The position numbers and the translations under genes are program-made. Positions 1-64,000 of a stretch of 64,000 bases of DNA are shown piece by piece. This DNA is from Armatimonadota bacterium (GTDB lineage Bacteria; Sysuimicrobiota; Sysuimicrobiia; Sysuimicrobiales; Sysuimicrobiaceae). How positions within the stretch are numbered: position 1 is the stretch's first letter; every line of letters begins with the position of its first letter. The DNA is taken from positions 1-64,000 of the forward strand of contig JANXCW010000001.1 in the NCBI GenBank assembly GCA_025059775.1, in the 5' to 3' direction. The notes under the pieces were generated by a model that was not told the origin of the DNA, searched no databases, and was given only the letters and a program-made list of their open reading frames with translations.

Positions 1-1177
<1,177 letters not shown>

Positions 1178-1258
1178 GAAAGTTCAATCCCTGACTCACC
1201 TCGGGTCGGACTTCCAACCCGGGGGATTCCTTTCTCGGTGGCCGCGTCGTTCCTGCCA

Positions 1259-1297
1259 CTATTCGGTTTTCAAGGTTCCCACCGGCCCCTGTGGGAA
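1259..1297 (-). promoter_or_regulatory. rRNA leader: hairpin plus boxA-like antitermination segment
   Basis: On the minus strand the leader holds a perfect 7-bp stem (TTCCCAC/GTGGGAA, arms at 1291-1297 and 1276-1282, 8-nt loop). It is followed at once by CCTTGAAAACCGAATAG at 1259-1275. The latter resembles the TTTGAAAAC core found in rrn leaders of Gram-positive bacteria, where boxA recruits Nus factors so that transcription reads through the structured rRNA. The hairpin and the sequence are seen directly. The antitermination role is inferred from position and resemblance. The rest of 1178-1258 is leader with no gene. Confidence 0.55.
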
Positions 1298-1311
1298 GCC
1301 GGCAATCTGTA

Positions 1312-1340
1312 ACCTTACCACCTTCCCCTCACCCTGTCAA
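1312..1340 (-). promoter_or_regulatory. rrn promoter candidate P3 (closest to 16S)
   Basis: A perfect -35 box TTGACA (complement at 1335-1340) stands 17 bp upstream of TAAGGT (1312-1317), a poor -10 match. It is the nearest of three TTGACA boxes upstream of the 16S gene. The exact -35 and correct spacing support it. The weak -10 means it may be a secondary start or a relic. Confidence 0.4.
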
Positions 1341-1364
1341 CCAGCTCCTCTCCACGAAGGGGAG

Positions 1365-2291
1365 ATGGCAGTAAGGACCAGGAGGGGAGGTGTCAAGGTA
1401 CTCTGCCCAGGCTACCCCGCGGCAGCCCCGGCAGCCACTCCTTATCATACCTACGTGGCCCAACCTGTCAAGATTCCCTGGAACCCAAGCGGGTCCTGGC
1501 GTACCGGGCTCCTCCTCTCCGGTGCCGTGGCCGCCCTGGCCCGCGGGATCAGGGCCCTGCGCGGAACAGGACCCTTGGTCGCTACGGGCATCGGGACCGC
1601 GGTCTTCCAGGCGGGCGGCCTACGGTGGTCGGCGATCCTCCTGACCTTTTTCGCCTCCGCCACCTTCCTGACCCGCCTTCCGGGCTCCCGCCAGGACCGG
1701 AAGGGGCGCACGGGGCGCCAGGTGCTTGCCAACGGGGCTGTGGCCGCGCTTACCGCGTGGTTGTCCCGCCGATGGCCCAGGGCCTCCCGAGCCTTTGCGG
1801 GGGCCGTGGCCGCCGCGTGCGCGGACACGTGGGCCACGGAGCTCGGAGCGCGGTACGGCGGCACTCCTCGTCACCTCACCACGGGCGCTCGAGTCCCGCC
1901 CGGAAGTTCCGGCGGCGTGACCCCGTTGGGAACCGTGGCAGGAGCCGCGGGAGCGGTGGTGTGCGGGCTCGCGGCCTGGGCAACGGGAGTGGCGCCCCTC
2001 GGCATCACGACCCGCGCGGGCGTCCTGGGGATGCTCCTGGACAGCTTCCTCGGCGCCACCCTGCAGGCCCGTTATCGCTGTCCGCGGTGTGGCAGGATCG
2101 GGGAAGGACGTCGCTGCAGCTGTGGGGCGTGGGGGCAGCGGATCTCGGGGTTATGCGGCCTCGACAACGACGGGGTGAACCTCCTCGCCACCTTCCTGGG
2201 AGCCCTGGTGGCCTACCGGAGTTCCGATCCCTCCCCCTGCAGTTTGAAGACGGGGAGGATGCCCATATGGAAGATGTCGTCCCGGGAGTAG
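1365..2291 (+). CDS. DUF92 family integral membrane protein
   Basis: The hydrophobic protein carries the DUF92 hallmark ADTWATELG (about residues 152-160), a GTVAG glycine-rich helix and a C-terminal LDNDGVNLLAT segment. A Cys-x2-Cys / Cys-x-Cys zinc-ribbon-like insert (about 237-253) precedes that segment, as is usual in the family. Plant relatives (VTE6) are phytyl-phosphate kinases. The bacterial role is unknown, with a prenyl-phosphate kinase a reasonable guess. The start is uncertain: ATG at 1365 has a Shine-Dalgarno placed too close and would run through the strongest rrn promoter, while GTG at 1455 still leaves about 15 residues before the first membrane helix. The last 79 bp overlap the 3' end of the convergent phosphoribosyltransferase gene. 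It is the only plus-strand gene in the window. Confidence 0.8.
   Translation: MAVRTRRGGVKVLCPGYPAAAPAATPYHTYVAQPVKIPWNPSGSWRTGLLLSGAVAALARGIRALRGTGPLVATGIGTAVFQAGGLRWSAILLTFFASATFLTRLPGSRQDRKGRTGRQVLANGAVAALTAWLSRRWPRASRAFAGAVAAACADTWATELGARYGGTPRHLTTGARVPPGSSGGVTPLGTVAGAAGAVVCGLAAWATGVAPLGITTRAGVLGMLLDSFLGATLQARYRCPRCGRIGEGRRCSCGAWGQRISGLCGLDNDGVNLLATFLGALVAYRSSDPSPCSLKTGRMPIWKMSSRE
1368..1396 (-). promoter_or_regulatory. rrn promoter candidate P2 (weak)
   Basis: A second perfect TTGACA (complement at 1391-1396) has only TACTGC (1368-1373) at 17-bp spacing. The -35 is exact and the -10 is poor. It is listed because it belongs to a regularly placed series of three such boxes upstream of the rRNA gene. 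Confidence 0.25.
1444..1471 (-). promoter_or_regulatory. rrsp1: rrn promoter candidate P1 (strong)
   Basis: TTGACA (complement at 1466-1471), a 16-bp spacer and TATGAT (1444-1449) make a near-consensus housekeeping promoter firing leftward into the 16S leader. It lies inside the first codons of the longest possible DUF92 frame. That argues that the DUF92 gene starts at or after about 1455, or that the two overlap divergently. The symbol is only a label for the site. Confidence 0.65.
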
Positions 2292-2797
2292 CCCTCCAGC
2301 AGCAGCGCGGCCCGCTTCACCACCGCTCCCCCTGCTCGCTCCACCAGCTCCTCCATGGCCCGCAGCGTCTCCCCGGTGCTCACGATGTCGTCCACGATCC
2401 CCACCCGCCGGCCCGCCAGCTTCAGGGCGTCCCGGCCGTCCAGATAGAGCTCCTGCTCGGTCTTCGCGGTGATGGGCCTGTAGCGGACCACCAGCGGCGA
2501 CAGCATGAAAGGCCGGATCTCCTTTCGGCATACCACGTAGGGCCGCAGGCCGAGGTAGGTGGCGATGGCATGGGCGAGCGGGATGCCCTTCGTCTCCGTG
2601 GTCACGAGCACCTCGCAGCTCTCCATCTGCGGTGCGAGCACCCGGGCCGCTCGGTCGATCACCTCCGTGTCCCCAAGGCTGTAGTAATACGCGATCCAGG
2701 TATCCGGCGCCACCTGGATGAGGGGGAGGCGCCGCCGGGTCCCCGCGATCTCCAGCTCGTAGTTCACCTGCCCCTGAAACGGCAGCACGTGCGTCAT
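2213..2797 (-). CDS. Type I phosphoribosyltransferase (Apt/PyrE-like), last gene of the purine operon
   Basis: The protein has the PRPP-binding loop GIVDDIVSTGET (about residues 128-139 from the chosen start) and a KGIPLAHAIA segment like those of adenine and orotate phosphoribosyltransferases. It would join PRPP to a free base, most likely purine salvage given its place directly after purH. I chose ATG at 2797 because a GGGGGGA ribosome site lies about 6 bases upstream. An in-frame ATG at 2833 would add 12 residues and almost touch purH. No winged-helix domain precedes the PRT fold, so it is not a Bacillus-type PurR. The 3' end overlaps the convergent DUF92 gene. The base specificity cannot be read from sequence. 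Confidence 0.8.
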   Translation of the reverse strand: MTHVLPFQGQVNYELEIAGTRRRLPLIQVAPDTWIAYYYSLGDTEVIDRAARVLAPQMESCEVLVTTETKGIPLAHAIATYLGLRPYVVCRKEIRPFMLSPLVVRYRPITAKTEQELYLDGRDALKLAGRRVGIVDDIVSTGETLRAMEELVERAGGAVVKRAALLLEGYSRDDIFHMGILPVFKLQGEGSELR

Positions 2798-2840
2798 CTT
2801 CGGTCCCCCCCACAACAGAAACCCCGACCGCATCTTATCA

Positions 2841-4361
2841 CTAGTGGCGGAAGTGGCGGATCCCCGTGAACACCATGCTGCACCCTGCCCGTTCCGCGGC
2901 CGCGATCACCTCTGCATCCCGCACGGATCCTCCCGGCTGGACGATGGCCACTACCCCCGCGCGGGCGGCCTCCTCTACCCCGTCGGAGAAGGGGAAGAAG
3001 GCGTCCGAGGCCAGCACCGCGCCTCGGGCCCGCTCCCCCGCCTTCCTCACCGCCGCCCGCACGGCATCCACCCGGCTCATCTGTCCCGCTCCTACCCCCA
3101 CCACCTCCCGGCCTCGGGCCAGGACGATGGCGTTGCTCTTGGTGTGCTTGCACACCACCCACGCGAACCGCAGGTCCTCCCACTCCTCTGGGGTAGGAGT
3201 CCGGGAGGTCACCACCCGCAGGTCCTCTTCCCGCCAGACCAAGTGGTCCGGCTCCTGCACCAGCACCCCACCCAGGACGCCGCGGATCTCCCACCCTGTG
3301 TCTTCCGAGGGTCTATCGAGCCGTAGAATCCGCATGCCGGGCTTTCCCCGAAGGATCTCCAGGGCCTGGGGGTCGAACTCCGGAGCCGCCACCACCTCCA
3401 GGAAGACCTCCTGCAGCAGCCGCGCGGTCGCCGCGTCCACGGGACGGTTGAGGGCCACGATCCCCCCGAAGCGGCTGACCGGATCCCCCCGTAGGGCTCC
3501 CCGTACGGCTTCTTCCGCGGTCCGGCCGAGGGCACAGCCGCAGGGGTTGGCGTGCTTCACCACCACCGCCGCGGGCTCCGAAAACTCCCACACCAGCCGC
3601 CAAGCGGCGTCCGTGTCCAGGAGATTGTTGTAGGAGAGGGGCTTTCCCGCCAGCTGCTCGGCCCGCGCCAGGCTCCCCGGAGGCGCAAGGGGATCCCGGT
3701 AGAAGACCGCGGCCTGGTGCGGGTTCTCGCCGTACCGCACCTCCTGTCCTCTCCGCCACCCCCACACGAGCCGCTCCGGGAACCCCCGCAGCCCGCTGCG
3801 CTCCGCCAGGACACGGGCGATGAGGGCGTCGTAGTCCGCCACGTACCGGAAGGCCTCTACCGCGAGCCGCCGCCGCGTCTCAGGCAGAACCTCCCCCGCT
3901 CGCCGCAGCTCTTCCAACACGGGCCCGTAGTGCCTGGGGTCCGTGAGCACCGCCACCCGGTCGCAGTTCTTCGCCGCGGCCCGGATCAACGCCACCCCGC
4001 CGACATCGATCTCCTCCACCAGCTCCTCCCACGGACGGCCTGCCCCCGCGGCCTCCTCAAACCGGTACAGGTTCACGGCCACCAGTTCCATGGGCGTGAT
4101 CCCCAGCCTCGCCAGCTCTTCTGCATCCGCCCTCCGGGCCAGCACCGCGGCGTGGACGGCCGGGTGCAGGGTCTTCACGCGCCCGCCCAGGATCTCCGGA
4201 AACCCGGTCACCTCCGCTACGGAGGTCACGGGGATCCCCGCATCCCGGAGTGCCCGCGCGGTCCCTCCCGTGCTGATGAGTTCAAACCCCAGCTCCCGCA
4301 GCCCCTGCGCGAAGTCCACGATCCCCGTCTTGTCCGTCACGCTTAACAGGGCCCGCCGCAC
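2841..4361 (-). CDS. purH: Bifunctional AICAR formyltransferase / IMP cyclohydrolase
   Basis: PurH catalyses the last two steps of IMP synthesis: formyl transfer from 10-formyl-THF to AICAR, then ring closure. The N-terminal cyclohydrolase domain shows SVTDKTG (about 7-13), STGGTARAL and GGRVKTLHPAVH. The C-terminal transformylase shows RYGENPHQ, KHANPCGCALG, DAFFPF and a final TGIRHFRH. At 506 residues it is of normal length. The GTG start at 4361 abuts the purN stop codon without a gap, implying translational coupling. Its stop at 2841 is followed 43 bp later by the phosphoribosyltransferase. Confidence 0.97.
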   Translation of the reverse strand: MRRALLSVTDKTGIVDFAQGLRELGFELISTGGTARALRDAGIPVTSVAEVTGFPEILGGRVKTLHPAVHAAVLARRADAEELARLGITPMELVAVNLYRFEEAAGAGRPWEELVEEIDVGGVALIRAAAKNCDRVAVLTDPRHYGPVLEELRRAGEVLPETRRRLAVEAFRYVADYDALIARVLAERSGLRGFPERLVWGWRRGQEVRYGENPHQAAVFYRDPLAPPGSLARAEQLAGKPLSYNNLLDTDAAWRLVWEFSEPAAVVVKHANPCGCALGRTAEEAVRGALRGDPVSRFGGIVALNRPVDAATARLLQEVFLEVVAAPEFDPQALEILRGKPGMRILRLDRPSEDTGWEIRGVLGGVLVQEPDHLVWREEDLRVVTSRTPTPEEWEDLRFAWVVCKHTKSNAIVLARGREVVGVGAGQMSRVDAVRAAVRKAGERARGAVLASDAFFPFSDGVEEAARAGVVAIVQPGGSVRDAEVIAAAERAGCSMVFTGIRHFRH

Positions 4362-4988
4362 CTAGTCCCTCCATGCCGCCAGATCCTCAAACCGCACCTC
4401 TCCCAGGACCACGCGGCGAATGGCCTCCGGGTAAATCCGGTGCTCCTGCTGCGCCACCCGGGCCGCCAGGGTCTCTGGGGTATCCCCAGGGAGCACGGGG
4501 ACCTCCGCCTGCAGGACGATGGGGCCAGCATCCACCGCCTCCGTGACGAAGTGCACGGTACAGCCCGACACCCTGGCATTGCTTGCGAGCACCGCCCGAT
4601 GCACCCGCTCCCCGTACATGCCCTTTCCACCGAAGGCGGGGAGCAGGGAGGGGTGGATGTTCAGGATGCGGCCCCGGTAGGCGGCCACAAAGCGTGCATC
4701 CAGGATGCGCAGAAACCCCGCCAGGCACACCAGGTCCACCCGGTACGGCGCCAGCACCGCCTCCAACTGCCGGCAAAACGCCTCGCGGTTACGGAACGCG
4801 GACCAGTCCACCACGTGGGCCGGCACTCCCGCCCGCCGTGCCCGCTCTAGGGCGAAGGCTTCCGGCCGGTCCGAGACCACCACCGTCACCTCCGCGGGGT
4901 AGTCGGGCCTCGCGCAGGCGTCGAGGATGGCCTGGAGGTTCGTGCCGCTCCCGGAAACCAGGACCGCAAGCCGTACCCGCCCTGACAT
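4362..4988 (-). CDS. purN: Phosphoribosylglycinamide formyltransferase
   Basis: A folate-dependent GAR transformylase of 208 residues. It has the N-terminal phosphate loop SGSGTNLQAI (about 12-21), the active-site block NIHPSLLPAF with its catalytic Asn and His, and the Asp in EAVDAGPIV. It performs the third step of purine synthesis in the cytoplasm using 10-formyl-THF, so the formate-dependent PurT is not needed. The ATG at 4988 follows the purM stop by 3 bp and its stop abuts purH. Confidence 0.97.
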   Translation of the reverse strand: MSGRVRLAVLVSGSGTNLQAILDACARPDYPAEVTVVVSDRPEAFALERARRAGVPAHVVDWSAFRNREAFCRQLEAVLAPYRVDLVCLAGFLRILDARFVAAYRGRILNIHPSLLPAFGGKGMYGERVHRAVLASNARVSGCTVHFVTEAVDAGPIVLQAEVPVLPGDTPETLAARVAQQEHRIYPEAIRRVVLGEVRFEDLAAWRD

Positions 4989-4991
4989 GGT

Positions 4992-6032
4992 TCACCTCTC
5001 CGGGAGCGGTAGGATCTCCACCTGTCGTTCTCCCGCGACCACCTCGCCGATCACCCAGACCTCCTCCCCGCGTGCTTTCAGGAAGGCTGAGACCTCCTCC
5101 GCCGCGTCCGGCCGCACGCACGCCACCATGCCGATCCCCATGTTGAAGACCCGGAACATCTCCTCCTGCTCCACCGACCCTTCCCGGGCGATGAGCTGGA
5201 AGATAGGAGGGACGGGCCAGCAAACCCGGACGCGGGCCGTACACCCCTCGGGGAGGATGCGGACGAGGTTCCCCACGATCCCTCCACCTGTGATGTGCGC
5301 CATACCCGTCACCCGGTCGGAGAAGGCCTCGAGCAGGGGGAGCACGCTCGGCGCATAGCACCGGTGGGGGCGGAGGAGGGCCTCCCCACGGGTGCACCCC
5401 AGCTCGGGCTCGTACCGGTGGATATCCCGCGGACGGCGCAACAGGACCCGTCGGGCCAGGGAATAGCCGTTGGTGTGCAGGCCCGTGCTCGCCAGCCCCA
5501 CCAGGACGTCCCCCGGTCGGATGCCGGAGCCATCCACCATCCCGGTCCGCGCCACCACGCCTACCCCACACCCCACCACTTCATAAGCCCCCTCCCGGTA
5601 CACATCCGGCATCTGGGCGGTCTCTCCGCCCAGGAGCGCCACCCCGTAGGCCGCGCACGCTTCCACGATCCCGGTCAGTACCGCCTCCAACACCTCCGGC
5701 ATCCAACGGCCAGAGGCGAAGTAATCGAGGAAGAGGAGCGGCCGGGCGCCGTGACAGGCGAGGTCGTTGAGGTTGTGCGCCACCACGTCGTGGCCGACCA
5801 CCCGGTGGTCGCCCATCAGGTTCGCCACCTCCGTCTTGGTGCCCACCCCGTCCACGGTAGCCACCAGAATCAGATCCTCCCCCGCCGGAAGGCGCACGAA
5901 CCCGGCGAACAAGCCCACCCGATCCAGTACTGGGGGGGTGAAGGTGGATCGGATCCGCTCCCACAGGCGTTGGAGAAGGGCCTCCTTCGCCTCCGTATGG
6001 ACGCCGGTATCGCGGTACGTGACGGGCTTCAT
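4992..6032 (-). CDS. purM: Phosphoribosylformylglycinamidine cyclo-ligase (AIR synthetase)
   Basis: PurM closes the imidazole ring of FGAM to AIR using ATP. Visible blocks are DGVGTKTEVA, the HNLNDLACHGARPL segment, LGGETAQMPDVY and HITGGGIVGNL, all standard for the family. Length is 346 residues from ATG at 6032. The frame is open further upstream, but that part is only the shadow of purF. The start codon overlaps the purF stop in an ATGA arrangement, so the genes are translationally coupled. Confidence 0.97.
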   Translation of the reverse strand: MKPVTYRDTGVHTEAKEALLQRLWERIRSTFTPPVLDRVGLFAGFVRLPAGEDLILVATVDGVGTKTEVANLMGDHRVVGHDVVAHNLNDLACHGARPLLFLDYFASGRWMPEVLEAVLTGIVEACAAYGVALLGGETAQMPDVYREGAYEVVGCGVGVVARTGMVDGSGIRPGDVLVGLASTGLHTNGYSLARRVLLRRPRDIHRYEPELGCTRGEALLRPHRCYAPSVLPLLEAFSDRVTGMAHITGGGIVGNLVRILPEGCTARVRVCWPVPPIFQLIAREGSVEQEEMFRVFNMGIGMVACVRPDAAEEVSAFLKARGEEVWVIGEVVAGERQVEILPLPER

Positions 6033-7429
6033 CGCCGCTCCAGGGCGTACTTTCCAGCTTCGGACTCCGTGGGCGCGGGTGTGGGGTAGCGGCCGTCCAG
6101 GCACGCCATGCACAGGGTGTGGCCTGGCAGGCCGATGGCGGCCACGAGCCCCTCCTGGCTCAGGTACCCGAGGCTGTCCGCACCGATCTCCCGCCGGATG
6201 CCCTCCACGTCCAACCGGGCGGCCACCAGTTGCCCGCGGCTGCTGGTGTCTACGCCGTAGAAGCACGGCCAGCGGATGGGTGGAGAGGAGATGCGAAGGT
6301 GTACCTCACGGGCGCCCGCCTCGCGCAGGGCGTGCACGAGCCGGGCGCTCGTGGTCCCCCGCACGATGCTGTCGTCCACCAGCACCACCCGCCGGCCCGC
6401 GACCACGGCCCGGATGGCGCTGAGCTTGGTGCGGACTCCGAAGGCTCTGCGGGCGGGATCCGGCTCGATGAAGGTCCGGCCCACGTACCGGTTCTTCACC
6501 AGCCCCAGCTCCAAGGGCAGCCCGCTCTGCTCCGCATATCCCAGGGCCGCGGAGGTGCCGGAGTCCGGCACGGGGATTACCACGTCCGCCTCCGCGGGAT
6601 GTTCCCGGGCCAGGACGCGGCCCATGCGGCGCCGCACCTCGTGCACGGTGCGCCCCCGCAGCACGGTGTCGGGCCGGGCGAAGTAAATGAATTCGAACAC
6701 GCAGCTGGCAGGCCGCACACCTGGAAGCACCTGCTCCGCACGCGCCTCGTCCCCTTCAAAAGCCACCAGCTCCCCGGGATGCACGTCCCGCACGTAGGTG
6801 GCCCCCACGGAATCCAGCGCGCAGGTCTCCGAGGCCACCACCCATCCCTCTTCCAGCTGTCCCAGCACCAGGGGCCGGATCCCGTATTGGTCCCGGAACG
6901 CGAAGAGGACTCCGCCCGCCAGCGCGGTCACGGTGAATGCCCCCTCCAGGCGCACCATGGCCGTGCGGATGGCCTCCTCCACGGAGGCCACGGGGGCGGT
7001 GGCGATGGAGAGGGCGATCACCTCGGTGTCGCTGGTGGTCCGGAAGACCGCCCCACGTGCCTCCAGCTCCGCCCGCAGCTGGGGAGCATTCGTGAGGTTG
7101 CCGTTGTGGGCCACGGCCACGGGGCCCCACGGGGAGGGCACCACCACGGGTTGGGCGTTGTCCAGGATCGCGGAGCCCATGGTGGAGTAGCGGACATGCC
7201 CGATTCCCACGGAACCTTCCAGCCCTGTAGGGTCCCCCCGGAAGACCTCCGAGACGAGCCCCATCCCCTTCTGCACGCGGAGGGCCGCGCCGTCGTGGGT
7301 GGCGATGCCCGCGCTCTCCTGTCCCCGATGCTGGAGGGCCAACAGACCCGTGTACACAAAGGGAGCTGCCGCGCCGCGGCGCAGCGCAACGCCGAACACC
7401 CCGCATTCTTCCCGCCACCGGTCCGTCAT
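6029..7429 (-). CDS. purF: Amidophosphoribosyltransferase (glutamine PRPP amidotransferase)
   Basis: PurF makes phosphoribosylamine, the committed step. The catalytic Cys is residue 9 in EECGVFGV, preceded by an 8-residue propeptide as in Bacillus-type enzymes. The PRPP loop is VVLVDDSIVRGTT. Cysteines at SCVFEFIYFARPD, WPCFYGVD and CMAC match the four ligands of the structural 4Fe-4S cluster of the B. subtilis type, so an oxygen-sensitive iron-sulfur PurF is expected. The start at 7429 overlaps the purL stop (ATGA). It is 466 residues long. Feedback inhibition by AMP/GMP is known for the family. Confidence 0.97.
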   Translation of the reverse strand: MTDRWREECGVFGVALRRGAAAPFVYTGLLALQHRGQESAGIATHDGAALRVQKGMGLVSEVFRGDPTGLEGSVGIGHVRYSTMGSAILDNAQPVVVPSPWGPVAVAHNGNLTNAPQLRAELEARGAVFRTTSDTEVIALSIATAPVASVEEAIRTAMVRLEGAFTVTALAGGVLFAFRDQYGIRPLVLGQLEEGWVVASETCALDSVGATYVRDVHPGELVAFEGDEARAEQVLPGVRPASCVFEFIYFARPDTVLRGRTVHEVRRRMGRVLAREHPAEADVVIPVPDSGTSAALGYAEQSGLPLELGLVKNRYVGRTFIEPDPARRAFGVRTKLSAIRAVVAGRRVVLVDDSIVRGTTSARLVHALREAGAREVHLRISSPPIRWPCFYGVDTSSRGQLVAARLDVEGIRREIGADSLGYLSQEGLVAAIGLPGHTLCMACLDGRYPTPAPTESEAGKYALERR

Positions 7430-9585
7430 CCCTCCCACGCCTCCCTCAGGTCCGTCACGCGGATCTCGACTCCCCCCTGGGGAAGTCGGATCCGTAGGGC
7501 ATCCCCTCCCACCTCCCCCAGCAGCCGCACGGGCACCTGGTGCTCCCAGCACAGCGTGCAGAAGGACTCGTACCGGTCCACGGGGACTGTCACCACCACC
7601 CGGGACGGTCCTTCCCCGAAGAGGAGCTCGTCCACCCGGTTTCGGTCCAGGGAGAGCTCGCAGGTTGCCCCTATCCCGCCCAGGATGCAGGCCTCCGCCA
7701 AGGCCACCGCGAGGCCTCCGTCGCTCAGATCGTGGGCGGAGCGCACCAAGCCCTCCTCCGCCGCCCGCACGAGGAGGTGGATCAGGCGCGTGTGCAGAGG
7801 GAGGTCCGGAGGCAAGGGGGAGCCTGCCACAAGGCCGTGCATTTCCTTCAGGTAGGTGCTTCCCGCGAGGGATGCCGCGGGGGCCCCTGTCAGCACCACC
7901 AGATCTCCGGGATGCCGGAAGCCACTGGGGACTGCCCGGGCCACGTCCCGCAGCACCCCGAGAACCGCCACGATGGGCGTGGGGTAGACGCGGTCGGTGG
8001 ACTCGTTGTAGAGACTCACATTGCCCCCGATCACAGGAAGCCCGAACGCCCGGCACGCATCCGCGATCCCTTCGATCACCCTCCGCAGGCTCCAGGCCAC
8101 CTCCGGCCGCTCGGGGCTTGCCAGGTTGAGGCCGTCCGTGAGGGCCACGGGCCGCGCACCGCTACAGGCCACGTTCAGGGAGGCCTCGCATACGGCCCAG
8201 GCCCCCCCGCACCACGGATCCAGGTGGGCGATGCGGCCCGGGCCATCCACGCTCAGGGCGATCCCCATCGGGGGGGCCTCCTTGATGCGCAGCACCGCGG
8301 CGTCCGAGCCCGGCCCCACCACGGTGTTCAGCTGCACCATGTGGTCGTACTGGGTGTAGATCCAGCGCTTGCCGCGGATCCCCGGCGCCCGCAAGAGCCG
8401 AAGGAGCACCTCCGCCGGAGGGTCCGGTTCCGGGAGCGTCTCCAGGCGGAGCGACGGAGGCGGGTAGGGTCGCTCAGGGACCCGGCGCTCGGGAGCACCG
8501 GTTACGAGTTCCGGTGGGAGCTCCACCACCAAGCGATCCCCCTCGTAAACCCGCAGCACCCTCTCCTCCGTCACCACCCCGATGGGCTGGGCCACCAGCC
8601 CCCACCGCCGGTAAATGGCGGCCACCTCCTCCTCCCGGCCCCGCTCCACCACGAGCAGCATGCGCTCCTGGGACTCGCTGAGGAGCACCTCCTCCGGCCG
8701 CATCCCCGCCTCCCGCCGGGGCACCCGAGCCAGATCGATCCGCATGCCTACCCCGCCCCGGGCGCTCATCTCCGCGGCCGCGCACGCAAGCCCCGCGGCC
8801 CCCATGTCCTGCACCGCCACCACGGCCCCGGTCCGGTAAGCCTCCAAGGTGGCCTCGATGAGAAGCTTCCCGGCAAACGGATCCCCGATCTGTACCGCGC
8901 TCCGGTCCTGAACCTCGCTTTCCGCGTCCAGCTCCTCGGAGGCAAAGGCAGCGCCCCCGATCCCGTCCCGGCCCGTGCGGGCTCCCGCGTACAGGACCAC
9001 GTTCCCGGGCCCCCAGGCGGCGGCTCCCTGCACCTCTTCAGACCTCAGAATTCCCACGCAGCACACGTTCACCAGGGGGTGGTGCGCGTAGCACGGTTCT
9101 GTGTGCACCTCCCCGCCCACCACCGGAACCCCCACCGCGTTCCCGTAGTGGGCGATCCCGGCCACCACCCCTTCCAGGAGCCGCCGGGACCTGGGGTCCT
9201 CCCCAAACCGCAGGGAATCGAGCAGGGCTACGGGCCTGGCACCCATGCTCAGCACATCCCGGAGAATGCCGCCCACACCCGTGGCGGCTCCGTGAAAGGG
9301 ATCCACGGCACTGGGATGGTTATGGCTCTCGATCTTCATGGCCACCGCTATCCCAGGCGCGATCTCCACCACCCCCGCGTTTCCCCCGGGTCCCCGCAGC
9401 ACACCGGGCCCTTCCACGGGAAGGACCCGGAGGTATGGGCGGGAGTGTTTGTAGGAGCAGTGCTCGGACCACATGGCCTCGAACACCCGCCACTCTACGG
9501 GGTTCGGCTCCCGGCCCAACCGCCGCCGGATCTCCGCCACCTCATCGGAGAACAGGCGCAGCTGGGGCCCTGTCACGACCTCCAC
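7426..9585 (-). CDS. purL: Phosphoribosylformylglycinamidine synthase subunit PurL (small type)
   Basis: This is the ATP-dependent catalytic subunit of FGAM synthase. It is 719 residues, the small form that works in a complex with PurS and the glutaminase PurQ, both encoded just upstream. It shows [20 protein letters not shown], a long central AIRS-like repeat and [14 protein letters not shown] near the C-terminus. The GTG start at 9585 is supported by an excellent AAGGAGG ribosome site 7 bases upstream and overlaps the purQ coding end by 13 bp. Confidence 0.97.
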
Positions 9586-10271
9586 CGTACCGCCTCCTTA
9601 CGGGTCGCCCGGATCCAGTCCACCATGCTCTCAAAGAGCAGCCGGCCGTCCTCCCCGCCCAGAATCCCCTCCGCGCACCGTTCAGGGTGCGGCATGAGGC
9701 CCAGCACGTTCCCGGGCTCATTCCGGATTCCCGCGATCCCGTGCAGGGAGCCGTTGGGGTTCTCCCCCTCGTACCGGAATACCACGCACCCCGCTGCCTC
9801 CAGCCGCCCGAGGGTGGAGGGATCCACGTAGTAGCGCCCCTCCCGGTGCGCGATGGGCATACGCACCACCTGACCCGGCCGGTACCGGGAGGTGAAGGGG
9901 GTATCCGTGCGCTCCACTCGGAGCCTTACCCACTCGCACCGGAACCGGGCCCCGAGGTTGGGGAGCATGGCCCCGGGCAGGAGCCCTGCTTCCAGGAGGA
10001 CCTGGAACCCGTTGCAGATCCCGAGCACGAGCCCGCCCCGGGCGGCGAATTCCCGCACGGCCCGCATCACGGGACTCGTGGCGGCGATGGCCCCCGCCCG
10101 GAGGTAGTCCCCATAGGAGAACCCGCCGGGCAGCACCACGGCGTCCAGGCCTCCCAGATCCGTCTCCTCATGCCAGACGAACTCCGTCTCGACCCCCACC
10201 ACCTCCCGCAGGACCCACCGGCAGTCCGCGTCGCAGTTGGATCCCGGAAAGGTCACCACCCCGAACCGCAC
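9573..10271 (-). CDS. purQ: FGAM synthase glutaminase subunit PurQ
   Basis: A class I glutamine amidotransferase that supplies ammonia to PurL. It carries the oxyanion motif [12 protein letters not shown], the nucleophile elbow LGICNGFQ with its Cys, and the C-terminal PHPERC block with catalytic His and Glu. Length is 232 residues, normal for the stand-alone subunit. The GTG start at 10271 follows the purS stop by one base. Confidence 0.96.
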
Positions 10272-10272
10272 C

Positions 10273-10494
10273 TCAGATCTCCTCCACCCGCCACTCCTCG
10301 ATGAGGGGGTTTGCTAGAAACCGGGCGCACAGCTCCTCCACCTCCGCGCCGTCCGGAAGGGTCAGTTCCACGGCGCGGCCCACCCGGACCTCCTTCACCT
10401 CATACCCCAGGGCCCGCAATCCCACGGCCACCGCCTGGCCCTGGGCGTCCAGCACCCCGGGCTTTAGGAAGATCACCACCCGCACCCGTCTCAT
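10273..10494 (-). CDS. purS: FGAM synthase subunit PurS
   Basis: A 73-residue structural subunit that bridges PurL and PurQ. It matches the family in [12 protein letters not shown]-like N-terminal wording (here [13 protein letters not shown]), an [13 protein letters not shown] middle and a short ferredoxin-like C-terminus. The frame extends upstream, but ATG at 10494 overlapping the purC stop (ATGA) gives the family length. Its presence confirms the PurSQL three-subunit enzyme. Confidence 0.94.
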
Positions 10495-11387
10495 CGTGCC
10501 TCCCATGGCAGGACCTGCCCCGTGATGCGGCGGTAGGCCTCCAGATACCGAGCCCGGGTAGCCTCCACCACCTCCGGGGGGAGCGGCGGGGCAGGCGGTC
10601 GCTTGTCCCATCCGATCTCCTCCAGGTAGTCCCGCACGAACTGCTTGTCGAAGGAGGTCCTCTCCCCCCGCGCCTCATATGCTTCCCGGTCCCAGTACCG
10701 GGAGGAGTCCGGGGTTCCGAGCTCGTCGATGAGCAGGAGCCGGCCGTCCCGCAGCCCGAACTCGAACTTGCTATCCGCCAGGATCAATCCCCGCTCGTAT
10801 GCGGCGTCGTGCAGGAACCGATAGAGCGAAAGGCTCACCTCCCGCAGGCGCGCGGCTAGCCCTTCTCCCACCGCTTCCGCCAAGACCTCAAAGGATACGT
10901 TCTCGTCGTGCCCGGTCTCGTTCTTGGTGGCGGGAGTGAAAATAGGCTCCGGAAGCCGCTCCCCCTCCCGCAACCCCCGCGGAAGCTGGATCCCGCATAC
11001 CGCGCCCGTGCGGACGTAGTCCCGCCACCCGCTTCCCGCCAGATACCCCCGCACCACGCATTCAAAGGGGAGGCGCTCCGCCCGCCACACGAGCATGGTG
11101 CGATCCCGCAGCGCCGCAAGGGCCTCCACGGGCTCGCCCAGGGCCTCTGCGATGGCCTCGAGGTCCGTGGTGATGAGGTGGTTGGGGATGAGGGAGGTGG
11201 TGCGGGAAAACCAGAAGGCCGAAAGCTGCGTGAGCACCTTGCCCCGATCCGGGACGGGGGTGGGGAGCACGCAGTCGAAGGCGCTCAGACGGTCCGTGGC
11301 CACCACGAGCAGGCGTCCCCCCAGGTCGTAGACATCCCGCACCTTACCCCGAAAGAGCAGGGGGATCCGCAGGGCAGCGGCGTTCAA
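10491..11387 (-). CDS. purC: SAICAR synthetase
   Basis: PurC joins aspartate to CAIR. The protein begins at LLFRGKVRDVYDLG and contains DRLSAFDCVLP, ECVVRGYLAGSGW and SKFEFGL, all hallmarks. At 298 residues it is of the longer class, above the roughly 240-residue B. subtilis form. The start is a TTG at 11387 that overlaps the purB stop (TTGA). A strong AAGGAGG site lies about 10 bases upstream. No better in-frame start fits, because everything upstream overlaps purB. Confidence 0.95.
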   Translation of the reverse strand: MNAAALRIPLLFRGKVRDVYDLGGRLLVVATDRLSAFDCVLPTPVPDRGKVLTQLSAFWFSRTTSLIPNHLITTDLEAIAEALGEPVEALAALRDRTMLVWRAERLPFECVVRGYLAGSGWRDYVRTGAVCGIQLPRGLREGERLPEPIFTPATKNETGHDENVSFEVLAEAVGEGLAARLREVSLSLYRFLHDAAYERGLILADSKFEFGLRDGRLLLIDELGTPDSSRYWDREAYEARGERTSFDKQFVRDYLEEIGWDKRPPAPPLPPEVVEATRARYLEAYRRITGQVLPWEAR

Positions 11388-12715
11388 GGCGCTCCCTCCT
11401 CCTTGGGTGGAATCCCTACCCGGCGCAGGATCTCGTCCACGTGCGCGAGGTACGGCGCGGGGTCGAAGCATGACCGCAGGGCCGCCTCATCCGCGTGTGA
11501 CCGGATGACCGGATCCTCCAACAGTGCCCGCAGGAAGGCATCCGGCGTCCGGTGCGCATCCTCCTCGACCCGGAAGGCGGCCCGTTGCAGGGCCCGGTAC
11601 GCCTCCTCCCGGGGCATGCCCCGCTCCACCAAGTGGAGCAGAACCCGGTGGGAATACACGAGGCCGCCCGTGCGGTCCAGGTTGCGGCGCATGTTCTCCG
11701 GATACACCCGGAGGTTCTCGAGGATGTAGCGCAGCTGCCGCAGGGCGTAGTGGAGGAGGGTGGTAGCACCGGGCAGGGTGATGCGCTCGTTGCTGGAATG
11801 GCTGATGTCCCGTTCCCCCCACAGGGCCTCGTTCTCCAGGGCCACCAAGCTCATGGCCCGCAGCATCCGTGCGAGCCCCGTGATCCGCTCGCACAGGATG
11901 GGGTTGCGCTTGTGGGGCATGGCGCTACTTCCCGTCTGGCCCGCCTCAAAGGGCTCCTCCACCTCGTGGATCTCCGTGCGCTGGAGGTTGCGGATCTCCG
12001 TGGCGATCCGCTCGAGGGTTCCCGCGGTGATGGCGATGGCACACAGGAGCTCCGCGTGCCGGTCCCGCGAAACGATCTGGGTGGCGACCGTCTCCGGCAT
12101 CAGGTTCAACCGCTCGCACACGTACGCCTCCACCCACGGCCCCAGGTGCGCGTAGTTGCCCACCTCCCCCGACAGCTTCCCCACCCGCACCGCCTCCCGG
12201 GCCCGCTCCAGGCGCCCGCGGTTGCGCCGCATCTCCGCGAGCCAGCTAGCCACCTTGAGCCCAAAGGTAATGGGTTCCGCCACCATCCCATGGGTGCGCC
12301 CCGACATCAGGGCGGTGCGGTACCGGTCCGCGAGGGACGTCAACCCCTCCAGGACCCGATCCAGTTCCTGCAGGAGCAGGTCCGTGGCCCGCACGAGCAA
12401 CACCGCGGCGGCGGTATCCACCACATCGCTGGATCCCAGTCCCCGGTGCAGGTAGCGGGCGTCATCCCCGAGATCCTGGCTGACCACTTCCACGAAGGCC
12501 ACCACGTCGTGGCGGGTGCGCCGCTCCACTTCCCGCACCCGTTCGGGGTCAGGCGTCCGGGCCCGGGCCCGCAGGCGGGCCGCCACCTCCTGGGGGATGA
12601 GCCCCTGCGCGGCCTGGGCCTCCGCGGCCAGCAGCTCCACCTCGAGCCAGGTGGCGAGCTTGGTGCGCTCGCTCCACAGATCCGCCATCTCCGGAGTGGT
12701 GTACCGGGGGATCAC
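11384..12715 (-). CDS. purB: Adenylosuccinate lyase
   Basis: PurB cleaves fumarate from SAICAR and from adenylosuccinate, so it serves both IMP and AMP synthesis. The fumarase-superfamily signature SSAMPHKRNP (about residue 270) is intact, as are the SSDVVDT block and the SGRTHGMVAEPITFG block carrying the active-site His. The GTG start at 12715 overlaps the purA stop (GTGA). Length is 443 residues. Its adjacency to purA is consistent with joint supply of AMP. Confidence 0.96.
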   Translation of the reverse strand: MIPRYTTPEMADLWSERTKLATWLEVELLAAEAQAAQGLIPQEVAARLRARARTPDPERVREVERRTRHDVVAFVEVVSQDLGDDARYLHRGLGSSDVVDTAAAVLLVRATDLLLQELDRVLEGLTSLADRYRTALMSGRTHGMVAEPITFGLKVASWLAEMRRNRGRLERAREAVRVGKLSGEVGNYAHLGPWVEAYVCERLNLMPETVATQIVSRDRHAELLCAIAITAGTLERIATEIRNLQRTEIHEVEEPFEAGQTGSSAMPHKRNPILCERITGLARMLRAMSLVALENEALWGERDISHSSNERITLPGATTLLHYALRQLRYILENLRVYPENMRRNLDRTGGLVYSHRVLLHLVERGMPREEAYRALQRAAFRVEEDAHRTPDAFLRALLEDPVIRSHADEAALRSCFDPAPYLAHVDEILRRVGIPPKEEGAP

Positions 12716-14001
12716 AGGACACCTTCCGGGGTGTAGATGGTGTGCTCCCGCCGGGCCCCGGTGCCGATCAGGGTGACCGGCACTCCGCACACCTCCTGGA
12801 TGCGACGCACGAAGGCCCGGGCCTGGGGAGGGAGGTCCGAGAAGCGGGCGATCCCGGAGGTGGAGGTGCGCCACCCTGCAAGCTCTTCGTATACGGGCCG
12901 CACCCGCTCCAGCACGGGGGTAGGCGGGACTGTCTCCAGGAGCTTGCCGTCGAGCTCGTAGGCCACACAGATCCGGACGCGGTCGAAGGCATCGAGCACA
13001 TCGAGCTTCATGAGGCCCAGCTCCGTGCAGCCATTCAGCCGAGCCGCGAACCGGGCAGCCACGCCGTCGAACCACCCGCACCGCCGGGGGCGGCCCGTGG
13101 TGGCCCCATACTCCCCTCCCAGCTCCCGCAGCCGATCCCCCACCTCTCCCTGCTCCTCCGTGGGCAGAGGGCCGGATCCCACCGCGGTGGTGTATGCCTT
13201 CACCACGCCCACGACGCGGGTGATGCGGTGCGGCGGGATCCCCGCCCCCGCGCACGCCCCTCCCGCTAGGGTGGTGGAGGAGGTCACATAGGGATATTCC
13301 CCCCAGTCCAGGTCCCGCATGGCGCCCAGGTGCCCCTCCAGGAGAATGGATGCATCCTGCTCCAGGGCCTCCTGCACGACTTCGAATCCATCCACGATGT
13401 GGGGCCGGAGGCGTTCCGCCCACCCTCGCAGCCGCCCACGCAGGACTTCGGCGTCCACCGGGGCCTGCCCGTAGAGGGCCTGCAGCAGGGCGTTCCGCCG
13501 CGCCAGGAGGACGCCGAGCTGCCGCTCGCAGAACTCCGGGTACAGGAGATCCCCGGCCCGCAGCCCGATGCGGGCGACCTTGTCCGCGTACGTGGGCCAG
13601 ATGCCCTGGCGGGTGGTCCCGTGGGCCCGGGCCTCGTCCTCCGCCACGTCCATCTGCACGTGGAAGGGGAGGGTGAGATGGGCCCGATCGGAGAGGAGCA
13701 GTTCCCCGCGCAGGAGGTTTCGCCCCCGTAGGTCCTCCATCTCCCGGAGCAGCACCTCCGGGTTCACCACGCAGCCGGGGCCGATGAGGTTGCGGCACCC
13801 GGGGTTGAAGATCCCGGAGGGAATGAGGTGCAACCGGAAGGTCCCCCACTCGTTCACGATGGTGTGCCCCGCGTTCGCGCCGCCGTTGAACCGGATCACC
13901 AGCTGCGCCCGCTGGGCCAGGAGATCGATCACCTTGCCCTTGCCCTCGTCCCCCCAGTGCAGTCCCACCACCGCGGTCACGGGCATGGCCTCGCCCCTCA
14001 T
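12712..14001 (-). CDS. purA: Adenylosuccinate synthetase
   Basis: PurA uses GTP to couple aspartate to IMP on the way to AMP. The GTP-binding GDEGKGK (about 17-23), the catalytic His in FNGGANAGHT (about 39-48) and the TSSTTLAGGACAGAG segment are present. Length is 429 residues. ATG at 14001 overlaps the purD stop (ATGA), though an ATG five codons later is possible. Placing purA inside the IMP operon as second gene is less common than a separate location. Confidence 0.96.
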   Translation of the reverse strand: MRGEAMPVTAVVGLHWGDEGKGKVIDLLAQRAQLVIRFNGGANAGHTIVNEWGTFRLHLIPSGIFNPGCRNLIGPGCVVNPEVLLREMEDLRGRNLLRGELLLSDRAHLTLPFHVQMDVAEDEARAHGTTRQGIWPTYADKVARIGLRAGDLLYPEFCERQLGVLLARRNALLQALYGQAPVDAEVLRGRLRGWAERLRPHIVDGFEVVQEALEQDASILLEGHLGAMRDLDWGEYPYVTSSTTLAGGACAGAGIPPHRITRVVGVVKAYTTAVGSGPLPTEEQGEVGDRLRELGGEYGATTGRPRRCGWFDGVAARFAARLNGCTELGLMKLDVLDAFDRVRICVAYELDGKLLETVPPTPVLERVRPVYEELAGWRTSTSGIARFSDLPPQARAFVRRIQEVCGVPVTLIGTGARREHTIYTPEGVL

Positions 14002-15275
14002 GCTCCGGTATGGGTTCGGGCCCGGCGGCCAATGTCCCGGCGGAAATGCATTCCCTCGAAGTGCACCTCCTCCACGGCCCGGTACGCGGCCTCGCAGGCG
14101 GCTGATAGCGTGTCGCCGAGTCCCACAATGCTGAGCACGCGCCCGCCCGCGGTATACAGGGCCCCGTCACGCTCCTCCGTGCCCGCGTGGAACACCAGAA
14201 CTCCCGGCCGTCCTTCCAGCCGCGCAAGGCCAGAGATCCTTCGGCCTCGAACAGGCTGCTCGGGGTACCCCTCGCTCGCGAGCACCACGCAGCAGCTCGA
14301 TCCCTCCGTCCACCTCACCGGCACCTCTTCGAGCCTTCCCGCACACGCGGCGAGAAAAACCTCTGCTAGGTCCGTGGCGAGAAGCGGGAGCAGAGCCTGG
14401 GCCTCCGGATCCCCGAACCGGGCGTTGAACTCCAGGACCTTCGGGCCCTGCTGGGTGAGCATGAGACCCGCGTAGAGCACCCCGCAGAAGGGCGTCCCCT
14501 CCGCGCACAGGGCCCGGGCCGTGGGCTCCAGAATCTCCCGCACCACCCGCTCCTCGAGGTCCGTAGGGAGCCGGAGCGGAGCCACCGCCCCCATCCCACC
14601 CGTGTTGGGACCCTGGTCTCCATCCAGCAGTCGCTTGTGGTCCTGAGCAAGGGGGAGGGGGACCACGCACTCACCGCTCACGAACGCCAGCGCGGAAGCC
14701 TCTTCACCCTCGAGGTACTCCTCGATCACCACCCGCCTCCCAGCCTCCCCTAACCGACCCTCCACCATGAGGGCCTGGATCGCCGCCTCCGCCTCCCGGG
14801 AATCCCGACACACGATGGACCCCTTGCCGGCCGCGAGGCCGTCTGCCTTCACCACGCAGGGTCCGCTCTGCAACCGGACCCACCGCACCGCCTCCTCCGG
14901 GTCCTCGAAGACCCGGTAGGCGGGCTGCGGGATCCCGTAGCGTCCGAGGAGATCTTTGGCAAAGATCTTCGACGACTCGATGCGGGCCGCCCCCTGGGTA
15001 GGACCGAAGACCGCAAAGCCTCGGGCCCTGAGGACGTCCGCGAGGCCCAGGGCGAGAGGCTCCTCAGGACCCACCACCACGAGGTCCGGCCTTCGCTCCT
15101 CCACCAGGCGTACGAGGCCCGGGAGGTCCGTGGCCCGCACGGGGAAACACAGACCCAAGCGCGCCATGCCGGGATTCCCCGGCGCACACAGAACCTCGCG
15201 GACAAGCCGGCTTCGGCGAAGGGCCCAAGCGAGCGCGTGTTCACGCGCCCCGGAGCCCACAAGGAGGACCCGCAC
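13998..15275 (-). CDS. purD: Phosphoribosylamine-glycine ligase (GAR synthetase)
   Basis: First gene of the purine operon. The ATP-grasp enzyme joins glycine to phosphoribosylamine. It opens with MRVLLVGSGAREHALA and has KADGLAAGKG, EEASALAFV and the metal-site block VLEFNARFGDPE. Length is 425 residues. The GTG start at 15275 is about 50 nt downstream of the predicted transcription start. A GAGGG segment some 9 bases upstream can act as ribosome site. Confidence 0.96.
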   Translation of the reverse strand: MRVLLVGSGAREHALAWALRRSRLVREVLCAPGNPGMARLGLCFPVRATDLPGLVRLVEERRPDLVVVGPEEPLALGLADVLRARGFAVFGPTQGAARIESSKIFAKDLLGRYGIPQPAYRVFEDPEEAVRWVRLQSGPCVVKADGLAAGKGSIVCRDSREAEAAIQALMVEGRLGEAGRRVVIEEYLEGEEASALAFVSGECVVPLPLAQDHKRLLDGDQGPNTGGMGAVAPLRLPTDLEERVVREILEPTARALCAEGTPFCGVLYAGLMLTQQGPKVLEFNARFGDPEAQALLPLLATDLAEVFLAACAGRLEEVPVRWTEGSSCCVVLASEGYPEQPVRGRRISGLARLEGRPGVLVFHAGTEERDGALYTAGGRVLSIVGLGDTLSAACEAAYRAVEEVHFEGMHFRRDIGRRARTHTGA

Positions 15276-15293
15276 CCTCTACATCCCTCAACC

Positions 15294-15383
15294 GTTCGGG
15301 ATTTGTGGATATCCTCCGAGATCCGGCCCCATCATAGCCACGAATTCTCTATAGGTAAAGGCGAATTCCCAGATAAAGTTCGG
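15294..15383 (-). promoter_or_regulatory. Two PurBox-like half sites flanking the purD promoter
   Basis: CCGAAC occurs on the minus strand at 15378-15383 (context AAACCCGAACTTT) and again at 15294-15299. The first differs at one position from the B. subtilis PurR box AWWWCCGAACWWT and lies about 20 bp upstream of the -35. The second lies within the leader. In Bacillus the boxes form an inverted pair bound by PurR and released by PRPP. Here they are direct repeats about 84 bp apart, so the match is suggestive only. No purR gene is in the window. Confidence 0.4.
15331..15359 (-). promoter_or_regulatory. Promoter of the purine operon
   Basis: On the minus strand TTTACC (complement at 15354-15359), a 17-bp spacer and TATGAT (15331-15336) form a good housekeeping promoter. 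Transcription would begin near 15324, leaving a leader of about 50 nt before purD. That leader is too short for a purine or PRPP riboswitch aptamer. It stands between the Tat amidohydrolase gene and purD, where a promoter is needed. A weak GC hairpin at about 15388-15405 upstream may end the preceding transcript. Confidence 0.7.
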
Positions 15384-15424
15384 GTTTCGCCCCCCACTTG
15401 GGGCCGGGCGGGGCGTACGTGGGG

Positions 15425-17143
15425 CTACCGTTCCGGGGCGGGAGCCCGGAGCAGGCCCTCGTCGTGCACGATCCTCCCGCCCACTATGGTGAGCACGCTC
15501 CGGATGCGCTTAAGCCCCTCGTCCGGAACCTGAAACGGATCCCGGTTCAGCACCACGAGGTCCGCCCACTTCCCCACCTCGAGGCTCCCCAGGTGTTCCT
15601 CCTCCCGCAGGAACCAGCCGTTGGCGCGGGTATACAGGCGCAGGGCCTCCTGTCGGGAGATCCGCTGCTCCTCGTTGATAGGCTCCCCCCGGGCGTTGAC
15701 GCCGGTGGTGGCATAGTACATGTGCAGCCAGGGATTCATGGGCGCGATCTGCATGCCGTCCGAGCTCAGCCCCGCGGGAATTCCGCTTTCCACGATCATG
15801 CGGAAGGGGGGTCCGTTCGCTTCCCGAGTGCCCGCGAGATATCGCCACCCGGTGAGGGAGAGGCCGCCGCCCAGGGCCTTCAGCCGTTCCACCCACTCCC
15901 GGGTGATGAAGGGGACGTGCGCGAGGGTCCAGCGCAGCCCTCCAAGGGGGATCTCCCGGTCTACCTCCTCCCAGCCCCGGATGATGGCCTGGTAGTCCGT
16001 CCGGGTGAGCGAGTGGTTCTCGTTCCGCCAGCCTGCCGCGGCCACCAGGCGGGTCCCCACCCGCCAGGCTGCACCGGGCTCCGCATGGGCAAACAGCTCG
16101 AAGGGATCCCCCGCGGTGAACTCCCCGATTCCCACGGTGCGGATCCACTCGTCTCCGAAGAAGGGGAAGCTGTTGCGCAGCCGCTCCCGGAGGGTGGGAA
16201 CCTCCGGGGAGAGGTCGGTGTGGAGGAAGTTGATTCGGATCCGGGCTGGCAACCGACCCTCCGCGTGCAGCTGGAAAAAGGGCCGATGCATGGTGTAGTT
16301 GTCCTCGTGCGCGGCCCCATCCTGAGGGGTGTTCGTGGCCTGAAAGGCTCCCTGGTCCAGGTGGGTGGTCACGCCGAGGCTGAGGCCGTACCGGAGGGCA
16401 TCCAGGGCTCCCCGTCTGCGCTCCTCGGCGGTCAGCAGCTCCCGGCGCAGGGTGAGCAGGGCCCGGTTCGAGGCCTCCCCCGGGGCAATGCTCCCGTCCT
16501 CGCCCACGGGAATCCCCCGCTCCGCGAAGAAGCGCCGGCCGAGAGAGTTCACCACCGAGGGGCCGCTGAACCCGATGGAGAGGTAGGTGGGGTGCCGCGG
16601 CACCGCCTCGTCCAGCTCCCGTCGCGTGGGTAGGCGGCGCTCCGCGAACTGGTTGAAGTGGAACCCCCCGATGGTGGTGAGAAACGCCCCGGGCGGAACC
16701 GAGGCGGCCCGGGTCGCGAGGGTCTCCTGGACCTCCCGAATGGAGGCGCAGTTCTCCAGCGGGGTGTGATACCCGGGACGGTTTGCCATGAGGGCGATGT
16801 GGTTGTGGTTGTCTATGATTCCGGGGATGACAGCTCTCCCTTGGAGGTCGATCTGACGAGCTCCCAGGCCCTGGGCGGGGAGGGCATTGCCCACGTACGC
16901 GATACGGCCGTTCCGGATTAGCACCACGGAGGCCCGTGGATTGCGGGGATCCATGGTGTAGATCCTCCCGTTGAACAGGAGGAGGTCCTGGGGAGGAGGG
17001 ACCAACGGCCCGGAGGAGCGGCCCGAGGACCATGACCTCTGAGCCACGTCCCACGACCTGGTGGACGCAAAGCTCGCAAGAATCCCGAACTTCAGGAATT
17101 CCCGCCGGGATAAGGGCTCAGAGAACCCGCGCCCTGTCCTCAT
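15425..17143 (-). CDS. Tat-exported amidohydrolase (YtcJ/amidohydrolase 3 type)
   Basis: The 572-residue protein begins with a twin-arginine signal (SRREFLK at 12-18, then a hydrophobic stretch), so it should be exported folded. The metallo-hydrolase domain starts near residue 55 with LLFNGRIYTMD. It has the metal motif DNHNH (His113, His115), a later GLSSDGMQIAP active-site Asp block and the closing LEVGKWADLVVLNRDP. This domain order matches the YtcJ group, whose substrates are mostly unknown. I chose ATG at 17143 because AGGAGG lies 6 bases upstream and it places the Tat motif correctly. It is the last gene of the long catabolic train. Amide, cyclic imide or N-formyl substrates are possible, but none can be named. 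Confidence 0.85.
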   Translation of the reverse strand: MRTGRGFSEPLSRREFLKFGILASFASTRSWDVAQRSWSSGRSSGPLVPPPQDLLLFNGRIYTMDPRNPRASVVLIRNGRIAYVGNALPAQGLGARQIDLQGRAVIPGIIDNHNHIALMANRPGYHTPLENCASIREVQETLATRAASVPPGAFLTTIGGFHFNQFAERRLPTRRELDEAVPRHPTYLSIGFSGPSVVNSLGRRFFAERGIPVGEDGSIAPGEASNRALLTLRRELLTAEERRRGALDALRYGLSLGVTTHLDQGAFQATNTPQDGAAHEDNYTMHRPFFQLHAEGRLPARIRINFLHTDLSPEVPTLRERLRNSFPFFGDEWIRTVGIGEFTAGDPFELFAHAEPGAAWRVGTRLVAAAGWRNENHSLTRTDYQAIIRGWEEVDREIPLGGLRWTLAHVPFITREWVERLKALGGGLSLTGWRYLAGTREANGPPFRMIVESGIPAGLSSDGMQIAPMNPWLHMYYATTGVNARGEPINEEQRISRQEALRLYTRANGWFLREEEHLGSLEVGKWADLVVLNRDPFQVPDEGLKRIRSVLTIVGGRIVHDEGLLRAPAPER

Positions 17144-17163
17144 GGAAAGCCTCCTGATTCCGT

Positions 17164-18144
17164 TCACAGACCCAACAGCTCCGCCGGGTTCCGGCGCCCC
17201 ATCCGATCCAGCGCACGGTCCGTGATCCCCAGGGCCCGGAGCTGCTGCACAAAGGCCAGGTACCCCTCTGCCGGCCGCGGGAGCGGGGAGGCGCCGAGAT
17301 CGCTGGAGAGGATGCACCGCTCGGCTCCCACGGCCTTGATGGCCGCAGCCATTTGCTCCACGGAGGCCCCCTGCCAGGTGCGGAAGCGCTCCACGGGGGA
17401 ATCCGGCCCCAGGAAGACCCCGCAGTACGCGTGCTCGATGTAGGCGCCAAGCCGGGCCGCTTCCCGCTGTTCCTCAATGGTCATGCGGATGGGGTCGTAG
17501 TCCGCGTGGGTGCACACGATCCGCTCCACCCCCGCGGCCCGCGCCTCCCGGATCAGGGCCAGGGCCTCCTGCGCGGAGAGGTGCCCGGTCTGGAGTACGA
17601 GATCGTACTCCGCACACAACCGGAGGATCTCCCGAGCCGCGGGAAGCAGCCGGGTTCCGTCGAAGACCTCCACGCCCGGCTGGGGGATTCCGAACCGCTC
17701 GTGGTGGTTGCGGGCGTGGATGCTGGGCATCCACACCACCTTCCCCACACCTTCCGCGCCTCCTCCCCGGAAGGCCACCATGGCCTCCACGGCCGCGGGG
17801 TTCAGGCCTCCCATGGGCCAGTTGAGCACCACGCCTCCGAACACCCGGATCCCTCCGCCCACCTCCGCCTGGGCCTGCGCCGCCCGGGTCACCGTCTCAA
17901 AGGCCCCGCCCTTGAGCACCACGGCTCGCATGCCGAGTGCGCGGGCGGTCTGGGCCGCCTCCACCGCGTCCACGGTGCGATCGAAGGTGTCCGGAAAGGT
18001 ATGGACGTGGAAATCGATCATCCCCTCCGTGGCCTCCTCCCGCACGCGCTCTAGCAGCTCAGGCGCAAACTGCACGGGCGCCGGAGTCGCACGGAACCGG
18101 AGGATCGGAGCGCAGCAATCCAAGCCCCAGCACATGGATTCCAC
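17164..18144 (-). CDS. DUF6282 family amidohydrolase-fold protein
   Basis: The core starts at GMIDFHVHTFPD, giving the H-x-H metal pair (His46, His48). It goes on to VVLKGG, the LQTGHLS His, the VCTHADYDP His and the LSSDLGA Asp, which is the ligand order of metal-dependent amidohydrolases. This agrees with DUF6282 proteins, which have no assigned reaction. The neighbouring RidA and FAH-family genes make an ACMSD-like decarboxylase or a hydrolase of ring-cleavage products worth considering. The N-terminal 25 residues are weakly supported and a later start is possible. It begins 3 bp after the RidA gene stop, so the two are coupled. Confidence 0.75.
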   Translation of the reverse strand: MESMCWGLDCCAPILRFRATPAPVQFAPELLERVREEATEGMIDFHVHTFPDTFDRTVDAVEAAQTARALGMRAVVLKGGAFETVTRAAQAQAEVGGGIRVFGGVVLNWPMGGLNPAAVEAMVAFRGGGAEGVGKVVWMPSIHARNHHERFGIPQPGVEVFDGTRLLPAAREILRLCAEYDLVLQTGHLSAQEALALIREARAAGVERIVCTHADYDPIRMTIEEQREAARLGAYIEHAYCGVFLGPDSPVERFRTWQGASVEQMAAAIKAVGAERCILSSDLGASPLPRPAEGYLAFVQQLRALGITDRALDRMGRRNPAELLGL

Positions 18145-18147
18145 CCC

Positions 18148-18615
18148 TCAGCCGGAGGGAGAAGAAAGGGCCCCGGCCCGTTCCACCAGCTCCGGGGGCC
18201 CTGCGGCCAGGGCCTCGATCTCCACCCGGGCCTCCGGGATCACGAGGGAGGAGACCTGGACCGTGGTGGTGGCCACGGTGTGGTCTCCGAGGAACTCCCG
18301 CTGCACCTCGTTGAGCTCGTCCTGCTCCCGGATGTCCGTGAGGTACCGGGTGATCCTGACCACGTGCCGCCAGCCCAGCCCCAGGGCCGCGAGGGAGAGC
18401 TGGACGTTCTCGAAGGCCCGCCGGGCCTGCTCCCGCATGGAAGGCGGAAGCACGTGCTCCTCGGGGATGTGGGGGTGGTGGTGGTAGACGGGGGAGGCGT
18501 GGCACCCTGAGATCACCACCAAGGCCGATCCCGGGGGGATTACCACCGCGGGCGCGTAGGGCATCCGGACCTTGCCACGCAGGGGATGGTCTGGGAAGAC
18601 GGGGATTCCGTACAT
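18148..18615 (-). CDS. RidA/YjgF/Rid family protein (possible 2-aminomuconate deaminase)
   Basis: A 155-residue member of the trimeric Rid family, with VVISGCHAS, a QARRAFENVQLSLAALG helix, the TRYLTDI strand and the C-terminal EARVEIEALA that carries the substrate-binding Arg. RidA itself hydrolyses enamines and imines; relatives include 2-aminomuconate deaminase. The histidine-rich loop YHHHPHIPEEH (about 52-62) is unusual for RidA and may bind a metal or substrate. The start at 18615 has GGAGGG five bases upstream. Immediate neighbours are the FAH-family gene upstream and the DUF6282 gene downstream. Confidence 0.85.
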   Translation of the reverse strand: MYGIPVFPDHPLRGKVRMPYAPAVVIPPGSALVVISGCHASPVYHHHPHIPEEHVLPPSMREQARRAFENVQLSLAALGLGWRHVVRITRYLTDIREQDELNEVQREFLGDHTVATTTVQVSSLVIPEARVEIEALAAGPPELVERAGALSSPSG

Positions 18616-18635
18616 CGTTCCCTCCTCAGGCGACC

Positions 18636-19562
18636 TCACCCTTCCCGAACCACGGGATTCGCCAGTTCCCCGAGTCCTGAGGCCCGCACCACCACCCGAT
18701 CTCCCGGACGCAGGAACACGGGCGGGTTGCGCACGAACCCCACGCCCGCGGGTGTCCCCGTGGCGATGACGTCCCCGGGCTCGATCCCGCAGGTCTGGGA
18801 GACGAAGGAGACGATCTGGGGGATGGAGAAGATCATCTCCGAGGTCCGGGCCCGCTGCATCACCTCCCCGTTCAACCGGAGCTCCAGCTCCAGATCGTGT
18901 GGATCCGGGATCTCGTCCGCGGTGACGACCCACGGTCCGAAGGGGGTAGAGCGGTAGAAGTTCTTGCCCGCGGTCCACTGGCTTACCGCCCGCTGGTAGT
19001 CCCGCACGCTGACGTCGTTGAGCAGACTGTAGCCGGCCACGTACTGCATGGCCTCCTCCTCGGAGAGGTACCGACCCGGTCTCCCCAGCACCACCACCAG
19101 CTCCGCCTCGTAGTCCACCTGGTCGCTCAGCCGGGTGATCCGGATGGGCTCCTCGTGCCCGATCAAGGTGGTGGGGAACTTGCAGAACAGCACCGGGACC
19201 TTCGGAAGAGGCTGTCGGGCCTCCTCCGCGTGGTCCCGGTAGTTGAGGCCCAGGCAGATCACCTTGCCCGGATCCGGGACAGGAGGAAGCAGCCGCACCT
19301 GTGCGAGAGGAAGCACGGTCCAGGGATCCCGGTGGGCCAGGGCATACTCCACCGCGGGACGGACCCGCTCCAGGACCTCCGGCCACCGGGCGAGGAAATC
19401 CCTGGCCCGCGGGGGGACCTCCCACCCCGCCCGCTCCACCGCGTCCACAATTCCCCGGGCGCGCAGGTACGCCGCGTAGGCGGCGTTCGCGTCCACCACC
19501 TCCGTTCCCTCCACGATGCCTAGACGCGGCCCTAGGGGACTATCGAAGGTCACAAGCCGCAT
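18636..19562 (-). CDS. Fumarylacetoacetate hydrolase (FAH) family protein
   Basis: The 308-residue protein has the C-terminal FAH catalytic domain: CLGLNYRDHAEE (about 105-116), the metal-binding DYEAELVVVLG, NDVSVRDYQ, GKNFYRSTPFGPW and IATGTPAGVGF. The family contains acylpyruvases, 2-hydroxypentadienoate hydratases and 4-oxalocrotonate decarboxylases, which act on products of aromatic meta-cleavage. It lies directly downstream of a broken extradiol dioxygenase gene and upstream of RidA, which fits that role. The exact substrate is unknown. Confidence 0.9.
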   Translation of the reverse strand: MRLVTFDSPLGPRLGIVEGTEVVDANAAYAAYLRARGIVDAVERAGWEVPPRARDFLARWPEVLERVRPAVEYALAHRDPWTVLPLAQVRLLPPVPDPGKVICLGLNYRDHAEEARQPLPKVPVLFCKFPTTLIGHEEPIRITRLSDQVDYEAELVVVLGRPGRYLSEEEAMQYVAGYSLLNDVSVRDYQRAVSQWTAGKNFYRSTPFGPWVVTADEIPDPHDLELELRLNGEVMQRARTSEMIFSIPQIVSFVSQTCGIEPGDVIATGTPAGVGFVRNPPVFLRPGDRVVVRASGLGELANPVVREG

Positions 19563-19640
19563 ACAAACCTCCTCAACTCATGGGATGGGGTTTCGAACCG
19601 ATCCTGCTACGTGCCCGGCCCTCCCCTGGCCCAAACCGGA

Positions 19641-20481
19641 CTACTCCAGGAACTCCGGCGGCGGGGCCGGCCCCCATTGGTTGATGGTCTCGGGACAATC
19701 CTCCCAGACGCGCGGCGTGTACGCATCCTCGTCCCAGATCTGGAGCATGTCCGTGAAGAGCTCGTTGATGATCCCATCGAGGTTGCGCACGTACAGGAAC
19801 AGGTTGAACCCAGAGCCGTGTCGGCCGGGCCCGTACAGGAGTCGGATGTCGTGGTTCAGCATGTGGTCCGCCAGGGCCCGCAGCGCGCTCCAGTCCTGGA
19901 CTTCCCAGGCCAGGTGGTGCAGGCTCGCCCGCTCCGCCTGGATCCACGCCACGCCGTGGTGGTCCGGGCTGCAGCGCATCCACACCATGACAGAGGCCAT
20001 CCAGTCGGGGACCCGGAAGCCCAGGACCTTCTCGTAGAACGCCACCTGTCGGTGGGTATCCGTCCACCTTCGCGGGTAATGTGCCCGAACTTCCGGGGCG
20101 CCCACACGGGGAACCGCACCCCGTCGTACCGTCTTTGCATGCCACAGTAGAGGTGGACCCGGTACCCCTCCGGGTCCTGGAACTCTAAGGTCCGCTGCTG
20201 GCCCAGAACCGTTACCTCACGGGTCACGACGCCTGCACTCCGAAGCTCCCGATCCGCCTGCTCCAACGCCCGCTCGCCGGGACCTCGAACCCGAAGTGAT
20301 GCGCCTCAGGGGGGTCTCCCTCGTACAGGATCAGCCCGTGGTGCGTGGCGTCGCAGCTGAGATACGCAGCTCCCTCCGTCCGCCCCGTGAGCTCCAACCC
20401 CAGGATCTCCCGATACCAGCGGATCCCCGCGTCCAGATCTCGGGTATACAGACCGATATGCCCCACCCGCCGGATCTCCAT
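19641..20481 (-). pseudogene. Extradiol (VOC) dioxygenase broken by two frameshifts
   Basis: Three minus-strand frames join into one catechol-2,3-dioxygenase-like protein. Frame 1 starts at ATG 20481 (good GGAGGGA ribosome site) with MEIRRVGHIGLYTRDLD and runs to HHFGFEVP. Frame 2 resumes as ALEQADRELRSAG and runs to the metal-ligand segment RKFGHITR. Frame 3 runs from DTHRQVAFYEKVLGF through HHLAWEV to the stop at 19641. The first break, near 20277, is explained by one missing G in a CCCGG run; the second is near 20070. Restored length would be about 280 residues with two VOC modules. Either the gene is decaying or these are indel errors in the assembly. The intact metal His residues favour recent loss or error. 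Confidence 0.85.
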
Positions 20482-20539
20482 CGTGCTCCCTCCTCTCCCA
20501 CGGGTGCGGTGCCCTTCCCACCGCCTCCCTCCCGTCCCT

Positions 20540-22852
20540 TTATGGCTGCCCTCTGTGTACCCGCTCCCGCATGGCCCGCCACACCCGCTCCGGCCGGAAG
20601 GGGAAGTCCAGGTGCCGCACTCCCAAGGGGCCCAGGGCATCCATCACCGCATTCGCCACCGCGGCGGGCATCCCGATGGTCCCTGCCTCCCCGATGCCCT
20701 TTGCTCCCAGGGGGTTCAAGGGGCTTGGGGTCTCCAGCAGCTCCGTCTCCACCTCCGGGATGTCCTCCGCCCGCGGCACCGCGTACTCCGCGAGACTCGC
20801 CGTCAAGGGTTGCCCGTCCTCTCCGTACACCACCTCCTCCCGCAGGGCCTGTCCGATCCCCTGCGCGATTCCGCCCCGCACCTGCCCTTCTGCCAGCAGC
20901 GGGTTAATGATCCGTCCCGCATCGTCCACCGCCAGCAGTTTCAGCAGCCTCACCTCGCCCGTCTCCCGGTCCACCTCCACCAGGGCCCCGTATGCCCCGT
21001 AGGGGAAAACCAACCCCGGGAGGGCGAAATACCCGGATGCATCCAGACCCAACTCCATTCCCGGCGGGAGGCGACCGGGCTGGTAGGCAGCGGCCGCGAG
21101 CTCCCGCCAGGACACCGCCCGACCCGGCGCACCCCGGACCCGCAGCTGCCCCTCCTGCCACTCGATATCCGCCTCCGCGGCTTCCAGGAGGTGCGCGGCG
21201 ATCCGGGTGGCCTTCTCCCGGATCTTCCGCAGGGCCACCACCAGGGCGGAACCGCCGATGGTGGTGGACCGGCTCCCGAAGGTCCCTACCCCCGGGAGCA
21301 CGGTCGCGGAGTCCCCGTACTCTACCGCGATGTCCTCGACATCCAGGTGCAGCAGCTCCGCGGCGATCTGCGCGAAGGTGGTCTCGTGCCCCTGGCCGTG
21401 GGTGGTGGAGCCCGTGCGCACCACCACCCGGCCGGACGGGAGCACGCAGACCGAAGCGCTCTCCCACTCCCGGGCCCCCACCCGTTCCACGTACAGGGCA
21501 ACCCCGATCCCCACGAGCCGGCCCTCCGCCCGGGCCCGCTCCCGCCGGGCCCGCCATCCGTCCGCGTCCATCAGGGCCTGCAGCCGCGCCAGGGCATGGG
21601 GGTAGTCTCCCGAGTCGTAGGTAAACCCGAGTGGCGTGCGGTACGGGAAGGCATCCGGGGGAATGCAGTTGCGCAGCCGCAGCTCCACAGGATCCAGGCC
21701 CAGCTCCCGGGCTACGAGATCCACCATGCGCTCCACGAGATACGCGGCCTCAGGGCGCCCGGCACCCCGGTAGGGTCCTGTGGGCACCTTGTTCGTGGCC
21801 ACCCCCAGCACCGTGACCTCCGCCGCGGGGATGGCATAGGCGCCCGTGAGCAGCATGGCGGCGGTGACGGGAGGAATGACGGTGGAAGGCAAAAGGTAGG
21901 CGCCCACATCCGCCCACAGGGTGGCCCGCACCCCGAGGATGCGCCCTGTTTCCTCCACCGCCATCTCCACCTCCGCCTCGAGCCCACGCCCCTGGTAGGA
22001 AGCTAGAAGGTTCTCACGCCGGTTCTCCACCCACTTCACGGGGCGCCGCAACCGCATGGCGAGCCAACCGGCGAGGGCTGCTTCCGACGGCAGGCTTCCC
22101 TTGCTCCCGAAGGCACCTCCCACATCCGGTACCACCACCCGGATGCGGTCCTCCGGATGCCGCAGGATCCGGCTCAGCTGCGTGCGGGGCTGGTGCGGTC
22201 CCTGGGCAGAGCACCACAGAGTGAGGAGATCGGTCCCCGGATCGTACACGGCAAGCGCCCCCCGGGGCTCCAGGGGAACTGCGGCTAGGCGGGGAATCCG
22301 AAAGCGGGCATGCACCACCCGAGCTGCCCGTCGGAAGGCCGCTTCCAGATCTCCCCCGGCACGGCGCCACCGGAACAGCACGTTGTCCGGCAAGGTCTCA
22401 TGGAGCCGCACTTCTCCCCTCAGGGCCTCCTGCAGGTCCACCACCGCGGGCAGCGGTTCCACCTCCAGATCGACCTCCGCGGCGGCATCCTGCGCCGCGG
22501 CCCGGCTCTGTGCCACCACCACGGCCACGGGTTCCCCCACGTAGTGAACCCGGCCCCGGGCGAGCAGCGGATGCGGGGCCATGGCTACCTCAGCGCCCTC
22601 CACCGGAGCCGGGGGAACTCCCTGTAGGCCCGGGGGGAGATCCTCCGCGGTGACCACCGCCACCACCCCCGGCATCCCCCGGGCCCGATCCACCCGCACC
22701 GCCCGGAGCACCCCATGCGCGAGGGGACTCCGAACCACCACCATGTGGAGCATCCCCGGGAGGATCAGGTCGTCGAGGTAACGGGCCTCGCCGCGGAGGA
22801 ACCTCAGATCCTCCCGACGCCGGAGGGGTTTTCCGATCCACCGCGTTTCCAC
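20540..22852 (-). CDS. Molybdenum hydroxylase large subunit (xanthine dehydrogenase / CoxL form II family)
   Basis: This 770-residue molybdopterin-cytosine-dinucleotide subunit shows the cofactor-binding GGAFGSKG (245-252), the active-site loop PYRGAGRPE (360-368) and the catalytic Glu in GIGEAGTIG near residue 725. The AYRCSFR loop of true aerobic CO dehydrogenase is absent, so CO oxidation is unlikely. The enzyme probably hydroxylates an aldehyde or N-heteroaromatic ring. No FAD (CoxM) or 2Fe-2S (CoxS) subunit gene is adjacent or elsewhere in the window, which is odd because the family needs them for electron transfer. The GTG start at 22852 has GGAGGTG 6 bases upstream. Candidate maturation genes are at 48-52 kb. 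Confidence 0.9.
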   Translation of the reverse strand: METRWIGKPLRRREDLRFLRGEARYLDDLILPGMLHMVVVRSPLAHGVLRAVRVDRARGMPGVVAVVTAEDLPPGLQGVPPAPVEGAEVAMAPHPLLARGRVHYVGEPVAVVVAQSRAAAQDAAAEVDLEVEPLPAVVDLQEALRGEVRLHETLPDNVLFRWRRAGGDLEAAFRRAARVVHARFRIPRLAAVPLEPRGALAVYDPGTDLLTLWCSAQGPHQPRTQLSRILRHPEDRIRVVVPDVGGAFGSKGSLPSEAALAGWLAMRLRRPVKWVENRRENLLASYQGRGLEAEVEMAVEETGRILGVRATLWADVGAYLLPSTVIPPVTAAMLLTGAYAIPAAEVTVLGVATNKVPTGPYRGAGRPEAAYLVERMVDLVARELGLDPVELRLRNCIPPDAFPYRTPLGFTYDSGDYPHALARLQALMDADGWRARRERARAEGRLVGIGVALYVERVGAREWESASVCVLPSGRVVVRTGSTTHGQGHETTFAQIAAELLHLDVEDIAVEYGDSATVLPGVGTFGSRSTTIGGSALVVALRKIREKATRIAAHLLEAAEADIEWQEGQLRVRGAPGRAVSWRELAAAAYQPGRLPPGMELGLDASGYFALPGLVFPYGAYGALVEVDRETGEVRLLKLLAVDDAGRIINPLLAEGQVRGGIAQGIGQALREEVVYGEDGQPLTASLAEYAVPRAEDIPEVETELLETPSPLNPLGAKGIGEAGTIGMPAAVANAVMDALGPLGVRHLDFPFRPERVWRAMRERVHRGQP

Positions 22853-22890
22853 GCGACACCTCCACCAGGACTCCGGATGCGTCCCGTGGT

Positions 22891-24324
22891 CTAGGGATTC
22901 AGCACCACGAGGCGCAGGTCCGTCATCTCCTCGATGGCGTACCTGGGTCCTTCCCGTCCGATCCCGCTGCGCTGGACGCCGCCGTAGGGCATGAGGTCCA
23001 CCCGGTAGCCGGAGGTGTCGTTGACGATCACTCCGCCCATCCGCAAGGTCTTCGCCGCGAGCACGGCCTTGCGGAGGTCGTTGGTGAACACCCCCGCCTG
23101 CAGGCCGTAGACGGTGTCGTTAGCGTGCTGCAAAGCTTCCTCGAAGGTCCTGCACGCCACCACGGAAGCTACGGGACCGAAGACCTCCTGGCAGACCACC
23201 CGCATCTCCGGCCGCACGTCCACCAGCACCGTGGCAGGGTACAGCACCCCCTGGCGCGGGCCGCCCAGTACCCGTTTGGCGCCTCCCTCCAGGGCCTCCT
23301 CCACCCAGGCCTCCACCCGCTTGGCATCCTCCTCGGAGATCATGGGGCCGATGTCGGTCTCCGGATCCTCGGGATCCCCGAGCTTCATCGCCTGTGCGGC
23401 GGCCACGAACTTCTCCAAAAATGCCTCGTAGACGGGCTCCTCCACGTAGATGCGCTGGACGGAGATGCAGAACTGGCCCGCGTACAGGTACGCGAACCGG
23501 GCCAACAGCGGTGCTGCCCGATCCAGGTCGGCATCCTGGGCCACGATATTGGGAGAGTTGTTTCCAAGCTCCAAGATCACGCGCCGGAGTCCTGTGGCCG
23601 TTTTGATGCGCTCCCCCACCTCCGGACTGCCGGTGAAGGTATAGAGGGCGATACCCGGATGCCGCAGCAGGGCCTCTCCTACCGTGCGCCCACTTCCCAC
23701 CACCACGTTGAGGTATCCGGGAGGGAGTCCAGCGTCCTCCAGCAGCTGCGCCAGCAGCAGGCTCGTGAGGGGCGTATAGGTGGCGGGCTTGAGCACCACC
23801 GCGTTGCCTGCCGCCAGAGCCGGAGCCACCTTGTGGGCCACCAGGTTGAGGGGGAAGTTGAAGGGTGCGATGGCGCACACCACACCTACCGGCACCCGGA
23901 TGGTGAACGCGATCCGCCCCTCGGATCCGGGGGCCGCGTCCACGGGGACCTGTTCCCCGTGGATGCGCTTGGCCTCCTCCCCGCTCAGGGAGATGGTCTG
24001 GATGGCCCGGTCGACCTCGATGTGGGCGTACTTGAGCGGTTTGCCGGCCTCCCGGGCGATGGTGCGGGCGAACTCCTCCTTCCGCTCGCTCAACAGATCC
24101 GCGGCCCGCCGCAGGATCTCGAACCGACGGTACGGCGGTAGCGGCCGTTCCTCCACGGCCCGCCGGGCGGCCCGCACCGCCTCGTCCACGAGCGCTTCGT
24201 CCGCCTCCGCCACCTCCGCCAGGACCTCCTGCCGGTACTTATGCAGCACCGGCACGTACCGCTCCCCCTCCCGCCACCGTCCATCGATCCACAGATCCCA
24301 CCGTGGAACCGTCACAGTGCCCAT
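22891..24324 (-). CDS. NAD(P)-dependent aldehyde dehydrogenase
   Basis: A 477-residue ALDH superfamily enzyme. The catalytic Cys is residue 286 in AGQFCISVQ and the general base Glu is 252 in LELGNNSPNI, where the usual GG is GN. The cofactor-binding FTGSPEVGERI is at 230-240 and the substrate-anchor Asn is in PFNFPLN. It oxidises an aldehyde to an acid in the cytoplasm. Its position next to ring-cleavage genes would suit a muconic semialdehyde dehydrogenase, but glyceraldehyde-3-phosphate- or succinate-semialdehyde-type substrates cannot be excluded. The start at 24324 is supported by GGAGGTG about 7 bases upstream. Confidence 0.9.
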   Translation of the reverse strand: MGTVTVPRWDLWIDGRWREGERYVPVLHKYRQEVLAEVAEADEALVDEAVRAARRAVEERPLPPYRRFEILRRAADLLSERKEEFARTIAREAGKPLKYAHIEVDRAIQTISLSGEEAKRIHGEQVPVDAAPGSEGRIAFTIRVPVGVVCAIAPFNFPLNLVAHKVAPALAAGNAVVLKPATYTPLTSLLLAQLLEDAGLPPGYLNVVVGSGRTVGEALLRHPGIALYTFTGSPEVGERIKTATGLRRVILELGNNSPNIVAQDADLDRAAPLLARFAYLYAGQFCISVQRIYVEEPVYEAFLEKFVAAAQAMKLGDPEDPETDIGPMISEEDAKRVEAWVEEALEGGAKRVLGGPRQGVLYPATVLVDVRPEMRVVCQEVFGPVASVVACRTFEEALQHANDTVYGLQAGVFTNDLRKAVLAAKTLRMGGVIVNDTSGYRVDLMPYGGVQRSGIGREGPRYAIEEMTDLRLVVLNP

Positions 24325-24359
24325 CCACACACCTCCCCTCCCGATAGCCTCCGGACCCT

Positions 24360-25136
24360 CTAGATCAGGGAGTAGCTCTGGCCTCCGTCGATGTTGATGC
24401 AGGCGCCTGTGATGAGGGATGCCCGCTCCGAGGCAAGGAACGCCACGAGATCCCCCACGGGCTCCGGCCAGCCGAACCGGCCCATGGGCAGGTTGCGCTC
24501 GATGAACGCCTCCACCACCTCCGGCGGATTGCTCCGGACGAACCGGTCCCATCCCCCACCCGGGAACAGAATGGAGCCTGGAGCTACGGAGTTCACCAGC
24601 ACGTTGTCCTTGGCCACCTGCCGGGCCAGGCTCTTCGTGAACGCGATGAGGGCAGCCTTCGCGGTCATGTACGCGATGGTTCCTCCGTACTCCCGCCCCC
24701 AGATGGAGGCGATGTTGATGATACGCCCCCACCGCCGCCTGCGCATCTCCGGGAGGACAAGTCGGGTGAGCCGGATGGCGCTGAACAGGTTGAGCATGAG
24801 GGCGTCCAGGAAGTCCTGCTCCGTGGTGTCCTCCAAGGACTGCCCCCCGCGCCGTCCGCCCACGTTGTTCACCAGGATGTCCACCTGCCCGAAGCGCTCC
24901 GCCGTCTCCCGGTAGACCTTTTCCGGCCCCTCCGGGCGCGTCACATCCGCCACGATGCCCAGGGCCTCCACGCCGAGGGCACAGAGCTCCTCCACAGCCC
25001 GGTGAAGACCTTCCGGGTTTCGCGCGCAGATGGCCACCCGGACTCCCTCCCGGGCCAGGGAAACGGCCGCGCTCCGCCCCAGGCCCCGGCTCCCCCCGGT
25101 GACGATGGCGACCTTTCCCCGAATCCCGAGGTCCAC
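24360..25136 (-). CDS. Short-chain dehydrogenase/reductase (catalytic residues intact)
   Basis: A classical SDR of 258 residues with cofactor loop TGGSRGLG (about 14-21), NNVGG, the active Ser in NIASIW and the Y-x-x-x-K pair in AYMTAKAAL. The ICARN segment after beta-2 suggests NADP(H) preference. It would interconvert an alcohol and a ketone, possibly 3-oxoacyl-type. The GTG start at 25136 lies 8 bp after the E2 gene, with a weak AAGG ribosome site. Confidence 0.88.
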   Translation of the reverse strand: MDLGIRGKVAIVTGGSRGLGRSAAVSLAREGVRVAICARNPEGLHRAVEELCALGVEALGIVADVTRPEGPEKVYRETAERFGQVDILVNNVGGRRGGQSLEDTTEQDFLDALMLNLFSAIRLTRLVLPEMRRRRWGRIINIASIWGREYGGTIAYMTAKAALIAFTKSLARQVAKDNVLVNSVAPGSILFPGGGWDRFVRSNPPEVVEAFIERNLPMGRFGWPEPVGDLVAFLASERASLITGACINIDGGQSYSLI

Positions 25137-25144
25137 GCGCCTTG

Positions 25145-26266
25145 CTACCGCAGCAGCGCCAGCGGCTCCTCCACAAACCCCGCCAGCGTCTCCAGAAACC
25201 GGGCGGCCCGGGCACCGTCTACCACCCGGTGGTCGCACGACAGCCCCAAGGTGAGACGAGGGCGCACCACGGCTTTCCCTTCCTCTCCCGTCACCCGCTC
25301 CGCGATGCGCCCCACGCTCAGAATGGCCGCCTGGGGAGCGTTGACGATGGCGAAGAACCGATCCACCCCGTACATGCCGAGGTTGCTGAGGGTGAAGGTG
25401 CCTCCCTCCACATCTTCTAGGCGCAGCTTCCCGGACCTCGCCCGCTCCACCAGCTCCGCCCGGCGACGCGCGATCTCCTCCACGGGAAGTCCGTCCGCTC
25501 CCTGGATCACGGGCACTACGAGCCCTTGCTCCGTGGCCACCGCGAGGCCGATGTTCACCTCCGCAAGGCGACGGATCCGCCCCTCCTCCCATCGGGCGTT
25601 GAGCTCCGGATGGAGCCGCAGGGCCGCGGCCACCAGCTTCACCAGCAGATCCGTGTACGTAAGATCCTCCTGCACCCGCGTCCGCAGAGCCTCCCGCCAT
25701 GCCAGCAGGCGATCCGCCCGCACGTCCCGCTCCAGGAAGAAGTGCGGGACGGTAGCCCACGCCCGCGCGGTGCGCTCCGCCATGAGCTTCCACACGTGTG
25801 GGAGCTCCGCGGGCTCCGCCCGAGCCGCGGCCTGCTCCACGTCCGCGGCCAGTACCGCTCCCCCCGGGCCTGATCCTTTCAGGGTCCGGAGATCCACCCC
25901 GAGCTCCTGGGCGATCCTGCGGGCCTTCGGGGAGGCCCGGACCCTGCGCTCCGGCGGGGCTGCGAGGCGGGGGGGAGGGGCGGAAGGCACCATTACAGCC
26001 GCCGTCTCTTCAGGCCTCGGGCCCGGAAGCACACCGGGCGACTCACCGGGCAGGAGGATCCAGCCGATCACCTGTCCTACCGGTACCTCTCCACCCTCCG
26101 GCACAAGGATCCGGCCCAACACGCCGCTGGCCGGGGCCTCGATCTCCACGTTGGCCTTGTCGGTCTCCACCTCCAGGAGGGGCTCACCCTGACGGACCTC
26201 CTGCCCCTCCCCTCGCAGCCACTTCAGAACCTTCCCCGTCTCCTGGGCTAAGCCCAGGGCGGGCAT
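25145..26266 (-). CDS. 2-oxoacid dehydrogenase E2 component (dihydrolipoamide acyltransferase)
   Basis: A 373-residue E2 with three parts in order. The lipoyl domain has the modified Lys in ETDKANVEIEAP (about 36-47). A peripheral subunit-binding domain follows (RASPKARRIAQELGVDL, about 110-126). The catalytic acyltransferase core ends with SCDHRVVDGARAARFL. It forms the core of the complex whose E1 subunits are encoded upstream. No E3 gene is in the window, so E3 must be supplied from elsewhere. ATG at 26266 has AAGGAGG 5 bases upstream. An M24-family gene separates it from E1 beta, which is unusual. Confidence 0.93.
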   Translation of the reverse strand: MPALGLAQETGKVLKWLRGEGQEVRQGEPLLEVETDKANVEIEAPASGVLGRILVPEGGEVPVGQVIGWILLPGESPGVLPGPRPEETAAVMVPSAPPPRLAAPPERRVRASPKARRIAQELGVDLRTLKGSGPGGAVLAADVEQAAARAEPAELPHVWKLMAERTARAWATVPHFFLERDVRADRLLAWREALRTRVQEDLTYTDLLVKLVAAALRLHPELNARWEEGRIRRLAEVNIGLAVATEQGLVVPVIQGADGLPVEEIARRRAELVERARSGKLRLEDVEGGTFTLSNLGMYGVDRFFAIVNAPQAAILSVGRIAERVTGEEGKAVVRPRLTLGLSCDHRVVDGARAARFLETLAGFVEEPLALLR

Positions 26267-26297
26267 GATCACCTCCTTCGGCACCTCTCCCTCCGAC

Positions 26298-27635
26298 TTA
26301 GGGCCGGACGCCTTCCACCGCCGCGGAGGCCACCACCGCTCCGAGTGGACTCGTCTCCCGGTTGAGGTGCGACTGCACCTCGCGCCGGAGCGGGAGCGGC
26401 CCGTCCACGGTCCAGTACCGGGCACCCGCCACCAGGAGCTGCTCTGCGGGAAAGCGCGTGATGACCTCGCAGCCGTCCTTGGTGACCACCAGCTGCTCCT
26501 CGATGCGGGCGGCGGACCAGCCGTCCGCGGCGGGCCAGAAGGTCTCCAGGGCCAGCACCATCCCTTCCTCGATGACCTCCGGTTTGTCGAAGGACACGAG
26601 GCGGCTGAAGATGGGCTTCTCCCAGATGGAAAGCCCCACCCCGTGCCCGTACTGCAGCGCGAAGGCGGCCTCCTCGTTGGCAAAGCCGAATTCCTCGGCC
26701 CGGGGCCACACCCGAACCACGTCCGCGGTGGTCACCCCGGGCTTGATGAGGCTGATGGCCGCATCCAGGTAGTCCCGGCACCGCTTGTAGGCATCCACCA
26801 TGGCGGGAGAGGCGCTCCCCACCACGAAGGTGCGGTAGTAACAGGTGCGGTAGCCGTTGAAGCTGTGCAGGATGTCGAAGTACACGGGATCCCCGGGCCG
26901 TAGGACTCGGTCCGTATACACGTGGGGATGCGGGCTGCACCGCTCCCCAGAGATGGCATTCACCCCCTCCACATGCTCGGAGCCAAGATCGTAGAGGACC
27001 TTGGCCACAAGCCCCACGCACTCGTTCTCCCGGACCCCGGGGCGCAGGAACTTGTACAGCTCTTCGTATGCGGCGTCCACCATCATGCAGGCCGTCGTCA
27101 GCAGGGTGATCTCGTCCTGCGTCTTGATCTTGCGGGCTTCCGTCATCACCCACTGTCCGTCCACCACCCGCAGTCCCTCCTCCTGGAGGGCAAACAGCAC
27201 CGTGGGCTCCACCACGTCCACCCCTAGGGGCTCCTTGTGCAGGCCCCGGGCCTCCAGTTCGGTGCGGATCTTGCGGGCCACGTCCCGGGCCCGCTCCGGG
27301 TACGATCCCCGCAGGGTGGAGATCCCCGCCCGGGACCGCTCCCCCAGCCACGGACAATACAGTTGGTGGTGCCGGGCCGCGGAGCCGAAATCCCACAGGA
27401 TAGGCTCATCGTCCTGCGGCAGCAGGCAGAACCGGACGAGCTTGTCCATGGCCCAGGTCCCGATATGGGTTGCGGTGATGTAGCGGATGTTGTTCATGTC
27501 GAAGCACAGCAGGGCTCCCAACTCCGAGCGTTTCAGGAAGGTCTTGGCACGCTGCAGGCGCTCCCGCCGCAGCCGCTCATAGTCCACGCGGACTTCCCAG
27601 TCCACTCCCATCAGCCCGTACGTTTTGATCCCCAT
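26298..27635 (-). CDS. M24 (pita-bread) family protein lacking one metal ligand
   Basis: The 445-residue protein has a creatinase-type N-terminal domain and a C-terminal M24 fold with QYGHGVGLSIWE (His331), LALETF (Glu364) and RIEEQLVV (Glu379/380). Metal-dependent M24 enzymes have two Asp ligands about 11 residues apart. Here Asp254 in YFDILHSF is kept, but the expected second position is Cys265 within GYRTCYYR. It may bind one metal, bind metal differently or work without metal as creatinase does. Prolidase, creatinase-like C-N hydrolase and DMSP-lyase-like roles are all possible. ATG at 27635 was chosen for the AGGAGGTGA site just upstream. It lies between the E1 beta and E2 genes of a dehydrogenase complex. 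Confidence 0.85.
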   Translation of the reverse strand: MGIKTYGLMGVDWEVRVDYERLRRERLQRAKTFLKRSELGALLCFDMNNIRYITATHIGTWAMDKLVRFCLLPQDDEPILWDFGSAARHHQLYCPWLGERSRAGISTLRGSYPERARDVARKIRTELEARGLHKEPLGVDVVEPTVLFALQEEGLRVVDGQWVMTEARKIKTQDEITLLTTACMMVDAAYEELYKFLRPGVRENECVGLVAKVLYDLGSEHVEGVNAISGERCSPHPHVYTDRVLRPGDPVYFDILHSFNGYRTCYYRTFVVGSASPAMVDAYKRCRDYLDAAISLIKPGVTTADVVRVWPRAEEFGFANEEAAFALQYGHGVGLSIWEKPIFSRLVSFDKPEVIEEGMVLALETFWPAADGWSAARIEEQLVVTKDGCEVITRFPAEQLLVAGARYWTVDGPLPLRREVQSHLNRETSPLGAVVASAAVEGVRP

Positions 27636-27663
27636 CTTCCTCACCTCCTCCGGCCTCTCCGCT

Positions 27664-28689
27664 TCATGCTCGCCCACACAGTTCCCTCGCCACCGCGGCC
27701 ACCTGCTCGGGTGTCGGCACAGTCTCGTCCTCGAGGACCGGCGAGAAGGGGACCGGCACGTCCATGGCGCCCAGGCGCCGCACGGGCGCTTCGAGGTCGT
27801 AGAAAGCTTCCTCCGCGATCACCGCGGCGATCTCCGCAGTCACCCCATATCGTCGGTATCCCTCATCGATCACGATCACGCGGCCGGTCTTTCGGGCGCT
27901 TTGCACCAGGGTCTCCACGTCCAGGGGTACCGTGGTGCGGGGATCCACCACCTCCGCCTCGATCCCCTCCTGGGCCAGGATCCGGGCGGCGTCCAGGGCC
28001 ACGTACACCATGCTGCTGGTGGCTACCAAGGTCACGTGGCGGCCCGGACGCTTGATGTCCGCCACCCCGAAGGGGATGGTGTACTCCTCCTCCGGAACGG
28101 GTCCCTTCACCTGGTACATCATCTTGTCCTCAAAGAAGAGCACGGGGTTGTCGTCCCGGATGGCGGTCTTCAACAATCCCTTGGCGTCGTAGGGGGTAGC
28201 GGGGAGCGCCACCTTGAGCCCCGGGATGTGGCTGAACCAGGCGTGCAGGCTCTGGCTGTGCTGGGCCGCGGACCGTCTGGTGGCGCCCAGGGTTGTGCGC
28301 ACCACGAGCGGCACCCGGAGCTTGCCTCCCGACATGTAACACACCTTGGCCGCCTGGTTTGCGATCTGGTCCATGGCCAGGGTGAGGAAGTCCCCGAACA
28401 TGATGTCCACCACCGGCCGCATTCCCGTCATGGCCGCGCCCACCGCGATGCCCACGAACCCCGCTTCGGAGATCGGAGTGTCCAGAACCCGCTCAGGCCC
28501 GAACTCCTGCACGAGGCCCGAGAGCACCTTGAAGGGGTGACCGGCCTCCGCCACGTCCTCCCCCAGAAGGAACACCCGGGGATCCCGACGCATCTCCTCC
28601 GCCAGGGCCTCCCGGATGGCCTGGGCCATGGTGATTTCCCGGACGCCCGCGCGTGCATCCGATCCTACGGAGAGACTAGGCGTAGACAT
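27664..28689 (-). CDS. 2-oxoacid/acetoin dehydrogenase E1 component, beta subunit
   Basis: A 341-residue E1 beta chain with the TPP-contacting FLLGEDVAEAGH (about 40-51), DTPISEAGFVGIAVGAA, the QHSQSLHAWFSHIPGLKV loop and the C-terminal transketolase-like domain ending in VIVIDEGYRRYG. It pairs with the upstream E1 alpha chain to decarboxylate a 2-oxoacid or cleave acetoin. The first 14 bp overlap the end of the alpha gene, so expression is coupled. Confidence 0.93.
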   Translation of the reverse strand: MSTPSLSVGSDARAGVREITMAQAIREALAEEMRRDPRVFLLGEDVAEAGHPFKVLSGLVQEFGPERVLDTPISEAGFVGIAVGAAMTGMRPVVDIMFGDFLTLAMDQIANQAAKVCYMSGGKLRVPLVVRTTLGATRRSAAQHSQSLHAWFSHIPGLKVALPATPYDAKGLLKTAIRDDNPVLFFEDKMMYQVKGPVPEEEYTIPFGVADIKRPGRHVTLVATSSMVYVALDAARILAQEGIEAEVVDPRTTVPLDVETLVQSARKTGRVIVIDEGYRRYGVTAEIAAVIAEEAFYDLEAPVRRLGAMDVPVPFSPVLEDETVPTPEQVAAVARELCGRA

Positions 28690-29689
28690 GCTGGCTCACC
28701 TCGCTGGGATCCGGATAGGGAGCCTGAAGGGCGTAGGCCACGCCCGCCAGAACCTCCTCGCGCACCGCCTGCTCGATGCGCTCGAACTCCGCTTCCTCCG
28801 CAAGCCCTGCCTGTACCATCCAGCTCCGCAGGATCCGCAAAGGATCCCGCTCTCGTTTCCACCACTCCTCCTCCTCCTTGCTCCGGTAGTAGGAGCGGTC
28901 CACGTCGCCCACGTGGTGGCCGTAGAACCGATAGGTGTTGCACAGGAGGAAGCTGGCTCCTTCTCCCCGCCGGGCCCGGGCCACGGCCCGCCGGGCTGCG
29001 GCCAGCACCTGCCGCACGTCCTGCCCATCCACCTCCTCCGCGGGGATCCCGAAGGCCCGGGGACGCGCCAGGATGTCCCCCGCGGTGGTCTCCCGGTAGT
29101 GGGTGTACTCGTTATAGAGGTTGTTCTCGCACACGTAGATCACCGGGAGCTTCCACAGGGCGGCCATGTTCATGGCCTCGTACACGATCCCCTGTCCCAG
29201 GGCCCCCTCCCCGAAGAAGCATACCGCCACCTGGTCCGTGCCCCGCATCTTCGCCGACAGGGCCGCGCCCGCGGCGATCCCCGCGCTCCCGCCCACGATA
29301 GCGTTGGCTCCGAGGTTGCCGGAGTCGGGATCCGCGATGTGCATGGATCCGCCCTTGCCCCGGCAGTAGCCCTCTGCCTTGCCCAGCAGTTCGCAGAACA
29401 TCCGGTCCACCCGGGCTCCCTTCGCCAGACAGTGGCCGTGGCCCCGGTGGGTGCTGGTGATGTAGTCCTCCCGGCGCAGGGCCTGACACACGCCCACCGC
29501 CACTGCCTCCTCCCCCACATAGAGGTGCGCGAGTCCCGGCATGCGCCGGGTCACGTACAGCTCGTTTACCTGCTCCTCGAAGGCCCGGATCTTTGCCATG
29601 AGCTCGTACATGTGGAGCCACCCTTCCCGCGGCACGTCCCGGACCTCCGGTGGAATTCCGACTTCCACGGATGTTACGGGTTGCTGCAT
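28676..29689 (-). CDS. 2-oxoacid/acetoin dehydrogenase E1 component, alpha subunit
   Basis: A 337-residue thiamine-diphosphate subunit. The TPP motif spans FFGEGALGQG to VCENN (about 158-190). RGHGHCLAKG and GKGGSMHIADP are typical of the AcoA/PdhA group, and the wording is closest to acetoin-dehydrogenase-type alpha chains. ATG at 29689 follows a GGAGG site. The substrate could be pyruvate, a branched-chain oxoacid or acetoin. The neighbouring beta-hydroxyacid dehydrogenase hints at valine- or isobutyrate-like chemistry but does not settle it. Confidence 0.92.
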   Translation of the reverse strand: MQQPVTSVEVGIPPEVRDVPREGWLHMYELMAKIRAFEEQVNELYVTRRMPGLAHLYVGEEAVAVGVCQALRREDYITSTHRGHGHCLAKGARVDRMFCELLGKAEGYCRGKGGSMHIADPDSGNLGANAIVGGSAGIAAGAALSAKMRGTDQVAVCFFGEGALGQGIVYEAMNMAALWKLPVIYVCENNLYNEYTHYRETTAGDILARPRAFGIPAEEVDGQDVRQVLAAARRAVARARRGEGASFLLCNTYRFYGHHVGDVDRSYYRSKEEEEWWKRERDPLRILRSWMVQAGLAEEAEFERIEQAVREEVLAGVAYALQAPYPDPSEVSQHVYA

Positions 29690-29702
29690 CGCTCCTCCCT
29701 CC

Positions 29703-30593
29703 CTATTGCAGCTGGGGCGGCCGCCCGCTCAGGCGGGACAGGACCTCGAACAGGATCGCGAAGTCGTACCGATCCAGCCCCATGCCCCGCGCGGCGGTGA
29801 GGTATTCGTTGGTCACCGCCGTGGTGGGGAGGGGCACGTTGAGCTCCCGCCCCGCCTCCAGGGCGAGCAGCAGGTCCTTCTGCATCATGTTCACGTCGAA
29901 CCAGGCCTCCTCCGGCATCTGGAGCACGAAGGGACCCCGGTATTTGAGCATGGGGGAGGCCGCCACGCTGTTGAGCAGCACCTGCACCGCGACCTCCCGG
30001 GGGATCCCTGCTTTCTCCGCCATCAGAACCCCCTCGCAGTAGGCCAGCATCTGGACCGCGAGGCTGAGGTTGGTGGCGATCTTCATGAGGACCGCCTGTC
30101 CGTTTCCGCCCACATGATGCACCACGGGCCCGATGTCCCGGAGGATGGGAAGCACCCGCTCGAAGGTGTCCCGGTCCCCGCCCACCATGATGGACAGTCG
30201 GCCCTCCTCGAGGGTCGTCACGCTCCCGGACACCGGGGCGTCCAGCATCCGCGCCCCCTGCGCCCGGACCTTCTCCGCCAGGGCCCGGCTCGCCGCGGGG
30301 CTCACCGTGCTCATATCCACGTAGATCTTGCCGGGTCCCAGGCCCGCGAGGATACCCTCCGGCCCCTCCGTGACTGCCAGCAATGCCTGGGTGTCCCTGA
30401 CCATGGTGAAGATCACGTCCGCAGCCTCCGCCACCGCCCGGGGGGAGTCCGCCCACTCCATGCCCAAATCCATGAGCCACTGCGCCTTGGACCGCGTGCG
30501 GTTGTAGCCTACCACCGAGCGTCCCGCCTGCAGGAGCCGCTTCACCATCCGGCTTCCCATCACGCCGAGCCCGACAAACCCGATCTTCTCCAC
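29703..30593 (-). CDS. NAD(P)-dependent beta-hydroxyacid dehydrogenase (3-hydroxyisobutyrate type)
   Basis: A 296-residue enzyme with the Rossmann loop GFVGLGVMGS (5-14), the substrate-binding DAPVSGS (about 118-124) and the catalytic Lys in NGQAVLMKIATN (about 170). These define the family of 3-hydroxyisobutyrate, tartronate-semialdehyde and related dehydrogenases. The YNRTRSK after beta-2 suggests NADP(H). The GTG start at 30593 follows the LIV importer genes by 45 bp and precedes the E1 genes by 13 bp, so it likely belongs to the same transcript. Confidence 0.9.
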   Translation of the reverse strand: MEKIGFVGLGVMGSRMVKRLLQAGRSVVGYNRTRSKAQWLMDLGMEWADSPRAVAEAADVIFTMVRDTQALLAVTEGPEGILAGLGPGKIYVDMSTVSPAASRALAEKVRAQGARMLDAPVSGSVTTLEEGRLSIMVGGDRDTFERVLPILRDIGPVVHHVGGNGQAVLMKIATNLSLAVQMLAYCEGVLMAEKAGIPREVAVQVLLNSVAASPMLKYRGPFVLQMPEEAWFDVNMMQKDLLLALEAGRELNVPLPTTAVTNEYLTAARGMGLDRYDFAILFEVLSRLSGRPPQLQ

Positions 30594-30638
30594 CGCAGTC
30601 CTCCCCGCGCTCCGTACTCCCCTCGCCTTCTGTTTCCC

Positions 30639-31346
30639 CTACCCCACCCCGAGGTAGGCGTCCTGGACCCGGGGATCCCGCAGCAGCGCCTCCCGGCTCC
30701 CTTCTGTCACGATGCGGCCCCGATCCATCACCACCCCCCGATGGGCCACCGCCAGGGCCCACACCGCGTTCTGCTCCACCAGGAGGATGGACAGGCCCAG
30801 GGTGCGGGCCTCCTGCACGAAGCGGAAGACCGCCTCCACCATGACGGGTGCCAGTCCCAACGACGGTTCGTCCATCAGCAGCAACCTCGGTGCCCCCATC
30901 AGCGCGCGCCCAATGGCCAGCATCTGTTGCTCCCCACCGCTCAGGCTTCCGGCGCGCTGTCCCAGGCGCTCCCGCAGCCGGGGAAAGAGGTGCAGGACCT
31001 GCTCCAGGGTCTCGCGGGCGCGCTGCCGTGCCCGGGGATGGAACGCGCCCAGCTCCAGGTTCTCCTTCACCGTCAGATCCGCAAAGACCCGCCGCCCCTC
31101 CGGGACCAGTCCGATCCCGCGTGCGCAGATCCGCTCCGGCGGGAGGCCCACGAGGGACTCCCCCAAAAACCGCACGTTCCCCCTCCGGATGCCCACCCAA
31201 CCCGCGATGCTCTTCACCAGCGTGCTCTTACCCGCGCCGTTCGGACCCAGGACCGCCACCACCTCACCCTCTTGCACGGTGAGGGTGATCCCTTCCAGGG
31301 CCCTCGCCTCCCCGTAGCGAACCTCGAGATCCCGGATCTCAAGCAT
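30639..31346 (-). CDS. LIV-type ABC transporter ATP-binding protein (LivF-like)
   Basis: A 235-residue ATPase with Walker A GPNGAGKST (34-42), signature LSGGEQQ and Walker B LLLMDEP. VPEGRRVFADLTVKENL is the LivF-type sequence after the Q-loop. It energises uptake by the importer encoded just upstream. ATG at 31346 overlaps the LivG-like gene by 8 bp. The longer frame from 31388 would cover more of that gene and is not needed. The imported substrate is probably an amino acid or small organic acid/amide. Confidence 0.93.
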   Translation of the reverse strand: MLEIRDLEVRYGEARALEGITLTVQEGEVVAVLGPNGAGKSTLVKSIAGWVGIRRGNVRFLGESLVGLPPERICARGIGLVPEGRRVFADLTVKENLELGAFHPRARQRARETLEQVLHLFPRLRERLGQRAGSLSGGEQQMLAIGRALMGAPRLLLMDEPSLGLAPVMVEAVFRFVQEARTLGLSILLVEQNAVWALAVAHRGVVMDRGRIVTEGSREALLRDPRVQDAYLGVG

Positions 31347-32082
31347 GTGCGGGGGACCCTCCCAGGTAAGCCTGACGCACCCGCTCATCCTGCAGCACCT
31401 GTTCCGGCAACCCCTCCGTCAGGACCTTCCCTTCGTGGAGGACCACGATCCGGTCCGCCAGGGCCCGAATGGCTTTGATGTTGTGCTCCACCACGAGGAG
31501 TCCCACGCCCATGTCCCGGATCCTCCGCAGCGCCTCCATCACCCGCTCCGCCTCCGCCACCGTGAGCCCAGCCAGCACCTCGTCCGCCAGGATGGCCCGG
31601 GGATGGCTTGCCAGGACCCTGGCCAGTTCCAGCAGACGCCGCTCCTGCAGCGTCAGCGCGCTCACCGGCTGCTCCGCGGTAGCTTCCAGGCCCAGCATCG
31701 CCAGCCACCTCCGGGCCGCCTCCTGTGCGGCCTGCGGTGTACGTCCTCGCGCGTTTCGTCCGAACAGGTCCCCCATGGCCACGTTGTCCCGGGCGTTGAG
31801 CTGCCCGAAGGGCCGCGGGTGCTGGTAGGTTCGCGCCAGGCCCAGCCGGGCACGCCGGTGGGGCGGCAACCCCGTGATGTCGAATCCACAGAACCAGATC
31901 CGTCCTCCGTCCAGGGGATAGTACCCCGTGGCCACGTTGATCAGGGTGGACTTGCCGGAGCCGTTGGGACCGATCAGGCCCACGATCTCGCCTTCCCGGA
32001 CCTGTAGGGAGACGTCCTGAAGCGCCTGGACCCCTCCGAAGCTCTTCCGCACCTGCCGGAGATCCAGCAGCACCTCAGCCAC
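31339..32082 (-). CDS. LIV-type ABC transporter ATP-binding protein (LivG-like)
   Basis: A 247-residue ATPase with Walker A GPNGSGKST and Walker B AILADEVL. In place of the usual LSGGQ it has ALTLQERRLLELARVL, a degenerate signature met in some LivG/urea-type paralogs. The YYPLDGGRIWF and RTYQHPRPF segments are typical of LivG. The GTG start at 32082 overlaps the permease gene by 8 bp. It pairs with the LivF-like subunit downstream. Confidence 0.92.
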   Translation of the reverse strand: MAEVLLDLRQVRKSFGGVQALQDVSLQVREGEIVGLIGPNGSGKSTLINVATGYYPLDGGRIWFCGFDITGLPPHRRARLGLARTYQHPRPFGQLNARDNVAMGDLFGRNARGRTPQAAQEAARRWLAMLGLEATAEQPVSALTLQERRLLELARVLASHPRAILADEVLAGLTVAEAERVMEALRRIRDMGVGLLVVEHNIKAIRALADRIVVLHEGKVLTEGLPEQVLQDERVRQAYLGGSPAHA

Positions 32083-33205
32083 GGGCGGCCTCCACCTCCC
32101 GGGCCTTGCCCCTGTGCCATGGGCCGAGGACGAAGCGATGCGTCCGGAGCACCAGGAAGACCACGGCCACCGCGATTCCCACCGCGAGGGCATCGAGGAA
32201 GGTCAGGCGGGCAACCAAAGCGCCTCCCAGGCCTCCCAGGCCCACCAGCCCCGCGGCGGCTCCCCGTTGGCGCAGTTGGCTATAAATGCCCTCCGGGAGG
32301 GTGGCCACCACCACCATGAGGAGCAGGCCCATGAGGACCTCGCTGAGGCTGCCCAATCCAGGCCCGCTGAGCCGGTCGTTGATGACGTGCACCACGCCCG
32401 CCCCCACCACCGGCCCCAGCCAGTGGCGACGCCCTCCCAGCACGCACATCATGATCACCAGGAGCGGCACCCGCAGGGAAAATACCGCGTCCGCGGTGAC
32501 GTAACGGACCTGCAGGGCGTGCAGCCCCCCGCCCAGGCCCGCCAGGGCCCCGCTCAAGGCAAGCGCGCCCATCTTGTACGCGAAGGTGGGCACCCCCAGG
32601 CCCTCGGCCACCCGTTCGTCGTCGTGAATGGCCCGCAGGCCCCACCCATGCCGGTTCCGGTAGGTCCACCATCCCACGGCCACGGCCACCAAGCCAACCC
32701 CGAGACCCGCGTAGTACAGGAACTCCACGTCCGAGAGGCCGAGGGGATAGGTGAGCTTGGGCAGGGGGATCCCCCGGCCGCCGTCCAGGTAGCTGACGTT
32801 GTTCGCAAGGCTGTGCATGGCCAACGCCACGGCTAGGGTAACTAGGGCGAACACCGGGCCTCGGATCTGACGCAGGCGGAAGGTCACCACCCCGATGGCA
32901 GAGGCGATGAGGGCACTGGCCGCTGCACCCGCCAGGATCGCGAGCCCGTAGGGCACCCCGTGCCGGTCGATGAGCACCGCGGCCCCGTACACCCCCGCGC
33001 CGTAGAAGGCACCCTGACCGAAGCTGAAGTATCCCGCATAGCCCGAGATGAGGTTCCAGCTGGTGGCCTGGGCCACCCAGAAGAAGTAGAAATACAGGAA
33101 CACCAGATAGTACGCGGGCAAGCCGAGGACCCGCACCGCGGTCGGCACCAGGAGCAGGGCCGCCAGGACGCCTGCAACAGTCCATCCGATGCGCAATCCG
33201 CTCAT
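32075..33205 (-). CDS. LIV-type ABC transporter permease (LivM-like)
   Basis: A 376-residue inner-membrane permease with about ten hydrophobic segments. It has the LivM core WNLISGYAGYFSFGQGAFYG (about 47-66) and the coupling-helix region AIHDDERVAEGLGV that contacts the ATPase. The charged C-terminal tail after the last helix is longer than usual. ATG at 33205 overlaps the LivH-like gene (ATGA). Confidence 0.92.
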   Translation of the reverse strand: MSGLRIGWTVAGVLAALLLVPTAVRVLGLPAYYLVFLYFYFFWVAQATSWNLISGYAGYFSFGQGAFYGAGVYGAAVLIDRHGVPYGLAILAGAAASALIASAIGVVTFRLRQIRGPVFALVTLAVALAMHSLANNVSYLDGGRGIPLPKLTYPLGLSDVEFLYYAGLGVGLVAVAVGWWTYRNRHGWGLRAIHDDERVAEGLGVPTFAYKMGALALSGALAGLGGGLHALQVRYVTADAVFSLRVPLLVIMMCVLGGRRHWLGPVVGAGVVHVINDRLSGPGLGSLSEVLMGLLLMVVVATLPEGIYSQLRQRGAAAGLVGLGGLGGALVARLTFLDALAVGIAVAVVFLVLRTHRFVLGPWHRGKAREVEAARG

Positions 33206-34080
33206 CCCTCCCGCCGCCCCAACACGCTGGGGAAGAGGCCTTCCGGACGCACGAGGAGCCCCACCACCAGGGCCGCGGCACCCACCAGGCGCGCTACCGC
33301 GGTGGCACCCAGCCCCTGCGCTAAGGCCTCCGCGACCCCGATCACCGTCCCTCCCAGCACCAGGCCCGCCGGGTTTCCGATGCCCCCCAGGATCACCGCC
33401 GCGAACAGAAGGCCGATCCACTGCTCCGCCGCGTTCGGAAAGAGGGCGTAGTTCATGGCCACCAGCACGCCCCCGACCCCGCCGGTGGCACCTCCCAGGG
33501 CGGCGATCAGGAGCCGGAGCCGCTCCACGTCGGCCCCGCAGGAGCGTGCCATCTCCTCATCGGATACCGCGGCGCGCAGAGCTTTTCCGGCATAGCTCCG
33601 TCTCAACCACAGGCCCACGGCACCGGCCACCATCAACGAGAGGGCAAAGGAGACCAGCTGCGTGAACGGGAGGGCGAGGGGGCCCAGGGTGGCTGCTCCC
33701 ATGGCGTACGGATTCTGCGCGGTGGGGATCCGCCGGTAATCCGCGGTCCACACGAGTTTTGAAAGCCCCTCGAACACCACCAGGGCGCCGAAGGTGAACA
33801 CCAGGGAGCGCGCCGCGTCCAGCCGCAGCTGGCGCAGAAGGAGCCGCCAGAGCACCCCCGTCAGGGCTCCCGCGGGGGCCATCAGGAGCAGCACGAGTCG
33901 GAGGTCCACCCCTCGAGTCGCCAGCTCGTACGTCACATACCCGAACCCGAAGATGATGGCGAAGTGGGTGAAGTCGATGGTCTCGAAGAACCCCCAGGCC
34001 AGGGTCAGACCGAGGGCCAGGAGCGCATAGAACGTCCCCATGAGGACGCCGGATGCCGCGGCCTGCGCGAGCTCTACCAT
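33202..34080 (-). CDS. LIV-type ABC transporter permease (LivH-like)
   Basis: A 292-residue permease opening with LAQAAASGVLMGTFYALLALG, the LivH N-terminus, and carrying the AVSDEEMARSCGADVERL coupling region (about 170-187) and AAVILGGIGNPAGLVLGG. Eight or so membrane helices are expected. It follows the binding-protein gene by 25 bp and overlaps the LivM-like gene. Confidence 0.92.
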   Translation of the reverse strand: MVELAQAAASGVLMGTFYALLALGLTLAWGFFETIDFTHFAIIFGFGYVTYELATRGVDLRLVLLLMAPAGALTGVLWRLLLRQLRLDAARSLVFTFGALVVFEGLSKLVWTADYRRIPTAQNPYAMGAATLGPLALPFTQLVSFALSLMVAGAVGLWLRRSYAGKALRAAVSDEEMARSCGADVERLRLLIAALGGATGGVGGVLVAMNYALFPNAAEQWIGLLFAAVILGGIGNPAGLVLGGTVIGVAEALAQGLGATAVARLVGAAALVVGLLVRPEGLFPSVLGRREG

Positions 34081-34105
34081 GGGAGGGATCCACGCTCCGT
34101 GGGCC

Positions 34106-35344
34106 TCACCGCAGCCGCCGGCCCTCCGCCGCCAGCTGCCTCGGCCAAACCGCCCACCACCGGCCGTCCTGGATCTGCATCACCGCCTGGATGTCGTCCC
34201 CGTAGTTCTGCTGCTGCGAATCAAACTTTAGGTACCCCTGCACCGTAGGAACCGGCTTGGAGAGCAGCACCTCCGCGATCCTCGCGTGGTCCAGGCAGCG
34301 GCACTCCTGGACGCCGAAGGTCAGGACCTGCCAGGCGGACCAGCTGGCGGCGGACTGCACATCCGGCTCCGAGTACGCCAGGCCCGTGGCCTTCGCCCAC
34401 GCTCGGTAGCGGTTCACGAAGTCCCGGGCACCTGGGTTCGAGAGGTACGGCTCGTGGGGCACGAAGATGGTCACGCTGGTGGCCCGGTCCGTGAGCGGCA
34501 GGGCGGTCAGCATGGCCCCGGGAGAGGGCCACTGGTAGAAGTGGTGCCGGGGCCGCCAGCCCAGCTGGGCCAGGGCCTGCAGCAGATTGACCCCATCCAG
34601 GGCGAGTCCCGCCACGTAGAGGAGGTCGGGGTTCGCACGGCGTACCTGCTGGGCCACAGGGATCCAGTCCGTGGTCCCCAGGTCGAACTGGACGTCGAGG
34701 ACCACCCGCAGCCCCTTCTGCTGTGCGATGCGCACCGCGCCCCCCACGTTGGCCCGCCCGTAGGCCAGGAACTGGGTCCCGGGGAATTTGTTGACCACGA
34801 ATCCCACGGTCTGCGGCCGCTGCCCCGGCGGCAGGGAGAGGTAGGCATCGAACACCTTCGACGGCGTGGTGATGTGGGTGTTCAGTCCCACATACCAGGT
34901 GGGGAAATGACGCCGGTACGTGTACGCGTAGGTCAGGCTGGCCGTGTGGTGCGGGAACACGTACCCGTACTTCTCCGCTACCCGCATGGCCGCCGTGATG
35001 GCCGCGGTCCCGTAAGGTCCGATGATGAGGTCTACCTTATCCTCCGTGATGAGCCGCTCGTACAGGGCCGCGGCCTTGTCGGGCTGGGATTCGTCGTCCA
35101 GAAGCACCCACTCGAGAGGCCGTCCCAACAGCCCCCCCTTCTCGTTCATCATCTGGACGAAGGCCCGTCCCGCCGCCTCGTGGACCTTCCCCTGAGCGGC
35201 GAACACTCCCGTGAGGGGGAGGGTTCCGCCCACCCGGATGGGACGCGGCTGCGCAGGCAGGTGGGCCTGGGCGAGGAACAGGGCAAAAAGCGCCACCAGG
35301 AGTACCAAACGGCCGATCCCCGTGCTCATGCGTCTCGCCTTCAT
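34106..35344 (-). CDS. LIV-type ABC transporter substrate-binding protein
   Basis: A type I periplasmic binding protein of about 412 residues. A signal peptide (LVLLVALFALFLAQA) is followed by IRVGGTLPLTGVFAAQGK, the ligand-binding GPYGTAAITAAM and a two-lobed Leu/Ile/Val-type body. I took ATG at 35344 because the AAGGGGG site is well spaced from it; GTG at 35353 would add three residues. It heads the KHMGF importer set and lies 27 bp after the bicupin gene, so the importer is probably co-transcribed with the upstream catabolic genes. Ligand unknown. Confidence 0.9.
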   Translation of the reverse strand: MKARRMSTGIGRLVLLVALFALFLAQAHLPAQPRPIRVGGTLPLTGVFAAQGKVHEAAGRAFVQMMNEKGGLLGRPLEWVLLDDESQPDKAAALYERLITEDKVDLIIGPYGTAAITAAMRVAEKYGYVFPHHTASLTYAYTYRRHFPTWYVGLNTHITTPSKVFDAYLSLPPGQRPQTVGFVVNKFPGTQFLAYGRANVGGAVRIAQQKGLRVVLDVQFDLGTTDWIPVAQQVRRANPDLLYVAGLALDGVNLLQALAQLGWRPRHHFYQWPSPGAMLTALPLTDRATSVTIFVPHEPYLSNPGARDFVNRYRAWAKATGLAYSEPDVQSAASWSAWQVLTFGVQECRCLDHARIAEVLLSKPVPTVQGYLKFDSQQQNYGDDIQAVMQIQDGRWWAVWPRQLAAEGRRLR

Positions 35345-35371
35345 CGATTGCACACCCCCTTCCTGAAATGG

Positions 35372-36313
35372 TTACGGCACTCGCACCGCGGAGGATCCCG
35401 GGGCGGGCTCTGCGCCCAGCAGTCGTGCCAGGTATTCCCAATCGCGGTTGAACCGGTAGGAGTGCTGGCGCGGGGGCTGCGGCGCCTGGGTCTCCAGCCA
35501 CCGGACTTTGCCCGAGGATCGGTTGTAGAAGGCATGGACGGTTCCCACTCCGGTCCAGAAGAAGTCCCCGGCCCGCAGTCGGTACGTCTGGCCATCCGCC
35601 ACCGCATCCACCTCTCCTTCCAGGATCAGGTACGCTTCCTCCAGGGGATGGTCATGCGGGTGAGCCACTCCGCCCGGCTCGTACTCCACCATGAACATGG
35701 TGAGCAGGTTCGCCCCCTGCTGCGGATCCACGAGCATCTTGATGCCGATACCGCTGTAGACCAGCAGCGCCGTCACCATGCTCGGGGAGACCGTGGGGGC
35801 ATCCACGGAGCTGCCGCGCCGCGCACCATCGAGGTCCATCTGGGCCTTCTCGAAGTGGAAGAAGCGGAAGTGACGCGGATCCCGGACGTCCACCCGCCGC
35901 GGCGGCCCGGCCAGGAGAGGCTCCCGGAGGAAGAACACATCAGGGGGATCGCTCTGCCCCTCCCGCGGCCGGGGAGCGCGCATCTCCACCCACAGGCAGG
36001 GGCGATCCCCAGGATTGCGCCAGCTGTGGGGCACTCCTACGGGGATCAGCCCTCCCTCCTCGGTCCCCAGGAGGACCCTCTCCCCCTGCATGGTGAGTTC
36101 CACCTCGCCCTCGAGGACGAACACGGCCTCCTCGTAGGATTGCACGTGGGGCGCGATGTGTCCGCCTCCCTCCAACATGCAGACGGCAAAGCCCATGTGC
36201 ACCGATCCCGTAGTGCCGTCCACCAGGGGCTGCCACCGAAAGCCCTCGCTGTGCCCGGTGAACAGCTCCGGCACCCGCATAGTTCCCCGGTCTATCCGAG
36301 CTACCCGATGCAT
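35372..36313 (-). CDS. Bicupin protein (possible dioxygenase or isomerase)
   Basis: Two cupin modules in 313 residues. The N-terminal module has HIAPHVQSYEEAVFVLEG (about 50-67) and VPHSWRN. It lacks the second His of the usual H-x-H. The C-terminal module has AHPHDHPLEEAYLILEG and GTVHAFYN, a complete metal site. The N-terminal module may therefore be structural and the C-terminal one catalytic. The closest known types are ring-cleaving dioxygenases, oxalate decarboxylase and ureidoglycine aminohydrolase, none of which can be chosen from sequence. ATG at 36313 has a GGAGGAGGA site. It is followed by the LIV importer. Confidence 0.82.
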   Translation of the reverse strand: MHRVARIDRGTMRVPELFTGHSEGFRWQPLVDGTTGSVHMGFAVCMLEGGGHIAPHVQSYEEAVFVLEGEVELTMQGERVLLGTEEGGLIPVGVPHSWRNPGDRPCLWVEMRAPRPREGQSDPPDVFFLREPLLAGPPRRVDVRDPRHFRFFHFEKAQMDLDGARRGSSVDAPTVSPSMVTALLVYSGIGIKMLVDPQQGANLLTMFMVEYEPGGVAHPHDHPLEEAYLILEGEVDAVADGQTYRLRAGDFFWTGVGTVHAFYNRSSGKVRWLETQAPQPPRQHSYRFNRDWEYLARLLGAEPAPGSSAVRVP

Positions 36314-36360
36314 CCTGTCCTCCTCCCCTCGGTCTCTCTCCGCGGGCCTCCTCCATCTGG

Positions 36361-37062
36361 TTACCCGAACACCCAGCCGCCATCCACGTAGAGTTCGACC
36401 CCGTTGACCGCGGGGTTCTCCAGGAGGAAGGCCACCGCGTGCACCACATCCGCCATCCGCACGAGCCTTCCGGTAGGCGTCCGGGCCTGCACCCGCTCCA
36501 GCATCTCCCTGTTGTTGGCCCAATAGGGGCTGTCGCCCACGATCCCGGGATGGACGGCATTCACCCGGATGGGAGCCAGCTCCACCGCCAGGGTCCGCAC
36601 CAATCCCGAGACCCCCGCGTTCACGGTGGTGACCGTGGTGGACCCCGGGTAGGGCCGTTCCTTCGCCAGGCCCCCGAAGATGACGATGGCGCTCTCCGGA
36701 TGCATCCGCGCGTGGAGGGCGTGTACCACCGCGGTGTAGCCCACCAGCTTCAGGGTGACGAGGTTGAGGGCGCTCGGGATGTTGTACTCCCGCACACGGT
36801 TCTGGTCCCGGGTGATGGCCGCCAGCACCAATCCGTCCACGGTGCCGATCTCCGCCAGTTTTCCGGAGACCTCCTCCGGGCGGGTCAGGTCACACCCGAT
36901 GCCCTGGACCGCGGGGCCCACCTGTCGCGCGATCTCCGCGGCCCGGACCGGATCCCGTCCGGAGATTACCACCGGACGCCCTTGGCCCGCATAGTGGCGG
37001 GCGATCTCCAGCCCGATGCCGGACGTCCCGCCGATGATCACCACCGCACCGTCCCCTCGCAT
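36361..37062 (-). CDS. SDR-fold protein lacking the catalytic Tyr-Lys pair
   Basis: A 233-residue Rossmann protein. The cofactor loop IGGTSGIGLEIA (about 10-21) and the D-L of strand 4 are intact. The place of the Y-x-x-x-K motif reads VTTVNAGVSGLV, so both catalytic residues are missing. It may bind NAD(P) as a sensor or scaffold, or use different chemistry. ATG at 37062 lies 63 bp after the amidohydrolase gene. The C-terminal VELYVDGGWVFG is the normal SDR ending, so the gene is not truncated. Confidence 0.85.
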   Translation of the reverse strand: MRGDGAVVIIGGTSGIGLEIARHYAGQGRPVVISGRDPVRAAEIARQVGPAVQGIGCDLTRPEEVSGKLAEIGTVDGLVLAAITRDQNRVREYNIPSALNLVTLKLVGYTAVVHALHARMHPESAIVIFGGLAKERPYPGSTTVTTVNAGVSGLVRTLAVELAPIRVNAVHPGIVGDSPYWANNREMLERVQARTPTGRLVRMADVVHAVAFLLENPAVNGVELYVDGGWVFG

Positions 37063-37125
37063 CCCAGCTCCTCCTTACCCTGGATTGCGGCGCTCCGCGA
37101 CCTCCTGCGCAGCCCTTCGTCCACC

Positions 37126-38469
37126 TCAGATCTCGGGCAACCGGAACCCGGACTTGGACACCACGTAGTCCCGGGACTGGTAGGCGAGCTGTCGCACCCG
37201 GTTCAGGTCCACCCCCACCAGCTGGCCATGGCGCTTGAGGATCCGGCCCGCCACCATCACCGTATCCACGTTGCTGGTATCCATCCCCCACACCACCGCG
37301 CCGATGGGATCGTTGACGGGGAAGATATTGGGGCGATCCGTGCGTAACAGGATGATGTCCGCCTCCTTGCCCGGCGTGAGGGTCCCCACCTTGTGATCCA
37401 GGCCGTTGGCGCGGGCGCCCTCGATGGTGGCCCACTCCAGCACGTCCCGGGTCGTCACTAGGGGCGGTGCATCCTCCCGGCCTGCCAGCCGCTGTTCGAA
37501 CACCAGCATGTGCTGCAGGGAAATTGCACTGCGCATCTGCGTGAACATGTCGTTGGGAACATTGGTCTCCACGTCCACGCTCAGACTGGGGCGCAGGCCT
37601 CGGTCCAGGAAGCGCTGGATGGGAGGCATCCCGTGTCCCATCATCATCTCCACGGGGCAGGCCAGGGAGATGGTGGCTCCCGAGTCCACGATCAACTGGA
37701 TCTCCTCGTCGTTCAAGGTGCAGCAGTGGATAAAGGTGGTATCCGGGCCGTACAGCCCCGTCCGGCCCACCTCCCCTACCTTGCCGTGCCGACCGAAGGT
37801 GCCCACGCCCACGTGGGTCGTGATGCGTGCGTCCAGCTCCCGGGCCAACTGCCAGTCCGCCCGGCATCCTTCCAGGGAGTCGAACTCCGGCCCGAAGATC
37901 GCCAAGCCGAAGGTCAGGAGCTGGTCCTTCGAGGAGAAGTACTGCTGGGCGGCCCGCCGGATCCAGGCTGGGTGTTCGGGCTTGGGGGGCTCGAACCACG
38001 GCCGGCCGTACGCGAACACCGCCCGGATGCCCGCCTCCTGCAGGGCGCGGATGGCCGCATCCGTGTGCTCCGGAGTGGTCTGGATATGGGACCAGTCCAG
38101 GACCGTGGTGATGCCCGCGTCAATGCAGCCCAGAGCGCTCACGAGGTTCGCGATGTACACATCCTCGGGCCGGTAGGCGGGCGCCAGCTGGTTGAGCACG
38201 AAGGCGAGGTAGCTCCGCTCGCCCTCCAGCGGAACATCCGTCCCGATGTTCCGCAGGATCCCCTCCCAGCAGTGCCGGTGGGTATCGACGAAGCCCGGCA
38301 TGACGATCATCCCGGATGCATCGAGGATCTCCGCGTCCGCCGCGGTCAGGTTGGGCCCTACTGCGGCGATGCGGGTGTCTTCGATGAGGACGTCCGCCTG
38401 CGGGAAGTTGCCGATCTGCCGATCCAGGGTGAGCACGCACCCATTTTTGATCAGTATCCGCTTGGCCAT
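37126..38469 (-). CDS. Amidohydrolase of the TRZ/ATZ (cytosine deaminase-like) family
   Basis: A 447-residue metal-dependent hydrolase. The beta-sandwich start is KRILIKNGCVLTLD. DTHRH supplies the H-x-H pair (about 65-67), HVGVG and HCCTLNDEE supply further His residues, and DVETNVPNDM supplies the Asp. GTLTPGKEADIILL closes the family pattern. Relatives hydrolyse s-triazines, guanine, S-adenosylhomocysteine or cyclic ureas and act in the cytoplasm. ATG at 38469 follows a GGGGGAGGGG tract. It is the first gene of the catabolic train after the GntR gene. It has no signal peptide, unlike the amidohydrolase at the far end of the train. Confidence 0.9.
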   Translation of the reverse strand: MAKRILIKNGCVLTLDRQIGNFPQADVLIEDTRIAAVGPNLTAADAEILDASGMIVMPGFVDTHRHCWEGILRNIGTDVPLEGERSYLAFVLNQLAPAYRPEDVYIANLVSALGCIDAGITTVLDWSHIQTTPEHTDAAIRALQEAGIRAVFAYGRPWFEPPKPEHPAWIRRAAQQYFSSKDQLLTFGLAIFGPEFDSLEGCRADWQLARELDARITTHVGVGTFGRHGKVGEVGRTGLYGPDTTFIHCCTLNDEEIQLIVDSGATISLACPVEMMMGHGMPPIQRFLDRGLRPSLSVDVETNVPNDMFTQMRSAISLQHMLVFEQRLAGREDAPPLVTTRDVLEWATIEGARANGLDHKVGTLTPGKEADIILLRTDRPNIFPVNDPIGAVVWGMDTSNVDTVMVAGRILKRHGQLVGVDLNRVRQLAYQSRDYVVSKSGFRLPEI

Positions 38470-38517
38470 CGCCCCTCCCCCCTTCTGGCATGGCGTTGCG
38501 TGTGCTGATGACATAAA

Positions 38518-38548
38518 TACATAGCCCCGGCAATTGGCTGCCGGTCAA
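38518..38548 (-). promoter_or_regulatory. Candidate promoter and operator of the catabolic train
   Basis: On the minus strand TTGACC (complement at 38543-38548) and TATGTA (38518-38523) are 19 bp apart. An exact 6-bp inverted repeat, CCGGCA-ATTGGC-TGCCGG at 38527-38544, fills the spacer. A repressor bound there would block the promoter. The spacing is two bases longer than ideal, so promoter strength is doubtful. It is the only candidate I see in the 108-bp gap before the amidohydrolase gene. Confidence 0.35.
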
Positions 38549-38551
38549 GCC

Positions 38552-38575
38552 CCGATCCCCCGTGGAGGGGATCGG
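38552..38575 (-). terminator. Perfect 9-bp GC hairpin directly after the GntR gene
   Basis: CCGATCCCC and GGGGATCGG pair perfectly around a 6-nt loop, 2 bp beyond the GntR stop codon. The position suits a terminator or an mRNA 3'-end stabiliser. No run of T follows on the minus strand, so it is not a classic intrinsic terminator. Confidence 0.4.
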
Positions 38576-38577
38576 CC

Positions 38578-39312
38578 TCACCCCTGGATGCCTTCCCCCT
38601 CCACCGCATGCTCCCCTCCTCTCAGCACCCGCTGGATGTCCGTATAGACCCGGCCCAGGTGCTCCCGCATCCGCTCCCGGGCCGCCTCCGGGTTCCTCGC
38701 CCGGACAGCTGCCAGGATCTCCCCATGTTGGTCGATGGACGCCTCCGGGCTTCCCGGGATGTGGTAGACGGATTGGAGGGCCCGGTGCAGGGGATCCCGG
38801 ATGGCCCGCATCACGTACACCGCCACCCGATTGCGGGTGGCCTGGGCCACGGTGAGGTGGAAGCGGAGATCCGCCTCAATGTACCGTGCGGGCTCTCCTG
38901 CCACCAAGCCCGACCGCATCTGCTCGATGGCCTCCGCCATGATCCGGAGGTGCTCGGAGCTGCGACGCTGGGCGGCGAGGGCGGCGAACTCCGCCTCCAG
39001 GATGCGGCGCAGCTCGTACAGCTCCAGCAGGTCGAAGGCCTCCACGGTGAGGAGAAACCGTAGGGAGTCCACCAAAGCGTTCTCGTACTCCGCCACCACG
39101 AAGGAGCCCCGCCCCGCGGACCGGATCACCCCCTTGGACTCCAGCAGGCGGAGGGCTTCCCGCACGGAGGAGCGGCCCACCCCGAAATGGCGCATGAGTT
39201 CCTGCTCTGTGGGCAGCGCATCCCCTGGCCTGAGCCGGCGGGTTCGGATCTGATGCAGTAGGCGGTCCGCCAGCAGCCGGTAGACCTTGGGGCGCTCCAG
39301 GGGCTCGTACAC
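38578..39312 (-). CDS. GntR-family transcriptional regulator (FadR/FCD type)
   Basis: A 244-residue regulator. The N-terminal winged helix (about 8-75) contains LPTEQELMRHFGVGRSSVRE and LRLLESKGVIRSAGRGSFV, the GntR signature. The C-terminal half is an all-helical FCD ligand domain with the metal/ligand residues spread over the RFHLTVAQAT and DQHGEILAAV helices. Such proteins sense organic acids and usually repress neighbouring uptake and catabolic genes. The GTG start at 39312 follows the TRAP permease stop by 2 bp, so it is the third gene of the TAXI-TRAP operon and can control it autogenously. Confidence 0.9.
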   Translation of the reverse strand: MYEPLERPKVYRLLADRLLHQIRTRRLRPGDALPTEQELMRHFGVGRSSVREALRLLESKGVIRSAGRGSFVVAEYENALVDSLRFLLTVEAFDLLELYELRRILEAEFAALAAQRRSSEHLRIMAEAIEQMRSGLVAGEPARYIEADLRFHLTVAQATRNRVAVYVMRAIRDPLHRALQSVYHIPGSPEASIDQHGEILAAVRARNPEAARERMREHLGRVYTDIQRVLRGGEHAVEGEGIQG

Positions 39313-39314
39313 GG

Positions 39315-41210
39315 TTACCTCATCGCCGCGGCCCGGGCCGGGAGTCCTGCCTGCATCGCCGTCTCCTGGCGCATCCGCCGACGTCGCTGCCACAGGTACA
39401 CGAGGGCGAAGAGCCCGATTCCCACCAGATCCGTGGCCAGGGTGGGGATGAAGCAAAGCACCGTAGCCGCCGCCAGCACCCCCCACTCCAGCACGGTGGT
39501 ACGCACTAGGAAATAGCCCGTGCTCATGATGGAGAAGGCCACGGTCCCCACCACGGAGGAAACAGCCGCCCACAGGTTCTCCTGCCAGGTGCCCGTCATG
39601 AGGAGGTGGGTGTATGCGAACAGCACGGGCATGACGTAGATCATTTTGGCAAACCGGAAGCTGTTCCAGCCCGTGCGCCATGGATCCGCCTGCGCGATGG
39701 CGGCAGCGGTGACCGCACCCAGGGCCACGGGCGGGGTGATGTTGGAATCCAGGCTCAGCCAGAAGATGATCATGTGGGCGGACAAGAGTGGCACACCCAG
39801 CTTGACCAGAGCAGGGGCCGCCACCACGGCCAAGACCAGGTAGGCGGCGGTGATGGGCATACCCATCCCCAGCACGAAGCTGGCCGCGGCCACGAGCAGG
39901 AGCGCGACCGGCAAGTTGCCGCCGGAGACGTCCAGGACCAGTTGGCTGAAGCGTACCCCAATCCCTGTGAGGGTCACCACCGCCACCACGATCCCGATGG
40001 CCCCCGTCGCCGCGGCCACGTAGGTGCTGCTGCGCCCCGCGTCCACCAGGGCTTCCCAGATCTCCCGGGGGCCCATCCGGGTCTCCGGTCGCAGCCAGCT
40101 CACCAGCACGGTGCTGGCGATGCTGGCCATCACCGCCATGGGGGCGGAGGTGGTGCGGACCAGCACCGCCACCAGCACCGCCAAGGGCAGCAGGAAGTAC
40201 CACCCTGCCCGGAGGACGTCCCGCAGCCGAGGGATCTGGTCCGGTGGAAGTCCCTCCAAGCCCAGCTTGCGGGCCTCGCAGTACACCATCACGCCCACGC
40301 CCAGGAAGTACAGGAGGCCGGGGAGCGCGGAGAGCGCCGCGATGCGGGCGTAAGGGATCTGGGTGAGCTCCGCCATAATGAAGGCGCCTGCCCCCATCAC
40401 AGGGGGCAGGATCATCCCCCCCGTGGAGGCCGCTGCCTCCACCGCGGCCGCGATATGCGGGGGAAAGCCACACCGTTTCATGAGGGGGATGGTGAAGGCG
40501 CCCGTGGTGGCCGTGTTGGCTACAGGACTCCCGTTGATGGAGCCGAACAGGGCGCTGCTCACCACCGCCACCTGGGCGGGGCCGCCCCGCATGCGGCCCA
40601 CCAAGGCGAGGGAGAGGTCCATGAAGAACTTCGCCACCCCTGCCCGCAGCAGAAACGCCCCGAAGGCCACAAAGGGCAGGATGTAGCTGGCGAGGATGTC
40701 CGGCATGACACCGAACAGCCCCTCTGGGGTGAGGTAGAAGTACTCCACCACCCGGCGGAGGGTGAACCCCCGGTGGCCCACCACGGAGGGCAGGTGGTTC
40801 CCCCACAGGGCGTAGGCCACCAGCAACAGAGCCACCACGGTCATGGAAGGTCCCAGGACCCTGCGGGTCACCTCCACGCTCAGGACGAGGGCCAGGATCC
40901 CCATGGTCACGTCCAGGGAGGTGAACGCCCCCGCCCGGTAGGCCAAAGCCTCGTACTGTGTGATCCAGTACCCGGCCACCACACAGGAGGCGCCGGCGAG
41001 CAGCACATCCGTCCACGAAGGCCTGTCCTGGGGGGAACGCCGGGTGGCACGGTAGAGAAGGAAAGCGGCGGCGAGGCTGTAGAGCACCGCAATGCCGCGG
41101 TGGTACTGGAGGCTTGTGACCTCCACCGCCGCGGCCCACAGGTAGAATCCCACGGTGGCCGCGAGGCCCGCCCTCACCAGGCGATCCCACGGGCCCACCA
41201 GCTTCCGCAT
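39315..41210 (-). CDS. Fused TRAP transporter permease (4TM + 12TM), TAXI type
   Basis: A 631-residue very hydrophobic protein in which the small and large TRAP permease subunits are fused, as is normal for TAXI systems. Typical blocks are GSINGSPVANTATTGAFTIP, STGGMILPPVMGAGAF and GMGMPITAAYLVLA. It imports an organic acid with a sodium or proton gradient together with the binding protein encoded upstream. ATG at 41210 was preferred because it starts just before the first helix; the ribosome site is weak, so coupling to the upstream gene (14 bp away) is likely. Confidence 0.92.
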   Translation of the reverse strand: MRKLVGPWDRLVRAGLAATVGFYLWAAAVEVTSLQYHRGIAVLYSLAAAFLLYRATRRSPQDRPSWTDVLLAGASCVVAGYWITQYEALAYRAGAFTSLDVTMGILALVLSVEVTRRVLGPSMTVVALLLVAYALWGNHLPSVVGHRGFTLRRVVEYFYLTPEGLFGVMPDILASYILPFVAFGAFLLRAGVAKFFMDLSLALVGRMRGGPAQVAVVSSALFGSINGSPVANTATTGAFTIPLMKRCGFPPHIAAAVEAAASTGGMILPPVMGAGAFIMAELTQIPYARIAALSALPGLLYFLGVGVMVYCEARKLGLEGLPPDQIPRLRDVLRAGWYFLLPLAVLVAVLVRTTSAPMAVMASIASTVLVSWLRPETRMGPREIWEALVDAGRSSTYVAAATGAIGIVVAVVTLTGIGVRFSQLVLDVSGGNLPVALLLVAAASFVLGMGMPITAAYLVLAVVAAPALVKLGVPLLSAHMIIFWLSLDSNITPPVALGAVTAAAIAQADPWRTGWNSFRFAKMIYVMPVLFAYTHLLMTGTWQENLWAAVSSVVGTVAFSIMSTGYFLVRTTVLEWGVLAAATVLCFIPTLATDLVGIGLFALVYLWQRRRRMRQETAMQAGLPARAAAMR

Positions 41211-41223
41211 ACCCGTTTGCGCA

Positions 41224-42219
41224 TTACCGCGCCCGGATGGCGTCCGGGATCTCCAGCCCCACGGACCGGTAGTAGGCCTCCGCACCGGGGTGCAGGGGGA
41301 TGCTCACCCCCAGCAGAGCCCGCCGTGTGGTCATGTCCGCGGAAGCACTGTGCACCTGCAGCATGTGGGCGTGCCCCTCACGGCTGTAGGCCGCGGCCAC
41401 CAGCCGGCGCACGAGGGCTGGGGAGACGTCTCGATGCGCGAACCACAGACCCGGAATGCCGATGGTGCTCACGGAGTCCGTGAGTCCGTGGTAGCCCCGG
41501 TTCGGGATCACGTACCGGATGAAGTACGGATACTTCCGGAAGAACTCGGTGCGGGAGAGGGGACCGTACAGATCCAGGAGGTGTACCTCCTTGGCGATGG
41601 CGGCCTCGATGGTGGCCCGATCCGGGTAGGGAGCCGTGAAGAAGAACGCGTCCACCCGCCCGTCCCGGAGCGCCGCGGCCGCCGCGGACCCCAGGAGCGG
41701 CACCCGCTGGACGCGATCCCATAGGCCCAGCTCCGTGAGGATGCGCTGGGCGTTCGAGAAGGTGCCGGAGCCCGGGGATCCCACCGCCACGCGTTTGCCC
41801 ACGAGGTCCCCGACGGTTCGGATCCCGCTGTCCTTGTAGGTGACGAAGTGCCCCACACCAATGAAGAGGAGCCCGATGGCCCGGATGTTGCGCTGCGGGT
41901 TGCCCTGGAACGCCTCGAGTCCGTAATATCCCTCATGGACGTCGCTCGCGAAGGCCACCGCGAGCTCGGCCTCCTTCCCGTTCACCCGCCGCACGTTCTC
42001 CACAGACCCGCCCGTGGCCGCCACGGTTACCTCCACGCCGGGCACGTTCCGCGACAGGAACGTGGCGAGGCCCGTGGCGAACACGTTAAATACCCCCGCG
42101 GCCGGCCCCCCCAGGATGGTTAGGCGCTCCACGGGGCCCGCAGAAGCCCCCGCGGCCCCCAGGACCACCAGGAGCACGACCACCATCCCAACCAGCCATC
42201 TCCCCTGCACCGCACTCAC
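41224..42219 (-). CDS. TAXI family TRAP transporter substrate-binding protein
   Basis: A 331-residue periplasmic protein. The signal peptide (MVVVLLVVLGAAGASAG) is followed by LTILGGPAAGVFNVFATGLA, the TAXI N-terminal pattern, and by GKRVAVGSPGSGT (about 140-152), the ligand-contact block. It hands substrate to the fused permease downstream. The GTG start at 42219 is followed by another in-frame GTG four codons later that may be used instead. The ligand is unknown; glutamate- or dicarboxylate-like compounds are known for the family. Confidence 0.9.
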   Translation of the reverse strand: MSAVQGRWLVGMVVVLLVVLGAAGASAGPVERLTILGGPAAGVFNVFATGLATFLSRNVPGVEVTVAATGGSVENVRRVNGKEAELAVAFASDVHEGYYGLEAFQGNPQRNIRAIGLLFIGVGHFVTYKDSGIRTVGDLVGKRVAVGSPGSGTFSNAQRILTELGLWDRVQRVPLLGSAAAAALRDGRVDAFFFTAPYPDRATIEAAIAKEVHLLDLYGPLSRTEFFRKYPYFIRYVIPNRGYHGLTDSVSTIGIPGLWFAHRDVSPALVRRLVAAAYSREGHAHMLQVHSASADMTTRRALLGVSIPLHPGAEAYYRSVGLEIPDAIRAR

Positions 42220-42230
42220 CCTTTCATTTC

Positions 42231-42283
42231 AGCAGATCATCAGACAAACCCTACGCCGCCGGGCAACCCTCCTCCTGTCGAAC
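42231..42283 (-). promoter_or_regulatory. Bipartite upstream element A (TAXI-TRAP-GntR operon)
   Basis: On the minus strand GTTCGACAGGAG (complement at 42272-42283) is followed 26 bp later by GTCTGATGATCTG within 42231-42247, just upstream of the GTG start. The same two blocks, 25 bp apart, precede the LIV importer operon at 48.1 kb, where 13 of 17 bases of the proximal block agree. TTGTC-T-GATGA inside it has the dyad form of FadR-type GntR operators. Binding by the operon's own GntR protein is inference. Confidence 0.5.
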
Positions 42284-42329
42284 CTGTGTTCGCAATCCTG
42301 GATGGGAGCTGGTTTTACGGATCCCAGCA

Positions 42330-42490
42330 CTAGATCCTCTCCGGGGCGACCTCATAGCCGGAGGCCTCCAAGGATCCCACCCCGATCCACCCCCACCCGA
42401 GGACCGCTTCCTCTTCGCCCGTGTTGCCGAATCCGTGCCAGACGCCCCTTGATGTAGAACACATCCCCTTCCGCGGCGCCTCCCACGTAC
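42330..42490 (-). pseudogene. Remnant of a cupin-domain protein (C-terminal part, frameshifted)
   Basis: After the alcohol dehydrogenase stop, two minus-strand frames together read GYVGGAAEGDVFYIKG, then GVWHGFGNTGEEEAV, then GSLEASGYEV and a stop at 42330. This is the second half of a cupin barrel, including its metal His in WHGF. One extra G in the run AAGGGGCG near 42447 separates the frames. The N-terminal half is missing: that sequence is occupied by the dehydrogenase. It looks like a gene cut by recombination and left to decay. The remaining 42220-42329 carries the control region of the TAXI operon. Confidence 0.6.
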
Positions 42491-42499
42491 CCACTCCCG

Positions 42500-43558
42500 T
42501 CACCCGCTCGGATCCACCACGACCTTCCCTGCCGCCTCCCGATGCACGAGCGCGAGGAGGCCTCTTGGCACGACCTCTCCGAGCGGGATCACGCGATCCA
42601 CCACGCGATTCGCGAGGTCCGTGGATGCGAGGATCCGGATGGCCTCCGGCAGGTCCTGGTCGCATACATGGGCGACCGCGGTGATCCAGCAGATCTCCTG
42701 AAGGACCATCTCCCGGACCGGCACCCGCGGGGAGCGGTGGGGCAATCCTACCTGCAGGATGGTCCCGCCCTGTCGGACAAGCCCTGTAGCTTGCTCCAGG
42801 ACCTCTTCCGCGCCCGAGCTATCTACCACCACCTCCGCGCCTTCGCCCCGGGTCGCTCTCAGCACGGCCCCACGCACATCGTCTCGTCCCGCCTGCAGCC
42901 GGCGTGAAGCCCCCACCCGCTCTGCCAGCTCGAGTCGATGGGGATCCACATCCACCGCCACGATGGCCTCCCCGCCCCATGCCCGGGCAACTCCGACCAG
43001 GAGGGACCCGATGCCGCCCGTGCCGATCACCACCAGGGACATCCCGGGAGCCCACCCGCTCCGTCGCAGGGCGTGCACCGCCACCGCGGTGGGCTGGGCG
43101 ATGGCGGCTGCCTCGTCCGAGCACGTCTCGGGGACCTCCACGCAGGTTCGGGCGGGGACACATACGAACTCCGCGAGCCCGCCATGGGCGTGCAGCCCCA
43201 AGGTGTAGTACCGCGCGCACAGGTTCGTCCGGCCGGCCCGGCACCACGGACAGGCGCCGCACCACACTCCGGCGCCGCACACGACCCGTTGGCCCTCCCG
43301 AAAACCCACCTCCGGCCCACAGGCCACCACCTCACCCACGAATTCGTGTCCCAGGATCGTGGGACCACGATGCCCGGTGACGGGATGCGGGTCGTGCAGG
43401 GGGATCATGAGCGGGCCGTGCAGATACTCCGAGACATCCGTCCCGCAAAGGGAAGCCCGCCGGACCCGAAGGAGTACCTCCTGGGGTCCGGGTTCCCGGG
43501 GCTCCGGGACCGAAGCAACCCGCACGTCCTGGTTCCCGTAGTACACCGCTGCCCGCAT
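42500..43558 (-). CDS. Zinc-dependent alcohol/polyol dehydrogenase (MDR family)
   Basis: A 352-residue medium-chain dehydrogenase. Catalytic zinc ligands are in SLCGTDVSEY (Cys38) and GHEFVGEV (His and Glu). The structural zinc site is the four-Cys cluster CGACPWCRAGRTNLC. The Rossmann loop is GTGGIGSLLVG. It resembles butanediol, sorbitol and threonine dehydrogenases; substrate undetermined. ATG at 43558 shares one base with the permease stop, so it is the last gene of the LIV importer operon. It may process the imported compound. Confidence 0.9.
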   Translation of the reverse strand: MRAAVYYGNQDVRVASVPEPREPGPQEVLLRVRRASLCGTDVSEYLHGPLMIPLHDPHPVTGHRGPTILGHEFVGEVVACGPEVGFREGQRVVCGAGVWCGACPWCRAGRTNLCARYYTLGLHAHGGLAEFVCVPARTCVEVPETCSDEAAAIAQPTAVAVHALRRSGWAPGMSLVVIGTGGIGSLLVGVARAWGGEAIVAVDVDPHRLELAERVGASRRLQAGRDDVRGAVLRATRGEGAEVVVDSSGAEEVLEQATGLVRQGGTILQVGLPHRSPRVPVREMVLQEICWITAVAHVCDQDLPEAIRILASTDLANRVVDRVIPLGEVVPRGLLALVHREAAGKVVVDPSG

Positions 43559-44574
43559 CACACCCCCAACCGGCGCCCGCGGAAGGGGCGCACCAGTCCC
43601 ATCAGGCCCTGGGGGGCGTACAGGGCGATGAGGACCAAGGCCGCACCGAAGACCGCCCGGTTGAACTCCGCGGGGATGCGCGCCCCGAACAGACCCAGAT
43701 GCACCACGCCCACCCGCAGCAGCTCCGCCACCAGCATGACCAGGGGGACACCCAACAGGGGACCCTGCCAGGTCCCCGCACCCCCCACCATGGCCATGAG
43801 GACCACGTCCACGGAGATGTCCAGGCTGAACACCCCCGTGGGCTCGATGTACCCGATCCGCTGGGTGTACAGACCTCCGGCCACGCCTGCCCAGAACGCT
43901 CCCAGCAGCAGGGCAGCCACCTTCACCCACGTGGTCCGCACGCCGAGAACGCCCGCCGCCACCTCGTCCTCCCGCACGGCCACCAGGGCGGCCCCGAAGC
44001 GGGAGGACTGAATCCGTGCCGCGATTCCCGTGACCAGCAGGGCAAGCCCCAGGTACGTGAAGTAAAAGAACTGCTCCACCACCCGCCGGTCCCAGGGCAG
44101 GGGAGACACGTAGATTCCCATGGCGCCCCGGGTCCAGGGAACGTTGTACGCAAGCACCTGGGCGAGGAATCCCAGGATCATGGTGAGGACAGCGAAGTAC
44201 GGCCCTCGCACCCGCAGGCTTGGCACGCCCACGGCCGCAGCCCAGAGCACCGCCATCAGTCCTCCCAGGGGGAACGTGAGGAGAGGAGACCAGCCCCACC
44301 TGTAGGCCAGGATCCCCGTGGTGTAGGCCCCGACTCCGAAGAACACGGCCATGGCGAGGTTCAGGTAGCCGGCATAGCCTCCCAGAAAATTCCATGCCTG
44401 GGTGAGGAGCAGGAACAGGAAGACGTTGGTTAGGGTACTCAGGAGTCCCAGGCCCTCCCACCACGCTCCGATCCCCACCACGATCCCCAGGAGCGCAGCC
44501 GCACCTAGGGCGTGCCGGCGGCCCAGCCGGGTGGGTCCGGACGTCCAGGTCTCCGGCCAAACGGAGGATCGCAT
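43558..44574 (-). CDS. LIV-type ABC transporter permease (LivM-like, second system)
   Basis: A 338-residue permease. WNFLGGYAGYLNLAMAVFFG (about 61-80) is the LivM core, and AVREDEVAAGVLGVRTTW is the coupling region. It starts 4 bp after the LivH-like gene stop. The gene order KGFHM differs from the KHMGF order of the other importer, so the two systems are not a recent tandem duplication. Confidence 0.92.
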   Translation of the reverse strand: MRSSVWPETWTSGPTRLGRRHALGAAALLGIVVGIGAWWEGLGLLSTLTNVFLFLLLTQAWNFLGGYAGYLNLAMAVFFGVGAYTTGILAYRWGWSPLLTFPLGGLMAVLWAAAVGVPSLRVRGPYFAVLTMILGFLAQVLAYNVPWTRGAMGIYVSPLPWDRRVVEQFFYFTYLGLALLVTGIAARIQSSRFGAALVAVREDEVAAGVLGVRTTWVKVAALLLGAFWAGVAGGLYTQRIGYIEPTGVFSLDISVDVVLMAMVGGAGTWQGPLLGVPLVMLVAELLRVGVVHLGLFGARIPAEFNRAVFGAALVLIALYAPQGLMGLVRPFRGRRLGV

Positions 44575-44578
44575 GGCG

Positions 44579-45460
44579 TTAGAGAACCCGCTCCTGCACG
44601 GTCTGCAGGCCGCGGCCGCGGAGGATCAAGGTGATGGCCAGAAACGCGTACACCACCGCGTACACGTACTGGAAGGGCAGGAGGATTCCACTGAGTGCTT
44701 CGAGTTCGCCGACCAGCAGTCCCGCCAGCAGCGCGCTCCGGATTCCCCCCAGGCCCCCCACCACCACCACGAGGAAGGCCCATGCCAGCCACCGGAGGTG
44801 CTCCTGCGGCGCGAACGGGAACATCATGGCCACGGCCACCCCTCCCATGGCGGCCGTGGCCACACCGGCCCCCACCACCAACATAGAGATCCTCGCCACA
44901 TCCACCCCGAGCACCGCGGCCGCATCCGGATTCTGCCCGACCGCGCGCACCACCTTCCCCAGCAGGGTGCGGCGCAGCACAGCATCCAGGACCAGGATCA
45001 TGGCCAGAGCAAGGCCCGCGGCCAGCAGGCGCCCCAGGGAGACCCGGATCCCGCCCACGGTCAGCACCACCTGGCCCGTCTGCCACGGCAGGACCCGGGT
45101 GTCCGTGGTCCACACCAAGATGGCCCCGTTCTCCAGCACCAGCATGAGACCGAACAGCACGAGGAGCCCCATGGCCTCCAGGGCGGAGGCGGTGCGCCGG
45201 AGCAGCAACCGGTCTATCGCCATCCCGACTCCGAAGAACACGGGCGCCACGGCCAGCACCGAGAGCAGCGGTGGCGCGCCCAACCGCCACAGCATCTCCA
45301 GCGCGAAGAAGGACCCCAGCATGACGAACGCGCTGTGGGCCACGTTCACGATCCCCAGCACGCCCAGGGTCAGGCTAAGCCCCACGGAGACCAGGGCGTA
45401 CACCAAACCCAAAAGCACGCCGTTGATCATGGCTTCGACCAGCAAAGGCGCCATCCTCAC
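44579..45460 (-). CDS. LIV-type ABC transporter permease (LivH-like, second system)
   Basis: A 293-residue permease beginning LVEAMINGVLLGLVYALVSVG, the LivH N-terminus, with AVGQNPDAAAVLGVDVARI as the coupling helix. The GTG start at 45460 overlaps the LivF-like gene stop (GTGA); an ATG two codons on is an alternative. It forms the membrane channel with the LivM-like subunit. Confidence 0.92.
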   Translation of the reverse strand: MRMAPLLVEAMINGVLLGLVYALVSVGLSLTLGVLGIVNVAHSAFVMLGSFFALEMLWRLGAPPLLSVLAVAPVFFGVGMAIDRLLLRRTASALEAMGLLVLFGLMLVLENGAILVWTTDTRVLPWQTGQVVLTVGGIRVSLGRLLAAGLALAMILVLDAVLRRTLLGKVVRAVGQNPDAAAVLGVDVARISMLVVGAGVATAAMGGVAVAMMFPFAPQEHLRWLAWAFLVVVVGGLGGIRSALLAGLLVGELEALSGILLPFQYVYAVVYAFLAITLILRGRGLQTVQERVL

Positions 45461-46182
45461 ACCCGCAGCCAGTCCCGGACCACCGCGTGCATCCGCTGCT
45501 GGAACTCGTCCCGAGTTCCCTCCAGCTGGTTGCGGCCGAACGCCAGGGCGTACACGTAGTCCGCGAGGGAGACCGCGGCCCGGACGTTCTGATCCACCAG
45601 CAGCACCGTGCGTCCCTCCCGGTGCAGCCGGGCCACTTCCTCATAGACCTCCTGGGCGGCCACGGGGGCCAGGCCCGCGGTGGGTTCGTCCAGCAGGATC
45701 ACCCAGGGATCCGTGACCATCATCCGGGCGATCTCCACCATGCGCTGCTGCCCCCCGCTGAGAACTCCGGCCGGTCGATCCCGCCAGGCCTTGAGGCCCG
45801 GATACCGTTCGTAGATCCGGTCCAGGGCGGAGCGTCGTGCGGCCCGCGGCAGGGCCCAAGCCCCCACCTCCAGGTTCTCCTGCACCGTGAGGCCGGGAAA
45901 CACGCTCCGACCCTGGGGGAGATACCCCATGCCGAGATCCACCCGCCGGTGTGCGGGCAGCTGGCTGACATCCTCCCCGTCCACCCACACGGTACCCCGC
46001 CGGGGCCGGAGAAGGCCGTATACCACCCGCAGCACCGTGGACTTCCCGGAGCCGTTGGGGCCGAGAACCGCCGTGAGCTGGCCGGGTCGCGCGATGAGAC
46101 TCACTCCCTGAAGCACGGTCTGTTCCGGATAGTACCCGGCTTCCACGTGAACCACGCGGACCTCACGAGACCGCGGATGCAC
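45457..46182 (-). CDS. LIV-type ABC transporter ATP-binding protein (LivF-like, second system)
   Basis: A 241-residue ATPase with Walker A GPNGSGKST (41-49), LPQGRSVFPGLTVQENL, signature LSGGQQRMVEIARMM and Walker B VILLDEPTAGL, all intact. The GTG start at 46182 overlaps the LivG-like gene by 20 bp. It works with the LivG-like ATPase to drive uptake. Confidence 0.93.
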   Translation of the reverse strand: MHPRSREVRVVHVEAGYYPEQTVLQGVSLIARPGQLTAVLGPNGSGKSTVLRVVYGLLRPRRGTVWVDGEDVSQLPAHRRVDLGMGYLPQGRSVFPGLTVQENLEVGAWALPRAARRSALDRIYERYPGLKAWRDRPAGVLSGGQQRMVEIARMMVTDPWVILLDEPTAGLAPVAAQEVYEEVARLHREGRTVLLVDQNVRAAVSLADYVYALAFGRNQLEGTRDEFQQRMHAVVRDWLRV

Positions 46183-46900
46183 GGCCGCCTCCCAGGTACG
46201 CTTCGACCACCGCGTCGTTCCGCGCCACCTCCTCCGGAGGCCCGTCCGCGATCACCCGGCCCTGGTTGAGGCACAGCACACGCTGGCTGATGGACATCAA
46301 CACGGGGATCTCGTGACTGACCACCACGAAGGACACGCCCTCCTGCTGCAGCGTCTTCAGGCGCTCCGTCATGACCTCGATGGCATCCGGATGTACTCCT
46401 GCAAAGGGCTCGTCCATGAGAACCACCCGAGGCCGGGGCATCAGGGCCCGCACGAACTCCAGCAGCCGCTGCTGCCCTCCCGAAAGCTGGCTCGCCGGAA
46501 CCTGTGCGTATCCCTCCAGGCCCACGGAGGCGAGGAGTTCCATGGCCCGGTGCTGGGCGTCCGAATCCGGGATGGCGCGGTGCAGCACGGGGACGAGCAT
46601 GTTCTGCATGGCGGTGAGGCTCCGGAATACCCGGGTGTTCTGAAAGGTCCGCATGACTCCGAGATCGGCGAGGCGTTGCGGGGGGCCTCCCTCCACCCGA
46701 TGTCCGGCGACCCACACTTCTCCGGCATCCGGCCCGTACACACCGTTCAGCAGGTTCAACAGGGTCGTCTTCCCGGAACCGTTCGGCCCGATGATCCCCA
46801 GCACGACCCCATCCTCCAGGTCGAAGGACACCCCGTCCACCGCGAGGATTCCACCGAAACGCTTCACCAAGTTCCGAACCGTCAGGACGGGGCGGCTCAC
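46163..46900 (-). CDS. LIV-type ABC transporter ATP-binding protein (LivG-like, second system)
   Basis: A 245-residue ATPase with Walker A GPNGSGKTT, FQNTRVFRSLTAMQNM, signature LSGGQQRLLEFVRAL and Walker B VVLMDEPFAGVHP. GTG at 46900 overlaps the binding-protein stop (GTGA) and fits the family start; an ATG at 46945 would overlap that gene by almost 50 bp. Unlike the LivG paralog at 31-32 kb it keeps a full signature motif. Confidence 0.92.
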   Translation of the reverse strand: MSRPVLTVRNLVKRFGGILAVDGVSFDLEDGVVLGIIGPNGSGKTTLLNLLNGVYGPDAGEVWVAGHRVEGGPPQRLADLGVMRTFQNTRVFRSLTAMQNMLVPVLHRAIPDSDAQHRAMELLASVGLEGYAQVPASQLSGGQQRLLEFVRALMPRPRVVLMDEPFAGVHPDAIEVMTERLKTLQQEGVSFVVVSHEIPVLMSISQRVLCLNQGRVIADGPPEEVARNDAVVEAYLGGGRASAVS

Positions 46901-48144
46901 GGCATCGGAATAACGGGCCTCGCGGTGGCCCGGTTCGGAGGCCACACCACTTCGTTCCGCCCCCGGAGGAACTGCAGGACGACTGGGTTATAGCTGGGGA
47001 TCCCGTCCTTGTCGTACTGGAGGATGCCGTTGGCGGTGGCGAACTTCCGCCCCACCACGTACGCCCGCAGCTTGGCCTGGTCGAGGCTCCCGGTGGCCTT
47101 CACCGCCTGCTCCATGACCTGGAGGATGGTGAGGGCGACGGTCGCAAAGGAGGGGAGCTCCCGATACCCCATTCGCTGGAGCAACGCGTGGAGGACATTG
47201 ACTTCCTTGTAGCGGTCCGTATGCCAAGCCATGGCAGTTCCCATGATTCCTTCTGCCGCAGGTCCGAGGTCCCGCCAGTACGGGAGCATTGTTACCGGAG
47301 AACCGCACTGGCAGTAGAGGGCGGGCTTGAACCCGAGTTCGTGCGCGGTGCGGGCCAGCAGGGCCGCGGGGTTGGGCAGGGCTAGGGCGAAGAAGAGGTC
47401 CACATTCGCCGCCTTGGCCCGCTGGATGAGCCCGCTTACGTCCGTCACGGTAGGAGCGAATTCCTCGTTCAACACCACGGGGATGTCGCGCTGCCGGGCA
47501 AATCCGAGCACGCCGCCATATCCCTGGTACCCGTTCTTCACCACGAGGGTAAAGGGATTCTGCTCCGTGACCACTCCGATGCGTCGAGGCCGCTGCGACG
47601 GCGGAAGGCTATCGATCAGTTCGAAGATCCCACGCGGGTAGTCGGGCTCCTGGTATGAGTAAGCCCCTACCATCCACCGGGATTTTTTGAACAGCTCAAT
47701 CCCCACGAACCCCCCGTTCCACAGCACCTTGCCTGCGGACTCCACGATGGGGATGATCGCGCCCCCCACGAGGGTGGTGTACGGTGCCAGGACCAGGTCC
47801 ACATTGTCCTCCTTCAGCAGCCGCTGGTAGAGGGCCTGGGCCACCGCGGGCTTACCTTCATCATCGTAGAGGATGAGCCGCACCGGCCTTCCCAGCAGCC
47901 CTCCCTCCCGGTTCACCCGGTTGACCCAGTACTCGTAGACCGCCTTGTACACGGCGGAGGGGCCGGAGAAAGGCCCCGTGAGACCGAGCGAACCGCCTAC
48001 CAGAATGGGACGGGCTACCGGAGCGCCCGAACCGACCTGAGAGAGGCCCACGAGCAGAAGACCCACGAGCAGCCCCACCACCCAGGTCCGGGAGCTGTGG
48101 ACACCGGGCCTGCGGCATACCTGCGTAAGCCGCACCACACTCAC
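46897..48144 (-). CDS. LIV-type ABC transporter substrate-binding protein (second system)
   Basis: A 415-residue periplasmic binding protein. The signal peptide (VVGLLVGLLLVGLSQVGSG) is followed by ILVGGSLGLTGPFSGPSAVYK, the LAPYTTLVGGAI ligand segment and a C-terminal ATANGILQYDKDG that is common in amide/urea and branched-chain binding proteins. First gene of its operon. The GTG start at 48144 has AAGGGGGTG in front. Its 5' region resembles that of the TAXI gene at 42.2 kb, although the proteins are unrelated. Confidence 0.9.
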   Translation of the reverse strand: MSVVRLTQVCRRPGVHSSRTWVVGLLVGLLLVGLSQVGSGAPVARPILVGGSLGLTGPFSGPSAVYKAVYEYWVNRVNREGGLLGRPVRLILYDDEGKPAVAQALYQRLLKEDNVDLVLAPYTTLVGGAIIPIVESAGKVLWNGGFVGIELFKKSRWMVGAYSYQEPDYPRGIFELIDSLPPSQRPRRIGVVTEQNPFTLVVKNGYQGYGGVLGFARQRDIPVVLNEEFAPTVTDVSGLIQRAKAANVDLFFALALPNPAALLARTAHELGFKPALYCQCGSPVTMLPYWRDLGPAAEGIMGTAMAWHTDRYKEVNVLHALLQRMGYRELPSFATVALTILQVMEQAVKATGSLDQAKLRAYVVGRKFATANGILQYDKDGIPSYNPVVLQFLRGRNEVVWPPNRATARPVIPMP

Positions 48145-48152
48145 CCCCTTGA

Positions 48153-48204
48153 ATCAGATTGTCAGACGAGCTCTTCTGTGTTTGATAAAAGTCTCCTGCC
48201 GAAC
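48153..48204 (-). promoter_or_regulatory. Bipartite upstream element B (second LIV operon)
   Basis: On the minus strand GTTCGGCAGGAG (complement at 48193-48204) precedes CGTCTGACAATCTGAT (48153-48169) by 25 bp, ending 9 bp before the start codon. Both blocks recur upstream of the TAXI operon. TTGTC-A-GACGA is a near-perfect dyad of the FadR-GntR kind. It overlaps the place where RNA polymerase or the ribosome would act, so repression is likely. I see no convincing -10/-35 pair here. Confidence 0.5.
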
Positions 48205-48222
48205 GTATGTGTGCTCTTGGGT

Positions 48223-48813
48223 CTACTGGAGCGGTTCCAGGGCTTCCCGCACCCTGGCCCAGTCCTCCGGGGTGTCCACGTCCAGGGCCGCCTCCTCCAG
48301 GGGGACGAAGACCGCTTCGCTTCCGTGGGCTTCCAGCACCGGCTTGGCACCCACATCGCCCTGAAGGGCTTTCAACTCCGAGAACAGGGCCCGGTGGAAG
48401 AGGGCCGGGGGACCGACCGTCCCCCGATACGCGCAGGCCACAATCCGGACTCCCTCCCTCCGCCAGATCTCCACGAGCCGCTGCAGGTGTTGTGGGGTCA
48501 GAGCAGGCTGGTCTCCAAGCAGCAGAAGTACTGCCTCCGCGTCCTCCACAGCCTCAATCCCCCTGCGCAGGGAGGTGCTGAGGCCCTGGGCGTGTTCCGG
48601 GTTCTCCACCACCCGCACAGGGAGACCGGAAAGTTCTGCCTGCATGCGGTCCGCCTCCGGCCCCACCACCACCACCACCTCATCGCAGATCCCAAGGGCC
48701 GTCTCCACCACCCGGCGCAAGAGGCTTTTTCCTCCTAAGTGCAGCAGGAGCTTCGGCTGCCCCATGCGGCGGCTACTGCCCGCCGCCAGCACGACGCAGG
48801 CAACCTTGCTCAC
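48223..48813 (-). CDS. MobA/MocA-like molybdopterin nucleotidyltransferase
   Basis: A 196-residue nucleotidyltransferase with the NTP signature VVLAAGSSRRMGQPKLLL (about 6-23), a metal-binding LLGDQPAL and a GPPALFHRALF segment. MocA proteins attach CMP to molybdopterin, producing the MCD cofactor of xanthine-dehydrogenase-family enzymes. The GTG start at 48813 overlaps the XdhC stop (GTGA). As last gene of the AAA-VWA-XdhC set, its place supports MCD synthesis over the GMP form. Confidence 0.85.
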   Translation of the reverse strand: MSKVACVVLAAGSSRRMGQPKLLLHLGGKSLLRRVVETALGICDEVVVVVGPEADRMQAELSGLPVRVVENPEHAQGLSTSLRRGIEAVEDAEAVLLLLGDQPALTPQHLQRLVEIWRREGVRIVACAYRGTVGPPALFHRALFSELKALQGDVGAKPVLEAHGSEAVFVPLEEAALDVDTPEDWARVREALEPLQ

Positions 48814-49928
48814 ACGGGGAGTGGCTCGTGGATGGGGGCGGGTCGGTCCCGCAGGAACCCCGCCTTCCGACCGTTCAGGGCCGCGAGGATCTCCGCGAGG
48901 ATGGCCAGGGCGATCTGCTCCGGCCCTTCTGCTCCGATGTCCAGGCCTACCGGTGCGTAGATCCGCCCCTCCAGTTCCGGACTTGGCCGTACGCCCTCCG
49001 CCTCCAGCTCCCGCAGGATCTTCTGGGTGCGCTGCCGGGGGCCCAAAAGTCCCAGGTAGGCGGGCGTGGTAGGGTAGGTGAGCAGGGAGCGGATGAGGTT
49101 CTTGTCGTGCAGGTAGTTGTGGGTCATCACCACCACGCAGGTTCGGGCATCGGGCCGGATCGCCTGCGCGGCTTCTGAAAACTCCGTGTGGAGGAATCCG
49201 TATGCCTCCGGGAACCGCTCCCGGGAGAGGAACTTCTCCCGCCGATCCACCACCACGGGCCGGAAGCCCAGCTCGTGTGCCAGGCGCACCAGCGGAATGG
49301 CGTCGTGTCCGGCTCCGCACACCACCAACCGCAGGGGGGGCTGGAGGGGCTCAAAGAAGAGCACAAACTCCTCCATGGCCTCGCGGGCCGGCTTTCCGTG
49401 GCACAGCACCTCCTGCGCCCGCGAGGCCGCCTGCGCGTCGAGTTCTGCCCGTCCGAGACTTCCCTCCCAGGTACCGTCCGGGTAGACCACCAGGCGCCGC
49501 CCGAGTTGAGGGGATCCCTCCGGTCCGATGACGGTCACCACCGCGAGCGGCCGTTCCCGCTCCACCGCCTCCTCCAGGAACCGCTCCGGCGGGGGTTCCG
49601 TAATACCCACCTTCTCCACCAGGACGTCGATCACCCCGTTACAGCCAAGTCCCAGCCCCCACACCGCCTCGTCGTCCGCGGTGAGGTCGTAGTGCAGCAG
49701 GCGCGGCCGCCCGTCCTGTAGAACTTCCTCCGCCACGATCTGCACGTCCCCCTCCAGGCACCCCCCTGAGATGGAGCCCACGAGGTCCCCGGTGGATCGG
49801 ATCAGCAGCCGGGCTCCCTCCCGCCGGTAGGTGCTTCCCCGCACCCCGACCACGGTGGCCAGGGCAGCTTCCTCCCCGCGGTCGCGTACCTCCCGCAGGG
49901 CCTGGAGGATGTCCAGCAGTTCCCGCAT
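48810..49928 (-). CDS. XdhC/CoxI family molybdenum cofactor insertion protein
   Basis: A 372-residue two-domain protein. The N-terminal XdhC/CoxI domain has GSTYRREGARLLI and SGGCLEGDV (about 30-62). The C-terminal Rossmann domain has VVCGAGHDAIPLV (about 210-222) and ends with DIGAEGPEQIALAILAEI. XdhC binds the cofactor, protects it during sulfuration and delivers it to molybdenum hydroxylases. The nearest such enzyme here is the orphan large subunit at 20.5-22.9 kb. It follows the VWA gene by 2 bp. Confidence 0.9.
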   Translation of the reverse strand: MRELLDILQALREVRDRGEEAALATVVGVRGSTYRREGARLLIRSTGDLVGSISGGCLEGDVQIVAEEVLQDGRPRLLHYDLTADDEAVWGLGLGCNGVIDVLVEKVGITEPPPERFLEEAVERERPLAVVTVIGPEGSPQLGRRLVVYPDGTWEGSLGRAELDAQAASRAQEVLCHGKPAREAMEEFVLFFEPLQPPLRLVVCGAGHDAIPLVRLAHELGFRPVVVDRREKFLSRERFPEAYGFLHTEFSEAAQAIRPDARTCVVVMTHNYLHDKNLIRSLLTYPTTPAYLGLLGPRQRTQKILRELEAEGVRPSPELEGRIYAPVGLDIGAEGPEQIALAILAEILAALNGRKAGFLRDRPAPIHEPLPV

Positions 49929-49930
49929 TC

Positions 49931-51088
49931 CTACTCCCTCCTTGCGATGCGGCGCCTCCGCGCCACCAGGGTGCGCTCCAGGGCGCGGAGGCTATCGAGG
50001 TTGTGGGCGGCGGCGAACACGTCCACGAAGGGTAGGGCCGTCTGCATGCCCCGGGTGAGGGGCTGGTAACCGGGGCTGCCGAGGAGGGGATTCAGCCAGA
50101 TCACCCGGCCTGAGCGGGCCCGGATCTCCCGCATGGCCCGGTGCAGGACCTCCACGTCTCCGGTGTCCCAGCCGTCGCTGAGGATCACCACCACCGTATG
50201 CGGATCCAGCAGGTGCCGCCACCCCTCCAGGAACTGCATGAGGCTCGCGCCGATCCGGGTACCCCCGGACCAGTTGGGCACCGTACGGCTCAGCCGGTCC
50301 AGCGCCTCCCGTAGGGTCCGAGACCGGAGGGCGGGGGTAACCCGGGTGAGGGAGGTGCTGAACACGAAGCTTTCCACGTTGCCCACGGCCTCCTGGAGCG
50401 CGTACACGAACTGGATCAGGAGCCGGCTGTAGATGTCCATGGAGCCGGAGACGTCGCACAGGAGCACGAGCCGTGTTTTGCGGATCCGCGGACGCTTAAA
50501 GGCCAGCTCCGGCAATTCCCCGCCCCACCGCAGGTGGAGCCGCATGGTGCGCCGCAGGTCGAGCCGGTGGCTGTGCCGAGCCCGCTGCATCCGGCGGCTC
50601 ATGCGGGTGGCGATGCGGCGGGCGATGGCCACCACCAGCTTCCCGATCTCCTCGAGCTCGCGATCCGTGAAGTTGGAGAAGTCCTTCCGGCTCAAGACCT
50701 CCAGAGCGCTGTAGCCAGGGACCTCCTGCTCTCCTTCCGTCTCCTCCCCGGCCTCCGCCCACCGTTCCATGGAGAGCTGCCCCTGCTCCCGCCCGGGCTC
50801 CTCCAGCGCCCCTCGTTCCTCCCCGTTCTCCGGTAGGGATTCCACGGGCGGGGAGGGGGACCAGTAGAGGGGGTAGAGGGCGTCGAAGATGCGCAGGTCG
50901 TGGTGGCTGTGGACCAGGGTGGTCCGGAGGGCGAGCCGGAACTGTTCCGGGTCCAGGACGTCCACCCGCTCCAGAGCCCGGAGGGCGTCCGCCACCTCCC
51001 CAGGCCCGCACAGAACCCCCTGAGCGCGCAGGGCCCGACCGAAGGCCACCACGTGGGCGGTGAGGTCTCCCAGCTCCGCTCTCCTCAC
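49931..51088 (-). CDS. VWA domain protein of the CoxE family
   Basis: A 385-residue protein with a C-terminal von Willebrand A domain. The MIDAS metal motif DVSGSM is near residue 215, with FSTSLTR and ILSDGWDTGD supplying the other ligands. In CO dehydrogenase maturation CoxE works with the MoxR-type ATPase CoxD to build the Mo-Cu centre; relatives serve other molybdenum hydroxylases. The Glu-rich linker (about 105-145) precedes an Arg-rich basic stretch. GTG at 51088 overlaps the ATPase stop (GTGA), typical of the coupled CoxD-CoxE pair. Confidence 0.9.
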   Translation of the reverse strand: MRRAELGDLTAHVVAFGRALRAQGVLCGPGEVADALRALERVDVLDPEQFRLALRTTLVHSHHDLRIFDALYPLYWSPSPPVESLPENGEERGALEEPGREQGQLSMERWAEAGEETEGEQEVPGYSALEVLSRKDFSNFTDRELEEIGKLVVAIARRIATRMSRRMQRARHSHRLDLRRTMRLHLRWGGELPELAFKRPRIRKTRLVLLCDVSGSMDIYSRLLIQFVYALQEAVGNVESFVFSTSLTRVTPALRSRTLREALDRLSRTVPNWSGGTRIGASLMQFLEGWRHLLDPHTVVVILSDGWDTGDVEVLHRAMREIRARSGRVIWLNPLLGSPGYQPLTRGMQTALPFVDVFAAAHNLDSLRALERTLVARRRRIARRE

Positions 51089-52035
51089 GCCTTCAACGTT
51101 CGCTCGATCCGGCTCAGGGCTCGGGCGAGCCCCTCTCCGTCCCGCTGGGCCTCGTGGATGGCCGCGAGGGCCGCGTCCAGCCACGGGCCCCGTACCAGTC
51201 GCTGGTCCTCGTGGTGTTTGAACAGGCACCCCATGGTCTCCTCCACGCTCTCCCGATCCAGGTGATCCCGGTGCAGGCGGAGGAGCGCGAGGCTCCAGTC
51301 CAGGGTCTCCGCAACCCCCGGGACCTTCTGGAGGTCCAGGCGCCGCACCAGGTGCATGAAGGCTGCGATCTGCTCAGCGAGCCGCTGCGAGATCCCGGGG
51401 ACCTTGCGGAGCACGATGCGCAGTTCCTTCTCGAAGCTGGGGTAGTCGATCCACAGGTACAGGCACCGCCGCCGCAACGCATCGCTCAGCTCCCGGGTGC
51501 GGTTGCTGGTGAGCACCACGTAGGGGATGTGCTTCGCCCGGATGGTCCCGATCTCCGGGATGGTCACCTGCCAGTCGCTCAGCACCTCCAGCAGGAAGCT
51601 CTCGAACTCCACGTCTGCCCGATCGATCTCGTCCACCAGGAGCACCGGAGCCCGATGATGGGTGATGGCCTGCAGCAGCGGCCGACGGAGCAGGAAAGCT
51701 TCCGAGAAGATGGTCTGCTCCTTCTCCTCCACGGTGCGCTCGCTTCCCTCCTCCAGGCGGATGCGCAGCATCTGCTTGGGGTAGTTCCATTCGTAGAGGG
51801 CGGTGCTCACGTCCAGCCCCTCGTAGCACTGCAGCCGGATGAGGTCGGTCCCGAGGGCTTGGCTCATGACCTTCGCGATCTCGGTTTTCCCCACTCCGGC
51901 CGCGCCCTCCACCAGAAGGGGCTTGTGGAGCTCGATGGAGAGGTAGATGGCGGTGGCAATTTCCCGATCCGCGATGTACCCCTCTTGCTCCAGGGCCTGG
52001 AGAATCTGCTCGATGTTCCCTAGGGTCGGCCGCAT
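51085..52035 (-). CDS. MoxR-type AAA ATPase (CoxD-like)
   Basis: A 316-residue AAA+ ATPase with Walker A GAAGVGKTE (about 43-51), Walker B VLLVDEIDRAD, a sensor-1 Asn in VVLTSNRTRE and the arginine-rich RRRCLYLWIDYP segment. It partners with the VWA protein encoded next as a remodelling chaperone for a molybdenum enzyme. ATG at 52035 is preferred over GTG at 52065 because a TATAAT hexamer sits inside the extra codons and a GAGG site precedes the ATG. Confidence 0.9.
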   Translation of the reverse strand: MRPTLGNIEQILQALEQEGYIADREIATAIYLSIELHKPLLVEGAAGVGKTEIAKVMSQALGTDLIRLQCYEGLDVSTALYEWNYPKQMLRIRLEEGSERTVEEKEQTIFSEAFLLRRPLLQAITHHRAPVLLVDEIDRADVEFESFLLEVLSDWQVTIPEIGTIRAKHIPYVVLTSNRTRELSDALRRRCLYLWIDYPSFEKELRIVLRKVPGISQRLAEQIAAFMHLVRRLDLQKVPGVAETLDWSLALLRLHRDHLDRESVEETMGCLFKHHEDQRLVRGPWLDAALAAIHEAQRDGEGLARALSRIERTLKA

Positions 52036-52052
52036 GGGCACATCCTCGTGTC

Positions 52053-52058
52053 CATTAT
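52053..52058 (-). promoter_or_regulatory. Consensus -10 box (TATAAT) before the AAA ATPase gene
   Basis: TATAAT on the minus strand lies about 18 bp upstream of the ATG at 52035, in the 78-bp gap after the TRAP permease gene. No recognisable -35 stands 16-18 bp further upstream, so an activator or an alternative contact may be needed. A small GC hairpin (CGGCC-ACGC-GGCCG) lies further upstream in the same gap. Confidence 0.4.
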
Positions 52059-52113
52059 ACTGCACCTTCTCGGCTAGCGGCCGCGTGGCCGGACTTGTCC
52101 CAGCACCATCCCT

Positions 52114-54198
52114 TCAGGAGGGCTGCACCACGGGGAGGGCGGGCCGCGACCGCTGCAGCACGAGGGTAGCACCGAGCAGCCCGAATCCCAAGAGGTCGGT
52201 TACCAACCCCGGCTTGATGAGCAGCAGGGCCGCGGCCAGCAGCATGGCCCGCTCCAGGAGGTTTGCAGGACGCAGGAGATAGCCGACCACCGCTCCGGCC
52301 AAGCACATGGTCCCCACCGATCCGGTACCAAAGGCCCACACCACCTCGTACCAGCGGCCCTGCATCAGCAGTGCGGGCCCGAAGACGAACATGTACGGCA
52401 CGATGAATCCGGCCAGGGCAAACCGCACGGACTGCCAGCCGGTCTCCCACAGGGGCGCCCGAGCCAGGCTCGCGGCCGCATAGCTCGCCAGGGCCACGGG
52501 AGGCGTAAGGGCCGAAAGACACGCAAAGTAAAAGAGGAAAAGGTGGGCCGCGATGGGCGGGACCCCCGCCTGGACCAGGGCCGGGGCGAGAGTACTCGCC
52601 ATAATAGCGTAGGCGGCGGTGGTGGGAAGCCCCATGCCCAGCAGGAGGGCCACCCCCATGGCCACCCCCAGCAGGGGGATCAAGCTGCCGCCGGAGAGCG
52701 CCAGCAGGGCCAAGGAGAGCTTCCCGCCCAGTCCCGTGAGGGAGAGGATCCCCACCACCATTCCCGCGGCCGCGGTGGTGGCTGCGATCTCCACGGACCG
52801 CCACGAGCCGTCGTACAGGGCATCCAGCAGCCGCTGGATGCCCTCCCGGCTCTCCTTTCGCACCGCATACACCACCGCCACCCCCCCGCATCCCACCGCC
52901 AGGCTCCAGAGCACGCCAAGCCCCAGCCGGCGGGTCAGCAGGTATGCAGCGACGCCCAGTAGGACCCACGGATGGGCCACCCGCTTCTCCCGCCCCGCCC
53001 ACGAGGCCACCACACTCGCGGCAAGGCCCCACAGGGCTGCCCGGAAGGGGGAGTAATCCAGGGCCATGATGAGCAGGAGGATGAGGCCCAGGGGGGCCAG
53101 CAGGTATCCCCGGCGACGCAGCACCGCACCGAGGGGCGGGAGCTGCGATCGGGGCAGCCCACGCAGATGGTTTTTTGCCGCGTAGAAGTCGATGATCCAG
53201 TACGCAGCCACGTAGTAGAGCAATGCGGGGATGAGGGCGCTCAGGGCGATACGGGAGTACGGAACCCCGAGAATGTCCGCCATGAGGAAGGCGGCGGCCC
53301 CCATCACGGGCGGTACCAGCTGCCCCCCTGTGGAGTTCATGGCCTCGATGGCACCCGCCACACTGGGTTTGAACCCGGTGGACTTCATGAGAGGCACGTT
53401 GAGGACGCCGTCCACCATCACGTTGGCCGCGGAGGAACCGGAGGCGGTGCCGAAGAGGGCGCTGGTGAGGATGGAGACCTTTGCAGGACCGCCGCGGCGG
53501 TGGCCCGCCAGTCCCAGCCCCATCTCCACGATGAACTTCCCGATTCCGCTGGCCTCCAGCACCGCGCCGAACAGGATAAACAGGTACACGTACCGGGCCG
53601 AGGCCGCGATGGGGGCACTGTAGATCCCGTTGTCGCTGAACAGGAAGGAGACCACGGTGGCAAAGGGGAAGCCGCCGTGCCGGAACATCCCCGGAAGATA
53701 CGGTCCCGCGAAGGCGTAGAGCACGAAGACCAGCCCCAGCACCGGAACCGCCCATCCGGAGGTACGACGGCTCATTTCGATCACCACCACCAGCAGCACC
53801 ACTCCCACGGCCACGTCCGCAGGAACGGGCACCACGCCCGCGCGGGCGGTGAGCTCGGAGAAGTACAGCAGCTGGTAGGCCACCACGGCCACGCTCCCCA
53901 GACACAGGAGCAGGTCCCACGGGGTGGGCGTCGGGGAGCCGTTGCGGCGGGCGGGCAGGAGCAGGAACACCAGCAGGGAGGCGAACAGGAGGTGGAACGC
54001 ATACATCTTCTGGGGGTCCGTGGAGTAGAAGCCCAGCACCACCATGTGGTATGCGGCCATGGCGATTCCCACGGCGCGCACCACCAGACGCCACCCTCCC
54101 CGGAGGTCCCGGCCCCGGAGTTCCTCCGCGGAACCGACCTCCGACACGAGGCCGGGGACCTTCCATTCCTTTCCGGCTGCGGCCTCTCCCCGCCTCAC
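52114..54198 (-). CDS. Fused TRAP transporter permease (4TM + 12TM), second TAXI system
   Basis: A 694-residue permease with TSALFGTASGSSAANVMVDG, NSTGGQLVPPVMGAAAF and GMGLPTTAAYAIMAS, the fused TAXI-type DctQM pattern. Compared with the paralog at 39-41 kb it has a longer hydrophilic N-terminus (about 35 residues) and a longer loop before the last third. The GTG start at 54198 lies 18 bp after the binding-protein stop. No regulator gene accompanies this copy. Confidence 0.9.
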   Translation of the reverse strand: MRRGEAAAGKEWKVPGLVSEVGSAEELRGRDLRGGWRLVVRAVGIAMAAYHMVVLGFYSTDPQKMYAFHLLFASLLVFLLLPARRNGSPTPTPWDLLLCLGSVAVVAYQLLYFSELTARAGVVPVPADVAVGVVLLVVVIEMSRRTSGWAVPVLGLVFVLYAFAGPYLPGMFRHGGFPFATVVSFLFSDNGIYSAPIAASARYVYLFILFGAVLEASGIGKFIVEMGLGLAGHRRGGPAKVSILTSALFGTASGSSAANVMVDGVLNVPLMKSTGFKPSVAGAIEAMNSTGGQLVPPVMGAAAFLMADILGVPYSRIALSALIPALLYYVAAYWIIDFYAAKNHLRGLPRSQLPPLGAVLRRRGYLLAPLGLILLLIMALDYSPFRAALWGLAASVVASWAGREKRVAHPWVLLGVAAYLLTRRLGLGVLWSLAVGCGGVAVVYAVRKESREGIQRLLDALYDGSWRSVEIAATTAAAGMVVGILSLTGLGGKLSLALLALSGGSLIPLLGVAMGVALLLGMGLPTTAAYAIMASTLAPALVQAGVPPIAAHLFLFYFACLSALTPPVALASYAAASLARAPLWETGWQSVRFALAGFIVPYMFVFGPALLMQGRWYEVVWAFGTGSVGTMCLAGAVVGYLLRPANLLERAMLLAAALLLIKPGLVTDLLGFGLLGATLVLQRSRPALPVVQPS

Positions 54199-54216
54199 GC
54201 CGGGCTTCCCCGAAGA

Positions 54217-55191
54217 TCAGTGCGGGGGCTGGTGCTCGGGCCGCAGGCGCACGCCCCGCTCTCGGTAGTACCGCAGGGCACCGGGATGGAGCGGACCCGC
54301 GATATAGTAGATGTTCACGGGGCGGGTCTCCGCGCCCGTGGGGTGCACCTGCTCCAGCAGCTCCTGGTTGTCGAAGATGGTCTTGGTGAGCTCGTAGACG
54401 AAGTCCTCCGGCATATCCTTGTGCACGAAGGCCGCGTTCCACATCTGGACCGTGCGAATCACGTAGTCCTGTCCCCGGTACACATGGGCCCGAATGGCCG
54501 CGGAGGCGAGATACGGGTAGGTGGCGGTGAGCCGCTGGATCTGCTCCGGGGTAAACCCGAAGAACCGCACGGGCCGTGTGATGGACAGCTCCAGCCACGC
54601 GGGTACCGGGACCCCGATCACGCCGAAGTTGGCGTCCACCAACCCGTCCCGAAGGGCGTTGGCGCCCTCCGCGAAGGACAGGTTCACGACGCGGGCCGGC
54701 CGGATCCCGAAGAGGGAGAAAACCTTGTGCCCCACGAACTCCGCGGACCCGCCCCGGGGACCCAGGTCCACCACCTTCCCGTTGAGGTCTGCAACAGACC
54801 GGATGGGGCTATCGGCCCGGGTGATCCAGTGGGCGAAGGAGGTGTACATGGGCCAGGTGAACCGGATGCTGTCATAGCGCGTTCCCTGGGCCCACCCGAT
54901 GCCCCGCAGGGCCTCATACGCGGGCCCCATGGTGGTGAGGCCCAGCTCGATCTGCTTGGCGTGAACCAGCTGGATGTTCTGGATGGGTCCACCGGTCACG
55001 CGGTTGCTGGCGGAGATCCCCATCTTTTCCTGGATCACCTTGGCGTACCCACCGGCCACCACGTAGTACACCCCACCGATGGAGGCGCTCCCGATGGTGA
55101 CGCTCCGGGGCCAGTTCGGCCGCGGCTGTCCGTACACCGGAAGGGCGAGGAGGATGCCCACCAGGAAGATCCAGCCTCCCCTCCGTCTCAT
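54217..55191 (-). CDS. TAXI family TRAP substrate-binding protein (second system)
   Basis: A 324-residue periplasmic protein. The signal peptide is WIFLVGILLALPVYG. The body has VTIGSASIGGVYYVVAGGYA (about 31-50), the TAXI N-terminal pattern, and GKVVDLGPRGGSAEF. The upstream gap (55192-55270) contains a purine-rich GGGGGGATGGAGC ribosome site, and TATATG is its only -10-like hexamer. It supplies the fused permease downstream. The two TAXI proteins in the window are clearly divergent, so their ligands probably differ. Confidence 0.9.
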   Translation of the reverse strand: MRRRGGWIFLVGILLALPVYGQPRPNWPRSVTIGSASIGGVYYVVAGGYAKVIQEKMGISASNRVTGGPIQNIQLVHAKQIELGLTTMGPAYEALRGIGWAQGTRYDSIRFTWPMYTSFAHWITRADSPIRSVADLNGKVVDLGPRGGSAEFVGHKVFSLFGIRPARVVNLSFAEGANALRDGLVDANFGVIGVPVPAWLELSITRPVRFFGFTPEQIQRLTATYPYLASAAIRAHVYRGQDYVIRTVQMWNAAFVHKDMPEDFVYELTKTIFDNQELLEQVHPTGAETRPVNIYYIAGPLHPGALRYYRERGVRLRPEHQPPH

Positions 55192-55270
55192 GCTCCATCC
55201 CCCCTTTGCTCCGGCGTCTTACGCATATAGGGTTCTCTCCCCCTCCGCGGGTCCTCCTTCCCCTCCCCGG

Positions 55271-55687
55271 TTATCGCCCCCGGGCCCGCCGCTCCAGGAG
55301 ATGTACCGCCCGGTCCACAAGCCTGCTCCGGAACTCCGCGGCCCGTTCCGGATCCACGGGACCTGGTCGGGGGGCGGAACGTACCCGCTCCCGCAGGCGC
55401 TCGCGCGCAGTCCGCAGAGCCTCCTTCTGCGCGGGGGTGAGGACCGCCTCGAACCGGGTCAGGAGCCTCTGGGCCACCTCCCGTTCCTCAGGGCGTAGAT
55501 TCCGCAGGACCTCCAGGAGCGGGAGCACCTGTCTTGCCTGCTGAGGGGTGAGAGGCGCTCCACTCCGCTCCAGGGCCAGCACCGCGGCCGCCACCCGGAA
55601 GGCGGGATCCCCCAGGGGCGCCGCGCGGCCCTGGGCGCATCCGGCCAAAAGCACGGCCGCAAGCGCGATCGCGGCGAGGTTCCGCAC
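55271..55687 (-). CDS. Small lipoprotein, Spy/CpxP-like (LTxxQ) candidate
   Basis: A 138-residue protein with a lipoprotein signal (AIALAAVLLAGC, lipid-modified Cys17). The rest is helical, with PLTPQQARQVLPLLE and VLTPAQKEAL, both LTxxQ-type motifs as in periplasmic Spy/CpxP chaperones. It follows the MacB-like permease gene by 15 bp and is the last gene of the export locus, so it may be a periplasmic accessory or stress sensor for the pump. The family call rests on short motifs. Confidence 0.7.
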   Translation of the reverse strand: MRNLAAIALAAVLLAGCAQGRAAPLGDPAFRVAAAVLALERSGAPLTPQQARQVLPLLEVLRNLRPEEREVAQRLLTRFEAVLTPAQKEALRTARERLRERVRSAPRPGPVDPERAAEFRSRLVDRAVHLLERRARGR

Positions 55688-55702
55688 CGACCCCTCCCTG
55701 CT

Positions 55703-56920
55703 CTACTCGTACCGCAGGGCCGCGATGGGGTCCAGCTGGGCTGCCCGGTACGCGGGATACAGGCCAAAAAACAGCCCCACGGCCACCGCAAATCCGAAGG
55801 CCAGCGCCACCGCCCCCGGGGTCACGATGGTCATCCAGCCCGCAAACCCTGAAATCATCCGGGTGGCCCCCAGGGCCAGCCCGATCCCCATTAGCCCCCC
55901 GCCCACGCTCAGCAGCACGGACTCCACCAGGAACTGTAGGAGGATGGCTCCGGGAGTGGCCCCCACGGCCTTTCGGATTCCGATCTCCCGGGTGCGCTCG
56001 GTGACGGAGACCAGCATGATGTTCATGATGCCGATCCCGCCCACCACCAGCGACACCGCGGCGATGGCCCCCAGCAGCAGGGTGATGGTCTGGGTGACGC
56101 CGGTGAAGGCCTGCACCACCTCCGCCTGGTTGCGCACCACGAAGTCGGACTCCTGATCCTCCCGGATCCGGTGCCGGGTTCGCAGCAATGCCTCCACCTG
56201 GGCGGCCACCGCGTCCATGCGCGAGGCTTCCCGCACCTTCACGTACACGGCCCGCACGTGGTCCACTCCGAAGAGGCGCTTCTGGGCCGTGGAGAGGGGC
56301 ACGAACACCACATCGTCCCGGTCCCCGAACCCCGTGGAGCCCTTGCGCTCCATCACGCCGATCACGGTGAAGAGGATCCGGTTGATGCGGATGGGTTGTC
56401 CCACGGGATCCCGGTCCGGGAACAGGGTCTCCCGCACCGTCTGGCCGATCACCGCCACCCGGGCCCGGGCGCGCATCTCCGCTTCGCCGAAGAACGTCCC
56501 TTCTACGGGATGCCAGTTGCGCACCTCCGGAAAGGAAGGCGTGACCCCGCTCACGTTCGTGGTGTCGTTGTAGGGACCTGCCACCACCTGGGCAGGTCGG
56601 CTATACTCCGCGGCCACCGCTTCCACGTCCGGCAGGGATGCTTGGATGGCCTGGGCATCCTCCTCGGTGAGGGTCTGCACGGATCCGAGTCCGAACCCGA
56701 TGCCGCCGGGGCCCGCGGCCCGACCCGGGAGCACGGTGAGGAGGTTGGTGCCGAGAGCCGTGAGCTGCTCTTCCACGCTGCGGCGGGCCCCGGCCCCGAT
56801 GCTCACCGTGGTCACCACGGCTCCTACCCCGATGATCACCCCCAGGGTGGTCAGAAGGGACCGGAGGGGGTTTGCGGCGAGGGCCCGCAGCGCGATGCGG
56901 AGGCTCGCGAGGAGGGTCAT
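55703..56920 (-). CDS. MacB-like ABC transporter permease (FtsX fold)
   Basis: A 405-residue permease with one N-terminal helix, a MacB periplasmic core domain (about 45-265) and three C-terminal helices of the FtsX domain. [31 protein letters not shown] (near 275-305) is the hallmark. It has no fused ATPase; that is the next gene upstream, overlapping by 4 bp (ATGA). Such systems drive peptides, macrolides or lipoproteins from the periplasm through TolC by mechanotransmission. Confidence 0.92.
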
Positions 56921-57615
56921 GTCCGCACCTCCGAGATCGTACGCGGTCGGTTGGGCCGATCCTGCACGATGCGGCCGTCCCGGAACTGCACGATGCGGCA
57001 GGCGAAGGCCGCGATGTCCGGCTCGTGGGTCACCATCACCACGGTGACGCCCCGCTCGTTGAGCCGCTGCAGCAACCCCATGATCTCCAGACTCGTCTGG
57101 GTGTCGAGGTTGCCGGTGGGCTCGTCCGCCAGCACCAGGGCGGGTTCCATCACCAGGGCCCGGGCGATGGCCACCCGCTGCTGCTCTCCCCCCGAAAGCT
57201 GCGTGGGGAGGTGGTGGGCCCGGTGCTCCAGCCCCACCCACCGCAAGGCCTCCAGGGCCCGTGTCCGGTCCCGGATCCCCGCGTAGACCATGGGAAGCTC
57301 CACGTTCTCCAGGGCCGTGGTGCGGGAAAGGAGGTTGTAGGCCTGGAACACGAACCCGATGCGCCGGTTGCGCAGCCGGGCCCGCTCCACTTCCCCAAGG
57401 CTCGATACGTCCTTGCCCTCAAACCGATACACGCCGGAGGTGGGCCGATCCAGTAAGCCCAGGATGTGCATGCAGGTGGACTTCCCGGAACCCGAGGGGC
57501 CCATGATGGCCACGAACTCCTCGGGCTCGACCCTCAAGCTCACGCCCCGCAGGGCCCACACCTCCACCCCGTCCATCCGGTAGACCTTGGTCACCTGCTC
57601 CAGCTCAAGCAGCAT
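56917..57615 (-). CDS. MacB/LolD-type ABC transporter ATP-binding protein
   Basis: A 232-residue ATPase with Walker [10 protein letters not shown] (about 37-45), the [14 protein letters not shown] segment, signature [15 protein letters not shown] and Walker [13 protein letters not shown], all as in MacB/LolD. ATG at 57615 has GGAG 6 bases upstream; a GTG one codon earlier is possible. It overlaps the adaptor gene end and the permease start. Confidence 0.93.
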
Positions 57616-59273
57616 CACGGGCTCCTCGGGGGAGTACGCGGAACGGGGGAGCGGCGCGGGAACTGTGGGAGGAAGGGATTCCGGGGTGTCGAGACCTCCG
57701 GGCTCCGTTCCATGCCCAGGAACACCACCTCCCCCTCCCGCAGTCCCGTCCGAACCTCCACCATCCGGCCATCCGTCTCTCCGAGCTCCACCCGGCGGGG
57801 CTGGAGTTCGCCGTTCACCACCACGAGCACGCTCCGCCCGCGCACCGCCTCCCGGGGGATGAGGAGGACTCCGGACCGATGGAGGAGGGTGAACTCCGCC
57901 TGCACGGTCATGCCGAGCCGGAGCTGATGTTGCGGGTTTGTGATCCGGAGCGTCACCTCATACTGGACCACGTTGTTGTTGATCTGGGCGTTGGGAGAAA
58001 TGGCGAGGACCGTGGCGGGGAAATTCTGGTCCGGAAGGGCATCCGCACGGACCGTGGCCTTCATCCCCGGCCGGATCTGCGGGATGTCCACCTCGTCCAC
58101 CAGGACCTTCGCCAGGACGGGTTCGGTGACCGCGATCTTCATCACCGGAGTTCCGCCCTGGGTACTGCCGATCACGGACTGCCCCACCTGCACGGAGAGG
58201 GTGGAGATGAAGCCGCTTACGGGCGCCCGGATAAGGGTTTCCCGGACGCGGTCCTGGGCGTTGCGGAGGCTTGCCTCAGCCTGTCGGACCGCGGCCTGGG
58301 TCGCCGCCAACTCCGACGCCCGGCCGGCCTCCTGGAGGAGGCTTGCCCGGGCCTGCTGCCACTGCGCCTCCGCCTGGCGCACGGCCGCCTGAGCCGCCAG
58401 GACCTCCTGCCGACGCACCGCCTCGTCCTGGGCCGCGGCAAGAGCCTGGGCGAGCTGGGCCTCCGCCTGACGCACCGCAGCCCGGGCTTCCGCGATCTGC
58501 TCCGAGGTCGGGCCCGCACGGAGCTCCTGGAGGCGCGCCTGGGCGGACTGGACCTGGGCCCTTGCGCTTGCGAGTCGTGCGGCCGCGGTATCGAGCTCCT
58601 GCCGCGCCACAAACCCCTGCTGCACGAGCTGCTCGGTCCGGGCGTAGTTCTGTTCGCTGAGCCGGAGTTCCGCCTGTGCGGCCTCGAGGGCTTGCTCCGC
58701 CTGCAGGACCTCTTCCGGTCGGGTACCGGCGAGGAGCTGGCGGAGCCGGGCCCGGGCGGCTTCGAGGGCTGCCCGGGCCTGGGCGACCTGGGCCTGCTGT
58801 TGCGCTTCCCGTTGGGCCTGATCCGCCAGAAGCTGCCGGAGCCGGGCTCTGGCCGCCTCGAGGGCTGCCTCCGCGGCCGTCATCTGTTCCCGCTCCTGGG
58901 CCCGCTGAGCCCGGTGCTGGGCCCGGAGCTGCTCGAGGCGTGCCACCGCGGCGTCGTAGCTGGCCTGCGCGGAGCGGAGGGCGCTTAGGGCATCTGGGTC
59001 ATCGATCTCCACGAGCACCTGCCCCGCCCGGACCTGGTCTCCTTCCTGGACCAGGACCCTCCGCACGATCCCTGTGGCCCGGGACTTCACCTCCACCTCG
59101 GAGGAAGGCCGGATGGAGCCGGAGGCACTCACGGCCACCACCAGCTCTCCCCGCACCACGGGAGCGGTGCGCCACCGGGGCGGCTGGGCTCCGTGGTTTC
59201 GGGCCCGGAAGACGGCAAAGGCTCCGCCTGCCACCGCAAGAACCAGGATTCCCAGGATCCACCGTCGTCTCAT
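57615..59273 (-). CDS. MacA-like periplasmic adaptor with an extended coiled coil
   Basis: A 552-residue membrane-fusion protein, well above the roughly 370-390 residues of MacA. An N-terminal anchor helix is followed by the first lipoyl half ([20 protein letters not shown], about 70-89). A long Ala/Gln/Arg-rich helical hairpin spans about 95-350. It contains two [12 protein letters not shown] units and three AAVRQAEA units at regular spacing. The second lipoyl half ([20 protein letters not shown]) and beta-barrel domains follow. The long hairpin would reach the TolC-like protein encoded upstream. The stop overlaps the ATPase start. Confidence 0.9.
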
Positions 59274-59282
59274 CCCGCACCT

Positions 59283-60527
59283 CTAGGGCAACACGCTCAT
59301 CCCCACAGCCCGCCGGAGGGCGGCGAGGGCGGTCCACCGGGTCGCGGTGGCCTGGGCCAGGGATTCCTGCACCGAGGCGAGCTGGGTGCGTGCCTGCGCC
59401 ACCTCCAGGATGCTCCCCACGCCCGCCGCGTATCGTCCCTCCGCCACCCGCAACGCCTCCTGGGCCGCCTCCACGGCCCGCCGGGCCGCCGTCTCCCGTG
59501 CGAGAGCCGACTGCCACGAAAGCCATGCCTGTACCGCCTCCCGCTGGGCCTCCAGCCGTGCCTGCTCCAGCGTGGCCCGGGCGGCTTCGAGATTGGCCCG
59601 GGCGGCCTCGACCTGGGCCGAACGCTGGCCTCCGTCGTAGAGGGGCACGGAAACGGAGGCCCCAATAGACCACGTGCCCGAGCCCGTGGGCGTTCCCACG
59701 GTCAGGGGCACATATCGGCCGTCCAGGCTCACGGTCACCCCACCCTGCAGCTGCGCCGCGGCCAGGGCCGCCTCCGCGGCCGCCACCTCCGTCTGGGCTC
59801 TCCGCACCTCCGGCCGTTGCAGGGCCCGGGCGCGCACCTCCGGCTCGGAGAGCTCAAACCCGGGAGGAACACCGGGGGCCACCACCGTGATGGCCGCGGC
59901 GGGATCGAGCCCCAGCAGCGAAGCCAGTTGCGCGCGGCTGGTCTGTGCGTTGGCCTGGGCCTCCAGCAAGGCCACCTCCGCGCTCGCCAGCTGCGCCTGG
60001 GCGCTCACCACATCCGCCTGTGGCGCGGTTCCCGCCCGGACCCGGGCCTGGGCGCCCTGCAGTTGTGTCCGGGCCTGAGCCACCACCTGCTCCCGGAGGG
60101 CCACCACCTGATCCGCGAGTACCGCGTTCATGTACGCCTGCACCGCGCTGAGGGCCACCTGAGCCTGCACCGCCGCGAGGTTCTCCCGGGCGCTCTGCAC
60201 CCGGGCCTCCAGCTGCCGCAGCTGGGCCTGTCGCACCCCCCCGTCGTACACGAGATAGCTCACCCCCAGGTTCACCTGGGCGGAAGCCCCGGAAGGTCCG
60301 AGGCCCCCGGAGATCCCTACGCCCACCGAGGGCTGGAGCGCGGCCCGGGCCGCGGCGAGCTGGGCCTCCGCGGCCCGCAGGGCCTCCCGCGCAGCCCGCA
60401 CCTGTGGGCTCTGCTCCTGGGCGAGGGCCACGGCCTGGGCGAGGGTGTAGGAAGCGGGGACCTGGGCACCGATGGGAGGGGTGAGGACCACCAGGAGCCC
60501 GAGGGTGAGAGCAAGGCGCGTGGACAT
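59283..60527 (-). CDS. TolC-family outer-membrane efflux protein
   Basis: A 414-residue protein with a signal peptide (LALTLGLLVVLTPPIGA) and two OEP repeats rich in Ala, Gln and Glu that form the alpha-helical tunnel. Each repeat contains a short beta segment (LGVSYLVYDGG and ASVSVPLYDGG), as expected for the outer-membrane barrel. Its presence is the best sign in the window of a two-membrane envelope. It lies between the RND pump and the MacAB-like genes and could serve both. Confidence 0.92.
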   Translation of the reverse strand: MSTRLALTLGLLVVLTPPIGAQVPASYTLAQAVALAQEQSPQVRAAREALRAAEAQLAAARAALQPSVGVGISGGLGPSGASAQVNLGVSYLVYDGGVRQAQLRQLEARVQSARENLAAVQAQVALSAVQAYMNAVLADQVVALREQVVAQARTQLQGAQARVRAGTAPQADVVSAQAQLASAEVALLEAQANAQTSRAQLASLLGLDPAAAITVVAPGVPPGFELSEPEVRARALQRPEVRRAQTEVAAAEAALAAAQLQGGVTVSLDGRYVPLTVGTPTGSGTWSIGASVSVPLYDGGQRSAQVEAARANLEAARATLEQARLEAQREAVQAWLSWQSALARETAARRAVEAAQEALRVAEGRYAAGVGSILEVAQARTQLASVQESLAQATATRWTALAALRRAVGMSVLP

Positions 60528-60554
60528 CCTTCTGTTGCCTCCATGGTGGATCTG

Positions 60555-63500
60555 TTAAGGCGTGTCCGATCCGTGGGGCTCCACGGGGCTGCTCCCACCC
60601 GCCACCACCGCGGGCCGGGGGACGGGGACGGCGGCCCGACGCCGTCCCCGGGCCTCCTGAACCGCCACGTACAGGCTCGGGATGAGGAACAGGGTGATGA
60701 GCGTGGAGAGCACCATTCCCCCGATCACGCTGCGGGCGAGGGGCGCCTGCAGCTCCGCGCCCTCCCCCACTCCCAGGGCGGAGGGCACGAGGGCGAGGAT
60801 GGTGGTGAGGGTGGTCATGAGCACGGGCCGCAGCCGGGCGCTTGCGGCCTCCACCGCCGCCTGGTACAGAGGCATCCCTTCTTCGCGGTGCAGTTGGAGG
60901 GTGAAGTCCATAAGCACGATGGCGTTGTTGACCACCACCCCCGCCAGCACGATGAGGCCGATGAGGGACTGGATGTTGAGCGTGGTGCCGGTAAGCGCAA
61001 GCAGCAGGAAGGAGCCTGCCACCGCGAAGGGCACGGAGGCCATGATGAGGAGTGGCTCCAGCAGCCGCTCGAACTGCACCGCCATCACCGCGTACACCAG
61101 GAGCACCGCGAGAAGGAAGCCCCAGAGGAGCTGCCGATAGGCCCGCTGCTGCTCCTCGTATTCCTCGCTGAGGGCCACCGCAAACCCCGGGGGGAGCTGT
61201 AGCCGGGCCAGGGCGGTCCGCACCTCCTCCGCGACGCTCCCGAAGTCTCGGCCCGTCAACCCCGCGGTCACCGTGACCACCCGCTGCCGGCTACGGCGGG
61301 TGATCTGCGCGGGGCCCACGTCCCGCACCACGGTGGCTACCTGTCCCAGCTGCACCTGCTGGCCCGTAGGCGTCATGATAGGAAGGGTCAGCACATCCCG
61401 GGCGAGCCGGCGGTCCTCCTCCCGCAACCGCACCACCACGTGGATCTCCCTTCCCGCCTCCCGGAACAGGGTGGCGGTCCGCCCTCCCACCGCGGCCTCG
61501 AGGGCGCCCGCGATACGGGCCGCGGAAAGCCCTAGGGATGCGGCCCTTTCCAGATCCACCCGCAGGCTCAGCTCCGGAGCCTGCTCCTCTCGGGCGATGG
61601 CGGCGTCCGTGATCCCCGGAATGCGCTCCAGCAAACCCCGCACCTGCTCCGCAAGCCGCATCCCCTCCCGGAGATCCTCCCCCCGGATCTCCACCGCGAT
61701 GGGATCCGTGGCCCCAAACCGGAGGATGTTAAAGGCTCCGGCGCTCGTGCGCACCACCACCCGGCCGCCCGGCACCGCCAGGACCCGCCGGAGGGCTGCG
61801 GCCACCTCTTCCGTGGTGCGCGAACGGGCGGCCCTCGGCCGAAGCCGCAGCCGCAGGGAACCACGGCTGGGGCCTCCCGGGCCGAAGGCCGCGGTCCCGC
61901 TCGTTACGGTGAGGGTCTCCACCTCCGGGGCCACCCGTCGCACCAGCCCCTCCAGCTCCCGCAGTTGCCCGTCTAGCGCCTCCAGGGAAGTGCCCTGGGG
62001 GAACTGGATGGAGATGAAGATCTCTCCCTCGTCTACCTGAGGGATCAGCTCCGATCCCAGGAACTGGAAGGACCCCACCCCCACCAGCGCCGCGGCCAGG
62101 CATCCCGCCCACACCACCCACCGGCGGCGCAGCAGGGCTCCCAGGAGGCGGCGATAGCTCTCCCGTACGGGGCCGAACCATCCCCCGCCTGAGGATCGGA
62201 GGGCGGGAAGCCAGGAGCCCAGCACGGGCGTGAGGGTGAGGGAAGTCAGGAGAGAGCACAGGAGGGCAAAGATCACCACGTAGCTGAACTGCACGAACAG
62301 CTGGGTGGTCACCGCTCCCGTGCGGAGCACCACCACGGGAAGGAACACCACCACGGTGGTGAGGGTCGAGGCAGTCACCGCACCCGCCACCTGCTGGGCC
62401 CCGCGCCGGGCCGCCTCCACCCCGCTCGCACCTCCCTCCCGGAGCCGGAAGATGTTCTCCAGCACCACGATGGAGGTGTCCACCAGCATACCCACACCTA
62501 GGGCAAGAGCGCCCAAGGTCATCAGGTTGAGGGAGTAGCCGCTGAGGTACATGAGGGCAAAGGTGCCGAGCAACGAGGTGGGGATGGCGGTGCCGATGAC
62601 GAGCACACTGCGGGGGTCCCGCAGGAACAGGAGCAGGACTCCCACCGCGAGCCCTGCGCCGATCAGGAGCGCATTCCGGACCGACCGGATCGCCCGGCGG
62701 ATCAGTTCCGCGTTGTCCCCCACCACCAGGAACCGTATCTCCGGCAGCAGCCGCTGCAGCCCCGCGATCTCGCGCCGAACCCCGTCGGAGACCGCCACGG
62801 TGTTCACGCCGGGCTGACGCCGCACCACCAGCAGCACCCCGGGCTCGCCGTTGATCCGCACCCGCCCGGTTTCGTCGCCTGCGGTGCGCACCACCCGGCC
62901 TACATCCCGCACGTACACCACCCGTCCGCCCCGCACCGCCACCGGGGTCGCGCGGATCTGCTCGAGGTCCGTATACCGGCTCAGGACCCGAAGCCCCAGC
63001 TCCTTGGGTCCCTCCCGCACCGTCCCCACGGGCTGGGAGAGGTTGGCGGCCTGGAGGGCACCTGCGACGTCCTGCTCCGAGACCCGCAGGGCCTGCATGC
63101 GGCCCCGATCCAGCTCCACCCGGATCTCCCGCTGCACCCCGCCCACCACCTCCGCCACCGCCACTCCCGGAACCCGCTCCAGGCGGAACAGCACCTGCTC
63201 CTCGGCCACCCGTCGGAGCTCCACGGGGTCCAGCCGGGCACTGCGTGCGCTCAGCAGCCCGATCTGCAAGATGGGAAACTGGGAGGGGTCAAACTTGAAC
63301 ACAACAGGCGTAGTAGCATCCTCGGGGAGTCGGCGCCGCACCCGCTCGATGGCGGCCCGGAGGTCGCTTGCGGCCGCGTCCAGATCCGTGCCGTAGGGGA
63401 AGACCACGGTGACCCGGGAGGTCCCCTGACTCGAGGTGGAGAGGATGTCCTGTACGCCGGGGACCGTGCTCGCGGCCTCCTCCAGGACCCGGGTGACGAG

Positions 63501-63683
63501 GTTCTCCACCTCCTCGGGTCCGGCTCCGGGGTAGTCCGTGGCGATGGTGAGCCGGGGAAAGCTCACATCCGGCAACAGATCGATCGGGAGCCCCGCCAGG
63601 GAGACCAGCCCCACCAGGATCACCGTTCCGAAGACCACGCAGGTGCCGATGGGACGTGCGAGGGCGAGGGCGGAAAGCCTCAC
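60555..63683 (-). CDS. RND-family efflux pump (HAE1-like inner-membrane transporter)
   Basis: A 1042-residue transporter with the RND duplicated topology: one helix, a periplasmic porter domain, a six-helix block, and then the same again. In TM4 the proton-relay region reads GMLVDTSIVVLEN, so only the first of the two AcrB Asp residues is kept. TM10 contains VLAGVVVNNAIVLMDF. PTSLLGTFALMYLSGYSLN and FPQGTSLEALDGQL are typical of pumps related to the AcrB/MdtB group. The GTG start at 63683 overlaps the adaptor stop. It exports drugs, lipids or metabolites through the TolC-like protein. Confidence 0.93.
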   Translation of the reverse strand: MRLSALALARPIGTCVVFGTVILVGLVSLAGLPIDLLPDVSFPRLTIATDYPGAGPEEVENLVTRVLEEAASTVPGVQDILSTSSQGTSRVTVVFPYGTDLDAAASDLRAAIERVRRRLPEDATTPVVFKFDPSQFPILQIGLLSARSARLDPVELRRVAEEQVLFRLERVPGVAVAEVVGGVQREIRVELDRGRMQALRVSEQDVAGALQAANLSQPVGTVREGPKELGLRVLSRYTDLEQIRATPVAVRGGRVVYVRDVGRVVRTAGDETGRVRINGEPGVLLVVRRQPGVNTVAVSDGVRREIAGLQRLLPEIRFLVVGDNAELIRRAIRSVRNALLIGAGLAVGVLLLFLRDPRSVLVIGTAIPTSLLGTFALMYLSGYSLNLMTLGALALGVGMLVDTSIVVLENIFRLREGGASGVEAARRGAQQVAGAVTASTLTTVVVFLPVVVLRTGAVTTQLFVQFSYVVIFALLCSLLTSLTLTPVLGSWLPALRSSGGGWFGPVRESYRRLLGALLRRRWVVWAGCLAAALVGVGSFQFLGSELIPQVDEGEIFISIQFPQGTSLEALDGQLRELEGLVRRVAPEVETLTVTSGTAAFGPGGPSRGSLRLRLRPRAARSRTTEEVAAALRRVLAVPGGRVVVRTSAGAFNILRFGATDPIAVEIRGEDLREGMRLAEQVRGLLERIPGITDAAIAREEQAPELSLRVDLERAASLGLSAARIAGALEAAVGGRTATLFREAGREIHVVVRLREEDRRLARDVLTLPIMTPTGQQVQLGQVATVVRDVGPAQITRRSRQRVVTVTAGLTGRDFGSVAEEVRTALARLQLPPGFAVALSEEYEEQQRAYRQLLWGFLLAVLLVYAVMAVQFERLLEPLLIMASVPFAVAGSFLLLALTGTTLNIQSLIGLIVLAGVVVNNAIVLMDFTLQLHREEGMPLYQAAVEAASARLRPVLMTTLTTILALVPSALGVGEGAELQAPLARSVIGGMVLSTLITLFLIPSLYVAVQEARGRRRAAVPVPRPAVVAGGSSPVEPHGSDTP

Positions 63684-64000
63684 GGTCGCCTCCGCTCCCG
63701 CAGGGGCCGATCCACTAGGCGTACGGGCATTCCATCCCGCAGCACCTCTTGCCCTGCCACCACCACCGGCTCCCCGGCCCGTACGCCCCGCACCACTTCC
63801 ACCCGCTCCCCGTCCGAGATCCCCAGTTCTACGGCCCGGGCCCGGGCCATGCCTCCCTCTACCACGAACAACACCCGTGTACGGTTCCCCTCCACCACCG
63901 CGTGGAGGGGAACCGTGACCACCCGCTCCCGCCGAGCCAATACCAGCTCCACCCGGGCCGTCATCCCGGGACGTAAGGCCAAGTCCGCGTTCGGCACCTC
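63680..64000 (-). CDS. RND periplasmic adaptor (membrane-fusion protein), C-terminal part
   Basis: This open frame runs off the right edge. It holds the end of a membrane-fusion protein: LALRPGMTARVELVL, then VTVPLHAVVEGNRTRVLFVV and GVRAGEPVVVAGQEVLRDGM, the usual beta-barrel and membrane-proximal domains of RND adaptors. Its stop overlaps the RND pump start (GTGA), so adaptor and pump are coupled. The N-terminal anchor and hairpin are outside the window, so length and type cannot be judged. Confidence 0.88.
   Translation of the reverse strand, partial: EVPNADLALRPGMTARVELVLARRERVVTVPLHAVVEGNRTRVLFVVEGGMARARAVELGISDGERVEVVRGVRAGEPVVVAGQEVLRDGMPVRLVDRPLRERRRP

Follow-up and report, generated by a model that had tools for sequence, protein, structure and literature searches.

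A lone molybdenum-hydroxylase large subunit and the inheritance of the lone state in Ca. Sysuimicrobiota

Molybdenum hydroxylases are usually read as fixed complexes of a large, molybdenum cofactor (Moco)-binding subunit (L), an iron-sulfur subunit with two [2Fe-2S] clusters (S) and an FAD subunit (M), and lone coxL-like genes in metagenome-assembled genomes (MAGs) are dismissed as incomplete. A gene encoding an L subunit stands without either partner in the DNA analysed here, a stretch of 64,000 nucleotides (the window) on contig C1 (287 kb) of genome G000, which is 2.35 Mb in 59 contigs, is 99.2% complete and belongs to the phylum Ca. Sysuimicrobiota. Is the subunit intact, how did it come to stand alone, and where would its electrons go? 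The gene is

20540..22852, (-) strand: lone molybdenum-hydroxylase large (Moco-binding) subunit L

The open reading frame begins with a GTG codon at 22852 and encodes a protein of 770 amino acids containing three Cys residues. The Pfam domains Ald_Xan_dh_C, MoCoBD_1 and MoCoBD_2 occur in that order and near full length (E values of 5e-25, 7e-78 and 5e-87), and the sequence includes the motifs GGAFGSK (at 245), YRGAGR (361), GQGH (486) and GEAG, with the catalytic Glu at 722. A large subunit of the xanthine oxidase (molybdenum hydroxylase) family is recognized by three domains at full length together with the catalytic Glu and Moco motifs, and both are found here. The best solved relatives are the large chain of CO dehydrogenase (CODH; 8uem, E 2e-175) and quinoline 2-oxidoreductase (1t3q, E 5e-165), while 6-hydroxypseudooxynicotine dehydrogenase (7dqx) matches with an E value of 2e-142; with these form II (i.e. 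coxL-like) enzymes the window L shares full-length homology, the Moco domains, the YRGAGR loop and the catalytic Glu. Comparison with its congener gives a dN of 0.087 and a dS of 0.60 (NG86), i.e. dN/dS ~0.15. All 28 orthologues keep the YRGAGR loop, GQGH and the catalytic Glu, and the alignment of these proteins has 161 invariant columns. The window gene thus encodes an intact large subunit of the family that is under constraint. The number of Cys residues ranges from 0 to 6 across the 28 orthologues (two have none), so that there is no conserved iron-sulfur cluster inside L, and a relay of its own is impossible.

The protein is not a form I aerobic CODH. The active-site loop of form I is defined, in a marine CODH survey (PMC13240472), as (A/S)YRCS(F/L)R, and the loop here is PYRGAGR; the form I NCBIfam cut-offs are also missed (615.5 bits against 991 for TIGR02416, and 646.7 against 950 for NF040766). 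Assignment as the alpha subunit of glyceraldehyde dehydrogenase fails as well (NF041018, 699.6 bits, cut-off 790), and all scores for the 4-hydroxybenzoyl-CoA reductase, xanthine dehydrogenase (XDH) and PaoC equivalogs lie below the NCBIfam cut-offs. Since L falls under every equivalog cut-off, its substrate is not readable from the family.

A profile search found no S or M in the window, and whole-genome Pfam searches found none on the 287-kb contig. The claim of a preliminary description of this DNA, that a complete L subunit lacks both partners in the window, is therefore upheld. Over the whole genome the Pfam searches give six L, three S and three M, and all of the S and M sit in three complete L-S-M sets on contigs C3, C5 and C6 (the top score of the C5 set is 4-hydroxybenzoyl-CoA reductase, below cut-off). 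The genome-wide search for lone CoxM or CoxS homologues that the description had proposed thus yields none in G000. Three L are lone, i.e. the window gene, one at C18:7.4 kb and one at C1:107.6-109.9 kb. We note that the last of these (L017:8622-10877) forms a deep, isolated branch in the tree of L proteins described below. Adenine deaminase-like and nicotinate phosphoribosyltransferase-like genes lie beside it, with HdrA-like and ETF-like ORFs upstream (translations read by eye).

The lone state was analysed across the phylum using 113 loci in which S, M and L were called by profile, and a tree of the 113 L proteins; 20 loci were added later. An L was labelled orphan when no S or M lies within 3.5 kb and there is at least 3 kb of DNA on both sides, giving 63 partnered, 38 orphan and 12 unassessed labels. 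The clade of the window L comprises 30 rows of the tree, two of which are duplicate copies of G019 and G027, and is present in 28 of the 43 genomes of the phylum. Its L is lone in all 21 assessable genomes (each flank 3 kb or longer), and several of the lone loci are set 6-20 kb or more in from the ends of long contigs. The other seven are close to contig ends, and no S or M was found in their shorter flanks. A holoenzyme requires S and, in most members of the family, an FAD subunit or domain to be encoded with L, and neither is found near any of the 28 window-clade L; in G000 the S genes are elsewhere in the genome. A second orphan clade (the C18 type) behaves similarly, with five of five f1 loci with full flanks being lone, in varying neighbourhoods.

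The orphan label requires 10 changes on the L tree compared with 30.6 in shuffles, and none of 500 shuffles was as low; the contrast is inflated by near relatives, but the orphan clades nonetheless span several families. The totals over the 43 genomes are 374 L, 225 S and 179 M, i.e. about 150 more L than S, and taken genome by genome L is greater than S in 37, equal in six and lower in none. Whole clades inherit the lone state, and in the window clade it holds throughout Ca. Sysuimicrobiota. Chance, contig edges or missing data as its cause are rejected by the flank-checked loci, the tree shuffles and the extent of the clade over 28 genomes.

Outside the phylum a sample of 80 genomes was analysed, 28 of which contain L. 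L exceeds S in seven of these, equals it in 19 and is lower in two, and when G117 is removed the remaining 27 have an L:S ratio of 68:63. G117 is a complete 4.6-Mb genome from another phylum, with 22 L and 13 S. Eight of its loci were examined; six hold lone L (seven L in all) with more than 6 kb on both sides, a further lone-L locus has a contig end 1 kb away, and the last is a complete set. One of the G117 lone L groups with an orphan clade of Sysuimicrobiota, at 61-63% identity. An excess of L in the phylum and in G117, with near-parity elsewhere, indicates a lineage trait that is present in at least one other lineage and is not the usual state. Taken with the distribution of the clades, it shows the split to be ancient and, for the lineage, normal. 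The preliminary description had called the split arrangement uncommon; this is correct outside the phylum, and fails within it, where the window clade is always lone and L is generally in excess. It had also named, as something that would count against its reading, a clade that always uses distant partner genes; of this one half stands, namely that the clade is always lone.

The solved relatives (8uem, 1t3q and 7dqx) are L-M-S complexes from one operon. Unlike these, the window clade has neither S nor M in any of its 28 neighbourhoods. In this it resembles the coxL-only loci of CODH surveys, where L is found without coxM and coxS. Form I loci of this kind in MAGs are read as incomplete recovery in the marine survey (PMC13240472). 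By contrast the lone state of the window clade tracks phylogeny, as the tree shuffles indicate, and persists inside long contigs; with 21 of 21 loci lone, the incomplete-recovery reading, fair for scattered cases, does not fit. No description of a lone-L clade was found in the open-access literature, taken mostly at the level of titles and abstracts, and in the available part of a paper on Sysuimicrobiota (PMC11604079) the terms coxL, xanthine and molybd- do not occur. Because loneness is inherited by clade, surveys that require a full operon will misjudge this phylum, as will those that take L by itself as a sign of CO oxidation or of xanthine dehydrogenase.

A set of maturation genes lies some distance from L, in the same window:

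48223..48816, (-) strand: MocA-like molybdopterin nucleotidyltransferase (Pfam NTP_transf_3, E 3e-44; TIGR03310 171 bits, cut-off 186)
48810..49928, (-) strand: XdhC-type maturation factor (Pfam XdhC_CoxI and XdhC_C)
49931..51229, (-) strand: CoxE-like VWA protein (Pfam VWA_CoxE, E 6e-62; true start probably ~51091)
51085..52065, (-) strand: CoxD-type AAA ATPase (Pfam AAA_5; NCBIfam MadB_ATPase 271 bits, under cut-off)

The extent of the MocA gene proper (~48223-48816) is placed from the start of the NTP-transferase match; the longer listed ORF overlaps xdhC. These are the same gene families as those of the XdhC/MocA/CoxD/CoxE sets of CODH and XDH. Unlike those sets, this one (48223-52065) is adjoined by no structural gene, as the preliminary description had noted, and a coxMSL set beside it just outside the window was looked for and is not there. 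Both genome-wide matches to XdhC_CoxI fall within ORF 48810-49928, so that XdhC is unique in a genome with six L. Maturation, at least, is therefore shared, and the set probably serves all six L of G000. It stands apart from structural genes, but it is not an orphan of the window L specifically.

The distribution of another complete set, termed the 21-type, bears on how the maturation genes came to be isolated. XdhC lies within 12 kb on the same contig in 11 of the 21 tree rows of this type; the two often adjoin in sister families, and are on different contigs in the family of the window. The L tree contains no 21-type L from the genus of the window (G000 and G002). The most likely account of the maturation genes is therefore that they were left behind, as housekeeping genes used in common, by an adjoining structural set that has since moved or been lost.

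The window L sits within a catabolic run of genes on the same strand, with an aldehyde dehydrogenase gene on one side and a broken VOC dioxygenase gene on the other:

17164..18144, (-) strand: DUF6282 / amidohydrolase-like (Pfam DUF6282, E 3e-63)
18636..19562, (-) strand: FAA hydrolase (Pfam FAA_hydrolase, E 3e-78)
19641..20480, (-) strand: two-domain VOC (extradiol-dioxygenase-like) gene with two frameshifts (tblastn with congener protein)
22891..24351, (-) strand: aldehyde dehydrogenase, directly upstream of L (Pfam Aldedh, E 3e-158; start approximate, ORF 22891-25215)
24360..25215, (-) strand: short-chain dehydrogenase (Pfam adh_short, E 4e-51; start approximate, ORF 24360-25793)
25145..26289, (-) strand: 2-oxo-acid dehydrogenase E2-like (translation read by eye; start approximate, ORF 25145-26683)
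26298..27677, (-) strand: M24 (creatinase-like) hydrolase (Pfam Peptidase_M24, E 3e-38)
27664..29689, (-) strand: 2-oxo-acid dehydrogenase E1 beta and E1 alpha (Pfam Transket_pyr/Transketolase_C and E1_dh)
29703..30593, (-) strand: 3-hydroxyisobutyrate dehydrogenase-like (Pfam NAD_binding_2 and NAD_binding_11)
30639-35353: putative ABC uptake system genes, upstream of the L run (translations read by eye)

The VOC protein of the congener G002 (321 aa, L055:16972-17937) is intact and matches the window in three successive frames by tblastn; the broken gene is either a fresh pseudogene or the result of assembly errors. Several of the neighbours recur beside lone L at a minority of the 28 window-clade loci, i.e. 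the aldehyde dehydrogenase and the 3-hydroxyisobutyrate dehydrogenase-like gene at six each, and E2-like homologues and the M24 subfamily of the window at five each; another M24 subfamily is found at 15. The commonest neighbour, at 16 of the 28 loci, is an alpha/beta hydrolase, which lies on the strand of L in every case. The best solved relative of the member at L019 is 2,6-dihydroxypseudooxynicotine hydrolase (2jbw, E 3e-48), an enzyme that in nicotine catabolism acts directly after a molybdenum hydroxylase. An ABC ATPase occurs near lone L at 10 loci and an NMT1-type binding protein at seven. On this evidence the window L would most naturally hydroxylate the ring of an aromatic or N-heteroaromatic compound brought into the cell.

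How would such an enzyme pass on its electrons? The two options of the preliminary description, shared distant partners or another acceptor, are both still live. We suggest, with a probability of about 0.5, that the window L works with S and M borrowed from other L-S-M sets of its genome. The Moco of L would be matured by the single MocA/XdhC/CoxD/CoxE set, and L would then act as an interchangeable catalytic head, binding the S and FAD subunits from a complete set elsewhere. The substrate, perhaps a carboxylate or ketone with an aromatic or N-heteroaromatic ring, would be imported by the adjoining ABC transporter and hydroxylated by L, with electrons passing from Mo to 2Fe-2S to FAD as in the relatives. 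Ring opening could follow, by the adjoining hydrolases or dioxygenases. An S subunit is the likeliest acceptor because the known relatives work in this way (the multi-subunit solved relatives presumably all use one), and because S and M are both present in 27 of the 28 genomes of the clade. If partners are indeed shared, the system would be modular, a few electron relays serving many catalytic heads, and directly testable and usable.

The co-occurrence of the clade with partner genes, which had been proposed as a check, is thus found for S and M over cut-off in general, but no one set is universal. The C6-type set has no match of at least 60% identity in nine of the 28 genomes, and is therefore rejected as an obligatory partner as a general rule; the 21-type is missing from the genus of the window. 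G012 (69% complete) has lone L with a sub-threshold match to S only, and no M or XdhC. The S and the L of the C6-type set diverge at about the same slow rate (distance ratio 0.97, compared with 1.41-1.57 for three other set types), and this S is slower than the S of other sets in 75 of 105, 15 of 15 and 10 of 10 of the same genome pairs. This might have marked a hub S serving many L. However, in the control, C6-type sets of other phyla, most of them without many lone L, gave ratios that were the same or lower (0.48-0.89), so that the slow S is a trait of the C6 type and its reading as a hub is rejected. It is the differing sets, G012 and this failed sign that keep our estimate for sharing from being higher. 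We know of no proven case of S or M sharing in the molybdenum hydroxylase family, and no paper on shared subunits in Sulfolobus was found in the open-access literature at the level of text available.

The conservation of L was also compared between partnered and orphan clades. The window L keeps 45 of the 45 columns that are invariant among partnered L. In a leave-out test the mean retention is 97.6% for the window clade, compared with 85-99% for partnered and 89-100% for other orphan clades, and by this strict test there is no release of conserved columns in orphan L. Most of the invariant columns concern Moco or the fold, and their retention is thus no proof of a conserved partner interface. 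In a comparison of two partnered clades with the two main orphan clades, 30 columns are fixed in the former and relaxed in both of the latter, and nine show the reverse. The orphans are more diverse, with mean identities of 65 and 62% within clades compared with 72 and 74% within partnered clades, and this internal diversity may explain the asymmetry.

The alternatives that dispense with an S/M relay have jointly a substantial chance, if a lesser one than even. The window L might give its electrons to another soluble acceptor, such as a ferredoxin, a flavodoxin, an ETF or an iron-sulfur protein of LUD/CCG type, as would be consistent with the retention of an S/M-type partner in none of 28 neighbourhoods and with the lone L of G012, where neither S nor M exceeds the cut-off (although that genome is only 69% complete). 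In three of the four loci of one genus, g3 (L057, L058 and L059, in G003, G005 and G006), a gene with a CCG domain (LutA-like) lies directly after the lone L; a LUD-domain gene follows in G003 (L057), and there is a BLAST-linked ORF in G004. Yet no candidate is kept clade-wide, the commonest neighbours being hydrolases and transporters, and CCG and LUD genes are absent beside the window gene, so that we regard this acceptor as unlikely, while giving it serious weight. A reaction without net electron export, such as a lyase-type step or the internal transfer of a hydroxyl, would need no relay at all. It would account for relay genes being absent nearby at all 28 loci while the catalytic Glu and the loop are kept, and an internal-redox molybdenum enzyme exists in another family, namely pyrogallol-phloroglucinol transhydroxylase. 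But the active-site loop and Glu are those typical of ordinary hydroxylases of the family, and to our knowledge there is no precedent within the xanthine oxidase family; this is distinctly improbable for the window L. For the lone L class of the phylum as a whole, it is a tentative and rather unlikely proposal that it works without an Fe-S/FAD relay, either feeding a separate carrier directly or exporting no net electrons. The associated idea, that lone catalytic L subunits have radiated across the phylum in this form, we consider equally doubtful. Were partners unnecessary, a rule fundamental to the molybdenum hydroxylase family would no longer hold.

Pairing might also follow no single rule, the set that partners the lone L varying from genome to genome, or the partner being a lone S without M. 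S exceeds M over the 43 genomes (225 compared with 179), so S-only (i.e. FAD-less) arrangements exist, and there is no universal partner set; in G000, however, S and M are equal (three each) and all are in complete sets, and we think there is little chance that this is the explanation. That L is a relic, decaying after loss of S and M, or that its lone state is an artefact of assembly, is extremely improbable. The two frameshifts in the dioxygenase gene of the same operon could be taken to favour it, as could the attribution of coxL-only loci in MAGs to incomplete recovery in the marine survey (PMC13240472). Against it are the uniformly lone assessable loci, some deep within long contigs, the low dN/dS, an active site intact in 28 of 28 and the near-completeness of the genome. 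Borrowing from the complete sets remains our preferred reading.

Two other arrangements of L genes were observed. In L088 and L196 (G007 and G040, from two families) two different L form a tandem pair separated by 18-20 bases, and neither S nor M lies nearby. In nicotinate dehydrogenase (3hrd) the Moco subunit is split into NdhL and NdhM; the window L, by contrast, is one chain and has no S or M. A split similar to that of NdhL/NdhM is seen in L097, L099 and L102 (G023, G011 and G041, from three families), where the large subunit is encoded by two adjacent ORFs with S and M alongside. All three are divided at the same point, between profile positions ~437/450, and the ORFs are 18-24 bases apart.

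Follow-up and report, generated by a model that had tools for sequence, protein, structure and literature searches.

Two importer operons in a 64,000-nucleotide stretch of DNA from an Armatimonadota bacterium (referred to below as the window) encode unrelated proteins and yet have similar upstream regions, which raises the question of whether the TAXI-TRAP-gntR operon and the second LIV operon (LIV2) share an operator. The whole cluster is transcribed in one direction (Table 1), and the FadR-type gene that the first-pass annotation placed in the first operon is its third gene, gntR. Genome-wide work in the 2.35-Mb genome consisted of pattern searches and selected stretches.

Table 1. Positions in the window of the promoter blocks, predicted operators and genes discussed in the text
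Feature	Positions	Strand	Basis or remark
Distal block GTTCGACAGGAG	42272-42283	-	upstream of TAXI-TRAP-gntR operon
Distal block GTTCGGCAGGAG	48193-48204	-	upstream of LIV2 operon
Proximal block GTCTGATGATCTG	42233-42245	-	TAXI-TRAP-gntR side
Proximal block GTCTGACAATCTG	48155-48167	-	LIV2 side
TAXI-TRAP-gntR operator GTCTGATGATCTGCT	42231-42245	-	predicted; 2 mismatches to GTCNGANNNTCNGAC
LIV2 operator GTCTGACAATCTGAT	48153-48167	-	predicted; 1 mismatch to consensus
Start-codon context GGTGAGTGCGGTGC of TAXI gene	42207-42220	-	exact only here and at 48132-48145
Start-codon context GGTGAGTGTGGTGC of LIV2 binding-protein gene	48132-48145	-	exact only here and at 42207-42220
TAXI-family TRAP solute-binding protein	41224-42219	-	NCBIfam TIGR02122, 214 bits; PF16868
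Fused TRAP permease	39315-41285	-	TIGR02123, 637 bits
GntR-type regulator with FCD domain, proposed binder	38578-39312	-	PF00392, PF07729
LIV2 periplasmic binding protein	46897-48144	-	PF13458
LIV2 ATPases and permeases	43558-46945 (46163-46945, 45457-46182, 44579-45460, 43558-44574)	-	PF00005, PF02653
Zn-type dehydrogenase, co-moving with LIV2	42500-43561	-	NCBIfam; synteny
Catabolic core	25145-30593	-	downstream of gntR in relatives' loci
Beta-hydroxyacid dehydrogenase	29703-30593	-	catabolic core
E1-alpha	28676-29668	-	catabolic core
E1-beta	27664-28629	-	catabolic core
M24 peptidase-like	26298-27677	-	catabolic core
E2	25145-26284	-	catabolic core

Sequence blocks common to the two promoters

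The bipartite element reported earlier was recovered upstream of both operons, in both cases on the minus strand. The distal blocks are identical at 11 of 12 positions and the 17-base proximal blocks at 13 of 17, as originally counted, and the spacers between them (26 bp for TAXI and 25 bp for LIV2) have diverged in sequence; the GTG start, previously put at 9-12 bp beyond the 17-base block, lies 11 and 8 bp away from it. In Markov shuffles, a 12-mer with an 11/12 match at that spacing had a P value of ~0.0006. Exact matches to the proximal sequence GTCTGANNATCTG occur at these two places only in the 2.35-Mb genome, and the distal sequence GTTCGRCAGGAG occurs exactly four times; its other two occurrences are without the proximal block and apparently lie within coding sequence.

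A third common block, GGTGAGTGYGGTGC, which the first-pass annotation had missed, spans the start codon and is matched exactly, genome-wide, at the TAXI and LIV2 binding-protein genes only. When the window's gene-start regions were compared in 1225 pairs, the TAXI/LIV2 pair ranked first by both local and global alignment score, with an alignment score of 14.5 versus a mean of -10.6 (sd 5.4). The common distal block and start-codon context suggest that a promoter cassette was copied. The earlier statement that simple gene duplication does not account for the likeness holds for the genes, which are unrelated, although duplication of the promoter cassette is likely.

The distal block is present in both genomes of the genus, where its distance to the proximal block is 24-26 bp, and not clearly beyond; g2 genomes carry a purine-rich GGAAGGAG or CAGGA at a similar distance. 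It is possibly a promoter or activator element. Two other readings of this block were rejected. Its CAGGAG could be taken as the Shine-Dalgarno sequence of a leader peptide, but inspection revealed no short frames before the LIV genes (short ATG/TTG frames do occur before the TAXI genes of G001 and G000), and a sporulation-type (0A-box-like) reading of TTCGRCA was dropped, the block being rare in the genome. The original proposal of a two-block operator stands for the proximal block; the distal block is only a putative part of it.

Architecture and conservation of the predicted operator

In relatives, the proximal block takes the form of a clean 15-bp predicted operator, GTCNGA-NNN-TCNGAC, consisting of two GTCNGAC units 8 bp apart, a pitch at which tandem-repeat and 15-bp-dyad readings both hold. 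The G001 orthologues of the two promoters carry exact operators (GTCTGACGATCTGAC at TAXI and GTCTGACAGTCTGAC at LIV2), and the cleaner TAXI-promoter forms, namely CTGTCTGACAATCAGACC in g2 genomes, TTGTCTGAATGTCGGACC in G010 and G029, and TTTGTCTGACGATCTGACGG in G001, cover the genus, its family, and a second family in the order and all match GTCNGA-NNN-TCNGAC. Of 20 promoters, 17 reach 10/12 or better at pitch 8, compared with 0-2 at pitches 5-7 and 9-11; the 7 promoters that reach 10/12 at pitch 12 are expected from the internal symmetry of the units. Some sites have a third unit (e.g., those of G002, G014, G020, and G029). The initial reading of TTGTC-N-GA(T/C)GA as a dyad of the FadR/GntR kind is supported, with the refinement that the predicted operator comprises paired GTCNGAC units rather than the single half then described. 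By comparison with these forms, the predicted window sites are decayed versions with one and two mismatches. The TAXI site, with two, is not significant alone (P 0.11) and is so degenerate that it would be uncallable without its orthologues.

At TAXI and LIV genes of the class, 8-34 bp separate the predicted operator from the start codon, a placement that fits a repressor that would block RNA polymerase. Neither a terminator nor a sigma-70-like promoter was recognised at either window element; the lack of a recognisable promoter counts against this reading and makes repression by position an inference. If the two blocks were instead the -35 (distal) and -10 (proximal) elements of an alternative sigma factor promoter, with no operator involved, their conserved spacing within the genus and their location just before the ribosome-binding site would be accommodated. 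However, the proximal block is both palindromic and tandem, in other genera it stands without the distal block, also next to LIV genes divergent from gntR, and arrays of two to three 8-bp units are unlike promoter design, so that we regard a sigma factor promoter as highly improbable.

Comparison of the same promoters in related genomes revealed that the motif is conserved at orthologous TAXI, LIV, or gntR promoters. The operator precedes orthologous TAXI-TRAP, LIV, or gntR genes in 14 class genomes that keep the 38578-39312 regulator, three of them with degenerate sites, and a dyad with 0-1 mismatch stands just upstream of the first gene of the operon in G001, G002, G004, G005, G006, G010, G029, G032, G014, and G016. 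Eight exact dyads occur in ~220 kb of relatives' loci, every one of them at a TAXI, LIV, or gntR promoter, against an expectation of ~0.2 for 10 fixed bases. In the gntR-first operons (G014, G016, G020, G038, and G009), gntR is preceded by an intact or degenerate operator; as two-unit sites, those of G020 and G038 are degenerate (9/12). The regulator orthologues of G009 and G038 came from a later search and were left out of the motif definition. Their promoters contain one perfect unit with weaker 8-bp-phased neighbours, scoring 10/12 as a two-unit site (P 0.003) and 13/18 as a three-unit site (P 0.002) in G009, and 13/18 as a three-unit site (P 0.012) in G038. Also in G009, a three-unit array, GTCAGCTTGTCAGACAAGCGGAT (L257, 10504), is located in the divergent promoter that serves a probable aldehyde dehydrogenase gene and what is probably an importer operon; it adjoins a second GntR gene (30% identical) and may belong to either regulator.

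Since relatives of one order are not independent, we place the weight on the held-out genomes, a paralogue control, and distant metagenome-assembled genomes (MAGs). A regulator-alignment scan of public genomes identified 49-53% identical regulators in Actinobacteria/Thermoleophilia MAGs, and the operator was found beside the regulator in four of these. In these MAGs, gntR heads a HIBADH-E1a-E1b operon divergent from a LIV operon. The copies in L117 (3621 and 3742) and L118 (9538 and 9656) lie one each at the LIV and gntR starts; L120 has one unit only at LIV (8940) and a full site at gntR (9052), and L119 has a single site, before gntR. As judged from these sites, the distant MAGs repeat the window pattern: in another phylum, too, this regulator would control a LIV importer.

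These observations bear on the proposition that the two window promoters are alike only through copying of a promoter-RBS-start cassette, in which case recent common ancestry would suffice without joint regulation. The three collinear blocks, which include codons after the start, and the top rank of the pair agree with copying. Against copying as the sole cause, both genomes have retained the operator while the spacers have diverged, G000 has poorer operator copies than G001, and the operator is also present on LIV and gntR promoters in the distant MAGs. Cassette copying probably occurred but fails to explain the conservation, and we consider it unlikely as the entire explanation.

Specificity for the regulator and its neighbourhood

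Of 38 paralogous TAXI/LIV promoters in the same genomes, none has a site within one mismatch, which rules out the motif as a general feature of TAXI or LIV promoters. Nor is it scattered at random across its own genome, where 35 one-mismatch dyads compare with 33 for the reversed control; these dyads, no commoner than the control and mostly in coding sequence, exclude a genome-wide regulon. Among 74 loci whose GntR homologues are more distant (identity of 43% or less), only three exact dyads were present, none of them recognised as the homologue's own promoter. In its distribution among these sequences, the motif tracks the regulator, not the transporters. A different FadR-type regulator encoded elsewhere in the genome might nevertheless read the site, given that GntR-type regulators are numerous and can share GT-N3-AC cores and that a first look with the regulator profile yielded 35 candidates in the G000 genome. 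However, the operator co-occurs with orthologues of the 38578-39312 regulator in 18 genomes, including directly upstream of gntR, and this together with the scarcity of dyads at the 74 distant loci makes another regulator very unlikely.

In relatives, the regulator adjoins HIBADH-E1a-E1b(-M24-E2) genes, mostly together with TAXI-TRAP, LIV, or both. The regulator neighbourhood has TAXI-TRAP in the g2 and g7 genomes, G014, and G016, LIV in G038 and L117-L120, and both importers in G000, G001, and G020; in the stretch examined around the G009 regulator, neither TAXI-TRAP nor LIV was recognised. G001 has the LIV-dehydrogenase block between TRAP and gntR, the window has it before TAXI, and each importer retains its own operator in both. 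In G020, LIV and TAXI-TRAP form one co-directional run downstream of gntR, and the operator is at the gntR promoter.

Several further features of the neighbourhood were noted. In the genus, amidohydrolase, SDR, and cupin genes and a further LIV operon (30639-38514) part gntR from the hydroxyacid-dehydrogenase/E1 genes, which directly follow gntR in most relatives. Between the dehydrogenase and the TAXI operator (42330-42499), the window has a stop-terminated frame, VWHGFGNTGEEEAVLGWGWIGVGSLEASGYEVAPERI, that resembles the end of a truncated cupin-like gene; the dehydrogenase of G001 has gntR directly after it. Between two importer operons (48223-52065) lie XdhC, MocA-like, CoxE-like, and AAA maturation genes of molybdenum hydroxylases, and no structural gene of such an enzyme was recognised among the neighbouring genes examined.

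The 38578-39312 protein combines an N-terminal GntR winged helix-turn-helix (PF00392, 69 bits, residues 13-73) with a C-terminal all-alpha FCD effector domain (PF07729, 108.6 bits, residues 97-220). Residues D148, H152, H196, and H218 are invariant in 11 regulator orthologues, and we take them to be candidate metal ligands in the effector pocket. All NCBIfam scores of the protein are far below the equivalog cut-offs. The FadR subfamily (FadR, PdhR, LldR, GlcC) shares with this system the HTH and FCD domains and a local regulon of adjacent metabolic and transport genes. Its consensus, GTM-N(0-1)-KAC, in which 3 nt separate GT from AC, has a GT-N3-AC core that is matched by the GTC-N-GAC unit (PMC4494728); however, the subfamily uses one extended palindrome, whereas two (sometimes three) units at an 8-bp pitch occur here.

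The best NCBIfam match is NanR of E. coli (140.7 bits, below the cut-off of 260), which is also a PDB relative (6on4). NanR dimers bind operator repeats cooperatively, and the (GGTATA)3 operator is, as here, an array of closely spaced repeats (PMC8012715). In contrast, the GGTATA repeat is unrelated in sequence to GTCNGAC, and the protein is without most of the 32-residue N-terminal extension that mediates cooperativity in NanR: its residue 3 aligns to NanR residue 25, and its helix-turn-helix begins at residue 13. By score, the regulator is not NanR. We regard the system as a new predicted local regulon within a regulator family that is already known; no description of this regulon was found in the papers searched.

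A proposed switch for two importers

The suggestion of a shared operator linking two importers is supported, and neither the genome-scatter test nor the comparison of relatives refuted it. We consider it likely that the FCD-type GntR protein 38578-39312 uses the proximal block as its operator and would repress both importer operons. In each operon, dimers of the regulator would probably occupy the DNA between promoter and ribosome-binding site and block transcription; with gntR as third gene in the TAXI-TRAP operon, the regulator would repress itself too. A carboxylate-type metabolite of the hydroxyacid-dehydrogenase/E1 (hydroxyacid/2-oxoacid) pathway would probably release it, and the LIV2 promoter probably gained its operator within the copied promoter-RBS-start cassette. 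Read in this manner, the sequences point to one switch that probably controls both importers and the shared breakdown pathway.

More tentatively, and at somewhat less than even odds in our judgement, an FCD-type regulator without the NanR extension may assemble cooperatively on two to three palindromic GTCNGAC units at an 8-bp pitch, repeatedly recruiting the unrelated LIV ABC and TAXI-TRAP importers to a single hydroxyacid/2-oxoacid dehydrogenase pathway; cassette copying would have been the means in at least one lineage.

In an uncultured lineage, a testable DNA site links two importers with both a regulator and a catabolic core, and illustrates a route by which an unrelated transporter comes under an existing regulator. 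The prediction that LIV and TAXI-TRAP are alternative importers for the substrates of one pathway would aid substrate assignment in two transporter classes that are hard to annotate.
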